A stretch of 64,000 nt of DNA, from NCBI RefSeq assembly GCF_964355755.1, contig NC_092672.1, positions 2,232,001 through 2,296,000 of the forward strand. Reading direction: 5' to 3'. The position numbers and the translations under genes are program-made. Positions within the stretch are counted from its first letter, which is position 1; the number at the start of each line of letters is the position of its first letter. Of this stretch, positions 1 to 64,000 are shown piece by piece. The stretch comes from Antedon mediterranea (taxonomy: Eukaryota; Echinodermata; Crinoidea; Comatulida; Antedonidae). The notes beneath the pieces are model-generated. The model was not told where the DNA came from, ran no database searches, and was given only the letters and a program-made list of their open reading frames with translations.

Positions 1-242
1 TACAACCAAAGCTTGTAGTAGTAAATATTGAACTTATGACCCTGTCTTGGGAATGGAAGTGTAGCGGTGACATCATTACATTAATGTGTAACATACATTC
101 TAACATTCTAAATGTTAATGTGATTATATTACTATTAGGACATGTTTCAGCATCAGATCACTTATTTTAGTATACATCCAAATTTGTTACAATTTACATA
201 CAGAAAATGGGGTTTTTTTTCAAAATTCAATTATATCTTTAA

Positions 243-502
243 AGCTCTGTTTACACTATCAAACTTTATGCGACAAAAAAATGTAATGTGCCCATATGCA
301 TACATGATTATGTCATATTACGACGATATTTGGGCGTATCACTACAATATTTGGGCACATCACAGTTTTTGTCAAATTAGTTTGATAGTGTTCAGTTCAG
401 TCTCCTAACCCCTAATAGGGCTGTTGAGGCACCACTGACTTTTGGACAATCCTCCTCCATTGATCTCTGTCCTCTGTAGCTTTGATAGTGTAGACAGAGC
501 TT
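243..502. mobile_element. Family A palindromic MITE, copy 1, with nested insertion
   Basis: Termini AAGCTCTGTTTACACTATCA and GATAGTGTAGACAGAGCTT are inverted repeats. The interior carries the two 21-bp-type units. An 89-bp insertion (392-480) is flanked by direct repeats of TTTGATAGTGT at 381-391 and 481-491. Confidence 0.9.
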
Positions 503-2471
503 AATATACATAGTAACAACGGATTTACCATTTGCAGTATTTAAATAATATTAACAATATTTTGCAATGGTGACCATTAGTCTTAAGTTCAAATTTAGCT
601 GAAGTAAAGGAGGTGGGATTATGTCAGAGCACGAGATTACTTGGTCAAAGGAATTATCGAAGACCTGTGACGTATCCTCTATCAGCTGATTTGCCTAAAA
701 CATTACGATATCATCATATTTTCTTAATTGAATCGAGAAGAAACGAAAGGAGGTCCCTAATTGATATGTAGATCACATTATTGATCCGTACACTATGCAT
801 GACAATTAGCACACAAAATAATAGATGCCAAAATCCTCATACAGCCTTGTATTGATGAAGCTAGCTCCATCTGATCAGCATATTAATAATTATTCTTTGA
901 AAACTCAAAAGCTTCTTATAGAAGCGTTAACCTTTAGAACGGCAAATATTGCAATGGATGACAAACTACACTTAATATAATTGGATTCTTTTTATTAGCA
1001 ATGAAAAAAATAAAAAAACAAAGTCTGAGGAGGCAAGGAATGACCACAGTTTAAAATAAAACTTTGGTCGGTCACTCCTAGTTACTAATCACAGTGGGTA
1101 TGTGATCCTGGGGTGCGTCTCTGGGGGTGTGTCACAGGGATGTGTTTACATTGGTAAAAATATTGCCAGACTTCAAGGAATAAAAAAAAATGTAGTATCC
1201 AACACTATAAGACATATTAAGAGTGATAGCTATTTTCCATCTATTATTTTTTATTCATCCTTTATTCATCCTTTATTCATCATAAGAAATTATAAAATTA
1301 CAGGATTCGAACATTAAACAAAAATTAAAAAATGTCTCGAAACAAAATAAAAATTTCATCCTTGAATAAAAAAATAAAAAAAGCTAACATATCAAACACA
1401 GTAAATTGTCGTCGTCGTATTCTGCCAGTTATACTAACAATTCTCAACAACAATGCTAATGATTACAGAATTAATGACACATGATTATTTGGTCATATTT
1501 ATATATGGTGCGAGTTATTCTTACAACGTTTGATTACATTCGATGGCATTTCTCAGAAGACTCGTTTTGACGATGCAAGTCATAAATGAAAACAATCACA
1601 TCCTGATGCTAAAAAACATCATTTACAACCGGGTAACATTCACAGTCGCTCAAGGAAATGGCCGAGATGGTCATGTGATATGTGCATAATTACTTTAGTG
1701 GACGCTGCAGCTACAAGTTGAACAAGATAAGCTAGACAGAGGCTGTTTACAGAAAAAATGTCTATTTAAAATAAATTTTTTCTGTAACCTGAACAGTGAT
1801 GGGAAAACTATTAAAAATACTGTACTTTTAGTTACTGCTATTTTGTAAATATACTAATATTCATAATTGAATCTTAAGCAATCTTTGGTAGCTTATGAAT
1901 GCAAAAATTATGGTTAATTATTTTGGCCTACAGCAGTCACTTGTTTTACAAATAAAAATACGAAATTCCAAAAGTTCCCCAAATTTGTTCAACTGAAAAA
2001 AATGGTGGAAATTCACAATTCTTTCACATTATTATTATTATTTAAAAAAAAAAAATTTTTTTAAACCCATAAAAACCGGACATTTTGGGCCAAGCCCAAT
2101 AATGAATCAGGAAATTAGACTATATTTTTAGAATTTAGAAAAATATGGCTACTGATTTTTTTTCCCAGAAAAATCAGCCTTGATTATTTAATGTTTTACA
2201 TAGACAAATAAAGCAAGGTCTTGTGCTAACAAAAGAGCTATTGACTATCATAATCCATCCACAATACAATAAATGCTAATAGTCTACTATTTGTTGAACA
2301 AGCTTTGTCTCAAGTGAATTGAGAATCCTGGTACACATCCAAGAAATGCAAACTTGTCTCATATGAAAAATTTGATTAGCATAGCAATAATAATTGCAGA
2401 TAAGAATGACCTGAAATCACAGTGTGGAACATGTCGTTTTGTTCTGCAGTTTTTGCAAATATTTTATGAAT

Positions 2472-2806
2472 GTGAAAGATGTATTGTCCCCAAAAACATG
2501 AAAAATGAAGATTAATAAAATCAGACTTTGAATATGTTATTTTGTAGTTTTAATAAAGTTAATCACTTCCATAGAAAAAAAACAAAAAAAATAATGTTTT
2601 CACTTATAAAATGACAAAATAAATGGTTAAATTCAACCAAAAATCCATTGTCTGGCAGCCAATTTGACCATTTTTTGCTTTAAATTACATTTTTTCAGGT
2701 AAATATCAAATTTGTGGTCGAAGTGGATAACTATCATGTCACATTAAAATGGAATATTCAACAAATTTTAAAAAGAATTATTTTTTCAGGGGGACAATAC
2801 TTTAAG
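2472..2806. mobile_element. Family D MITE (ATGTATTGTCCC termini), copy 1
   Basis: The left end AAAGATGTATTGTCCCC and right end GGGGGACAATACTTTAA are inverted repeats. It shares AAAAATGAAGATTAATAAAA and AATCACTTCC with the other copies. It abuts family A copy 2. Confidence 0.8.
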
Positions 2807-2808
2807 CT

Positions 2809-3187
2809 CTGTCTTTCCTATCAAACTAATTTGATATTAACCCAAATATGGTAGTGATACTGATATGCTCAAATATGGTGATATGACATCATCATGTCCA
2901 TATATGGGCACATGACATTTTTTTGTCACATAAAGTTTGACAATAATAATAATAAAAACTTTATTTAATCACGGTAACACTTGTTCACCTCAATGGTGTT
3001 TTTCGACAAGGTCGCAAGACATTATACACAAATCAAATTTAACAATTAAACAATTAACAACAAGAGTTTATCTTAATTTACACTTAAATTAGAATGAATT
3101 AAAATTTTACAATAGATTGTAAAAGCCAAATTTACAAAAGAAATAAACATCAAAATGAACAGAGCATAAGTCTAGTGTAGACAGAGC
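2809..3187. mobile_element. Family A MITE, copy 2, split by a retrotransposon 3' end
   Basis: The left part runs to GTTTGAC near 2942 and the right terminus TAGTGTAGACAGAGCT resumes near 3174. The intervening sequence starts with (AAT)n and reads, on the minus strand, like a LINE 3' end (GTGATTAAATAAAG then ATT repeats). Confidence 0.85.
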
Positions 3188-3760
3188 TACTGTATAGTAT
3201 CTAGTTGTGTATCATTACCAAAATACTGTATCACTATCACCAGGTTTTCCTTCTCGTGTCACTATGGTAACCATGCAGGGGGTATTTTGGTAACTATTTT
3301 ATAGCTAGTAGAACAATTTTTTTACAAATTGTTTTCAAGGTCTTGAGAACAGGAGAGGTTAATTTATTAGCATGACAAGACCTGAAAACAACTTTGTTTT
3401 TATTGTCAACAGATTGTGAACAATATGTTGTTTTTCTTGGATTATCATTTCATAATGTAGTATATTACCTTGAGCTGTTGTGTCAATTTATAGGTCATTT
3501 TTTGACTTTCATCACAAAAAAAGGAATTTACAAAACATTATCTATGCCAATTAACCGACTTCCAAATAAATCTTAAATTGGCTAGCAGAAAATTAGGTGC
3601 TACATTAGATGATATACAACCATCTTCTTTATCAAGCATTAAACAATTATTTTTTTTTTATTAAATAACATTCTTGTTTTTTTTTATATTTTGATTCAAT
3701 TTTAAATCATTTAATCAGAATACATATTACACATACAGTAATCTTGAGTCTGTTAATTGA

Positions 3761-3820
3761 AATTTAAAAAAAAAAGGTAAATTTAAACATTTATATTTAA
3801 ATTTACCTTTTTTTTAAATT
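3761..3820. repeat. Near-perfect hairpin beside the TA-flanked element
   Basis: AAAAAAGGTAAATTTAAA is followed by a 9-base loop and its inverted complement TTTAAATTTACCTTTTTT. The stem is about 24 bp. It ends 8 bp from the element at 3829. Confidence 0.8.
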
Positions 3821-3828
3821 ATTCAATA

Positions 3829-4725
3829 CCGTATTTTTCGGAGTATAGGTCGAGACTTTGTGGGAAAATTTGAATTGCAAAATCGGGGGGTCGACTTATA
3901 CTCCGACCATGCGATTTTTGAAAAAAATCAGGCCGAAAAAATATGTTCAAAAGCCGTCAGCTGTCAAGGCCCAGCAAGGTCAGTGGCCTATCATCAATCA
4001 CTCACAGAAGTTTTCAATTTAATACCTACATTGTACAAAATAATACAACTCCAACAAGTACTGGTCAATAAAATATTAATATATCACAATGACTCATTTT
4101 GATGTTAATACTACGCTTTTAAGATAATTAAGAATAAATAGTTTTCTTTATGCTTCTTATTCACTCTCGCGAAAACATCGTAACACACACCACAGACGTC
4201 GGAATGTCCATGCAGCATGTTTGTTAATTGCGCGATATTTTCATCTATACACATGCGCAGTTTGTTTGTTTGTTCGTAATTACAATTACTGCGCATGTCT
4301 ATTCATAAAATAAATTCTCCTTAGTCGGACGCGTGTACATTTACAGATAACGCGATTTACAACTACTCGCCTATACAATTAATAAGCCTCCTAACGGAAA
4401 ACTCGTTTTAATTTATTCGAGTGACGCGAAAAACATCGCTGATGGCAAGTAACGCTACATCGCTGTCATTTATTATAGGCTGGTGAAGACGGCGGCGAAG
4501 TCTTCGTCATTACGTCCGTCCGATATTGATTAGGCCTACACTTTAATAATATAAACAAACAACCACATTTCATACATTTCTAGCCCTCTTTGAACTTTAA
4601 AGTTGTGTTATTAGCCGATTTTGGGGGTCGACTTATATTCAGGTCATACCAAAATCAACGATATTCTAGGCCAAAGTTGGGGGTCGACTTATACTTGGGG
4701 TCGACCTATACTCCGGAAAATACGG
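3829..4725. mobile_element. 897-bp inverted-repeat element with TA flanks
   Basis: The left end CCGTATTTTTCGGAGTATAG and the reverse complement of the right end CCGTATTTTCCGGAGTATAG agree over about 25 bp, and TA lies on both sides (3827-3828, 4726-4727). Further GGGGGTCGACTTATA blocks lie inside each end. No transposase is seen, so it looks like a non-autonomous TA-inserting DNA transposon; the superfamily is not assigned. Confidence 0.8.
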
Positions 4726-6909
4726 TATTGCCCTTTGATTTATGAGTAAATGAATGAATTGCAGTAAAAACTAAACAATGTACAGTAGGCTTGAGATGTC
4801 AGTCATCATAATATTATTCTATGTTCATTCCCAATGCCACTTCAGGAAAAGAGAAGAATTTACAGTAGCCCACCATACTGTATACATTTGCAAGAAAAAA
4901 AAATATATTTCTTACTTTCGGAAATAAAAATCACTGATTGAATGAGATGAAATTGCGCTTATTATATATCGTCGTCATAGTAACAGTCATCATAATAAAT
5001 TATACTGTAATATTTTATACACTTTTACAGGTGTGTGTGTGTGTGTGTGCGTGTGAATTGCTTGGCTGAAGGACTAAATCTCTTATTAACTACTGTAGTT
5101 TCATTGTGTTCTTGTTAATTGATTTCATTGCAATCTGTATTTTTTGTATATAGTACATACATTTACACAGAAACCAACAGGAGCATTAAAATATTCAGAC
5201 AAAAACCAGTAGTAAGTGATTTGAGGGAGCTTCTAAAATGCTGTATACTAAAAAAATCAGATTTAGGTATACTGTACTTTTAATTTAAAAAAAAAAGGCT
5301 TTATTTACAGTAGTCTATAGTACAGTTAGCTACATACAACAAATGACTGTTTATAAGACAAAGTTAGAAGAACAGTACAAAGTACAGGCTAACGGTGGTG
5401 GTGCTGTAAATGAGTGGCGCATACATGAGTGCCGCTTACAGTACTGAACCTGGATAAACCGACATAACCTTTCTCCCGCCAAAGAAAGGAATACAATAAA
5501 AAGCAGACACCCTTTATCACAAAATAGTATAGTCCGCCAAACCACGCCCTCTACAGTAGTATGCCTCCTACTTCAAATTCAGATCTCTAAGGCTTGTATA
5601 AATATTAAATCAATTAACATGAAAATGCTTTTTACATGTTTGTACCAACAATTTATTACATGATACATTAGGTAAGATTTTATGCGCGACTTGAGTGTAG
5701 AGGCCTCCTCATTTCTACTGATTTTTATAACTAAACATGTAACTGATAGAGCAGACAGAGCTTTCTTTAGTATTTGGCAGCCACCCTAGCTTTTTATCAA
5801 TTCACAGACACTGTACATCAACTATATTACATAGATATAGTCTCACAACTTAAATACAATCTACAACATTTTAAATACGGATAAATTATTAAATGCATTG
5901 AACTGATTCATGATTACTTTGTAAGATATGAAGGTTGGAGACATAGTGATCAAATCTGATTGGCTGAGACAATTAATAAATACCAGAGCGTGATTATTTT
6001 AATTAGGCAAGACAATTAACAAACACTACACAATTTTCAATTTTTCTAATGCCAAGTTTTACATATTTATTTCTGGCATTGTTCACCAAGCTTTCTTTAT
6101 AGAAACAAAAATCTAACAAAATAAAAGTTGCTAAAATATGCACTTTATAAAATATGAACTTTATTAAATTTGCACTTTTATACAATTGATGAGATTGCCA
6201 ACCTCAAATTATTTATTTAAGGTCTGCAATACATTTTCCCTGGTTGTATGACAAATTATTAATATAATATCTATTTATCTATCATTATCCGCATAGTGTT
6301 TACATTATTCGCTTTTGAAATTGATGAAAAGTCGCCGGACGCAATTTGGTTGAAACTGAGGCGACGATTTTTGTTAATTATGTTCACAAGACATGCGCAT
6401 TTGAACATTTTTTGGGTTGTTTGCGATGACGCAATGCATAATTTACGCAAATCTTAGCCTAGGCTAGCTAGGTCTTCGCAAATCTAAGGCTCATGTGTTA
6501 AGTGTGGGCTGAGTTTTTTTGCATATGATGCAACGCCCAATTGCATTGGCAACAGTCAACACCCAACGTTTTTTTATTTTATTAATATTACTACGCTAGC
6601 TAGGCCTAGCTAGCCTTTTATTTAGTACCAAAAAATGAAGTTAAGAGGTCTATACGTAGTGACATTGCTTTAGACCGGTTTAGAACAATTTAGCGGTATG
6701 GTAAAGTTACAGTATCTTTGAATATAGGGCTAGGCCTAAAGCAAGGCCCTACGATGAAAAGGGGCTCGGCACCTGCTGGGATTATTGAGAGGGTTCGGCA
6801 ATCTACCGTCCTCACCGTTCACCTCGCACTCGAGTCGCGAACACATCCAACGCCCTCGGGGTAACGCGAATGCCAGCGCTTAGAATGATGCTAATACCAT
6901 TATACTTAC

Positions 6910-7028
6910 ACAACCATGCCATAGGCTCCTTCCCCAATGTAATTTAGCCCAGAGTATTCAGGGCCAACATCAAATACTTGTCCCCTGACAATTTCAGTAC
7001 CTGGTCGTGTAGGACAGAAAGTAGCCAT
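6910..7028 (-). CDS. MAPK1: ERK1/2-type MAP kinase, first coding exon (partial gene)
   Basis: This exon reads ATG through 39 codons plus two bases and stops at a good donor (GTAAGT on the minus strand, 6909-6904). The peptide starts [20 protein letters not shown] and ends with [19 protein letters not shown] followed by the glycine-rich loop GEGAYGMV is the N-terminal signature of ERK1/2 (MAPK1/MAPK3, Drosophila rolled), the terminal kinase of the Ras-Raf-MEK cascade. In the family the next exon carries the catalytic lysine and the TEY activation loop lies further on. None of those exons was found between 1 and 6909, so the rest of the gene must lie left of the window. The start is the only in-frame ATG and gives the usual short tail ahead of VRGQ. 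The assignment to ERK is strong; ERK1 versus ERK2 does not apply cleanly to an invertebrate. The exon is only 119 bp, so it is easily missed. Confidence 0.87.
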
Positions 7029-7060
7029 TTTGACAGCGCTATGAACTTCCTATATTTTAG

Positions 7061-7092
7061 CAAAGAACTTATAACACAAGAATCTCCTGTTC
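7061..7092. repeat. 32-bp inverted repeat, left copy, in ERK 5' flank
   Basis: These 32 bases, starting CAAAGAACTTATAACAC on the plus strand, are matched exactly in reverse complement at 7525-7556. The left copy lies 33 bp upstream of the ERK start codon, so it is probably in the 5' UTR or core promoter. Confidence 0.85.
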
Positions 7093-7196
7093 TTCAATTT
7101 TGCATTCAAAACACAGTATCGGAAGTACAGGGTTAAAAGGTCAAACTGGGCGACGCCATTTCACAGCATGGAGCAGCGCCCCCTCCAAACTAGGAA

Positions 7197-7450
7197 GTCA
7201 ATTACTCTACCCCCCTAGAGCATTAGCAGAACCCCTCTATGATTTTGACTTTCTAATTTGATGCGGGCGCCCTACTCCTCAGTCAATTACTCTATACCCC
7301 CTAGAGCATTAGCAGAACCCCTCTATGATTTTGACTTTCTAATTTGATGCGGGCGCCCTACTCCTCAGTCAATTACTCTATACCCCCTAGAGCATTAGCA
7401 GAACCCCTCTATGATTTTGACTTTCTAATTTGATGCGGGCGCCCTACTCC
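7197..7450. repeat. Tandem triplication, unit about 85 bp, upstream of ERK exon 1
   Basis: Three nearly identical copies start at about 7197, 7282 and 7368 with GTCAATTACTCTA and each contains GATGCGGGCGCCCTACTCC. The array sits 170-420 bp upstream of the ERK start codon. The near identity of the copies suggests a recent duplication. Confidence 0.9.
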
Positions 7451-7524
7451 ATGGCTCACAATGGCGCCACCCATAGCTCTATTCTATCCCACAATGCCTT
7501 TCGAAATTGTTACGCGCTTCGGAC

Positions 7525-7556
7525 GAACAGGAGATTCTTGTGTTATAAGTTCTTTG
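7525..7556. repeat. 32-bp inverted repeat, right copy
   Basis: This is the exact reverse complement of 7061-7092. The 432-bp interval between the copies contains the triplicated 85-bp repeat. Confidence 0.85.
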
Positions 7557-7626
7557 ATTTTAGCAGCAAGTCTTATATTCAGACCATTGGTAGATTTATA
7601 GCACGTGATTTCTACGTACGAATCAT

Positions 7627-7634
7627 TGACGTCA
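7627..7634. promoter_or_regulatory. Palindromic CRE-like motif TGACGTCA
   Basis: A perfect TGACGTCA, the consensus CREB/ATF site, lies about 600 bp upstream of the ERK start codon, close to a CACGTG E-box at about 7601-7606. One 8-mer can occur by chance, so a regulatory role is only a suggestion. Confidence 0.3.
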
Positions 7635-7947
7635 TTAGTCGCACTACAGAGGGCCAATCGATTGAAAGAACTCGATAAATACATTTTTTTCTAGAAAACT
7701 TTTCATGGTATTATGAACTTATGATGTATAATATTTCATTTAAAGTTTGAAACTACCATACGTTGTTAGAATTAAAGGTAATTTTAAAATGCTGAATGCT
7801 TTTTTAAAGTTGCACCCTGTCCTCATCATGCCTCATCTTGCTAAACCTGGAGAGAGAGGTTTCTCCTGATGGCCACACCCATCCTCTTCGTCCACTCATC
7901 CTGAATTGTAATTATAATATACAGTATGAATATTAAAATATTATTGC

Positions 7948-8140
7948 AATGTTCCCAAAAAAACATGAAAAATGAAGATCATAAAAAAAAGAACTTTGTA
8001 ATAGGCAATCTTTCATTCTTTAATTATGTTAATCACTTCCGCGTAGAAAAAAAAAATGTTCACTTATAAAAAGACAAAAAACGGTTAAAAATTCAATCAA
8101 AAACCCATTGACTTCCCGTCAAATTTACTATTTCTTAAAT
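7948..8140. mobile_element. Family D MITE, left-part copy
   Basis: AATGTTCCCAAAAAAACATG, AAAAATGAAGATCATAAAA and GTTAATCACTTCCG match the family; the right end is missing. Confidence 0.65.
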
Positions 8141-8215
8141 TATCGTGGGATTCGAACCAACCACCTCCAGATCGGTGGTCACTAGCTGGATAGATGAACA
8201 CCATATTACAATTAT
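8140..8215 (-). mobile_element. Possible tRNA-like SINE head
   Basis: The minus strand carries GGTTCGAATCCCACG, a perfect B-box, preceded by a weakly matching A-box region. No acceptor stem pairing was found, so a SINE head or decayed tRNA pseudogene is more likely than a tRNA gene. Confidence 0.35.
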
Positions 8216-8341
8216 TGTGATGACAAGATAACTATGATACTAACTTCATATCATCACAATGGTAATATGGTACAACAATAGCATAACGTACAATTACGTC
8301 AGAGTAGGGCAAAAAACTGACCAATTAACTAGTTCTCCCTG

Positions 8342-8546
8342 TAAAGCGTGGTTCCCACTAGCGACGCAACGCAAGGACGTAACGCAACGCAAGCGAATTG
8401 ACCAATCACAAGCGATGGCTTATTCGCTTTTGATTGCTAACTGTCTATAACTTCGCTTGTCATTGGTTAAAACGCTTGCGTTGCGTTTACGTCCTTGCGT
8501 TACGTTTACGTCCTTGCGTTACGTTCTAGTGGGAACCAAGCTTTAG
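8342..8546. mobile_element. Family B MITE, copy 1
   Basis: Inverted termini read GTGGTTCCCACTAGCGAC on the left and CTAGTGGGAACCAAGCTTT on the right. The interior is rich in GCAACGCAAGGACGTAACGC and includes TTGACCAATCACAAGCGA with an inverted partner, so the whole element folds on itself. Confidence 0.9.
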
Positions 8547-8686
8547 GTTCGAAGTAGTTAATTATCATCCCTCCTTCTCTAAACAAACACACAAGACAAT
8601 GCATTCAACTTTAGAATAACTTTATTGCATTTCAACACTCTGTTACTATCAACACTTAAGATTGTGAATGTTAGCACACATTGTGT

Positions 8687-8854
8687 AACTTGGCTCCCAC
8701 TTGGTGGTGGTAGGCGCAACGCAAGTCAGTTTGGATAATCCAAGCGGCATCATGATTGGTAAAAATGCTTGCAGTGCGATTAGGCCTACTATACGCCAAT
8801 GTGTTGCGCGTGTCCAAATTAAGTGGTTAAGTTAAATGGGAACGAAGCTTTGGA
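8687..8854. mobile_element. Family B MITE, copy 2 (diverged)
   Basis: Left TTGGCTCCCACTTGG and right AAATGGGAACGAAGCTTTGG, with GCGCAACGCAAGTC inside. Confidence 0.75.
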
Positions 8855-8933
8855 AAAGAGCATCGGAGAAAGAATCTATTTCTCTCCATGGGAAGAGTTA
8901 CATGAAACTAAATTTTGCTTCTCGTGGTGTTTT

Positions 8934-9092
8934 AAGCTTGGTTCCCACTAGAACGCAACGACGTAGACGCAACGCAAGCGAGTTGACCAATGACAAGCGA
9001 CAGTTTGAATAATTCATTGCTTGTGATTGTTGGTCAAAACCATTGCGTTGCGTTACGTCGTTGTGTTGCGTCTCTAGTGAGGGAACCACGCT
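8934..9092. mobile_element. Family B MITE, copy 3
   Basis: Starts AAGCTTGGTTCCCACTAGAA and ends CTCTAGTGAGGGAACCACGC, with an ACCAATGACAAGCGA centre and its inverted partner. Confidence 0.9.
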
Positions 9093-9165
9093 GAAAGACA
9101 AGCTTAAATGGGAGAAGAAAAGCTTAACACATTTCTATAATAACAGTTACCCGTATTCTTAAAAA

Positions 9166-9306
9166 ATGGACGGAAATTACCAATTTGAAGATGCTGACAA
9201 GATAGTGAAATATCAAGTTAGAAAAAGTAACAATCGTAACAAGAAAACTGATGGTTTGTCAAAAACTGGGAAAACCTACAGATTTGACATGCAGTGTAAA
9301 CAATGA
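9166..9306 (+). CDS. Small unrecognised ORF, 46 aa
   Basis: The frame runs from ATG at 9166 to TGA at 9304-9306 and encodes a lysine- and asparagine-rich peptide starting MDGNYQFEDADKIVKY. It lies between two family B MITEs. No domain or family is recognised and no splice sites were assigned. It may be chance or a fragment of a mobile element. Confidence 0.15.
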   Translation: MDGNYQFEDADKIVKYQVRKSNNRNKKTDGLSKTGKTYRFDMQCKQ

Positions 9307-9349
9307 GAACTACTACTGTATTATTATGTGTTACGATGTGTGGAACTTT

Positions 9350-9466
9350 CAAGCTTTCCTATAACGCAACGGATCCGTAAGCGCAACTCAATGTTATACC
9401 AAAATGGATAATTCAACCCGATTGCATTGCGCTTCAACGTCTTTGCGTTGCGTCCTAGTGAGAACT
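9350..9466. mobile_element. Family B MITE, copy 4 (degraded)
   Basis: The right half (TTTGCGTTGCGTCCTAGTGAG) is clear. The left end is reduced to AAGCTTTCCTATAACGCAAC. Confidence 0.7.
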
Positions 9467-9751
9467 CTCTCTATATATGTTATCAATTCGGAGCCTGTTG
9501 GTAAAAATGTAAACTTAATCGTATTTTATGGAAAGCAAATTAGTCATAGTAATTTATGGGGAAAATCGTGGCTTTCGGAGTAAGCATACATATAATTCCG
9601 AACTGACCTAAACATGAACTTATAAATGAATACTGTTACACATTCCTACACGCTGAAATCATGTATGACTATACATTTATATAGTTCCGTTAATGATATA
9701 TAAACGTAGCAAATTATTCTAACGAGACTACAGCACAGTGGTTCATTCCAA

Positions 9752-10191
9752 GAAGTAGGTCTCAAGCTTAGTTCTCTACGACGTAGGTGCAACGAAACGA
9801 CGTAGGGGGAAACCCAACGACGTAGAGCCAACGCAACGACGTAGGGGCAACGAAACGACGTAGAGCCAACGCAACGACGTAGGGGTGCAATGAAACGACG
9901 TAGAGGCAATGAAACGACGTAGAGGCAACGCAACGACGTAGGGGTGCAACGAAACGACGTAGAGGCAACCGTAACGACGTAGGGGCGCAACGAAACGACG
10001 TAAGCGTGGTTCCCACTAGCGACGCAATGACGAATAATCACTTGTGATTGGTCAGATCACTTTGCGTTGCGTTACTTCCTTGCGTTGCGTCCTAGTAGGA
10101 AACAAACTTCGTGCAACGACGTAGGGAAACGGAAGTGAGTCGACCAATCACAATCGGCTGTTCGAGTGTTCCATCGCGTCGTGATTGGTCA
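9752..10191. mobile_element. Family B composite: tandem array plus nested full copy
   Basis: From 9775 to about 10002 the DNA is a degenerate tandem array of ACGACGTAGGGGCAACGAA-like units. A compact, complete family B element (10003-10111, GTGGTTCCCACTAGCGAC to CCTAGTAGGAAACAAACTT) follows within the same larger element, which resumes with GACCAATCACAATCGG and is then cut by a LINE 3' end. Open frames across the array are repeat artefacts. Confidence 0.8.
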
Positions 10192-10600
10192 CATTCAATT
10201 CAATTCATCGACATTTTTATTCCATAATCAAAAATAAAAACATATACAAATACAATACAAATAATAAGATAATGGAATGGGATACAAAATAAGCACAAGT
10301 GCTTTAAGCATGTAACCCTAACAAAAAGATCAAACAATTAGTACAAACAAAAAGAACAAACCAAAATAACATAATGTGATTTACTTAACTTAAATATTTC
10401 TATTGTTATAATATTGCTTTAATCTCTGTTTAAACAAACTTAAAGTGGGGGATTGTTTTATATAGTCTGTTAAATTGTTCCAAATATGTGTTCCTTGGTA
10501 GGAAATACATTGCTGTCCGACTTTGGTGCGTTTTAGTTGTGGACAGTAGTTTGACCTGTTTCTAGTTGAGTAATTATGGAATGAGGCAGATAAAATACAT
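10192..10600 (-). mobile_element. Non-LTR retrotransposon 3' end (5'-truncated)
   Basis: The minus-strand frame ending at TAA 10392-10390 encodes the tail of a LINE reverse-transcriptase protein, including YSTRNRSNYCP, GQQCISYQGTHIWNNL and SLFKQRLKQYY. This pattern (N-tract, SYQG...WNNL, SLFKQRLK) is typical of the C-termini of many CR1/L2/Rex-like elements. A 3' UTR follows and ends in a TTGAA-type tail at 10192-10205. An in-frame stop upstream shows it is dead. It interrupts a family B element. Confidence 0.8.
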
Positions 10601-11699
10601 TAAACATTACAAACATTGCAAACTATGTACAATTAATTAAGCCTCCTTTGTAATAAACTATGTTATACTTAGCAAACACATTTTAATATTGCACTTTTAA
10701 AATAACATCATACCAATTGTTGTATATAAAAGAAGTAGAAAGAGCATGTAAAAACAAATAATCATTCGTTTTTTTCAGTATTTTACCTGGCCACCTGGAT
10801 ATGCAAATTGTGTTTTTAAATTGTATTCATATCTTGGCTCACTAATGTGTGGTAACACCATATTAGGCCCGATAAATGATTCCTGCAGAATTTTTCAAAA
10901 AGCTGATGGAACCTTTCGTTTTACCATGCACCTTACCCGATAATTATCTTATTCAAATTATCAGATAAATGCGATAAATTTTAACCTTTGACCTGAAGGA
11001 AAAATTATTACGCTGTGATTGGACACTAGGTTGTTCAGTAACGATTGATTCGATCATACACATTTTATTTTTTATGAATATCTGATTGGTTACAAAATTA
11101 ATTGATAATTTGCGTTATGGCTGCGGAAACACAAAGTTTCAGCAAGCAAGTATTCAAATTATTGAAAATTCCTCAACTATACTATTTGTAAGATATTCCA
11201 AGTTCAAATGCAAAACTGAAACCACCAACAACAAGTGAGAGATACCAATCACTTGGATAAAAAATGGAATTGCTTTCGATCTACATCTTAAATATACAAC
11301 TAATATCTAAATTCTAAATATGCTATTTACAATATTATCTCAATAAACAATTTTAAACACTCCTAAATATTCAAACATAAATGGCAACAACATAGGAAGA
11401 AATTTACGAGCAGCCTTGTAAATAGACACACATTAATATTATTATACTAGCAGCCTTGTAAATAGACACACATTAGTAATATTGGTAATTATGTACAATA
11501 TTTATCAATACAAAATTAAACAGTGTTTTATCTACAGATTAAATATATATTCAATCAATTACTATAATATCTTTAATAAAAATATATCAATACAATATAT
11601 CAATTGCCAAATAGATTTTCATTCTTAAATAATGTTTCAATTCAATTTTTGTATATTGGTTAAAGATTAAACATAGACTCTCTTTACTTCTCATCTCCA

Positions 11700-11935
11700 A
11701 TTATTTCTTTCTTTCTTTAATTCTCCTCATCTTCCTCTTCCCCCCGCCCCCATTATTTGTTTCTTTACTCCTCCTCCTCTCTCGTCATTTCTTTGTTTAC
11801 TCCTCCTCCCCATTATTTAATTATTTACTCCTCATCTTCCACCTCCTTGTTTTCCTCCTCTCCCTCCTCCACCTCCCCCAATCATTTTCTTTCTTTAATC
11901 CTCCTTCTTTCCCATCATTTATTTTTTTCTCCCGT
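11700..11935. repeat. Long polypyrimidine tract overlapping the KIF12 stop codon
   Basis: About 230 bp of the plus strand are nearly pure C/T with repeated TTTACTCCTCCTC-like blocks broken by short ATTATTTA segments. In the KIF12 transcript this becomes a G/A-rich start of the 3' UTR. The tract covers the stop codon at 11915-11917. I found no confident polyadenylation signal close by. Confidence 0.7.
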
Positions 11936-14900
11936 TGGTTTACTTTTATTGACATATTTGAGGTATTCTATTTCTCCATCCAGGTCCTGCAGATCTTGTC
12001 TTAATTGATAGTTTAATTGTTTCAAAGAACCTAGCAAGAAAAAAAATGAACTTATAATTTAATAATATTCCACACATTGGAAAACATAGTATAACAAGCA
12101 AAAGTCATGTCAAAGGTCATGTTTTATTTAATTAAGAAATGTAATAAAGAAACCCAAAGTTTTTTTTAGGTTTTGTAAGAAAAAAATCAGTGGTTCTAAT
12201 TGTACTACTGTATATTAAACTAGTTTAAAATAAAAGTGTGACATGCTCAAATATGGTAGTGATATGCTCAAATATGGTAGTGATATGCTCAAATATGGTA
12301 GTGATATGCTCAAATATGGTAGTGATATGCTCAAATATGGTAGTGATATGCTCAAATATGGTAGTGATATGCTCAAATATGGTAGTGATATGCTCAAACA
12401 TGGTAGTGATATGCTCAAATATGGTAGTGATATGCTCAAATATGGTAGTGATATGCTCAAATATGGTAGTGACATGCTCAAATATGGTAGTGACATGCTC
12501 AAATATGGTAGTGATATGCTCAAATATGGTAGTGATATGCTCAAATATGGTAGTGACATGCTCAAATATGGTAGTGATATGCTCAAATATGGTAGTGATA
12601 TGCTCAAATATGGTAGTGACATGCTCAAATATGGTAGTGATATGCTCAAATATGGTAGTGATATGCTCAAACATGGTAGTGATATGACATCATCATGTCC
12701 ATATATGGGCACAATTTCTTATCACATAAAGTTTGATAGTGTAGACAGAGCTTAAGGAATTTAATATTGGACCAGCTATGAAAAACATCTTTTCGTTTAC
12801 ACATTCCGGCATTTAAAAAGGTTTCCATCGCTCCATAAACTTCAATGTGTTTAAGTATGTCCTTATAAAATAAGATAAAAAATATATATAGAAAAATAAG
12901 TCTATCACATTTCAGGGACATTCATTTCATGTTGGAACCAGCTATGTTAATATTCTCGCCTCAAAATACTAAAATATTCAAGGTGTTCTAATTCTGGCAT
13001 GATAAAGTGTTTTATCTACGAAACGTAAAACAGTTAGCACAATCATAATAATTAATAACTTCCCAGTGTTAGCAATCCATTATATTATGGATGCTCACAA
13101 GATGATTCATCCGGTGAAATTCATTAAACAGATCTAGTTTAAATTAATATTTCATTACAATAATCTTTCAATATTAATTGGTGTGCTGTGTGGCCTGTTT
13201 CTAAATTAGTATTGTCAGGTATCCCTTCTACAAATTGCCTGAAAAGGCTACACAGAATGGTTGTGGTCTTAAGCTCTGTCTACACTATCAAACTAGTTTG
13301 ACAAAAAAAGTGTGATGTGCCCAAATATGGTAGTGATATGATGTCATCATGTCCATATATTTTATATTTTTGTTTTGAGGAGCCTATTCACTACAAGCTA
13401 TGCTTTCATTTAAGCTCCTCCACTTTATATATGCTATTAGTAAGGTAAATGAAATGAAATCATATTTTTTTGTCACATAAAGTTTGATAGTGTAGACAGA
13501 GCTTAAGATTGTTGATAAGATATTTACCAGAATCGGCTGGTCCTGTGGCCAGGTCTAGGCTAGCTGTGTGCTGCATCGTATCCTTCACATTGGCCTGTGA
13601 CTTGGGTTTGTATCTGACATGGGGTGGGGTCGCTGACGGGGTAGGTGGGATTTTGTCAATTCTTGAATCATCTGAAACAAAGCATATTATAAAAAATACA
13701 TAAAATTATACAGGACTTTAATTAACAAATTCTGGCTTGTGTGCACTTTAAAGAACCCAGTTCATCTTTCGGTAAAGAGTGTCACAGTCTTTCTCACTTC
13801 TGTCGAGTGCATATGAGCAATAGCAGACCCTTCTGAGGGAAGGAAGCAAATGAAAATTGCACATACAGGTTATTCCCCTAAATTTACATATTTTTAAGAG
13901 ACATTATAAAATTCACCAATTGGCAAACTGACACAGTATAAGCATAGTTATGTATGGATGCACACATTAGTGCAGAGGCGGATCCAAATTAAGCTCAGCC
14001 CTTCTTTTCACCATTTTTAGGTCCTTGGTCCCCCTATTTCAAATGGATCCACCACTGCATTAGTGCATACAATTACCTAAGGACATTTGTTTGCGTAAGC
14101 CAGGCTTAGAATGCTTCATACTTGGTTGTTGTGGTTTTGGTTCAGTCTTCGTCGATACAGACTTAGTTTTTGTCCAAGCATTTTGCTTGGTTTTTGCTTT
14201 GTAACTAGTAACTGGCTGTTTGCTGCCACCAATCTGTCTATTTGCTGCCTTTTTTCCCAGGGTCTTTTTAGTGCTGTGGTCTTCTGTATGCAAATTAGTT
14301 TTAATATTTGAGTTGTGATTGGCTTCAAGCTTGGCAGTGACATCTGTAAAATAAAATTATTTATTCATTTAAGATTAATAAAACAGCAATACTGATGATA
14401 ATGATATTAACTGTGCAATAACTTTTTAAAACTTTTAAGATTTTTTATTTTAATTACCGTATTATATTTGTAACATTTAAATTTATTTTAATAATTAAAA
14501 GAATATTGAAAAATTGTATTAAGCTCTGTCTACACTATCAAACTTTATGTGACAACAAAATGTGATGTGCCCATATATGGACATGATGATGTCATATCAC
14601 TACCATATTTGGGCATATCACTACCATATTTAAGCATATCACTACCATATTTGGGCACATCACACTTTTTTTTGGCCAAATTAGTTTAATAGTGTAGACA
14701 GAGTTTTATGACATTGGCAGCTTGCAACATATTAATTATTTGTCAAAACTGTCCGCAACAACGACTTCTGATGGAAGGTTAGCTGTACTCACCCATCTTG
14801 TCTCTAGTAGATGGAAGTGACGGTATATAGATATCAGTCTGGCGAGACTGGCCAGTAATCTGGTTGTGTGAATCTGTTTGGGCTAGCATACCACTTCCTG

Positions 14901-17900
14901 TTGTAGAACCCATATTAGGAGGTGTATTTGCATAACCAAGCTGTGTATTAGAATATCCAGGTGAGGTGTTATACTGCCCAGGTGGTGTAGTTAAATACAC
15001 AGGTGGATTTTGGTGCCCAGGTGGCATATTTGAATAACCAGGAGATCGCTGTTGATTTCCAGGTGAGCCATACGCATTTCCAGGTGGATGTTGGTAATGT
15101 CCAGGTGGCATGTACTGCTGACCATGTGGGATGTGTTCTTGATTGATCTCATTATGACCCTTACTATCACTGAAAGTTAAATTTATATTAAAAAAATTAT
15201 GTTTTTACAAATGGTCCACAGTGAGTCAAAATAATTATAGAAAGATAACATCAATGCAAACATTAAAAAAAATGTGGTATTTTTTTTTTATTATAGAAAA
15301 ATATACGATAAATTATTAATTTACTATTTCTATAAATAGGAGATAAAACAAGTAAATGATAACACAAGAATTTAAGACTATTACACATACCTGTGAGGCA
15401 GACTGCCTTGCCTATTAACATGGCCGTGTTGTTGCCGTGAATCTGGTTGAGAAGCAGGAGGGAAAGACTTGTGTGTTTGAGGTGAGGCATACTTCTTTCT
15501 GGCTAACCTTTGACCTGAGGAATCGTGATTTGACTGTGTGTTTGAACTATGTGCGGCTGCATAGCCATGTTGTGTTTGATGACCATTTGCCTGTTTTCTA
15601 TAACCATTCGGAACTCCTTTAACGTTGTCAACCGGCGGCAACGACTTGGATACCTACAGCAAAAATAGAGAGTTGGCAGTTAAAGTGAGTTTCTAGCACA
15701 AATCTTGAATCAACTTAATAATTTAAAATATAAGACATATCATACTACTTTAAATAAAATTACATACAAAACTAGAAGGGCACTCAGAGAGCGCAAACCT
15801 CCGTCTAGGTGTATGAAAAATGAATGACGTATTTCCATACACCTATGAAACCATCCTTTAAAATCTTATGAAAATCGGACAATAACTTTTTGAGTAATCA
15901 TGCTAACTAACCAACATAGAAAACAAACACACACACCAACACACGCTATCGACTATGTAACCTCTTGTCATTCTGTCGGAGGTGACAAATGCATACTACC
16001 AATTATTTAAGTTTACCTGTTTCCATGGTGATTCATCAACCCACACTTCCCCATTCCGTGCTACTTCTTGTTGGTTCGTCGGTCCAACATCTTGAGGTGA
16101 TAAACCCTGTCTCCATGGTGACTGCGGCAGAGGATTTTGGGAAGACAGGCGATTCTGAGGTGAGCCGGCCACGTTTTTAGTTAAAGGGGGTATTGAGGTG
16201 GGTGGACTGATTTTGGAATCAAGTGGGACCGGGGATAGTGAAGCATTACTGCTGAAATCTGAGACATGGCTGCGGACAGTAGTGGCTGATAGTAAGTGGA
16301 TAGAGCTACCTTGAAACTTGCTAGGTAACGGTGAAGAACTGAATGCCCTGTGAAAAAAATAGAGATAGTTGACCTCTGAGTTTTGTGACCTTTTTCAAAG
16401 CTATAATATTGATTTTTTTTTTAAATTTCTGTCTCCTAATAGGGGTTGGTCATATGTGTTAAACACAGTCGAATCCATATTAAGAGGACACCTTCAGGAC
16501 CTAACAAGGTGTCTCAATAGGTCTTTAATAGGGGTTGGTAATAGTGTTGAACACAGTAGAATCCATATTAAGAGGACACCTTCAGGTCCCAACAAGGTGT
16601 CTCAATAGGTCTTTAATAGGGGTTGGTCATATTTGTTAAACACAGTAGAATCCATATTAAGAGCACACCTTCAGGACCCAACAAGGTGTCTCAATAGGAG
16701 TGTCTCTTTAATAGGTCATAGTGTTGAAGCATATATTGGCCCTCGAAGTGTATCTTTAATAGATGTTCTTATGTACAATTTCTATGGCATATTTCAAGTG
16801 AATAACAACTTTGATATTACTATAGAGATTATAATGTTTTTATGACAGGTTGTATACTGTCCAGAGGGTTAATAACCTTAAGATTTGTTAAGAATCAAAA
16901 TTGATAAAATAACATCCAACACACCTGCCGACTGAGTCCAATTTCCTGGTTAGCCGTTCATTATCTCGCGACAGTTTCTCATGTTCACGTGCACTGTGTT
17001 CTTTGATTCCTTGTAGGTTTGAGTTTTCGGTACGAAGGGTTTCGTTTTCTATCATGTACTGTTGCAACATCTCATAGAGGCCACTATCGACTGCCGATCT
17101 GATACTAGAGGCTGCGGAAACGGTCCTAAAATGAAAACATTACGATGTAATTAAGTTTCATTAATTCTGTCCCATACTTTTCCACATGAGCTCAAACACC
17201 TAAATAATGAGTTGGATTGTTGAATGGGGCTTACTACTAATTACCCAACACCATTTTTAATTTTTTAAAAGCATGAGTTTAACAACCTCTAATGAACTTA
17301 TAAATGAACGTACTGTTCTCAATATAAATATCAATATGCATGGAATCCATCTTTTGAGACACTCCAATTATGGAACACCTTTATTCAGGGACATGCTTAA
17401 TGTTACCATTTTATGACTAGGTCCAACACCTATTTAGGGGACACTCCAATTCCGGGACATGTTTATTAAAGGGTACCTTTTTATGACTAGGTCCAACACC
17501 TATTTAGGGAACACTCCTATTCCGGGACATGTTTATTAAAGGGTACCTTTTTATGACTAGGTCCAACACCTATTAGGGGACACTCCTATTCCAGGACATG
17601 TTTATTAAAGGGTATCTTTTTATGACTAGGTCCAACACCTATTTAGGGGACACTCCTATTCCGGGACATGTTTATTAAAGGGTATCTTTTTATGACTAGG
17701 TCCAACACCTATTTAGGGGACACTCCTATTCCGGGACATGTTTATTAAAGGGTACCTTTTTATGACTAGGTCCAACACCTATTTAGGGGACACTCCTATT
17801 CCGGGACATGTTTATTAAAGGGTACCTTTTTATGACTAGGTCCAACACCTATTTAGGGGACACTCCTATTCCAGGACATGTTTATTAAAGGGTACCTTTT

Positions 17901-20900
17901 TATGACTAGGTCCAACCCCTATTTAGGGGACACTCCTATTCCAGGACATGTTTATTAAAGGGTACCTTTTTATGACTAGGTCCAACACCTATTTAGGAGA
18001 CACTCCTATTCCAGGACATGTTTATTAAAGGGTACCTTTTTATGACTAGGTCCAACCCCTATTTAGGGGACACTCCTATTCCAGGACATGTTTATTAAAG
18101 GGTACCTTTTTATGACTAGGTCCAACACCTATTTAGGGAACACTCCTATTCCAGAACATGTTTATTAAAGGGTACCTTTTTATGACTAGGTCCAACACCT
18201 ATTTAGGGGACACTCCTATTCCGGGACATGTTTATTAAAGGGTATCTTTTTATGACTAGGTCCAACACCTATTTAGGGAACACTCCTATTCCAAGACATG
18301 TTTATTAAAGGGTACCTTTTTATGACTAGGTCCAACACCTATTTAGGGGACACTCCTATTCCAGGACATGTTTATTAAAGGGTACCTTTTTATGACTAGG
18401 TCCAACACCTATTTAGGGGACACTCCTATTCCGGGACATGTTTATTAAAGGGTATCTTTTTATGATTATAGGTCCAACACCTATTTAGGGGACACTCCCA
18501 TAACTTGGTTCTACTGTATCTTGAAATCTTACCCTTCTACATGTCTGCTATTATTATTCTCTTCCTTCTCAGTGTTCATAACTTTTGTTGTGTTTTGATT
18601 ACTATTGTTAGAATCTGCACGTAACGTGTCGGTGGATGAGCTAGAACTGAGTGGTTTATCAGGGACAGCAATCTTTCTAGCACCAGGCTTTGCAGTTCCA
18701 GGGAAGTCAAGACGCCCTCTGAGGTACTGGTTCTCTGTCCGCAGAAGTTTAACTTCTCTCTTCAGACTCATAATTAATCTCTCTCTTGGATCCTACAAAG
18801 TAAAAGGAATGAATATTATATTGCAAATCTATGGACACATATACATGTATTATAAAATATTTTAAAATTTATTTAGGCTAAATAAAGATTACTGTTCTTC
18901 CATAGGACCCAAGAACACAAGAACACTTTATTCTCATAAAATGAACATAAAAATGAAAAATACATCAAATATAAAAAACACAAAAGTCATCCCACATTCT
19001 AATTTCTAAATAATTATGTGGATTTTAATATGAACACAAAAAAAGCAAACACCGGCAATATTTTTTTATATGTTTCTGGATCTGCTTCAGGTGTTTTTAG
19101 AATCTAAGAACAAATACTTTAATTCTGTAGCTTAAAATGATGCGAGAGCAGGTGGTGATTGTGACAATGTCTTGATTTGATCACATGATTTGATGACTTT
19201 TGATGAAAGAGTAGACAATCATCAAATGCATTAGTGTCTATTTATGTTACTATTACGGTATTATAATATTCATATTTTCCGATATGAAAAAACACATTAA
19301 GAATAATGAATGAAAAGTTGTTTAAAACAATGCATTTCTCTCTGGCTGTATTATATATTTTATTATGATTTAAGCTCTGTCTACACTATCAAACTTTATG
19401 TGACAAAATGTGATGCGTCCATATAATGGACATGATGATGTCATATCACAACCATATATAAGCATATACCACCGTATTTGGGCACATCACAATTTTGTTG
19501 ACAAACTAATTTGATAGTGTAGACAAAGCTTAAATATTCTGCTCATTTCTATTTCTGTTGAAAGGTTAAACCCATTACCCTTAGCAACAATCAACTTGTA
19601 AATTTATAATTGGAACCGAGATTAACAGAAATATAAAGGAAATCTGTGGTTGCATATTCCCTAAAACTATAATCGTGTTGTTTCTGAGATAATAAAAATC
19701 AAATATTGTAACAAGTTACAAATATTATTGTTGTTATGCAACTTAGCAGGGTAAAGAAAGGGCTCAGTAGTAAGACTGACCTAAATCAAATAGTATCTTA
19801 TGTAATTTATGTATCAATAAACAGCTTGCCAGGAGCTGGGCTAACAAACTACCGTCAAATTGCCCTAAATCTCAGAGAAGAATGTGTAATTTCCTATCAA
19901 TTTAAACATACTTATCATTTTGATATTTTGAAATGCATACTCTGGTTCAGGATAAATATATTAATTGTTTATTTGCTATAAATAGTAACAGTTTCTAAGC
20001 AGAACTTAATTATCCTACAGTTGAATTTTAGTATCATAAACATAATATTCTAATTTCAGGTTAGAGTGCACTCACGGAAAACTCAAAATAATCATGGAAA
20101 CTATATCACTTCACATCATCTAGGCTCTAGAGTATAATTCCGGGGTGCGCACCTTACAAAATGTAGGTGTTATCTGTTAAACTCTAGAATTTACACACCA
20201 GGGTGCACACCATACAAAATCTAGTTGTTCACACCCCCCTGTGTGTGTTAAACTTTGGAGTTTTCTACAGTAGCCGAGTGAACTTAGTATTAGTAAACTC
20301 TTATATAATTATTCATTGTATCTCGCCACATTTTATAGGCAGTACTAAGCCTGTCCTGTAGCCTGTATATATGTTTTTAGTAAAAGGGATATTCACCTGT
20401 GACAGTAACAGACTTACGAAATATTGGCAAAATGCCAAAACAAGTAATAGTACAATAGTTTATGATCCCAAATAACAATGTGGTCGCATGTGGTCTTACC
20501 ATTATAACAACTGGCTTATTCTTGATACGTTTGGCCCTGTTAGCGTACCGTAGCGTACTAAGTGATTCTCCACAACTGTATGAAGATGGTGAAATGCAAG
20601 CGATCTAAGGGAATAAAATATACATTATACAAACAGAGTTTGGGTTGATTTTTTTTCATTCTTAGAAATATTCTCATCTAACCAATTACATGTACAAAGT
20701 TCAAATTGAAATTGACATTTATTTTCCTCAAACTACATATCAAATATTTGATATCTATAATACTTATTTTTTATATTTGCTAAGTAAACACAACGTCACA
20801 CATATTTCTAAAATTAAATTGTAATATAATTGTTGCGTAAATAAATCGATGTGATCAACAACATGGCAACTTTGGAATTTATTTCTTCTCAGACTGCATA

Positions 20901-23900
20901 TCAAATATTTGATACCTAATAATACTTGTATATTTGTTAATTAAACACCAAGTATAACTACTGTGTGTTACTGTTAATTACTTAAATAGTTTAATTAATA
21001 ATCAAATAAAAACAAAATGCATATAGTACTTAGATTATGAAAATTAAACACTGTAGAAATAACAGATATCTAAACGAATTTGTTTTTCGTGCTTTCAATG
21101 ACAAATAATGTACTGAATCACCTTGTTGTTTATTTTATAGTGTATCTTTATTACAACTCTTTACTTGTTTATATTTATTTTACTTACTGTATATATATTT
21201 TGTATGTCATTGTATTTTTATGTGTGAATTTGTGCCTGTAAAAAAATTCTGCAAGGACCAATTAAATCTCAATCTTGTAATGTAGTATTACATAAACAAA
21301 TCTAAAATATTGACTATCCAAATTGACCAATATTTCCACCTAAAAGTTTGATAAAAATAATAAATGAGGGCTTATACAGTATAGTGCATTATACAAATAC
21401 ACACAATGAGCAAAGAAATAAAAAGTGGAAAACTAAGAGAAAAAAGGAGTTAAAACAGTGAGTTTTCAGAGCAGCCTTAAAATAAGCAATTGGTAAACGT
21501 AATTTACGTCAATTTATATACATACAGTATGCCGGATTGTTTACGTACCATAAGTGTGACTCCGTTTCCTCCTAAGCTATCTGCTAATAGTTTGGTTAGT
21601 TTACTGTCTCTGTAAGGTATATGCCCTGACCGTTTACGAGAGTCTCCAAGAGATGATATGCAATTACCTGCACAATTAACAAATAATATAAAATAATAAC
21701 CAATAAATAAAAATTAATTTTAAAGTAATTTTAAGAGTAAAAAAACTTTTAGTAACATGCAAGTAACTTGACTTTCAATCAACATGTCTACACTATCAAA
21801 CTAGTTTGACAAAAAAGTGTGATGTGCCAAAATATGGTAGTGATATGCCCAAATATGGTAGTGCTGTGACATCATCAGGTCCATATATGGGTTAATCACA
21901 TGTTTTTTGTCGCATAAAGTTTGATAGTGTAGACAAAGCTTTACGAAAAAAAGTGCAAGAAATGCTAGAACAAGTATAAACAAGATGTTGTAATACTAAC
22001 CTAAAGTTAATAGACTTTTGTTGATATTTGTTGTCTCACAGAGAAGTTCACCTGTTGACGATCCTAACTCTTTCACTTTTTCGCTGCCAGCTAAATCTAC
22101 AAACGCAAGACGACCGTGCTTGCTTATATACAGGCCTTCATCATCGGGATCAACCTAACAAATAAAATGTATTAAGCTCTGTCTACACTATCAAATGACT
22201 GACTTTCTTGGCGTTTTGATCAATATACTTTGATTATCAACAGCTCAACAGTTCATTTAGAATTATATGTATGTGGTGGACCGCAAACTTTAAATTATAT
22301 CAACATTAACTTTTCGCCATCACAGACCTTCAAACAAAGGAGACATTGTTTGCAACAATTGGAGAAGTTGTTGTAAAGTAAAGAAAGCTAAGATTTTATT
22401 ATTAAACTAGGAGAGTAAGGGAACATCTCTTTTGATAAGAAAAAGTATATATCTTGGTATATTTTATTCAAAAATTCACATTTAAAAGTACATACAAGGC
22501 AGCACATGGCTGAATTGCATATATGTATTCAACTATTAAAAAATAAAAATATTTAAACTATAGACAACAATATATAAATATATGAAAACGAATAAGTTGG
22601 ACTGCAGTAACTAAAAAAATACAAGCAAACAAATAAATAAATTAAAGTTTGTTCAAAAGTTCAACCATAAAAGCAACTGGACTAGTCTGGAAACGTTTTG
22701 TTTTATAACTTATAATCATTTTCCACTTAACGATTATGTCTAAGGGTCATGCAAGATCTGTACTGTATGGTGAAGTAGTAATTAAAAAAAAAACTTTTAT
22801 CTAAAAACCGTCAAGAAAAAATGTCAATTTACCATTTCACTGTCTATATGCAATGTCATTATTGTATGACTTCTGCTGGAATGTTCATTAATGTTATTTG
22901 TTGCAATCTGTCTCTGACTCATCCCTAAAAAACATAAATACATAAATACATTAACAACATGATATATTTAATAAAAAACCTCAGTACTTCTCTACAGGTG
23001 TATATCTGTTTTAATTCAACAAGGTGACTTAATGCAGGGGAAAAGACCCCAGGGTTTTACTCCTAAAGCTTGGTTCCCACTAAGAAGTAACGCAAGGACG
23101 TAGACACAGTACAAGCAAGTTAACCTATCACACGCGACTGTTCGAATAATAGATTGCTTAAGATTGGTCAAATTACTTGCTATTGCGTTACGTTCTTGTG
23201 TTGTGTCCTAGTGGGAACCAAGCATAAGGGGCTCTCCAATGCTGGGTAGTTGAATTGCTTATGCTCTGGGGCTCCTTAAGCTTTATGAGCGCTCATAGCC
23301 GTTTATGCCACTGCCAAAAGGTAGCACAAAAAGGTAATTCTACTTTTCATGATTTATCAACAACAAAAAACAATGATGGTGATGTATATTTTGCTTTTTT
23401 TACAATCAGCCAGAATGGTGTATGGTTTTTATTAATATTGTTATGTTTTAAGTTAAATTTGTGCTTATATTTTGTGTGTGTTTTCTGGAGAATTAAATTA
23501 ATATATGATATGATTTGTGTGCTATTTGTTTCTCTCTGTGTTTTTTTAACATATCTTAGATTTTTATTACTGATTGCTGTGCTTTTGCTTGCCTTTTTGT
23601 GTACTTTTAAAACATTTTATGAATCTTTGCATACCAAAACCAAATAAATTTCCCCGGAGTTTGGGATAATAAAGTTTTATTGAATTGAATTGCATAACAT
23701 TGTTCATGGACTTTGCTATGCTAAATGAATGTTTGCTAAAATAAGAAATCTTATATAACAAATTGGCTAAATTTGGACTAAGTTGAACTTGATTGATACA
23801 TCAAATTGATGAGTAATTAAGATAATTAACAATATTTGCAACAGAACACAGCAAATCAATAGAGGCGCATCTGGCAGATGTTTCTTAATGATCAATTTAA

Positions 23901-26900
23901 AAAAAGAAATAATGCAGTGCTTCTTTTGTTTATGGATCAGCCAATCTAGTGTATCTTATACGACTGTAGTGAGCATTTTCTTAAAGATTCTTACAGTTCT
24001 AGAGGTTTGACAGAGCTGTACAATATACTAATTCATTAAATAAAAAGATTACATGTTATTAAACTACACCTTTTAATAGCAGCATTGAATAACGGTACAA
24101 GCATGTACTGCAAATAAAAATTGTAAATCAATTTTTTTAAAGCTAAAATTATGTGTTTTGTGAAGCTCTCTAATAACTGTGTTATTTACGAAAATATTCA
24201 TCAAACTACTATGTGGTTCGTTTCACCTTGTGATGTAACAAATGAAATGAACAGTACAGAGTGTGCTGCTTACCAGCTGGATAAACCAACATTAGCCTAA
24301 GTTTAGTACATTACATGCTTAACACCCCTGAAAACAATGGTACAGCCCATAAACTTCATGCCAATTACAGCATCATTATTATATCTTTCTGCAGGGTACA
24401 TCAGGCATGAAATAGACTAAACACACTTGTAGTTAGGTGGTTGCGGTAATTACCTTCTTCAAGAACAGCAAGTACGTCATCCAGCGTCTCGCATTCAACC
24501 ATAAATAGGTTCTCAACGTAAAAGCCTCTATCTTTGGACCACCTCACGGCTAGTGAATCAATACCTGATGGATTCAGTAAATCTTTCACCTGTTAGAAGT
24601 AAACAATACAAAGACTGAATATAATCATTTATTTGTAATCTAAATCTGTGTCTACACTATCAAACTTTATGTGACCAAAAAATGTGATGTGTCCATATGG
24701 ACATGATGATGTCATACCACTACCACACCATACTGAATTTTCACACTTTTTTTGTCAAAGTAATTTGATAGTGTGGACAGAGCTTTAATAATTAAATTAT
24801 ATCTAAATATGAAACCATATAATAATCAAAATTATATACAAAAATTACCAAATAAACTAAACTTAAACTTTATCTTAACTTGAGGTGAGAAGAATGTTTT
24901 TCTCCTTAAACTTTTCTCACAATGCTCATGAAAACAGGGGAGTACTCAGGATTTTTTTTTAACAGGGGAGCATTAACACATAGTCACAGTAGTCTGATAT
25001 CAAAAAGTAGTTTCATTTTAGCTATCAAAGGAGGAAAGCATGCACTCCTAGGGCGCCCCCCCTCGATCTGCCTCTAAACATGTTATTAATTATAACATCC
25101 CACAATGCAACTTTCAAATAATGGTGCATAGACTGCAAAACAAGAAACTTGAATGTTAACGATTTGTGTACAATAAAGACGACATTTAAACAATCACAGA
25201 ATACAATCCATCAAATACTGCTTTAAATCTTAAAAATAGAATGATCATTGGAAGCCTATGACCTTTAAAGTGCTTGTATCGTGTCGACCTCCTGGACAGA
25301 TTCTTATTAATTAGGTTTAATTACGTCTAAAAATACAAGAAATTCTGATAATTGCAATAAAATTAGTATTCATTATAGATTTTACTTGAATATAAAGGCA
25401 CGAATTAGTAAATGTAGAGCTGCAGAATAAAACAGCACATTATTTTGACAACTTTAATATTTATTTAGTTTATGATACGTAATTGAAATAAAAAGGTTCT
25501 GAAAACAGAAAATATAGACAATCTTGCATGACAACTATAATTGATGTTCTTACATGGTACACATGGTTATTGAATGTGTAGTAGATTCTAACATCATTCT
25601 AACACATGATTATAGAATTTGGTTAAAATTTTAAAAAAAGTTAGTGTTAATTTTGTAGGAGGATAGGAAAAGGCTCACTATTTATTAATAGGAGTCTCCC
25701 GCAATATGTTGTTGTCTAGTTAGATTTTCTTAATGTTCTTGAAGGATGTATGGACAAGTACAGGGAAAAATTTCATTTAAAAATTTTGTTTAGCAATATT
25801 GCTAATCAAACTGATTTTTAAGTTGAAAAACATAGTTTTGTATTGTATTTTTTGCTACACAATTTTCAAAATGTGTAGCAGCAATAAGGTTGTTTTGTAT
25901 AGCTTTTTGTTATGCTACACTGGCGAAAATGTTCCCTGAAGTAAGTACCCCCAGGAATGAAGTGCACACTACCCCCACCCCCTCCACTCTTACACGTCTT
26001 TTGTTTATAAAGTACAGTATACACTGGACACGGATTATACTGTTTCTTAATCTAAGACAACACTGTACCGCAAGAACCATGTACTGTAACCAATCAGCAC
26101 AGCAGATATCGGTCACATGTTATTTTCAGCACAAATACAGTTCGATCGAAAAAAAAAACACCTGCAAGTTGTTTTTAAGCTGTTATAAACCGCGGTTAAA
26201 TAGGTTGATGAAAAATATCTGTATTTGTTGGCCTATAACCAATATTGACAGAATGAACCCGGCCTATAAGCGTCCATTATTCTGCAATTTAGCACGAGGC
26301 AATTTGTAAGGTATTACTTTTTTCACCTGTACTGAGTGACAGCAGCCTATGCAGCAAGTTCCGGGTGAATCAACTATTTGTGTAATTTTTCTAATAAGTA
26401 AATCTTGCACTTTTGACTTTGGAAATTAATTATTGATGTTCTAGAATTATTTTGATTGACTTTAATCAAAACAAATCTTTTAAAATTATCACTACTATAC
26501 TAGCTAAACTAACTAAAATGTATGGCAAAGAAAACAAAACAAAACTATTTGTGTAGATGCTAGATGTTATAAATGGTTTATTTTTGTAAAAACAAATATC
26601 AAAATGATATAAACAAGCTACCTGTTTATTATTACAACAAAAGTTATCAAAATAACAACGCAAAATTAACAATAGATAGTAAAGTGATGCATTGTCCGTA
26701 AAAAAAAATAAAAAATGAAGATTAATAAAATCAAACTTTGATTTTTTAGTTTTAATAATGTTGATCACTTCCGTAAAAAAAAAAGCAGAAAAATAATGTT
26801 TTTACAGGTAAATTCAACCAAAAAAATCAATGGCTGGTAGCCAATTTAACAGTTTTTGGCCTTAAATTACATTTCTAAAGGTTTTTTTTCTGATCTAATT

Positions 26901-28692
26901 TTTGGTCAAAGTGAATAACTATACAGTATATAACATTAAAAAAAAATTTTCAGAGGGAAAATACATCTTTAACAAAATACATACTGTACACTTGGGTTGG
27001 ACATACCTGTTCGTTATATATTTCTAAGTACGAGGCTGTTAACGTGTAGCTACTATCTGGTGCCTGCTTGATGACATCAAAGAGATGAGAGAATGATCTT
27101 TGTATAAGACCGCTTGATAGTGAATCTTGCTGTACCTGGTAACAACAATTATTATTATTTCTTAATAGCAATTTCATAACAAACGTACAAATACAACACA
27201 TTTTAAAAATAATAAATAAACTCTATTTTCCAGAAAAATACAGAAAAAACAGGAGGAATAAACGATGGAAGTCTGTCATCAAAATAATGTAGAAAAGACT
27301 AGAGCTCTGTCTACACTATTAAACTAGTTTGACAAATGTACTGTATGATGTGGCCAAATATGGTAGTGATATGATGTCACCATGTCCATATATGAGCACA
27401 TCACATTAATTTTGATGTGTAGACTTAATTCCTGTGCTTAGCTTAGAAAACTTGATGGTGGTGGTAGTAGTACATAGTGAAATGATTTTATTAATACAAG
27501 GCAATGTACTGTTCAAAAAAGTAAGAGGCTATAAGTCTAAACCATTTATATGGCTGAGACGAGTAGGGGGTTACCCCGGTGTATTAGTACATCACAGCCA
27601 CTGATCACAATTGGGCCCTCTGGGAGACCAGTCTTTGACTGAAGAAGTTACCCAGTATAAATATATATTTCAATCAATCAATCAAACCCTCTATTCCATT
27701 TTACACTAAAAACAGGTTGTATCTGTGGTATAAAAATGTATTATGGTGTTTACAGCTCTGTTGCAACTTACACTGGGAACAGGTCCCGTTATGGTGTAGG
27801 TTTTACCCGACCCCGTCTGACCGTACGCAAATGTTGTGCACGCGTAGCCATCCAGAGCCATGTCCACCATTCTCTTGATGCCGCATTTATCCATGAACTC
27901 CTCCTGCGATACATCCGCGTCACAGACTGCGTTGAAGGTGAACTTCTTGGACTTTCCATTTATTTGGTCAATCTGATGGCAAAGATACAGAAATCAATTC
28001 AACAACTACAGTTAACTCTCCCAATACTGGACTCTCTGAAAACCAGAAACTCCCTAAGCCAGACTTTTCTTGAGGTCCAACATTGAGTCATTGTTACCAT
28101 TAAAACCAGGCATATTAGGCAATTCCAAATTTAAAGCAATGCCACATGTGACACTGTATTTAGGAATGTGCCTATGATACTACACAAACTATGACATTTG
28201 ACTGATACATCAGGCTTTGTAATCACACACAAGATTACTGTAAAAGGAATAACAATAACAAACCTTGAATGGTACAGTTACCTCTTTATATAGTAACAAA
28301 TGTATCGATTAGTAATCAATAACAATCAATAGGTAAGGTGGTATAGTGTATCTAAAACCACATTAAGCACAATTGACCAATCTGCAATAAATGTACAGGT
28401 AGCTGTGACCACCTCATTTTGACTTTTAGGGAGACATGCAAATTAAAGGAAGGAAAATGGTATTCATTTTGGGATATTTTATTATAATAAGCTATTTATG
28501 AAGACAATACTTACAGTAATAGAGCTATGACCTGTAAATGTCACAAAATTGCCATCTTTCCGTTTCTTCTCCGTATCATTAAGCGGCCTAACTCTATAAG
28601 ATAAAAATCAAAAACTTAGATTAAAACATTTTTGTGTGTAAATACTAAAACTAAAATAACTTTTCTAAAAATAATTAAAAACGAGTTTGTGT

Positions 28693-28740
<48 letters not shown>

Positions 28741-31700
28741 CGAAACAGTCTAGATTAATTTTTTCAATATGATTTTTTTTTTCATTTTTTACACAAATGA
28801 ACCCGGTTTACCGGTGTACAGTACATTTTTTTCTTGTATTTGTTGATAGAAAACTCAACACTATGGTTCGTAGGGTTAAAACGTGAGACAGTAAACATTG
28901 TCATCTATACTCATGCCTTTTAACTCCAAAACAGAAACTTAAGCCAGCACAAACTGTTGCTTTAAGCAAAAGAACTTAGAAATAAACCGCAATAGTTTTG
29001 ATGGAGGGCTTTACAAATTTCAATCAAATAAAGTATTGCCTTATTTGGTTGAATGCATTTGGTAAACATCCTAAGGGGATCGGATAATGATATTGCTTGT
29101 AGTTAAAATATTACACTAGATATAAACTGAGTTGATGTCGCAGGTCAAATATCTCTGCAGGGATGTTTAACAAGTTACACACCTCTGACAATGACAGTGT
29201 GAATCTTCTTATACCTGTGGCATGATTGTGATATGTCTTTGTTGACAACAGGAGCAATAAGACTACTGTGATGTCATGGGTGCTGAGAGGCAGACTAATC
29301 AGGGGAGCAGTAATGCGTTCAGGGAATTACAACCTGCTGTGAGGAGTCTAGACCACTTTTGTGGTTAAAACTAAATTGAACATATTCATGCAGTTGTGGT
29401 ATAATTATAGGAAATCATAACATTCAGTCATTAAAATTATTCATTATAAAGACATTTTAAAGATGTGTAAGATGTAATTGCTGTGATTAGTCTCTTAATT
29501 AAGTCAATTGGGAATAATTATTATTGTTACATAATCAAGAGATTACATAGAAATAGGAATCTTTTGTTTTGAGACTCTGCACATGTAAGGAATAGCTCTA
29601 TATTCTAATATTGATAACCATTTTAAACAATGGATTTTGAATAGTCACATAAGAAGCAGAATATGTTCTATTTATCAACCACTCCCATGGGTCTAGTTTC
29701 AAATATGACAAGGTACTGTATCCAATTTAAAGAGTTTCATATTGTTTCTTTCTTTGTAAACAAAAATACCAAAGCTATTAAATAGAGTCGGATTTGTTCT
29801 GTACCTCCTGCAAAACAATTAACAGCACTAAACAAAAATCATTCATTGTGCAAAGAGCAAGTTGATGTCTCTTTTGTATATTGTTTAATCATTAAAAAAG
29901 CTGACAAACATGATTTAAATCCTCAGATTTGTTTGTCCCACCTACTGTATCTCCTGCCTCTATCTTTATACCTGTATAAACCTTAAATTATAATTTATTT
30001 AATTATTTTAAAAGCTTATAAATATTAACAGAATAAAAGTGGCACACTATCACATATAAAGTAGCCCTTTGTTTAAATATTATAACAAGCTAAAAATATG
30101 CATCACCATCTTAACCCAATGTACAGTAGTCTGGCAGGGCAATAAATCGTTCACTTTTTCAAACATTTTATTTTTTTGGGCTGCAGAAGAATTCAAATGT
30201 CAGAATCAGTTCAGACGAACAAAACTATCTTTGTTAAAATATTAAAATAATATTGAATGTGTGATTATAATAATGCAAGCTATTTCAACCTGAACAATAC
30301 AGGTTACAATAGAAGACCAGAGCCAGAAAAAAAAATCCACTTTCACATTATTTTTTTAGCCCCATAACTGAAAATTGATACCAGAGTGTTGTTATGAAGC
30401 TTGCGGTTACTAAGCAACCAGCGAAACATTGTCAGGTGGCTGGTATTTTTGACCCCTAGTTCTTCTTGTTTGCAACAGTGGAGTGTTTAATAAGGTTTGT
30501 TGATTTTAAACTTGACTTCTTTTCATCAGGTTAATCTAAAAGTAACCGATACAAAATACATTCTATTCCAAAGGGGTATGTTACTTTTTTGATCGGAAGT
30601 TACTCTATTGAATGAAGCAACTGATTCAAACTATAATAATTCTGAGACAATTTGTGCTCTAAAGGCTTTTCAAACCACACAGGGGATTGGAATTACAGTA
30701 CAGTATACCAGGGCCATAGCACTGCACCACTTTATTGTAATTCTGATTGCTACGGCACTGTTTTTTTTTTTGCCACAACACCATCATATGGTACAACAAC
30801 AACAAAAAAGATTGATATTACAGTAATGTACAGATGAGATAGGGGGGAGATTTAGGAATTTTAAATGAAGGAGAGAGCTAAAATTTAATAAATTAATAGT
30901 CTGTCAAAAAATAGATATCAAACAGCAGTTCATAATTTCATTTTTGCTGCCAAAGAGATGCAGGGAACATCAAAGAATTTTGTTTAGCTTACAGTGCTGA
31001 TCAATCTGAATGTAAAGCTCTGTCTACACTATAAAACTAGTTTGACAAAAAAGTGTGATGTGCTGATATGGTGGTGATATGCTCAAATATGGTAGTGATA
31101 TGACATCATCATGTCCATATGGACACATCATATTTTTTTGTTCACATAAAGTTGATAGTGTGGACAGAGCTTTAAAGTATTTCCTTCTTTGAAATTAAAA
31201 TATGACAGGTTTGATAACATTGATAGGTTTGACAAAAAATGAAATGAAAAAATCTAAATCAACAATGTATTTCACAAATGAATATTTCTACCATTATTAA
31301 TACAATGTCAAAAGTTCATATTGAATTCAATGTGCAATATATTTTTAGCACCTTAAACAAAATAATATAACAGGAGTCTGAATTACGTGTTCAATTAATG
31401 AGAAAAAGCGACAAAATACCTCAGCTGCAAGACGCCTTTAATCACATCGCTTTCACAGAATTTGTAAAAATCAATAATTTTCAATAAAAAAGTGTGATGA
31501 AAAAATTATGTATTTTTTTCCTTTGTCACGTCTGGTCTAAATCTGTGTTCACATTGGTCTAAATCTATGTTCACACTGGTCAAAAGCTGTGTTCACACTG
31601 GTCTAAAGTGTGTTTATACTGGTAAAAAAATGTGTTCACACTAGTCAGAAGCTATGTTCACACTGGTCTAAAGCTGTGTTTACACTGGTCCAAAGTTATG

Positions 31701-34700
31701 TTTACACCGGTCTAAAGCTGTGTTCACATGGATTCGGTACAGGTACATCTAAGTCACTCTAATTTATCCTACTGTACCAATAAAAGACATAACAAACTTA
31801 GTGAAAAAATTACTTGCGTTGTGGTACATTGTGTCGCATCCTAGTGGGAACCAAGCTTTATATAATCGTGGTTAGACCGTTGCTTAGAAACTATATTTTT
31901 CAAAATTTCCTTGAATTTTTTTATATTAAAGTCAAACATGAAGAAGGTAATGAAATAGGATGATTTCAATGTAGTGTATTGGCAGGTGCTATACAATGAT
32001 GTAAAGTGAAATTGATTTTCTCATTTCATTAAATGTACAAGGTAATTTAATCTATTTCAAATAAAAAAATTATTTGTATCAAGGCATACTTTTCTGTATA
32101 AACTCAACAAGCTATATAAAATACATGGTTTGATATTTTGTCTACTTAATTAATTAATATTATTAATATTGTTATTACACTTTTTTTGTGGTAAAGAAGG
32201 GGATTAAAATTGACAGTAAAAATCTTGTTAATATAATCATCATGTACCTGTAATTGATATGAATATACTGTGTATATATTTTTTCTATTTTGACAATAAA
32301 TTAAAACTTTGTTGATTTTAGAAATTTTTCACTCACCATCTTTTTAAAATTCAATAAAAAGAATAACTATCAAAAGGTACTGAAAAATTAGAAACCTTTC
32401 TTTTTGTGAATAGTTTTATTTTTATTTTAGTAACTAAAGTGGTGTTGCAATTAGTAATAGTAAGAAAATTATGTTAAAATGTTTTTTCTTGTTGGTTGAA
32501 AAAGAAGAAATTACCGTAGAATCTGACAGAATCTTTATCCAAATATTTTTTTACAAAATTTTCCTTTTTTTTCCTATGCTAATCAGAATGTAGAAAAGTT
32601 TAGGGACAGGTCAAAAATATAAAGGGCGGGTAAGACTGAGAGACATAATATTAAAACAGGTTACTTCCAGGTGCCAAGAGTGGAAGAAATTAAAATGATT
32701 TAAACTCTGTCTACACTAACAAACTAGATTGACAAAGTGTGAAGTGCCCAAATACGGTTGTAGTGATATGATTAAATATGGTAGTGATATGAAATCATAA
32801 TGTACATATGCTCATTACAACTTTTTTTGTCACATGTTTTTGATAGTGTGGACAGAGCTTTAGAATGGGTAGGAGTACAAAATCTTAATGTCCTGTCCAC
32901 ATCTGGCCAGCACAATTTCATCCTTGGTAATTAATTATATAAATTTGCTTGAACATAATTAATCAATGTTTACTGTACATAAAATTATGTTACAGTATTA
33001 ACATTTCAAAATGCCAGACACACTGCAATACGCATTTGATATTCTCTGTTATCATTGTTAATTTGTTAACACAGGTAATTTAAAAGCGACCACGTAAACA
33101 GGAAGGAGCAAGCTATGGAACAGGTGCTTTGAAAGGCAACATGCCTTGATAAACACTATTGTTGCTATCACCAAGCCACCTGTAAATCACTGCATAAATG
33201 AAGAACACTGATGATCATCATTATCAGTCGTTATTATTTAATTTTTGCAGGATAAATTATTTAATTATATGGCAGACGTGGATATTGTTGAGTTCATTTT
33301 ATGACCAGTGTATTCATTGATTTTTTTTATCTATTTATTATTTTTTTATTTCATACTGTACGCATCCACAATCAAGCACAAACTCGTAAATGAAAATCAA
33401 TGAAATAGTACTGTATCATTTAAGGCTTAGTGGAGTTGAAAGAGTTGTGAGTTACAACCCTGGCATTAAGTCATGATTGAACCCTGAACCTTGTGATTGG
33501 AAGGCAAGCATGTTAACCACCAAGATACAGCTCCACTACACTGTACTGAGGAAGAGTGTAGTGTATCACTCACCACAGTGATGAGCCACTGTGTCCAGTG
33601 TACAGTACAGTTAGTAAATAATATCAATTTATTTTCTCCATTGTTATCTAATGTTTGGTTCTCATGGCAAACGCAACACATGGATGTAACGCAACGTGAT
33701 GCGACCAATCACAAGCAGTTGCGTCTCTAGTACGAACCAGGCTTTAAAAAAATAATTTCAAAGGGCATGTGATTTTTTATAGGCTATTTTGCTTATTCTT
33801 TTCATCATACAGATACAGATCTTATATTGTCATACAAACCAAAGTAGTACAGTCACTTTATACTGATATCGTTTTTCTTTTTAAGATATTCAATTCTAAT
33901 ATAATTAATACTGACAATTTATTTAAAGATGTATTGTCCCTTAAAACACAAAAAAATGAAGGTCAGAATATTCTAAATTTAAATTGGCCACATCAAAGTA
34001 ATAAAGTTATTCACTTTAAGTCAAAAATTCGAGCCAAAAACAACAAGTTTACATAATTAACAGATAAATTAATTTGATTAAATGTCGTCTGGAAAATTGT
34101 CGCGATCGAAAGTAAACAAAGATTTCAAATCATGAGTATGCATTATGCATGATGCTAATTAGGATTGTTTACAACTCGTCACGGTTGAGAAGGTGTTCAA
34201 GCCAAACAAGCGTGTTGCATTATGAGATATGTTTTGATCGAAAACTTTGACTGGTCCGGAAGTCAAAGTTATTTTTTGAACAAAAAAACGTCTGTATTTC
34301 AGTAAAATAAATTTTTTTTCGACTAATTTTTTGTGAAAGTTAATAACTATTATGATACTTCTAAATGACTCACTTTTTTTCAAAATCTTTTTTTTTAAAT
34401 TTTTTTGGAATTAGTCAAAGGGACAATACATTTAAAATCATATTAATATTTCTGTTAGTTCTTTTAAAACCAAATTACTAAAATTATCTCAATATTTATT
34501 TTTTAAATAATTTTGATATTGAAAATGTGTGTAGTTGGTCGCTTTCTTGTAGATGCTTTAATTGTAGAACGAATTTATTTATTTAATTTTTTCTTTTTTT
34601 TTCTGTGCTCTGTTCTGGGTTGACCAACTAGTATAGGTATTTAGCACCTGTTTGGTCTTTCTGTGCCTCCTTTTATAATTGTTTAGTCTTCTTTGTAATG

Positions 34701-37700
34701 GCAGAAATTGAATAAATACAAACAATTACAAAAAGTATGAAATTTGTCTTTTTGTTGCGAAGAAGAATACAACACATGAAAAAAAACGAAAAAACATCAT
34801 CAAAGCTGTTTGCTTGTGGGTACTCCAGATTGTGTTACTATTCAAAGAATAGAAATAGGTCAGAAATATGACAAATTAATCAATAGGGCCAATGGATGGT
34901 CTTAATACCAATAACAGCATTATTAAGTTAACAGCATTATTTAAGTTAACCACAAAAAAGCATTTCTATGGTTCATAACTATTTGCACACATGCATGGAT
35001 GCGATTAATACATTACTTATTAATAATATATTTATATAGTTTCATATCATTCAGTTCAATCGTTAAATGGAAAATGCAAATATTGACTTAAACATCATTA
35101 CGATATACAGTATATCTGATATGCAGGGGACTAACCGGTGGTGGACTTATCTTATTGTTTAAAAGAACTATGAGTTGATTGATTTAGTTCAAAGTGCAGC
35201 ACCTCGGGCCATGCGGAATGACAACACAAACATAACGATTTTTCATACACTTTCATTAATGTGCTATTTACAGTTAATACCTTTTTTAGGAAGTTAAGTT
35301 TTACATAATACGAGCTCTATAGAATATGATATGTTTTGAATGCAAACTTAAAATGTACTTTAATATTACGTACTGTATCCAGGGAGGTATGTATCTCAGT
35401 AGGCCTACTACGTACTGTATCCAGGGAGGTATGTACAGTATCTCAGTAGGCCTACTGTCCGATTATTCAAATTACAAATTTAAACTGTACCTTGCAACTA
35501 CTCTTACATTAGCTCCATCTTCAACATCCGCATCATCTAGTTGCGAAGTTGCAGAATTTAACGTACTCCTTGAATGAAAGAAAAAAAATTGAAAAAAGAT
35601 TTATTCAAATGATTAATTTTGTATAATACTAATAGAGAAAAAAATAAAATATAGAGAAATAAATATAGAGAAAAAATGTGTGTGGGGGGGGGGGGGTTGA
35701 GGGATAGTATAGGTATCACACTGATATAATTATATTACTTTTACTGTAATAAGTTTTACAAAATTGTGTATTATTAAAATATTATAGGGTAAGAAGTATG
35801 TTTCCTATACAGAATACAGTTACTGTACATAACATACAAAATGAATACATTTTATATTTGTCAGGGTTTGAAATTTAATTTTTAATCCCTAGTCAACCTA
35901 GATGTAAATTCAAAACTAACAAAATGAGCAACCCAATATAGCACTGTTTTGGTAAATTAATAATTCACAGAATTTCGCAAATAAAATACCTTTGCTAGAC
36001 TAAATCGTAAACTATATTAAAAAAAAGATTAAAACAAACACAATATACTGTAGCTTTGAAATTTTTAACTAGCAATTATGACAAATCAACTTAACAAATT
36101 GCTAGTTTGCTTGTGTGAATTTAAAGACCTGTATTTGATCATTGAGAAAACTACAGTATGTACATTCTCCATGATCGGGTACACAGGATAATTAATAACA
36201 ATAAAATACAATAGTCAATAAATCAATTCAGTACATGTTGCTATATTTACTTGGCTTCTATAAGTAGACTCACTTGGCCATCGATTTCTTGCAATTGTTT
36301 AACTAGGTAGAGTTTATTAATAACATCTGGGTTTGTTTTCAAAGCCTACAATACTTTATTCCTATTAATAAGCGTTAAAATAAATTCATGCTCTGAAATT
36401 GAAAATGTTCATTATTTTTATTTAAAGAACATTAATTCTTTCCTATATGAATTAAGTCAAGCATTATTAGCTTTTCAAAATATATTAATGAATATATTTG
36501 TAAAATATTTTAAAACAGATTTTGTTGCTTTATTTTGTTAAAATTTCATTCAAAACACACTTGCAAATGTCACATTTTTTAAACAAAAATGTGCTTGCAT
36601 ACTGCGCCAACTACTGAAAAATTAAAGTATAAACAGCAAATTTAGTTAAAATCAGTTTTCGTATGAATCTGCTTGGAAACTGAGATAGTCTTCAAGAGCT
36701 ATCCAAGTTGTGGATATCTCGTATTGTAAAATACAGTATAAATTGATTATTGTAGTGTTAGGACGTCTATTGGGAAAATAAGAATATGGATTTTGAAGAG
36801 TGGCCGGTGGTTTCCACTTTTGAGAGGTCAAGTCTTGACATCAACTACACTATTAAGTATTATTAATGATGTGTGATAAAGCTCTGTCCTGAATAATTGT
36901 TAGGATTTCAGCTACAGCCAGACCTGGAGATGACCATTAAATAAATCTTATAAACAAAAGGTCAAGACACAAGAAGAAGTAGAATACAAGACTACATTTC
37001 ATTTGTTAATTAGAAACTTTACCGTTTAAAAAAGGCATATTCTACACAACCTACCGGATTGAACTGTCTATTGAAATCCCTGATAAAGTTGAACTTGTTG
37101 TTCTGTGAATTTTTTTCTCATTGTTTTCTTGTCTGCTTGAGCTTGTACTATTCATTAATGCTTCCGTTCCAAATAATTCATCATCTTTTGGCGATGAGTC
37201 TCCAAAAGTAGAGTCATCTAAACTCAAATCCAATCCTCTGTATTTATCAGGAAAGTCTTTTAACATTTTGTCTCTAAAATGTGTTCAATCAAACAAGTTG
37301 TATGAACTTCTTTCTTACCGATCAATTATATCCTTCAAACTATATATTTACATAATGGAGCAGCAAAAAAAATAAACCTCTATTTATTTGTAACAAATAG
37401 TACTTTTTAGTTGTTCTGTACTTCTACTGTACTACCTGGCTGTGTAAAGTTTGCTGTACTTTGTACCGTAATTGTAGGCCCTTTATGCAATCAAGTCAAG
37501 ATAGAATGCAATAAACACACACACAGTTTTTAGCTAGCTGTCGCGTCCTGTTGCTAACGAATGCATACTTTCTTTCGTCAATCGTCCCCTTGAAGCGATG
37601 CTGGAGATCTTCTTCTAATCCTCCGACATTGTTGAATGTAACAAAAGCAATTTAGAACAAGTGACAAAGACTTGACTTGTTATCAAGTAACAATAGTGTT

Positions 37701-38802
37701 AGCGACCTACCCCTAACATTAACAATTGTACGTCATCAATCAAGGTGATTCCATCCCCTTTCAAGTGTTCCTAACAACCCAGCAGCAGCAGAAGGCAAAT
37801 CCCGAGGAGGCTTGCGGGCGGTGAACTTGAATAGTTTAAAAAAGAAATACTCATGCTGTCCTTGGATCTTGTAATAGTCTCGTCTAGGCCTATGAGGTTT
37901 TATAGAATATGTCTTTCAAAAGAACATTTATACTAATAATGTTCCTGTTATTAAAACTACCACGAACTTGTATGTCCATTTTCAAGCGAATTCCGTGTGT
38001 GCTGATTGAAGTCCACACACGAACTGTGATCTTCGTTTTCAATTTACAATGGTTTGTTCCATTGTATTAAAAGATGATGTTGTTTTTCATTCACCGTAAA
38101 CTCAAATATTATACATTATTTTTCAATATATTTTAAAGATTGTGTATTCTAATGAGATGCATACGTGTTTACTAACTAAAAAATACATATTACTTTGTAC
38201 AATAATAGTACATTTAAAATATGGGCGTGAAAAAACAATCCCTACAACTAAATAGACGTTTCCAAACTAATTGCGTTAAAAATAATTTCGGGGAAATATG
38301 CAGTGCAAAAAATGTGGTGGTCAGCGATGGGAGTTGTAATGTCAATGGAGTTCAAGTGTGTGTCTGGGTGTCCCATACCCAAAATAATTTAGTATACTGT
38401 ATCTATCTAGCCTACACTAGATATTCAAAACGTAGGCCTACTTGTTGTTGCACACATTCTCAACAAACGAAGAGAGACACGTATAACAATTATTGAGGCG
38501 GCGTTCAAACGAATGGAAATTATGACATTTGTACGCGCGCGTATACTTTTTGTCCCTTTGCGCGTGGTTTCAGTAATTAACTTATTTAAAAAAAACTTGT
38601 TAGTACTGTAGAAGGCCTGCTGTATAATGAAATAAGAATAAACTGAAAATTAATGAATAATTCTTAAACTAGCTAACTAGCGTTGCATTACTTACTTTGA
38701 ATCGATTGAGTGTGTAGAAGTCCCGGATGAACGTCTTATATCATTTTGTACTTCTGCTTTCTGTATTGTTTTTATCTCCTTTACTAATGGCATCGCCACC
38801 AT
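11915..38802 (-). CDS. KIF12: KIF12-like kinesin, 20 exons recognised
   Basis: Microtubule motor protein of about 1157 aa in this model. Coding exons, 5' to 3': 38802-38696, 37273-37055, 36345-36251, 35568-35491, 28593-28515, 27972-27772, 27135-27007, 24589-24454, 22924-22833, 22154-22001, 21667-21549, 20604-20500, 18792-18533, 17125-16925, 16347-16017, 15653-15391, 15169-14793, 14343-14077, 13671-13528, 12030-11915 (stop TGA). Every junction has GT/AG borders and a consistent phase except exon 2 to 3. The motor starts near residue 160 (VRVVARVRPLN), with the ATP P-loop GQTGSGKT near 243, switch I NEHSSRSH near 363, switch II DLAGSE near 398, and ends near 504 ([14 protein letters not shown]). 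Exon 8 ([14 protein letters not shown]) closely resembles KIF12. A short coiled coil follows (exons 13-14), then a long Ser/Pro/Gln/Lys-rich tail (15-19) and a short C-terminal coiled coil (20). Human KIF12 is much shorter, so the tail looks expanded. KIF12 is linked to epithelial and ciliated tissues in vertebrates. Confidence 0.92.
12213..12754. mobile_element. Family A MITE expanded into a 21-bp minisatellite (about 21 units)
   Basis: The right end is a normal family A terminus (TTTGATAGTGTAGACAGAGC). The interior, 12238-12690, is about 21 head-to-tail copies of a 21-bp unit containing CTCAAATATGGTAGTGATA, with only T/C changes between units. The left terminus is degenerate. Long open frames here are artefacts, since 21 is a multiple of three and the unit lacks a stop. 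It lies in the last KIF12 intron. Confidence 0.95.
13271..13504. mobile_element. Family A MITE, copy 4, with internal insertion
   Basis: Both termini are intact and flanked by TTAA-like bases. About 110 bp of unrelated DNA (roughly 13361-13468) interrupt the centre after CATGTCCATATA. The copy lies in the KIF12 intron immediately downstream of exon 19, whose 3' border is at 13528. Confidence 0.9.
13735..13860 (+). mobile_element. Family C-related repeat fragment
   Basis: The sequence GTGTGCACTTTAAAGAACCC followed by CTTTCGGTAAAGAGTG matches the 5' part of the family C repeat. It lies in the KIF12 intron between exons 18 and 19. Confidence 0.6.
14521..14705. mobile_element. Family A MITE, copy 5
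   Basis: Intact inverted termini with three tandem 21-bp units (ATCACTACCATATTTGGGCA type) in the interior. It lies in a KIF12 intron. Confidence 0.93.
16432..16730. repeat. About 88-bp tandem repeat, 3 units
   Basis: Units beginning ATAGGGGTTGGTCATA recur at about 16440, 16528 and 16617 and contain GTAGAATCCATATTAAGAGG and CCAACAAGGTGTCTCAATAG. It lies in the KIF12 intron between exons 14 and 15. Shared phrasing (GGACAC, CCAACA, TAGGGG) hints at a distant relation to the 70-bp array at 17341-18507. Confidence 0.9.
17341..18507. repeat. 70-bp minisatellite, about 15-16 units, in a KIF12 intron
   Basis: The unit contains GACTAGGTCCAACACCTATT, GGGGACACTCCTATTCC and ACATGTTTATTAAAGGGTAC. Units differ by few substitutions. 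The array nearly fills the intron between exon 13 (ends 18533) and exon 14 (starts 17125). On the KIF12 sense (minus) strand nearly every unit carries AATAAA (from TTTATT). Confidence 0.95.
18908..19010 (-). mobile_element. Probable CR1/L2-like LINE 3' end
   Basis: On the minus strand the sequence reads TGAGAATAAAGTGTTCTTGT followed by a repeat of GTTCTTG, typical of a CR1/L2 3' terminus with short tandem tail. No coding part is visible. Confidence 0.45.
19372..19531. mobile_element. Family A MITE, copy 6
   Basis: Intact inverted termini flanked by TTAA on both sides, with two diverged internal units. It lies in a KIF12 intron. Confidence 0.92.
21786..21942. mobile_element. Family A MITE, copy 7 (left tip lost)
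   Basis: It begins at GTCTACACTATCAAACTAG, lacking the outer AAGCTCT, and ends in a normal right terminus. It lies in a KIF12 intron 58 bp from exon 10. Confidence 0.9.
22174..22195. mobile_element. Family A MITE, solo terminal fragment
   Basis: Only the outer terminus AAGCTCTGTCTACACTATCA remains, ending abruptly. It lies 20 bp from KIF12 exon 10, on the intron side of its acceptor. Confidence 0.75.
23069..23225. mobile_element. Family B MITE, copy 6
   Basis: Complete copy with termini AAGCTTGGTTCCCACTAAG and CCTAGTGGGAACCAAGC, in a KIF12 intron. Confidence 0.9.
23390..23690 (+). mobile_element. Probable LINE 3' UTR with TTGAA tail
   Basis: The sequence ends GGGATAATAAAGTTTTATTG followed by AATTGAATTG, the same tail type as 10192-10205 in the opposite orientation. 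A long hydrophobic frame across it looks like AT-rich chance. No RT motif is present, so the extent is approximate. Confidence 0.5.
24642..24786. mobile_element. Family A MITE, copy 9
   Basis: Diverged but complete, with a shortened centre. It lies in the KIF12 intron just upstream of exon 8. Confidence 0.88.
25761..25938. mobile_element. Family E MITE (CAGGG ends, 5-bp target duplication), copy 1
   Basis: The left end CAGGGAAAAATTTCAT and the inverted right end CAGGGAACATTTTCGC match, and AAGTA is duplicated on both sides (25756-25760, 25939-25943). The 178-bp body includes TTTTGTTTAGCAATATTGC. CAGGG termini recall hAT-type transposons but the duplication is 5 rather than 8 bp. It lies in a KIF12 intron. 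Confidence 0.88.
26690..26967. mobile_element. Family D MITE, copy 3
   Basis: ATTGTCCGTAAAAAAAAAT at the left, AATGAAGATTAATAAAATCA inside, and GAGGGAAAATACATCTTT at the right. It ends 40 bp from KIF12 exon 7. Confidence 0.75.
27301..27428. mobile_element. Family A MITE, copy 10 (right end decayed)
   Basis: The left terminus and one internal unit are clear. The right terminus is reduced to TTTTGATGTGTAGACTT. Confidence 0.85.
27553..27695 (+). mobile_element. Family C repeat, 3' part with ATCA tail
   Basis: GGGGGTTACCCCGGTGTATT, ACAGCCACTGATCACAATTG and GACTGAAGAAGTTACCCAG lead to TATTTCAATCAATCAATC. It lies in a KIF12 intron. Confidence 0.7.
28697..28733. repeat. Homopolymer run of about 37 T
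   Basis: A long uninterrupted T run in KIF12 intron 4, next to exon 5. It may be a retroposon A tail on the minus strand or an assembly-prone homopolymer. Confidence 0.9.
31014..31173. mobile_element. Family A MITE, copy 11
   Basis: Complete copy. The 5' side reads TA-AAGCTC and the 3' side GAGCTT-TA, consistent with a TA target duplication. It lies in the large KIF12 intron 4. Confidence 0.9.
31540..31730. repeat. Degenerate 20-22-bp tandem repeat
   Basis: About eight copies of CTGTGTTCACACTGGTCTAA with substitutions. The array lies in KIF12 intron 4. Confidence 0.85.
31811..31860. mobile_element. Family B MITE, right-end fragment
   Basis: Only the last 50 bp remain, ending CCTAGTGGGAACCAAGCTTT. 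Confidence 0.8.
32702..32861. mobile_element. Family A MITE, copy 12
   Basis: Complete but diverged copy (AACAAACTAGATTGAC at the left subterminus). It lies in KIF12 intron 4. Confidence 0.88.
33335..33545 (-). mobile_element. tRNA-derived SINE
   Basis: Read on the minus strand, the head has a tRNA A-box-like CTTGGTGGTTAACATGC and a B-box-like GGGTTCAATC, followed by a body with CAGGGTTGTAACTCACAAC and a tail with GATGCGTACAGTATGAAAT. The same head recurs at 49395-49460 and the same body and tail at 61845-62005. No acceptor stem or complete cloverleaf exists, so it is not a functional tRNA. Confidence 0.7.
33655..33744. mobile_element. Family B MITE, short copy
   Basis: An internally deleted copy with GGTTCTCATGGCAAACGCAAC at the left, GACCAATCACAAGC in the centre and CTCTAGTACGAACCAGGC at the right. 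Confidence 0.8.
33925..34432. mobile_element. Family D MITE, longest copy (508 bp)
   Basis: Termini AAAGATGTATTGTCCCTT and AAAGGGACAATACATTTAAA form a clear inverted repeat. The centre (about 34080-34270) holds extra sequence absent from shorter copies, including CGCGATCGAAAG and its approximate inverted partner. It encodes no recognisable protein. Confidence 0.82.
35380..35460. repeat. Short tandem duplication (about 38-42 bp) beside KIF12 exon 4
   Basis: TACTGTATCCAGGGAGGTAT and CTCAGTAGGCCTAC occur twice in a row. The duplication ends about 30 bp from the donor of exon 4. Confidence 0.8.
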
Positions 38803-40459
38803 AATTTATAATAAACAGTATTGTAAAATAACTGTGCATCGATAAATTACCTTGTAATGAAGGGAATCTATTTGTGTCAATGGACCACACCGATGACAGA
38901 AGTCACTCCAGTCAGCGTTTTAATTTCGCTTCAGTTTTATTATTTAGAGTCTCCGCGGCGATTCATTGATACTCAATATTCATTTATGCTAAATCCAAAA
39001 ATAAAAAGTTAGAATATTTTTTGACAACATTTCCAAAATCGTTAAAGGTTGCGCGTATCGTCTGCTAGTACCTTGTAAACTGACGTTTTAATTTTTTTTT
39101 TTATGAACATCGGAACAAACAAGCGAATTAATCCAACAGACAAAATGTGTTCATGTGTTTACTCTAATAACAGTTCTTATAAATGAAATAAATCCGATGT
39201 GAACGGACTGTTAGAGTTTCATCGATTCCACTTCTTGAATAATCCAGTGCAGATGAAGTCGTTACAAAAATAAACACTCGTCGTAATACACTACATCACT
39301 AATGACGATTACAACACCTTAGGCAATCACATATAGGAACCTATATGAGCTTTGCTCGATTCAACTAACAGGATTTTATTTTTAACTGAATCAACATTTT
39401 CTAATCAAAAACAAACAGTTCTTAATATTGCTACATTTCACTGTAACTAGGCTGTCATTAGACCGCACAGACCACCCACTGTGTTTATTGGTTAAATTCA
39501 ATATATATCTGCGCTCATAAATATAAATACGAAAATATTTCTTTTGTTGTAAAAAGTAATTTAGAGAGTAATTTACATAAGATCCACCTGTAGACCTACA
39601 GCAAATCATTCTCATTTGTGACAAAGATGTACTCAAAAGAAACTGTTAAAAATAGAGGGCGCTATACATAATTACTATTTCTTCAGAAATATCAGTGAGT
39701 AGAGAGATTTTGACTTTGTGTTTTGAAATCTTTGATTAAATGCATGAAATAATAAAGCTACGGCGTGGATAATCTTTTGATTCATTCATTTTAATCTCTT
39801 TGTTTTGTTGCGGTATAGAGATCTTTTTAGTTTGAGTTTTTAATATTACTATTTTTAAATTTTGGTACAATATTTTTTTTTTTTTTTCAGTTACTGTACT
39901 ACTTAAACCTTGTTTGTATTTCTTTTCTTTTTAACTCATTGTATATTGCATAAGTGACGTACGACTACGATAACGATCGATTCGGCGGTTGACTAGTTTA
40001 TTTTGTATCTGTTTTTATTAATTTGTATCTGTTGAATGTCTGTATATAACGCACCGTAGTTGTAAAGGTGTAGTTTCAATAAAATTATTTATTTATAATT
40101 ATTTATCTCACCGAAAGCTGGCGCTATGCTTGGCGATAAAAACTTGGGAACGGAGTGTTTTTGTCATAAAACTACCTCCGATCAGTTCGAGATTTTTTGT
40201 AGTGTAATTATATGGTGAAAGCTGTGTACCACAAAACGTGAGTTCATAAAAATTATATTTATATATTCCATCTATTAATGACCACATTACCAATTTGTTA
40301 ATTGAATATGTATTTAAAGTATAATAATTACGTTTGTTTTTCTAGGCCCACAACTTCTTGATCAACTGAAGGAAGAAAGTCGATTAGACAGCCCTTTTAA
40401 GTGTGGTCTGTAGTTGGCCTAGGAAGCTTAGATTGATTGAAACCGGAACAGACAAAGAA
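38803..40459. other. Head-to-head intergenic region between KIF12 and ELOB
   Basis: About 1.66 kb separate the KIF12 and ELOB start codons, which point away from each other, so the promoters of both genes should lie here. ELOB's 5' UTR probably includes 40345-40459. Around 39770-40100 the DNA ends CAATAAAATTATTTATTTAT, which looks like the 3' end of a retroposon. No conserved promoter element was identified with confidence. Confidence 0.5.
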
Positions 40460-41639
40460 ATGGTATTAATTGTTTGATTACTTAGAAATGGAATGCCTGT
40501 TTTAATCCAAATAATTATTATGTATTGTTTAACAGTGTAAACACTACACTTCTTTACTACACTGCACTTTAAACACACTTTCTATATACTACTACTATAG
40601 TAGGCCTATTCTAGGCTATATATTATTATATTTTTCAATTTGTATTTAATTGTTATAGGATGTGTTTTTAACTGTACGCCGCAAAAAGACCACTATTTTT
40701 CTGGATGCAAAGGAATCAAATACGGTGTACGATTTAAAACAAATGATTGAAGGCATAACAAAGCGTTCACCTGAAGATCAGAAGCTGTTCAAGAACAACG
40801 ACCCTCTTGAAGACACAAAGACTTTGGGCGACTGTGGTTTCACTAGCCAAAATGCCAAGGCTCAGTCTCCAGCACAAGTTGGCCTAGCTTTTAAAACTGA
40901 TGGTAAATTATAAATTACTGTTATATCTCTGACATGTAAATGAAAATTGTGACACTATACAACAGAACAAATACAATATATTGCACACACTTTACACATT
41001 TATTGCTACATCCCTTAAGCTCTGTCCACACTATCAAACGTTATGTGACAAAAATGTGATGTTCCCATATATGGACATGATGATGTCATATCACTACCAT
41101 ATTTATTGGGCATGAGTCACTGACCATATTTGGGCACATCATACTTTTTTTGTCAAACTAGTTTGATAGTGTAGACAGCTTAAATGAACAAAATGTAAAG
41201 TTGATAAACAAATTATTTATTCATATTTTCAAACAAAATGTTCCACTTGCACCTTCTCATAATCATTGATGACTTTCCCTAAAACAGTGTTAAAACCTCA
41301 TCTATTTTATAAGTGAGTGAGGGTATACATTTCTTGTAAAAATGTTTTCTGTTACACGTATCCATACTCATATGGTGACCGGAAAGAAGTACTTTGAAAC
41401 CTCTGCCCTGGAGTTGGTATCTGTGTTAGTATCAAACATTGTAATTAGTATTTGTTTATCTAATGCATTGTTTGGTAATGAAATAAAAACAGCTTAAAAT
41501 TCTTTCTAATTTCATACTTTTTTTAGGGGAGGATGACTTTGAGGATCTGGAGATCATAGAATACTCATGTCCACCAGAACTACCAGACGTAATGAAGCCG
41601 ACAGACTCCAGCACAACTGCTGAACATCAGTCCTCATAA
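40460..41639 (+). CDS. ELOB: Elongin B (ELOB), complete, 3 exons
   Basis: Ubiquitin-like adaptor of 119 aa (human 118). Elongin B binds elongin C in the Elongin transcription factor and in VHL- and SOCS-box cullin ubiquitin ligases. Exon 1 ends with the start codon alone (ATG 40460-40462, donor GTATTA). Exon 2 is 40659-40902 and exon 3 is 41527-41639 (stop TAA). The protein reads [21 protein letters not shown] with [14 protein letters not shown] and the conserved C-terminal [10 protein letters not shown]. Phases are 0 and 1 and fit exactly. The ATG at 40660 inside exon 2 is not the true start, because the family begins MDVFL. A family A MITE lies in intron 2. The 3' UTR contains 93-bp tandem repeats and a polyadenylation signal at 42304. 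The identification is essentially certain. Confidence 0.97.
41017..41180. mobile_element. Family A MITE, copy 13, in ELOB intron 2
   Basis: Complete copy flanked by TTAA-type sequence, with a partly deleted right terminus (GTGTAGACAGCTTAA). Confidence 0.9.
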
Positions 41640-41945
41640 GTGTCTGTTTACACTGGCCACACAGTATACTTACTACAGTCATCTATACAGTAATACTCCA
41701 GTACAATTACTGTTGAACATAAACTCTCATAAGTGTCTGTTCACATTGGCCATAGAGTATACTTACTACAGTCATCTATACAGTAATACTCCAGTACAAT
41801 TACTGTTGAACATAAACTCTCATAAGTGTCTGTTTACACTGGCCATAGAGTATACTTACTACAGTCATCTATACAGTAATACTCCAGTACAATTACTGTT
41901 GAACATAAACTCTCATAAGTGTCTGTTTACACTGGCCACACATTA
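41605..41945. repeat. About 93-bp tandem repeat starting inside the ELOB coding end
   Basis: The unit includes ACTCCAGTACAATTACTG and CTCATAAGTGTCTGTT, recurring at about 41640, 41733, 41826 and 41919 (measured at GTGTCTG). The first, diverged unit covers the last ten or so ELOB codons and the stop, so the repeat was copied from the end of the coding region into the 3' UTR. An 88-residue open frame across the repeats is a by-product of the 93-bp period. Confidence 0.88.
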
Positions 41946-42303
41946 CTTCTATTTACTTATAAACATTGAGTTTATATGATCCATGGTTTTCGTGTGCAAG
42001 CTTCTCAGTGGTTCGTTATTGTTGTCATCAAGTCCTTACAGGGTCTAATGGCCCGTTCAGACTTAGTTATTATTTACCAGGGTGAGTTGGTTACAGGAGC
42101 CAATTATCGCTAACTTTGATGGGTAAGACACCAACTTACCCTGGTAAATAACTAATAACTATCATATAGTTCAAGCAAGCTTGTGTACCTTAAGGTCTTA
42201 TTAACTACAGTTAGTCTCCGTTCACACATGTAAAGGAAGAAGTGTTGCATTGCAAAATTGAATCTCTGAGTTTATGTTTAATATGATATCATTTTTATGT
42301 ATA

Positions 42304-42309
42304 AATAAA
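42304..42309 (+). terminator. Probable ELOB polyadenylation signal AATAAA
   Basis: AATAAA in the context TGTATAAATAAAGATTAAAA lies 665 bp after the ELOB stop codon. It is a reasonable mRNA end, but other AT-rich hexamers are nearby. Confidence 0.5.
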
Positions 42310-42974
42310 GATTAAAATAAACCGACTGCAAAAGTCCATGTAAAAGTTGAAACTTAACTTTTATATAAAGTGTAATACAGATTTGATGAGTACCTAAAAA
42401 TAGATATTCAGTTGCAACGGCTATGAAGCAATAGAGCGTAACAGACATCTGAGCATGCTCAAATCTAATATGTTGTAATAATTAATCATATTGCAAGAAT
42501 TGAATTGAATTGCGCTGTTATATGTTAGTTATCATCACAATATCCTAGCAAATGATGTATTATTATGTTAGCTAATAAATATTCTGTTTTGGAATGAAAT
42601 GTATTAAATATTTTTACAGTTTTGTGATGCAGTTATTTGTTTTTATGTATGTCAATTGGAAGTTTTATTTCAACACTTTTGAGTCTTTACAAGGAACTAA
42701 ATATTATGTCATCAAGCACAAATGAATTAAATTTATTGTTACTACCAGGCACAGCAGTTAACTGTAACCATGGAGTTGTATATCCATGCTGTAACCATGA
42801 AATTTGTGATACATGTAAAAACATTAAATTATAAAATAAATTAGATTTTTGAAGAAAACAGTATAGCGCCACCTATTGGAGTCGAATTTTCTGCACATGA
42901 CTCGACATCGAACAAAATCGACAGCAGCATGCGCTGCAGCAGCTAAGCAGCTGCTCCCCCTGGATATCCCCCAT
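42310..42974. other. ELOB downstream region, no gene seen
   Basis: AT-rich DNA with a TTGAATTGAATTG motif at about 42496-42510 (a LINE tail type also seen at 10192 and 23680). A 65-residue frame at 42637-42834 has Cys/His pairs (NCNHG, PCCNHEICDTC) but no splice context or recognised family. Confidence 0.4.
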
Positions 42975-44616
42975 CGTCTGACCTGGACGCGATTTTTTTT
43001 TTCGTACATAAGTTGGGGACCCCGTCATGAAACGTCACAAAATAAACATGAATAATTCATCAGTTAAATTTTCGTGTTCCGTGTGCACCCAAGCGTATAG
43101 CAACAAGAGGCCTATCTCCGCTGTTGCGGCGTGCGATTTCATAGCAGAATAGCGGCGTTTTGTGTGGATTGTCGAAATAATCAGCCTTTAGTTTATGGTG
43201 TTTTTAATATAATTTATTACTAAAGAATTACGTGTTAAAATTATAGTTTCTATTAATACTATTAGGCCTAATTATTAGTCTCTAAACCCATGTCTATAAT
43301 TCTAGGCCTAGTAGTAGCTGTGTGGGTGTGTGTGACGTGTGTGTGTTAGGTATGACACAATCGAGTAATAAGTCAGCAAAATTAAACAATAAACATTACA
43401 CAAAAATACATTTTTTATTCTCGTGGGTCTAATCTTCCCATCTCATGTGTTCATATACGCACATTTTTAAAGTTCCTTTGAGTACATGTATATTGTTTGA
43501 TAATAAAATAGCAGAATTAAAAAAATACAGTACACAAATTATACACATTCTTTATTCTTGTGGGTCTAAGCTTTCTTTGGGCTATGTTATGGAAAGCCAA
43601 ACCCGTCAAAAATACATAATACATACCATCCACCAATAATTAATTCGTACAAAATTCAAACCATCCAATATTATCTCATGCAGTTCAATGAAAACTTAAA
43701 CCATTCACCTAGTATCTACACCATCCAATACAATGTGTGACCATCTACCACTAGCCCAAACGACAATACGCCGAACAAACTACCCATAACACAAACCATC
43801 TAAAGAATGTTGAGCCCAGGCAGCAATAATTGAATTAATCTAACGTTAATACAAGTATATATTAGCCAACTCATTTATCAACATTTCATGTAGTTCATGA
43901 ACATTTCAAACAAAGCATCTTAATTTTAGTTCATCGAATTATAATTCTAATTCATTGCCTGTTTTATACACCGTTCGTCTGTTCAACAGTTGAAACAACT
44001 GTTTTGCACACGATACGCCCGTTCGTGAGTTCAAACCATGATATTTGAAGCATCGACTTTCCAAACAGCGATTTTTCGCACCGAACGTATTTTCTTGAGT
44101 TAAAGTGGTTGCATTTCAATCACTTGCTTTTGATTGGCCAGTATTACACACCGTTCGCTTGTTCGTGATTTCAAACCATGATATTTGAAGCATCGACTTT
44201 CCAAATGGCGATTTTTCGCACCGAACGTATTTTCTTGAGTTAAAGTGGTTGCATTTCAATCACCTACTTTCGATTGGCCAGTATTACACACCGTTCGCTT
44301 GTTCGTGATTTCATGTGATAACATTTCATTCGACAATTTTTCAAACGTTAGTTTTTGACTCTGCTTACGTATATGTCAGTTGATATACTATTTTTTAATT
44401 TTCATACTTTCCATAGTCAGTTTTGTACATCATTCGCATTTACGCATGTAAAGTGTAGATATTCCACTCGACAAGTTTTAAACGGTAGTTTTTCGCACAT
44501 TTATTGTTTTATTGTTAAATTGTAACTGTTGGCGCCGATTTAATATTGAGGGGCGGGGGATGAATGTCAACTTTACGACTGTATGACACTTACTTAGGCC
44601 TAGGCCTACGTTACAC

Positions 44617-44672
44617 ACACAGGTCAGGGAGATGTAAACTAATTTATAAATTTATTTTACATCTCCCTGGTT
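44617..44672. repeat. Short hairpin in the palindrome loop
   Basis: CAGGGAGATGTAAA pairs with TTTACATCTCCCTG across a 28-bp AT-rich loop, and GTTACACACA recurs on both sides in direct orientation. Confidence 0.75.
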
Positions 44673-44780
44673 ACACACATTATCACAAACTTAAATAATG
44701 GAAAAAAAACAGAATGAAATAATATAATTTAGCTTGTGGGCCTGTTACAATTTTACGCCCCACAACTAGGCCCGGGGTAA

Positions 44781-44955
44781 CAGGGAAAATTTTCATTTTA
44801 AAATTTTGTTTAGCAATATTGCTAATCAAACTGATTTTTAAGTCGAGAAACATAGTTTTGTATTGTATTTTTTGCTACACAATTTTCAAAATGTGTAGCA
44901 ATAAGGTTGTTTTGTATAGCTTTTTGCTACGCTACACTGGCGAAAATGTTCCCTG
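44781..44955. mobile_element. Family E MITE, copy 2, in the loop of the giant palindrome
   Basis: Nearly identical to the copy at 25761-25938, with GGTAA duplicated on both sides (44776-44780, 44956-44960). It sits in the spacer of the 42.97-46.63 kb inverted repeat. Confidence 0.9.
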
Positions 44956-47204
44956 GGTAACACCCACCTCGCCCGCCTGTGGGGGAGAGACAGAGGAGAG
45001 AGAGAGCTGGTGTCGTGCTTCTCTCTCCCCTCCCTACGCGGCGGGCGTGTGCGGCGGCTGCTAGATGAGGCCGGTCTAGAGCCATTTTCTGCTCTGTGCT
45101 CTCTATGATGCATAAATTAACTGTTGTTGAGAAGCTTCCATTTGTTTACGGGGTAGGCCTATTTTTTTGAAATAATGACATTCATTATGTTTTATAGACT
45201 ATAGTGGAGACGTAATTAATAAATATCCGAATAAACATATTTTACGAATATTTATCATGGATTAAATAAAAACATGTGTATTGTTATTAAATCATAATTA
45301 TTTTGTTATTCATCATGCATTAAATAACCCAACGTGTAGAGGTACCATATTTAAAAATGTGTACTGTTCAAATTCAGTACCGAACACCTCCCCCTCCCCC
45401 CCAATATAAAATCGGCGCCAACAGTTACAATTAAACAATAAAAAAAAAACTACCGTTTTAAAACTTGTCGAGTGGAATAAATACACTTTACATGCGTAAA
45501 TGCGAATGATGTACAAAACTGACTATGGAAAGTATGAAAATTAAAAAATAGTATATCAACTGACATATACGTAAGCGGAGTCAAAAACTAACGTTTGAAA
45601 AATTGTCGAATGAAATGTTATCACATGAAATCACGAACAAGCGAATGGTGTGTAATACTGGCCAATCGAAAGTAGGTGATTGAAATGCAACCACTTTAAC
45701 TCAAGAAAATACGTTCGGTGCGAAAAATCGCCATTTGGAAAGTCGATGCTTCAAATATCATGGTTTGAAATCACGAACAAGCGAACGGTGTGTAATACTG
45801 GCCAATCAAAAGCAAGTGATTGAAATGCAACCACTTTAACTCAAGAAAATACGTTCGGTGCGAAAAATCGCTGTTTGGAAAGTCGATGCTTCAAATATCA
45901 TGGTTTGAACTCACGAACGGGCGTATCGTGTGCAAAACAGTTGTTTCAACTGTTGAACAGACGAACGGTGTATAAAACAGGCAATGAATTAGAATTATAA
46001 TTCGATGAACTAAAATTAAGATGCTTTGTTTGAAATGTTCATGAACTACATGAAATGTTGATAAATGAGTTGGCTAATATATACTTGTATTAACGTTAGA
46101 TTAATTCAATTATTGCTGCCTGGGCTCAACATTCTTTAGATGGTTTGTGTTATGGGTAGTTTGTTCGGCGTATTGTCGTTTGGGCTAGTGGTAGATGGTC
46201 ACACATTGTATTGGATGGTGTAGATACTAGGTGAATGGTTTAAGTTTTCATTGAACTGCATGAGATAATATTGGATGGTTTGAATTTTGTACGAATTAAT
46301 TATTGGTGGATGGTATGTATTATGTATTTTTGGCGGGTTTGGCTTTCCATACTATGTTCCAATGAATTACTACTTAGTTTAATGTCTTGCCTAGCTGTCG
46401 ATTAGCCTCGACTCGACACATTTTGTGTGAAGAAGAGTGCGCGAAGGCAATCACGTGAATTGACTACTGTAGAAAGTATCGTATCGCAGTTGTGTAATCA
46501 CTTCTTGTTGCTATACGCTTGGGTGCACACGGAACAACAAATTTAACTGATGAATTATTCATGTTTATTTTGTGACGTTTCATGAGGGGTCCCCAACTTA
46601 TGTACGAAAAAAAAAATCGCGACCTGGACCCATCTATGGAGAACAAAAAAGAGACGGGAGTCGCCTGCTGCATTTGAGTCTCGTTTCATGTTATGTTCAC
46701 AATATTTTATTTATCAGATATCAAAATTTTCCATGGAAAATTACTAAAAACATTAAGTAATGTTTATTTCGAAATCCAAGTGTGAATAGGGTGTGTGATG
46801 TAATTAATTAGAAATGCAACGTTATTACACATCAAGCATGTGAACAGAACCTTATTTAACCTAGGCAATACCATTGGCTAACCAATATCCAATCAGCGAT
46901 AGCTACTCACGTGAATCGGGAATGTCCATCCGACTTTCACGCGCTGATAATTGTTGACCAATGAAACTGTACAATTTTGTACCACGTGATGTAAACACGA
47001 GCCCTGTTTTTTTCTTTAATAAAAATAAACGATGTAGAGATGGTGTGTGTGGTGGGAAGATCGTTGTAATGGAAAATTGTTTGTTTTGATATAAATACAC
47101 CATGATTTGGACTTGATTATTGCATAGCAAGATTAATTGAGACATTGCAGATATACTACATAGACATAATTGACTAGAATAAGAAAAAAGTGTGTTTGCT
47201 CAGG

Positions 47205-50200
47205 ATGTTTAACAATATGCTTTCACCCCATACAACTCATCTCATTGCGGGAGGGTAAGTTTGTTTAGTAGGCAGCATGCATGAAGGGCAGGTCGAATTT
47301 CACCATTTATTTGGCCTTCTTGATGCCATTCATGGATGGCTTAACATAATGTTTAATTGTATATTATTTGGTTGTAGGCCTAAGGCCTAGGCCTACATAA
47401 ATATAATATTCAATAGTTTAGTAAAGACTAAAAAAAAGGAGGAGAGATATATGATAAAAGAAGAAAGTCTAGGCCTAGGCTCTACTACTTACTAGGCCTA
47501 GGCTAGTACAGTAGGCCTATACCTACGTTTACGTACGTACCGGAACCGTGCAACCATCGCATTTCCTTTCCCTCAACTCAATCAAAGAAACAATATCCTA
47601 GACAGACAGGACTGTAGGCTGTAGCCTAGCCTAGATACTGTATCTAGCTAAAGGATATTAGTAGGCTATCTGTCTCTTGCTTATTAATTACGCCGTGGTT
47701 AGGATTCCGGCACCGGAACTCAACTGCCCACCGTTAGGGAATCCGACACGATATTGCGCATGCCCAGAACTCTGGGAAGTGAATTATAGCTTGCACTAAT
47801 AGTGCCACACACCACACCACCGAGAGTCGGAGTGTTATAGGGATTTACTGTAGCCTAGATAGTCGAGTCGTTGCGCGAGCGAGAGATGGATGAAACTTGG
47901 CCTATGCCATACATGAATTAATAATTAAAATACGACTACGCCACGCGTTAAAATAATTATAATGATATTAATAAGAATCGGTATCTATCTAAGAATCGTA
48001 ATGCTGTTTTTAACGTTGCGACCTCGAATTTCCGAACAGTTTTTTCACATCCACGCGGTGGCTGCCGTCAACAAATCAACTTGTGATTGCATGTTATGTA
48101 CAGTATATTAAATGCTTTATGAAAAATCATAAAACTAGTCATGTAATTATATAATTCATAATGATATGAAGTTTATATATGAATGAACAACCACTTTTTA
48201 ATTACAAAATAAATAGGCCCACTGGTCACGCCTAACTGGTAGCCCTAGCCTAGATTAGTGGATCCCGCATTAGTAGGCATCTAGGCTAGTTCGCCGTGTG
48301 GCGCAGCTATGAAATGATCCATCGCTGTATAGTCAAAGAATTGGTATAGTATAGAGTCGCCGATTACCTCGCTCTGGGCATGCGCAATAGCGTGTCGGAT
48401 TCCCTAACGCTGGGCAGTTGGGTTCCGGTGCCGGAATCCTAACCACGGCGTATTAATTAGCCTTCTTAGGCTAAACTTTAAATACTCTTTTAAATAAATA
48501 ACAATTTTAATGCCTAGGCCTATTTCCTTTTTATACCATATGTGATAGGCCTAGTAGTAATAAATTATTTATTTTTAAAACTCCCTGGTGTAGTAGTAAG
48601 TAGCCTATTAACAAATTAATATAAAAAACTGGAATCAATTGAAATTAATATTTTTTCTTCAGGTGTGGTGGTACCATTGGAGCTATTGTCACGTGCCCTC
48701 TAGAAGTTGTAAAGACAAGGCTCCAGTCATCTCAAGAGGTTGTATTGACCACGAATGGCAACGTCCATCATGTTACAAAGAAAAACATCGGACTCATATC
48801 AGCAATAAGGTAGGTATATGGCCTACAGATAGCCTAGCTAAAAATGCTGATGATGCATGGTCTCCTGTCTTTTCCACATTATGATGAGTAGAATGTTGAT
48901 GTCATCAATTAAAGTTAATGTTTACATGTTCGTGTGAAAGCTTCCTATCTACTAATAACTATATTATTAGTCTACTAATACATTTTTTGTCTAGGCCAAA
49001 CCTATCTATACCTACATTATAAAACATTTTATCTGGAAAGGGAGAGGGTACATACATAGACATTGCTGGCTATATTTTGAAACACTACATTCTTATCTAT
49101 CATCACTAGTGAGCCCATCATATGGTAATGTGCCCTGCATGTGACAAACATGAATACATATTTACATTTGGGCATCTAGGTTTATTAGTATATATTTGTA
49201 TCAGTCTGCCCTGACACATTCGAGTGTTGATAATAATAATTATGATAGTGACATGTACTATAAATAAACATAGTCTATAGAAAACATTTGTTTTTTTCTC
49301 TTATCCCAATTGTAATTTTTTAAATGGTCCTGATAAAAGCGCTGTTGCTCTGTTTTCAAGTGTCATAGTTCAACCCTGTCACTAGGTCAGGATGGAACCT
49401 TGGACCTTAGGATTGGAAGGCAAGCAAGAATGTTAACCACCAAGCTACAGCTCCACTACTACATTACTTTATTTCTTTCACTTGAATTCTGTAAAAGAAG
49501 ATGGTCAATTTAAATTTAACATATTTCTTCTTTTATATAGAAATATTGTTAAAACTGAAGGTGTATCAGCATTGTTCAGAGGGCTGGGTCCGAATCTGGT
49601 TGGTGTTGCACCATCAAGGTGAGGCTCATGACAAAAATAAGCATGTTCACATGACCCATGTTGAAAACAATGTTAATCTTGTCAAGTTGACTACAATGGA
49701 TGACCTTAGCCCTATTGTATTGTTTAACTTCAAACATTGAATCTTAGCTTAGTCTATTGATAATACAGTGTAGTACCTTTTAATCCAGCCTTTATACAAT
49801 TCTAACTGTACAGACTGTAAATCTCTGTCAACACTATCAAACTTTATTTGACAAAAAAATGTGATAATATGCCCATATTTGTACATAATGATGTCATATC
49901 ACTACTTACCATATTTGCATATCACAACCATATTTGGGCACAACATCACATTTTTTTTGTCAAACTAGTTTGATAGTTTAGACAGAGCTTTTAAGTGATC
50001 ATGGTTATGAAACAGTATTAAGTGTTCATCATGTTTTTAATGTTGTTCCCTTGTCATTTCCTAAGCAAATGCATAGGTATTAATATTAAATGTACTGTAT
50101 CCCATTATAATTATAATGTTAACTGGTTAGTCCTTTCAGTATCTACACATATTATTTTTTTATTACTGAAAACTTTACAATATGCGTACATTTGATTTGT

Positions 50201-53200
50201 ATTTGCAGAGCAATTTATTTCTTCGCGTATAGTGAGACAAAAACATTTTTAAATGCCAGATATCGGCCTGAAAGCCCTGGTGTACACCTGTGCTCAGCAG
50301 CATTTGCAGGTAGGATATTCATTACTGTAGCAATAATTTTTAAATTTTAATTATTTTTTATATCATCACAAACGCTGAACATCTTGTGACATAGTGCACT
50401 TAACAGGACTTCTCCAATCGGAGCGATTATTGGCAAAATGTGCATAGACTATTTATTTTTCTCTTCGTATCATTTTCTATAATTTGTTTTCATTTTTAAT
50501 ATAATGGTAGATTATGTTTGTTATCAAAAATGCAATTCAGCTAATATTAATTTTCTGCAAAATTTTATAAATCTGTGATTTCTATTTGTCCCAAATGGAG
50601 GGGTGGTTCCACTGTAATTGTAAACCTTTACGTAGTGTTTACAATTTGTTAAGGTAATTGCAGTCAAAATACTGAAGCAGTTATTCATCGTTTCTTTAGT
50701 CATTGCATCGCAGGATACAATAAAAACAAACTGTGTTGTGATGCTATATTCATAGGAAACCCAACTTCCTTTATAGCAACTGTTGCTTAAGGCAGATGGG
50801 AAAGATCTTAAAATGACTACAAACTAGAACTAACTAGTTTTAAATGACTTCATCAAAGTCAGTCAACCTTAACCCTTCACCTTACTTGACCTAAGTTCTT
50901 AATTTATTCTGTAAAAATAAATACAAAACCACACAAAAAAACACTGAATGAATACTGTATTAGATTCTGAAAAATATCTGTTATTATTCTATCTATCTAG
51001 TAGTATTAATTAATAGTAATAATATCTACAGTATTCATACAACTGTTAGTTTACTAAAGTTTAATAAGTGGAATCATCGTTTTTTTATACAGAAGTGTAT
51101 AACTTTATTAAAATTACAAAATGGCCTAAAGTCTGATTTATTAATCTTCATTTTTCATGTTTTTGGAGGACAATAAATCTTTAATTAATCAATAAATTAA
51201 TTAAATAATACATGTTTAATTAATGACTTTTATTATTTCTTCAGGGTTTACAGCCAGTACTTTAACAAATCCAATCTGGTTTGTGAAAACAAGACTACAA
51301 CTTGATAAGTCGTGAGTTGATATTCCAATATTCTGTTGTTTTGCTTCAAAATATGAAAGTGTTTCTGATGAAATCAACCTCTTTTTTTTTTAATTGACCT
51401 CATTAGCATAGAATGCCTTGATCTAATTTCGATTTAAATTTGTCGACCTATACAACTGTAGTGATGTGTGGAAAATAATCATGCATGCACAGAAGGTGTT
51501 CTGTGGATGTGTATAGACATTGAGGTGTAACCACCAAAGATGGGTGACACAGCTTAGGGTGAATAAATAATACATTGCATTAGATATACCACATCATGCC
51601 TCAAATCCTCAATGATGCAAGCAGTATTTCTATATTAACAAAGCATCCATGAGGCCTTGGAACAAACTTGGCACAAATAGGAGGTGGGATTATGCTCGGA
51701 TTCCATAGTTAATAGATTTACAATAACAATGGAGTCTTGTTATTGGGTGGGATTATAATCAAGCTTTGGTTATACATATTAACAGTAATACTTCCTCACC
51801 AACTAATTATAATTGCCCTATAAATATCAAGAAATTCATTTTTATTTATATCAAGAAATCCATTTTTATCATGTGACAGTTAATATCACAGTTAAGGATG
51901 ATAAATATTTACATGATAACAATTTTAAAACTTTTTTTTGTCATTGTTAAGTTATAGCGGAACACAATAACATGTTATTTAGTACAATGTAAAATATTAT
52001 CTTGCGTTGGCCGACTTATTTTCATCAAGGTCTATCATTAGTCAAACAAGTTATAACCCTTGTACCTTTATCAATGTCACTCAATACTGTGTACTCTCTT
52101 ATCATATTGTAATATTTCCCTTCATATTATTCTTACTAACAATAGTTGTACCCTAACACATCCCCTGTTTTACCCCTAATGTAATGCATCCCTTCTTACT
52201 AACAATAGTTGTACCCTAACACATCCCCTGTTTTACCCCTAATGTAATGCATCCCTTCTTACTAACAATAGTTGTACCCTAACACATCCCCTGTTTTACC
52301 CCTAATGTAATGCATCCCTTCTTACTAACAATAGTTGTACCCTAACACATCCCCTGTTTTACCCCTAATGTAATGCATCCCTTCTTACTAACAATAGTTG
52401 TACCCTAACACATCCCCTGTTTTACCCCTAATGTAATGCATCCCTTCTTACTAACAATAGTTGTACCCTAACACATCCCCTGTTTTACCCCTAATGTAAT
52501 GCATCCCTTCTTACTAACAATAGTTGTACCCTAACACATCCCCTGTTTTACCCCTAATGTAATGCATCCCTTAATCACCCTAAAATAAAATATATTTATT
52601 ACTTGGACCATATGCTGTACTTGTCGGGATAGTAGAATGTAGGATCGTGCTTAAAATAAGAATATTCTAATACATGTGCTGTATTTGTGTTATTGACGGG
52701 ATATTAAAGATGTAGGATCGTGCTGAAAATAAATATTTTCTAAATAAAATACTGATTAGTTAAAAAGCAAAAGTTACCAACTTCCCGTTGATTCGATCTA
52801 TTGTCTACTATACATTTTTTGGCACTGTGAGAACAATTACTAAGAAAGCTAAAGCTAGTAATATTGTCGGTTGAAATTCCAGATTACTATTGCAGTCTCA
52901 ACCCTAAACAATAGGAAAAAAGTATCAATTGAAATTGCAAACATTGTATGGGTTCTGATGAAATTCCCGATTGCTATTGCAGGATAAATCCCAAACAATG
53001 GAACAAAAAGATATTCATTGAAATTACAAAAGCTACAGTATATGGGGTAAATAAGGTTATTTCTTGCAAAACTACTCATGCATGTGATTCTTAAAATGAC
53101 TAAGTGATGACTTTCTAAAAATAGCTATACTATGTTTTCATTATGAAATCACTGATGAAATTTTGTAAACAAAATCATGGATAAATTTTGAATGAAATTT

Positions 53201-54581
53201 TCAAAAATGACAATCGGGGATGTAGCTACAAAAATCCTAGGGTGGGTGCAAATAAGTTATGGATATAGTGGCAGGCTAGGTTATATTCATAGGTTGGTCC
53301 AAGGTCAAAATTAAGCCAGGCCAGTAGAACAACTGTTAAGTACACCTTTAGACTGAAGAGATGGTTTGTTGATATACTATCCAGTTAGATAAGGTATATA
53401 TTCTTATATAATGCATTTACATACTCAATGCCCTGAACAGAAAAATCACAAATCAAAAACATGAAAGGAGATATACATGAATGTAAAAGCACATACTTAA
53501 GCTCTGTCTACAGTCTCAAATTAGTTTGACAAAAAAATGGACACGATGAAGTCATATCACTGCCACTGTTTTTGTCAAACTAATTTGATAGTGTAGACAG
53601 AGCTTTAAAATTCCTAAACAATGTAAATCAACGTACCAATAGAATAAATATGTTTTCAAAGGGCATGTTACGTACGATCTCGTCGTTTTGAATTTGACAG
53701 GAAGCTTGGTTCAAAGTTTATTGAACAATTAATATACAGTAGGAGGACTAATGATTTTTGTACAAGCTCGGTAAGAGTATTATTTTATGATATCAGATTT
53801 TTCAGTTTAATGGTTTTCTTTCAAAATAGAACAAAAGAAGGCAGCAAAGTCTCAGCAGGATCTATCATCAAGAAAGTGTACAAGACAGAAGGTGTGCGGG
53901 GATTCTACCGCGGCGTAACCGCTTCCTACGCAGGCATCTCGGAAACCGCTATCCATTTCATGATTTACGAACAGATCAAAGTGTGGCTACGAGACGGCAA
54001 GACCGATTATGACAATAAAACATTCAAGGACTTTGTAAGTTTTATGGGGGCAGCAGCAGTTTCTAAGTCGAGCGCTTCAATACTTGCATACCCACATGGT
54101 AAGATTTTAATACAGTTTTATGATTGATTGATCATTTTAGGCAAACACCCACTTTAATTTAGTAACTAAGTACCATCTTTCACCCCTTGTAGCATGTTTC
54201 CTCCATTACTTCCTTATTATGTTGTCCACCCCTTAATAGAGGTTCTATTTTACTGTGGTCGTATTTTTCAAAAACATTATCTGATATACAGTCCTTATTT
54301 TAATATTAATTGGTTGATGTAGTATAATTTATATTCACACACTGAAGAAATATTTGCTAATTCTTTTTTTTTCCTAAACATTTGCAGAAGTCGCAAGAAC
54401 AAGATTACGAGAAGGTGGCGATAAATACCGAGGATTTTTTCAAACATTAAGAACAGTTGCGCATGAAGAGGGCGCTAGAGCCCTGTACTCCGGACTCACA
54501 ACGCACCTCGTGCGTCAAATTCCAAACACTGCTATTCTCATGGTGACATACGAATCAATCGTCTACCTTCTTAACTCATGA
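47205..54581 (+). CDS. SLC25A36: Mitochondrial pyrimidine nucleotide carrier (SLC25A33/36 type), complete, 7 exons
   Basis: Inner-membrane carrier of 301 aa that, in the SLC25A33/36 family, exchanges pyrimidine nucleotides between cytosol and matrix. Exons: 47205-47254, 48663-48809, 49541-49618, 50209-50309, 51245-51311, 53830-54098, 54388-54581 (stop TGA). All junctions fit in phase with GT/AG borders. Three carrier repeats are visible with signatures PLEVVKTRL (residues 29-37), PIWFVKTRL (135-143) and PHEVARTRL (236-244). The tryptophan in the second signature is typical of this pyrimidine carrier branch. Other family blocks are [37 protein letters not shown] and [15 protein letters not shown]. 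The start gives [20 protein letters not shown], matching the usual short N-terminus. Intron 1 holds the MULE-like MITE and intron 5 the 63-bp minisatellite. Human SLC25A33 and SLC25A36 are both similar; the symbol is the closer guess. Confidence 0.95.
47691..48450. mobile_element. MULE-like 760-bp MITE with 9-bp target duplication
   Basis: Terminal inverted repeats of about 82 bp begin CGCCGTGGTTAGGATTCCGG and differ at only a few positions. The 9-bp direct repeat TATTAATTA lies at 47682-47690 and 48451-48459. Long inverted repeats with 9-bp duplications are the hallmark of Mutator-like elements. No transposase is encoded. It lies in intron 1 of the carrier gene. Confidence 0.9.
49330..49465 (-). 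mobile_element. tRNA-derived SINE, 5' part
   Basis: Minus-strand GTAGCTTGGTGGTTAACA and AAGGTTCCATCCTGACC match the promoter boxes of the copy at 33335-33545. It lies in carrier intron 2, just upstream of exon 3. Confidence 0.65.
49819..49990. mobile_element. Family A MITE, copy 14
   Basis: Complete, diverged copy in the carrier gene's third intron. Confidence 0.88.
51055..51185. mobile_element. Family D MITE, reversed fragment
   Basis: It ends TTTGGAGGACAATAAATCTTT and contains TTAATCTTCATTTTTCATGT, the reverse complement of the family's left end. It lies 60 bp upstream of carrier exon 5. Confidence 0.65.
52130..52572. repeat. 63-bp tandem repeat, 7 units, in carrier intron 5
   Basis: Seven virtually identical units begin TTCTTACTAACAATAGTTGT and contain CACATCCCCTGTTTTACCCC. 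Identity between units is close to complete, which implies very recent expansion or assembly collapse around a longer array. Confidence 0.95.
53499..53605. mobile_element. Family A MITE, copy 15 (short form)
   Basis: Both termini are present but most of the interior is missing, leaving 107 bp. It lies 225 bp upstream of carrier exon 6. Confidence 0.88.
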
Positions 54582-55542
54582 TTGGTTTAAACCTTAAAAC
54601 AACGCAAGTTAAATCGCTCAACGATGAAAGGAAAGGTGCAATCAAAATGTTTTAATAATGTTATCAGTGCAAGATTTTAAATTTGAAAGATTTTTGACAA
54701 GATTTCACATGATCTTATGAAGACACTTGTAATAACATGAATACTGTGGAGTTGACAAATGTGACATGAATTAATCATAATGGAGGATGCATATAACATG
54801 AATTATAACCATAATGGAGGATGCATATAACATTTATATCAGGTAGATGGTTCGTTAAATGGTATCTCACATGGACGACACATGTAACATTAATGATAAC
54901 GTTAAACATACATAAACTTCTGGGTCGTGTTCTTAGTTCAAGTCAACTGTTGACCAACTGGTGATCAATGTGATATGTAGCCTATGATTTATAAGTGGTT
55001 ACTGAACAATGAACAAATCGCATTTTAAATAGTTTATAAACTATTCAGACTTGAAATAGTTCAAGTGAAAGGTCATTCGTAAATGGCGCTAATTACGTGT
55101 TCATAATTCAAAAGACTGCCAGTTTGCATTGAACCATGGAATGACCCAGTTTAAGAACGATGTCATTTAACTATGCAACCAAATTGGTTTTGGATATATG
55201 AAGAATGGACACTGGTTACTAATACTACTAGTGGGTTGATGATATATATGAGAAAGTATGGGACAGAGTATATTTACTTCATAGGGAATATGGTATAGAA
55301 ATGGATATTATAATATTAAAAAATAACAAATGAATAAAGTATTGTACTGTACATGAAATGTATACAAAAAGGGCATATGATTAAAATATAATTGGTATTT
55401 TTAACATTGTACAATGTAAAAAAGTGTATACATGTTTGATTGCAGTTTTCTGCTTATAATTCCTCTAACATTAAAAAACGTTTTTATTGTTGCTTCCTAA
55501 TCAGTCTTGACATTAACCTAAAATGTATACAAGCACAGACTT

Positions 55543-55632
55543 AAGCTCTGTCTACACTATCAAACTAGTTTCACAAAAAAGTGTATTGCCCAAATACGAC
55601 AGTCATATTTCATTTGATAGTGTAGACGGCTT
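55543..55632. mobile_element. Family A MITE, copy 16 (short form)
   Basis: A 90-bp internally deleted copy in the carrier gene's 3' flank or 3' UTR. Confidence 0.85.
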
Positions 55633-55989
55633 GAAATGAAAACAAATATTGGACTGCCTGTTGCGGCAACACTGATATACTGTAATCTGCCTGTTGCGGC
55701 AACACTGATATACTGTATCATGCTTACATTGTACATACATTATGTAAATCAATAATACTGTGATACAGGCTAGATATTTTCTCGTATTTTCATCATAATT
55801 TAGTGAAGGTTATGAAATACTGTATACACTGATGAGTGATACTTCAAGCCTTTAGAGATGACGCATTATTGAGGGTCTTATTCATACTGTCTTATTTTGA
55901 AACTCGCTCACTATTAATATACTGCCATAGTTATGTCTAAACTAATGTACTTTGTGAACAGATCCACAAAGTATGGTGCAATCTATTCT

Positions 55990-56096
55990 AAAGCTCTATC
56001 CACACTATCAAACTAGTTTGACAAAAAAATTGTGATGTGCCCATGTGCACATCACATTTGTTTGTCGCATAAAGTTTGATAGTGTAGACAGAGCTT
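55990..56096. mobile_element. Family A MITE, copy 17 (short form)
   Basis: A 107-bp copy in which the two arms are joined with almost no central unit, giving a nearly pure hairpin. Confidence 0.88.
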
Positions 56097-57223
56097 AACT
56101 TCTAAGAACTAATGTATAGTAATTGATTTAAGTGCTGTACTATCATGTTTGATTTGTGCGGTTCTCATATTCAGTAATATTAACATTTTGTCTAGCTGAG
56201 TAATATCTTTACAATAATTCTGTATTCATTTGAATAGAGGTTGGTTTAAAAAAAAACAGTATTCGATTCTAATGGTGTTGTAGTACTACAATTTAATAAA
56301 CCCCTTTCAGGTTATAAATAGTTTTCTTACTAGGATTTCCTATGGATAAATTTCCAAATTATATGTTCTACTACTAAACATTTATACCTTTAAAAATATA
56401 CTTAAAAATTAAAATAATTATGTAAAGAGTTGTATAATGACATGGGAATTGAATATTTACTGTATTTCATTCATATCACAATCTTATTTGTTCTATTGAT
56501 CTGTCTAACAGATTATTTTGTTTAGTTATTTCTGATCAAACTGAAAATGACTGGTTATAATTTACTGTATATTTAATACAATTTTGTTTAGTGTTCATTT
56601 AAAAAAAAGTAAATTTGTTTTCATTTATCAATTTTAAAACTGAACAAATTTTAACCCCACCACAGGTTTTCTTTATTTGTTTTCTGTCATAATTATTAGT
56701 TGATAATATTAAGAAATATTGTATATTGCATCAATAAATGCCATAAACTGGTAAAACAAGTTTTTTTGTAGTTTCATAAAAACTGAAGAAACTAACCTAC
56801 CACAGGTTTCTTTTTTGTTGTCAGTAATAATTTTAGTTGATAATATTAAGAAAAAAATCAAAAATGTAATGAATTGGTAAAAAGACATGAGTTTTGTTGT
56901 AATTGTTTTAATGCCTTTGATGTAGTATCCAAATAATGATCCATGTGTACCAACAGTACTTGTATTTAGTGTAAATATGTATATATATATACTCTTTTAT
57001 TAATCATTTAAAAGAATATTAAAATTTATTAAATCAAATGTTTGGATCAAAGTCTTTTTATGAATGGTTATTATTCATATGTAGTGATGGTGTACTGGAC
57101 GTTAAGGTTAAGACAGTGGAACCGTAATTACAAATCTGAGCATTCAGACTAAAGGTAATATATAGCCAACAAACTCTACTATTTTTAAAAAGTTGTATAC
57201 CCTAACTAAAAGAAGACTGCATG

Positions 57224-57482
57224 ATGGCGAGAGGGGGAAACGCTTGCCGATCAACTAGGTAGGCTATGAGAACAACTTAATGGTAAACTAGATAAAGTCC
57301 TAGAAAATCAAAAAAACTACAACAAAAGGCTTACCAAACTGAAAACAACTGTCAAAGATCTAGAAAAAAGTGTGGAATATGTGCATGATTCAACTAACAA
57401 AATGAAGGATGAAATAAAAAAAATTGGAAATGAAATCAAGAAAATGGAGGAGTATGAAAACAAAATGGCGGCTGCTACGTAA
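57224..57482 (+). pseudogene. LINE ORF1-like coiled-coil fragment
   Basis: Downstream of ATGGCGAGAGGGGGAAAC, which shifts frame and hits stops, an open segment encodes KLDKVLENQKNYNKRLTKLK followed by a long Lys/Glu-rich heptad-like stretch ending NKMAAAT-stop. This resembles the coiled-coil ORF1 region found near the 5' end of many non-LTR elements. Frame breaks show that it is a remnant. It could instead be an unrelated coiled-coil pseudogene. Confidence 0.5.
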
Positions 57483-57499
57483 TTTGTAATTACGTAGCC

Positions 57500-57765
57500 A
57501 TAACATCAGTAAGTGTTTGAGGCTCACTTGCTCCATGGTTCTGGTGGTAGACAGATTCTTCTCGGATAAGGACTATAAACCGTAGGTCTAGTCAAAGAAT
57601 ATATATTCTTTGGTCCAGTATACACACATAGCTCGTGTGCACTTTAAAGAACCCAGTAGGAGGTTTACTGGGTACCCTGATGTACTAGTAAACACACAGC
57701 CACTGATCATAACTGGGCTCTCTAGGAGAGGCTACACAATAAAAAGAAATAATAATAATACAGGC
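57500..57765 (+). mobile_element. Family C repeat (GTGCACTTTAAAGAACCCAG)
   Basis: It contains TCTTCTCGGATAAGGACTAT, GTGCACTTTAAAGAACCCAG, ACAGCCACTGATCATAACTG and an A-rich tail (AATAATAATAAT). Parts of the same sequence recur at 13735-13780 and 27553-27695, which identifies it as dispersed SINE- or LINE-derived DNA rather than a gene. Confidence 0.7.
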
Positions 57766-57902
57766 CTTCTTCTAGATAACTTAACCATTTGAAAAAGAAA
57801 AGATGTTTTTGGATATGCCACTGCTGCCATACTTATAAACACCTGACTAAGACAGTTTCATTCTCCACAACGTTAGGCCTACCGTAAAAACTTTGAAAAG
57901 AG

Positions 57903-57950
57903 GCAAGTTACTCGCTGTTGGATGCGTATGAAATCAAAAAAACTAAATTT
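57903..57950 (+). mobile_element. SINE 3' tail fragment
   Basis: GCAAGTTACTCGCTGTTGGA followed by TGCGTATGAAATC matches the tail of the SINEs at 61845-62005 and 33335-33545. Confidence 0.55.
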
Positions 57951-59379
57951 ATATCCATCAAAAACATTTTTTTATTTCTAGGCCTACTTGGGAAAACTAT
58001 ACCAAGATTGACTGGTCTGTCTCATGTGAACATAGTATGACTCAAAATCAAAAGGAAGTGGCCTAGCAAATAGCCCCGGCAAATAGCCTCCTAAAGTTAA
58101 TACATAATTGACATAATACATGCCTACATAAACTAATTCTGTGATCTTCGTGTCTGATGTATATTATGTCTATCGCTGAGCTTATGAAAGGTAAAGTAAA
58201 TTACTCACTTTAATGTCTAATTTGCATGAAGAAAGAATCTGAAAATTAGCCGGACTTTTTTTTCATAAAACATTCCAGTGATCTGATTGGTCAAAAGTCA
58301 ATGAAACAGACGACCGAAGCTTAAATTGCCCGAGTGGCGGTAGCTTTAACATTAAATAAATAATTAAGATTTTAATACAGTACTTTAAGCTTCAATACAA
58401 TTTTAACAAACGATTTTTTCATTTTTTTATTTAAATTTATAAGATTACATACAAGGTTTTTTATTAGACATTTTTAGGAAAGACTCGCATTTCCTTAAAA
58501 TTGAGAGAGGGCGCTAGACTGAAATTCTTCTTTATCACGCAGGCGGTGGCAGGTAGTTGGTGTACTGATTATAGAGAGGGCGCCAGACTGACATTTTTGT
58601 TTATCAGGCATGCGAGTACATTTATTTTATTTCAGATTAACAAACTTGATTTCAGGTTCAACAAACATATTAAAATGAAGCAAAATAAAAATTGTTCACA
58701 AGAAACTAAATGATACAAAATTTGAGACGAAACAAAGAATTTATCATTAAACCCAAAATATGTTTATGTTTTATGTAATTTCTTTATTTTATATATTTAT
58801 TCTTCGAACAAGAACAAGAGGTTGAAAAACAGAAAAACAAAAAAATATGCTTAAGCAAATCCCTGGTCCATTTGATTGTCATAGTGTAACAAAAATAATT
58901 TTACAATATTGTATAACTTCTCATTAAAAGTCTAAAATTGTTCAGGTCTTGGGGGCGTATCAATAGTCAGCATCACATAAACTTTCTTCATCATCAGTAC
59001 TTCCATCTCTGATCGGAAGGAGTAGCAATATTAGCAGACCACATCCAGTACAGTCCTGCTCAGGAAATTACTATCTCATTTAGTTAATACATAGATAAAG
59101 TTAAACATCAGACAACAAGACATATAATACATATAAAATATGGTTTCCATTAATACTTCATGCAACTAAACTATAACAAAATTAAATATTTAAAAATGAT
59201 TAATTTTCATTTTTGGGTATAAATGTTATGTACTGTACCTTTATCAGACAAGATAATAACTAGTCTATCTCAATATGAAATATATATAAATTCAACAATA
59301 TTTCTCCATGTCAAAGGCCATACAATAATCCCACAGAAATGGTTTGCTTTAGTAGGCCTATAAGACCAGTGTTGTATCC
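57951..59379. other. Intergenic, nothing coding recognised
   Basis: Apart from the duplication at 58501-58615 this stretch is AT-rich sequence without recognisable exons, repeats or signals. Confidence 0.4.
58501..58615. repeat. Imperfect direct duplication of about 75 bp
   Basis: AGAGAGGGCGCTAGACTGA followed by TTCTTTATCACGCAGGC recurs as AGAGAGGGCGCCAGACTGA with TTGTTTATCAGGCATGC. There is no coding context. Confidence 0.65.
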
Positions 59380-59380
59380 T

Positions 59381-59541
59381 CAGGTAACGTAACCAGGTAA
59401 CGTAACCAGGTAACGTAACCAGGTAACGTAACCAGGTAACGTAACCAGGTAACGTAACCAGGTAACGTAACCAGGTAACGTAACCAGGTAACGTAACCAG
59501 GTAACGTAACCAGGTAACGTAACCAGGTAACGTAACCAGGT
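59381..59541. repeat. 13-bp minisatellite, about 12 units
   Basis: GGTAACGTAACCA is repeated head to tail about 12 times without visible variation. Period 13 makes all three frames open on the minus strand; those frames are artefacts. It lies about 620 bp downstream of the EFHD stop codon. Confidence 0.97.
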
Positions 59542-60165
59542 ACAGATTGGGGAAAGACAAATAATACATGAACACCACAATGCAGTTTATATTTGCATAT
59601 TAATACATTTATAGCTATACTTATATTTTTATGTGCAGGCTTATTTATAAGAAAAACCTAACAATATTTTAAATTATCGTACGTAAAAATAATTTAACCA
59701 TGAAACTTCAATTTAACATAATTTAGTTGAAAAAATTTAAATACTGAAAAAGTTTAAAGGCACATTTTAAAATGAAATGATGAAACAGTAATTGCATATA
59801 CTATAGTCTGAAATATAGTTTATTTTTGTAGAAATAATATTTGGTCTTTCTTAAATGACCGATCAACTTTTCTAAATAAAACTGGAGCAGCTAGGTCATT
59901 GGTCCTGAATTATTATACAGATTTTGATTTTGTTTATTTATGATCATAGAAAAATATATTATGATGAACTTGTCTTATCAAAATACTGTTAACCATATAA
60001 AACTCTTCGTGGACTACCCTTTTTTTCTTTACATAATATTTATACAAACTGTCTTCATCCAAACATATTCAAATTTATCAAATTAGATATGCATGAATAA
60101 ATGCTCAGTGAAGCATATCAATACACTCATTCAAGCATGTCATTTGACCTGACTTGACACACTGT

Positions 60166-61031
60166 TTATTGTACTTTGAAAGCATTTTGTTTTTCTTTGA
60201 AAGCCTGCTTCCTTATTTTTGACTCTTCTTGTTCCCGTTTTCTTTCTTCTTGTTCTTCCCGGATTTCCTTCTCAAATTTATCGGATGCTGTTATTTGATG
60301 GATCTGAAACATTAAAAATAAAGGAAATTGTTTAAATTTTCGCGCTGCAATATATTCATTATGTAAATTTAGAACACTACGTTGATGAACTCTGACTGAC
60401 CTTTGCTTCAAAGAAGTCCTTAGCACCAGATACCCCACTCTCGTCTACGTCGATCTCCGTCAATTTCGCCAACTCACACAATCCACTATCTGCGTCCAAC
60501 TCACCCGCTGCAGCCTTCCTGAATATTAACAGAAACTTAAAAGAAAACGAGTTATGTTATATATTTTAAAATAAATTAAAGAACACATAAAAAGTAGTAA
60601 AGTAGCATTCAATATAATCTTTACTGCACAACCTTTCCAAAATTCAAATCAAACTTACTCTAAGGTCTACACTAACAAACTTTGTGACAAAAAAAAAATG
60701 TGATGTGCCCATATACATACATATCACTACCATATTTGGGCATATCACTACCATATTTGGGCATATCACTACCATATTTGGGCATATCACTACCATATTT
60801 GGGCATATCACTACCATATTTGGGCACATCACTACCATTATTTGGGCACATCACTACCATTATTTGGGCATGTATGTACATACTTCTCTGAAGTTGATCT
60901 TTGAGTCGAGATCTTCGTCAACCTCGTGTATCATTCCTTTAAGTGACATGTGAGTTTGAGGAGCTCCTAGTTTCTCCATCATCATCTTCAGCTCCATCAG
61001 GTCAATGAACTTATCGTTGCCAACATCATAC
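60166..61031 (-). CDS. EFHD2: EFHD1/2 (swiprosin) EF-hand protein, last three exons (partial)
   Basis: Calcium-binding, actin-associated EF-hand protein. Exons seen: 61031-60884, 60535-60401 and 60303-60166 (stop TAA), all in phase. The first contains the EF loop DVGNDKFIDLME, the family block LMELKMMMEKLGAPQTHM, and a second loop DEDLDSKINFRE. The next starts FLLIFRKAAAGEL and contains GAKDFFEAK; the last encodes the Glu/Lys-rich coiled coil ending AFKVQ. These match swiprosin-1/EFHD2 and EFHD1 closely. The acceptor of the middle exon is at TTTTAAG before 60535, not the nearer TTCAG, because only the former restores FLLIFRK. Loop position 6, normally Gly, is Lys in the first hand. The N-terminal exon was not found up to 64000 and probably lies outside. 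An expanded family A MITE begins 11 bp from the donor at 60884. Confidence 0.93.
60660..60873. mobile_element. Family A MITE with about 7 internal units, next to an EFHD splice donor
   Basis: A left terminus (GTCTACACTAACAAACTTTG) leads into about seven copies of the 21-bp unit (ATATCACTACCATATTTGGG). The last two units have a one-base insertion. The right terminus is missing. The array ends 11 bp from the 3' border of the EFHD exon at 60884, so it begins inside the donor region of that intron. Confidence 0.88.
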
Positions 61032-61239
61032 CTTTCAATACAGAAAAACAAAATGTTATTTTTGATAAATCGCATTAAAATATAGACCCTCCGAGCACTG
61101 ACTGTTTTACATCTTTTGTTAGATAAATTCAAATTCCTTGGAAAAAATGCAACCAACAAACTATCATTTAAGATTGAAAAAAAATGACTGTATCTAATAA
61201 TAATATTAAGGAGATTCTCAAATACACACTGAACAGTAT

Positions 61240-61586
61240 AAAGCTCTCTGTCTACACTATCAAACTAGTTTGACAAAAAAAAGTAGGATATGCCCAAATA
61301 TGGTAGTGATTAGTCTGGGTTCCAGACGGAGTTTTGTCTTAATATTAGTAAAAAGATAAATATTTTGGCACATATGGCGTTTCATACGTATACTACTTGA
61401 TTTTGGTATTTTCAGACAAAAATCGCGGTTGAAATAAAAACAAATAAATTAAAAAAAAGATAATACAGACTTGGGCAAGTCTAGGTAGTGATATGCCCAA
61501 ATATGGTAGTGATATGACATCATCATGTCCATATATGAGCATCACATTTTGTTGTCACATAAAGTAAGATAGTATAGACAGAGCTT
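61240..61586. mobile_element. Family A MITE, copy 19, carrying a nested 173-bp element
   Basis: Both family A termini are present. The insert at 61311-61483 is flanked by direct repeats GGTAGTGAT at 61302-61310 and 61484-61492. Confidence 0.9.
61311..61483. mobile_element. Nested 173-bp element with 9-bp target duplication and subterminal hairpins
   Basis: The left end TAGTCTGGGTTCCAGAC contains a hairpin (GTCTGG/CCAGAC) and the right end CAGACTTGGGCAAGTCTA contains another (GACTTG/CAAGTC). Both outer ends read TAG-CT in inverted orientation. Removing the insert restores the family A consensus, which confirms it as an insertion. Confidence 0.8.
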
Positions 61587-61844
61587 TAGAATTTCAATTA
61601 CTAACTGGTAAATCAAAATATAATCTCATCTCATTTTATATCAACTGTTTCTGTGTAAGGGATAATTTGACATTTTCACATCCCCATCAAATTGACCTAG
61701 ATCACCTAGTTGCTATGGTAACTGTACACTTAATACTTTTTAAAGAGGTCTTGTGCACTTTGAGTGCTCTCAACTTTTATTTTTAGTAACTGTTTAATTT
61801 GAAGAGTTTTAATCCACAATATTTTGTAGATCAATTATTTTGTT

Positions 61845-62005
61845 TTTATTTCATACACATCCAACAGCGAGTAACTCGCCAATTACAGGATGGATAAACT
61901 ATTTTAGAATTTATCGTTCTTATAAACTAAGTCTCATTTGAGGCTTAGGGAGTGGAGTTTAATGAGTTGTGGGTTACAACCCTGGCACTAGGTCAGGATT
62001 GAACA
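61845..62005 (-). mobile_element. tRNA-derived SINE, 5'-truncated
   Basis: It starts at the B-box region (TTCAATCCTGACCTAGTGCC), has CAGGGTTGTAACCCACAAC, and ends with GCGAGTTACTCGCTGTTGG and an ATGAAATAAAAAC tail, all shared with the other copies. Confidence 0.65.
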
Positions 62006-62109
62006 TAAAATGTAAAACAAAACAAATTGAGGCTGGTGTTAGAAATTCTAAATAAAGAATTTTATAGAAAATAAAAAAAAACTGGAAAAATAAAAATATT
62101 TCAAAAGGT

Positions 62110-62219
62110 AAAGCTCTGTCTACACTATCAAACTGGTTTGACAAAAAAAGTGTGATGTGCCCAAATATGGTAGTATATATGTCCATATATGGGCACCTCA
62201 CATTTTGTGAAAGAGCTTT
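62110..62219. mobile_element. Family A MITE, copy 20 (right end truncated)
   Basis: The left terminus and centre are intact. The right arm is reduced to AAGAGCTTTA after a deletion. Confidence 0.87.
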
Positions 62220-62600
62220 AAACTCTGAGGCTACTAACAAAAATAAATTTTTATGGCAAATTACTTTAAATAGTGAAACTAATATCAAACTTAGTCATGA
62301 GCTTACAGTGGTTACCCCGCAACTTATACAAAAATCAACATTTCCAAATTTAGAAATTTTGAAGGGAAAAAATGAATCATCAGCTGACATGTCGTAAACT
62401 GCAAGAAACAGAGCGATGACATTAGACAGGAAGTACAAGGAAACATTTACTTTCCTTGTAAAATGTAGAACAAAATCTACAAAAACAAATCAAAACTATG
62501 AACATCAAGGGGCAGATTTGTACTGTATATCACAGAATTTACTAACTGTGATTAAACCCTTTGAAGATGTGAGGTTTCTACCCCAAGTGACTGAGGCTAA
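62220..62600 (+). pseudogene. Unrecognised broken ORF pair
   Basis: Two frames, 62220-62397 and 62416-62604, are separated by one stop and together read like a decayed protein-coding segment (NKFLWQITLNSETNIKL then YKETFTFLVKCRTKSTK). No family is recognised; a degraded transposon or retroposed exon is possible. It may also be chance. Confidence 0.2.
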
Positions 62601-62660
62601 ATAAGGTATTTTTAATAGGTTTAGAAAAAATGCAAAAAACAATTCTATGACTGTAATTTT

Positions 62661-62985
62661 TTGCAATTGTTTTATTGTTATTTGAAATGTTTTGGCCTCG
62701 CCTTCCGAAAAATTCCTTTTGTTTTGTGGACCAAATGCTCAAAAAGTGCAATTCATTCACTCCAAATACAGACATATACGGGCTTCGTATCCTGGGACAG
62801 TAAAGTAACCCATATGGGATACGGGCCACGTCTGCAGAGGGTTAACAATGAGGAATACAGTATCCGTATTTTTTGGAGTGGCACGCCTAATTGGCGACAG
62901 AAGCTGTTGGCCTCTAGCTAATTGTTTGTATTTATGTCTGTATAACTGTGTTTGCCAAAATTAATAAAATAAAATAAAATAATAA
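62661..62985 (+). mobile_element. Probable retroelement 3' end with AAAAT tail
   Basis: A frame ending FWSGTPNWRQKLLASS-stop (62921) is followed by a short 3' UTR with TTGTATTTATGTCTGTATAA and an AATAAAATAAAATAAAATAAT tail at about 62963-62990. The tail pattern suggests a LINE or retroposed copy. The protein family is not recognised. Confidence 0.4.
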
Positions 62986-63205
62986 AAAGTCAGTTTAAGC
63001 AAGGTCTTCTGTATGGGTCCCTTAAACAGACGTTCAATGAACATGTCAATTCTACGTACACTGTATATTTAAAAAATTATTATTTTTGATCATCAACCTA
63101 TTTTTACACTTTGTTTTCGATTTGCAACAATCTAATACGACCTGGACCACCTTACTACGCATATTGCAAGTAAATCTTAATGGGCTGGAATTTAACAGTA
63201 GTCAT

Positions 63206-64000
63206 TATTTATTTATTTATTTATATATTTCCTTTTATTGCATCAAGCAGTGATGAAGTTGACATAAATATAATAGTAAATATGTAAACACATAGTATAA
63301 CACAGTCCAAACAAGAAATACTAAAATATATCATAGTCCACAAATCAGTCTTTCAATGGCCATCATAGTACATCCAGTAACACAAACCAATAGAGGTTCA
63401 CAATTTGCTTATCATAACTCAGTTACTGATCATTCACCAATTATTGAAAACTCCGTGGAAAGTAATGAAGTTTTTTGTGCGTTGTGTCCGGACTTTGGGG
63501 AGGGTGAACGATCTAACGCGCCGGAGCTGATGGTTGTGTGTGGGAGGTTTAGGTAAGAGAGAGTGTAATATATGATCTTCTTTTTTCATTTTATCAAAGA
63601 ATTTTCTTGACAACTTCTCGCGGCGTTCAGATAGAGTGATGATGTTAAGGTATCTGCGGGTATCAGCATACGAGGTACCATCGGGGCATATTATGTTACA
63701 CGCTCTTCTTTGGACATGTTCGATTTGGTCAGATTGTGCTTTGGATAAACTCGGGGACCAAACAGCACAGGCATATTCGAGAACTGGTCGTATCACTGCT
63801 TGATAGTATCGGAGCAGTTCCAGTCTATCTAGGCCAGACCTCTTGAGTTGCTTAAGAAAAAACAACCTTGGTACAACGCGCTTAGTTAAACAGTCAACAT
63901 GCGTCTGCCACGACAATTTACGGTCAAGATTGACACCTAGTAACTTTGCATGCACAACACACTTGACTTCAGATCCATTCACAGTGATTGGGTCAAACTC
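63206..64000 (-). mobile_element. Non-LTR retrotransposon 3' end, cut by the window edge
   Basis: The element runs right to left. Its RT C-terminal frame (64000-63434) is followed by a 3' UTR and an (AAAT)n tail at about 63206-63230. The 5' part lies beyond the right edge. Confidence 0.85.
63434..64000 (-). CDS. Reverse transcriptase C-terminal region (partial, LINE)
   Basis: An open frame enters from the window edge and ends at 63434, about 188 residues. Motifs include LLGVNLDRKLSWQTHV near the start (the RT thumb region), LRYYQAVIRPVLEYACAVWS and QIEHVQRRACNII, characteristic of the C-terminal part of non-LTR retrotransposon polyproteins (Rex/CR1/jockey-like). The catalytic YADD box would lie upstream, outside the window. 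The segment has no internal stop, so the copy may be young. The exact clade cannot be assigned from this portion. Confidence 0.88.
   Translation of the reverse strand, partial: EFDPITVNGSEVKCVVHAKLLGVNLDRKLSWQTHVDCLTKRVVPRLFFLKQLKRSGLDRLELLRYYQAVIRPVLEYACAVWSPSLSKAQSDQIEHVQRRACNIICPDGTSYADTRRYLNIITLSERREKLSRKFFDKMKKEDHILHSLLPKPPTHNHQLRRVRSFTLPKVRTQRTKNFITFHGVFNNW

Follow-up and report, generated by a model that had tools for sequence, protein, structure and literature searches.

The passage from transposon to tandem repeat is already known from frogs, flies and bivalves, and satellites derived from MITEs, those of bivalves included, have been tabulated (PMC9659126). As far as the accessible sections of the sources cited here go, the closest described system is Tetris/TIR-220, a foldback element of Drosophila virilis, in which tandem repeats situated in the inverted arms grow into arrays, and it has been suggested that the extra repeat copies add binding sites for the transposase (PMC4079207). 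In the present analysis the process is met at many sites of one genome, that of the crinoid Antedon mediterranea, in a palindromic element (family A) with an internal unit of 21 bp. Like family A, Tetris is palindromic and non-autonomous, and its in-arm repeats share the sequence of the arm and lengthen inside the element; however, its unit is about 220 bp long instead of 21 bp, its amplification lies in beta-heterochromatin, and the accessible part of the report names no autonomous partner and describes no arrays composed of terminus plus host flank (PMC4079207).

Three other systems are comparable in part. The Xenopus MITE miDNA4 also holds a tandem unit that is single or variable in number, and short direct repeats have been proposed as its cause, as is done below for family A (PMC12628747, PMC9659126). 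The miDNA4 unit is reported as captured, whereas that of family A resembles the subterminal DNA of the transposon itself (PMC12628747), and miDNA4 belongs to Tc1/mariner, a superfamily other than that of family A. For Xstir/Xmix of Xenopus, MITE, composite and tandem-array forms coexist and the repeats come from internal MITE sequence, as in family A, but the mechanism proposed, loop excision between two close elements, is unlike the one proposed here (PMC12628747). BrickBuilt of Porphyromonas gingivalis is similar to family A in being a MITE with a 23-bp minisatellite, and differs in being bacterial, with 19 occurrences in one strain (PMC4596501). A miniature element derived from a DDE_Tnp_4 transposon and making arrays by both of the routes set out below was not recognised in the literature searched, most subscription papers lying outside it, and six strings of the sequence itself found no match there. 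The reading preferred here, with a probability of roughly three in four, is that a palindrome of a transposon right end spread, and that slippage in its arms and duplication of its ends then minted arrays.

The window, that is, the whole stretch of 64,000 nucleotides analysed, spans C3:2232001-2296000; the assembly has 18 contigs and a size of 354 Mb. The 20-bp family A terminus has 31 matches in it at no more than 3 mismatches, compared with 0.03 expected from shuffling, and a looser terminus scan, grouped by our own judgement, gave the 21 loci of Table 1, 2 of which are single termini. About 20 copies of one palindromic family had been claimed by the first-pass annotation, and this agrees well; two folded copies are strongly hairpinned compared with shuffled sequence (z = -9.06 for 14519-14708 and z = -10.9 for 55989-56098). 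The unit number per locus runs from 0 to 21 within the window, and the variation between copies that had been read from the letters is borne out by TRF. The largest array, which had been said to be bounded on at least one side by the family terminus, is in fact bounded on both, by an exact right terminus and a decayed left arm. In the copy with 7.1 units, an L arm was not recognisable by alignment (score 8.0, cut-off 12.8). By eye, the 7-unit array in the region 60658-60890 stops about 10 bp from a putative minus-strand splice donor of an EF-hand exon, presumably of an EFHD-like gene.

Table 1. Family A copies and their parts in the window.
Feature	Coordinates	Strand	Evidence or remark
Copy with the window's largest internal array, L arm first	12195..12753	+	left limit approximate
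Decayed L arm of the 12195..12753 copy	12195..12237	+	alignment score 33.0 vs shuffled maximum 15.5, aligned from 12201
Array of about 21 units GTGATATGCTCAAATATGGTA	12238..12686	+	TRF 21.4 units of 21 bp; unit list
R arm and terminus of the 12195..12753 copy	12687..12753	+	exact right terminus 12734-12753
Copy with 1 unit (scan at <=5 mismatches)	13271..13504	+	terminus and unit scans
Copy with 3.4 units at 14593-14663, R arm first	14521..14706	-	TRF, terminus scan
Short copy, no array, near-perfect hairpin	55991..56096	+	no unit match; folding
Copy with 7.1 units at 60720-60871	60658..60875	-	TRF; decayed right-type arm 60658-60719
Copy	242..502	-	terminus scans
Copy, right end uncertain	2804..2930	+	looser terminus scan
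Single terminus	5744..5763	.	terminus scans
Copy	19372..19531	-	terminus scans
Copy with 2.4 units	21779..21941	+	TRF, looser scan
Single terminus	22174..22197	.	terminus scans
Copy	24643..24785	-	terminus scans
Copy, right end not found	27302..27420	+	looser scan
Copy with 2.4 units	31015..31172	+	TRF, looser scan
Copy	32702..32860	+	terminus scans
Copy	41017..41183	-	looser scan
Copy	49820..49990	-	terminus scans
Short copy, L-type sequence in both arms	53499..53605	.	terminus scans
Short copy, right end decayed	55543..55634	+	looser scan
Copy	61243..61586	+	terminus scans
Copy, right end not found	62111..62210	+	terminus scans

Family A elements are non-coding, have terminal inverted repeats and a high copy number, and mostly measure about 100-260 bp when they carry no large array. 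From L to R, the typical layout, a by-eye composite of the copies read, consists of the terminus AAGCTCTGTCTACACTATCA, AACTAGTTTGACAAAAAAGT, the unit GTGATGTGCCCAAATATGGTA, extra units GTGATATGCCCAAATATGGTA, GTGATATGACATCATCATGTCC and the inverted arm ATATATGGGCACATCACATTTTTTTGTCACATAAAGTTTGATAGTGTAGACAGAGCTT. On this layout the 21-bp unit is a version of sequence that belongs to the inner part of the arm itself. Family A makes up 5.6% of the window, and 5 of the 30 tandem arrays there lie in it (P = 0.024, with intervals and the merging of TRF rows done by hand). Tandem arrays are thus enriched in family A, yet most minisatellites in the window are of other origin. Three arrays outside family A are very homogeneous: 52130-52572 holds 7.0 copies of 63 bp and 59381-59542 holds 12.5 copies of 13 bp (100% match in both), and 17404-18498 holds 15.6 copies of 70 bp (96% match). 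Two 140-bp arrays, at 44021-44347 and 45626-45932, have consensus units that look mutually reverse-complementary.

As for the origin of the element, a genome search with PF13359 gave 150 scored matches among 216 candidates. Among 16 transposase loci examined, one (L095) has inverted termini of family A type, a perfect 22 bp, about 4.5 kb apart; a second locus, L100, found through its equal PF13359 score (117.7 bits each), is 99.3% identical to it across 4,565 bp. The DDE_Tnp_4 frame of L095 matches PF13359 at E 1e-33 and matched no solved structure by sequence at E 0.01; we take its product to be a DDE transposase of the PHIS superfamily. PIF/Harbinger elements have a second ORF with a Myb/SANT domain; the L095 ORFs at 694-1050 and 1909-2292 had no Pfam match at E 0.1. 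A pair of family A termini was absent from L065-L070, viewed to about 1.5 kb on each side, and from 8 of the 10 later transposase loci, while locus L096 contains a short family A copy. Other DDE_Tnp_4 loci (L091, L093 and L097) have inverted repeats of their own, starting with AAGCC, AAGCC and AAGG, respectively. The terminus of L095 and L100 differs from that of family A at two bases (TC for CT), so these two elements are treated as close relatives and not as the proven mover or transposase source of family A.

The right end of L095 and a typical family A R arm share 73 of 80 aligned positions. The family A L arm beyond the terminus also aligns with the relative's right end (28/31, score 25.0, null 11.5) and has no match to its left end (score 11.0, null 11.0); as the L arm resembles the right end and not the left, inverted duplication of a right end is the probable origin of the palindrome. 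Family A would be a palindromic miniature descended from a DNA transposon that bears a DDE_Tnp_4 transposase; its R arm would be the right end of such a transposon and the L arm an inverted copy of the same end. The 21-bp unit has a single match in L095, diverged by 5 mismatches and lying within the right end, and it looks to derive from subterminal DNA of the transposon. Neither this transposase-bearing relative nor the second, terminus-repeating route described below had been part of the first-pass annotation.

In order to place the family, its insertion sites are to be considered. According to the accessible portions of the sources, the PHIS groups are separated by their duplications, TWA in PIF/Harbinger, C|TNA|G in NuwaII and none in Spy (PMC4482050, PMC11304231); NuwaII has the target C|TNA|G with duplication of TNA (PMC4482050), and Spy has the target AAATTT and no target-site duplication (PMC4482050, PMC11304231). 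In 90 family A ends (45 pairs), read outward from the AA, W takes the first position in 87, T the second in 79, C the third in 41 and T the fourth in 57. The flanks of these 45 pairs had no direct repeat above the level of shuffled pairs at offsets 0-5 and lengths 2-9, and in a wider test of 41 pairs no diagonal stood out apart from one of the two far-edge cells (z 2.8), which is taken as chance. If TWA were duplicated, W should agree between the two ends; 50 elements (of the 542 listed) gave 26 agreements and 24 disagreements, and the 33 classifiable among the 45 pairs gave 20 and 13. By eye, both L095 and L100 agree with TWA at W (2/2). Canonical PIF/Harbinger insertion with TWA duplication is therefore unsupported for family A by W agreement and flank tests. 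NuwaII does not fit either, as C at -5 occurs in 41/90 ends and the variable A/T base, which shows no association with one arm or the other, is independent between the two ends, and the base counts outside the AA do not give the AAATTT target of Spy. As to the absence of a duplication in Spy, none was found in the 45 and 41 pairs of family A, but just a single end, at L078, resembles an empty site. Empty paralogous sites were not found for the 26 of 41 joined flanks that were searched; of the 57 matches obtained, 52 fell back on the positions from which the flanks came, and the other 5 were partial, all to one right-hand flank. Family A fits none of PIF/Harbinger, NuwaII and Spy, and is here called a MITE-like derivative of a DDE_Tnp_4 transposon. 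The earlier label of MITE holds as regards short length, absence of coding sequence, inverted termini, high copy number and a transposase-bearing relative, but not as regards a target-site duplication, for which reason 'MITE-like' is used here.

Having formed, the palindrome would then have reached thousands of sites. The exact 20-bp terminus occurs 11,075 times in the genome and the unit trimer has 1,892 placements at no more than 3 mismatches (control 0 for both), and of elements whose two ends are both exact there are 222 in one size class and 542 in the following one, every element being listed on both strands because the patterns are palindromic; all these genome-wide counts may be lower bounds. 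Between 8.3 and 37.5 Mb of C2 no short exact-ended element was listed, and C1 has such elements in most parts. Two samples of arrays were drawn. The first 100 of the 1,892 trimer placements (exact, in contig order) fall at 46 loci, 1 in the window, and 40 of the other 45 were fetched; for a unit variant with T at position 10, the exact trimer was placed 89 times, at 31 loci, 1 in the window, and 20 of the other 30 were fetched. With two window arrays, 62 arrays were obtained, whose unit number differs between loci and runs from 3 to 31; in this, and in a unit length within roughly 10-100 bp, they qualify as minisatellites.

Around these 62 arrays, both family A arms were recognised in 40, one in 19 and none in 3 (L009, L036 and L102), the cut-off being the 99% point of shuffled flanks; both samples were selected by exact unit trimers and so carry little information on decayed arrays, which might more often be armless. 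The flanks of different array loci match one another only in family A-like pieces, with scores of 21 to 83 (shuffled 99% point 13.5). The proposal that the unit is an independent satellite that entered or was captured by family A, as put forward for miDNA4 in Xenopus, could call on the 3 armless arrays and on a genome rich in minisatellites anyway, with 5 of the 30 arrays of the window in family A; against it stand the alignment of the unit with the arm's own subterminal sequence, the single diverged match in L095 and the 59 of 62 arrays that retain at least one arm. This reading was dropped on the last ground and is very improbable. The expansion thus lies inside the mobile element, as had been claimed, and units occurring mainly without family A termini, by which that claim was to be judged, were not what the sample gave. 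The same claim went on to a step from transposon to satellite DNA: expansion inside one element family is what stands, but not a completed step; the internal arrays examined reach 31 units and nearly all still sit inside element remains.

Returning to slippage in the arms, the single-unit element already contains GTGATGTG and, 21 bp further, GTGATATG, which form a direct repeat matching at 7 of 8 bases. Some minisatellites originate from flanking repeats of 5-10 bp, as stated in the accessible part of one source (PMC6947457), and the 7-of-8 repeat may in the same way account for the birth of the unit: slippage or unequal exchange between GTGATGTG and GTGATATG would give the first 21-bp duplication. 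A trace of slippage is present in part in the units themselves. In a tally of 42 arrays, with first and trailing pieces that do not begin like the unit left unclassified, G stands at base 6 in 16 of the 29 first units that could be classified, compared with 24 of 265 inner units (p 1.4e-8). Of the 33 trailing partial units classified, 28 have A at this base; the remaining 13 first units also have A there and not the ancestral G.

After the first duplication, further slippage and block duplication within single copies would have lengthened the arrays in place, that is, after insertion and not before it. Adjacent units differ by 0.48 bases (174 pairs) and non-adjacent units by 0.69 (1,019 pairs). 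By eye, one variant returns every several units in L119 and in L103, and such recurrence resembles the trace left by block duplication. The opposite order, in which a few array-bearing master copies transposed and the unit number was fixed before insertion, can draw on two observations. Among the 51 of 62 arrays that were usable, the number of units shows no relation to the divergence of the arms (Spearman 0.0006, p 0.997), so that growth with age was not seen in the comparison that the first-pass annotation had proposed to plot; and the T-at-position-10 variant recurs as exact trimers at its 31 loci, the window's included. It agrees poorly, however, with the greater likeness of adjacent than of distant units, with the different spacing of the recurring variants in L103 and L119 (by eye), and with the window array at 12238..12686, where T fills position 10 in 21 of 21 units, as local expansion would have it, the commonest unit having C there. 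Transposition of ready-made arrays is accordingly held to be quite unlikely as the general explanation. The form that transposes may well be one with two or three units, and the longer arrays look like local expansions.

Besides the arms, the terminus itself is repeated. Arrays containing the terminus were found at no fewer than 16 loci, where the unit often takes in host flank and the periods range from 25 to 134 bp. Fourteen loci came from direct terminus repeats 27-57 bp apart among the matches listed (100 of 153 placements) and were all fetched; the other two, with periods of 92 and 134 bp, came from a listing that covers the first 3.6 Mb of C1. Of the other loci, three have a period of 25 bp and one of 45 bp, while periods of 26, 42, 48, 50 and 51 bp occur at two loci each. 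Units of 25-26 and 51 bp consist of nothing but the outer arm; the others take in further DNA, mostly visibly flank. By eye, 14 of the 16 arrays pass directly into a family A arm, the two others being L078 and the 92-bp array (L003, L004), which is more than 4.3 kb long; an opposite terminus (at most 4 mismatches) lies within 300 bp beyond 9 of the 16. The array starts no more than 4 bp from the terminus at 6 of 14 measurable loci. In L078, at C4:36024800-36027000, the last unit leads into ACTTAAGACC without an element, like an empty site; a 41-bp tandem array lies nearby.

These arrays would have come from duplication starting from or just outside the terminus, or between neighbouring ends, which would yield repeats of the element end, often with host flank. 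Array start and array end share 0-8 exact bases at 14 of 15 loci, the other locus, L078, having 18; with mismatches tolerated, sharing reaches 34 in L001 and 22 in L002, where two end copies lie side by side. Without these three loci, at least 3 bases are shared at 5 of 12 (L071, L073, L074, L077 and L082) and 0-2 at 7 of 12, chance runs reaching 3 in 8% and 5 in 1% of control trials. With few shared junction bases at most loci, short repeats may have started some terminus arrays and not visibly all, so that short-repeat slippage is only suggestive as their origin.

Arrays of both kinds were noticed near contig ends (C1-C11; e.g., L001, L076 and L079). The median relative distance to the contig end is 0.113 for the 31 loci of the T variant, 0.104 for 38 others (C1-C4) and 0.041 for 15 terminus arrays, 2 of which come from the list limited to the first 3.6 Mb of C1 and thereby biased towards the end. 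Compared with 78 family A copies of C1 (median 0.255), the arrays are nearer to the ends (p 0.0008, 0.00006 and 0.0001, respectively); with 21 copies of C2 added the difference is less clear (p 0.026, 0.003 and 0.0005), those of C2 being themselves distal (median 0.077). A more particular mechanism, which we consider unlikely, is that the termini of the palindrome break or form hairpins, perhaps through the action of the transposase, and that this triggers re-copying and thereby produces satellites of terminus and host DNA preferentially near chromosome ends, the element inserting without target-site duplication at TCTW^WAGA.

How tandem repeats arise is mostly deduced from satellites that are already complete, and family A gives early stages at many sites. 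As it has a relative with a transposase, shows the direct repeat at which the unit may have begun and makes arrays by two routes, models of slippage, unequal exchange and break-driven growth become statistically comparable in one genome.
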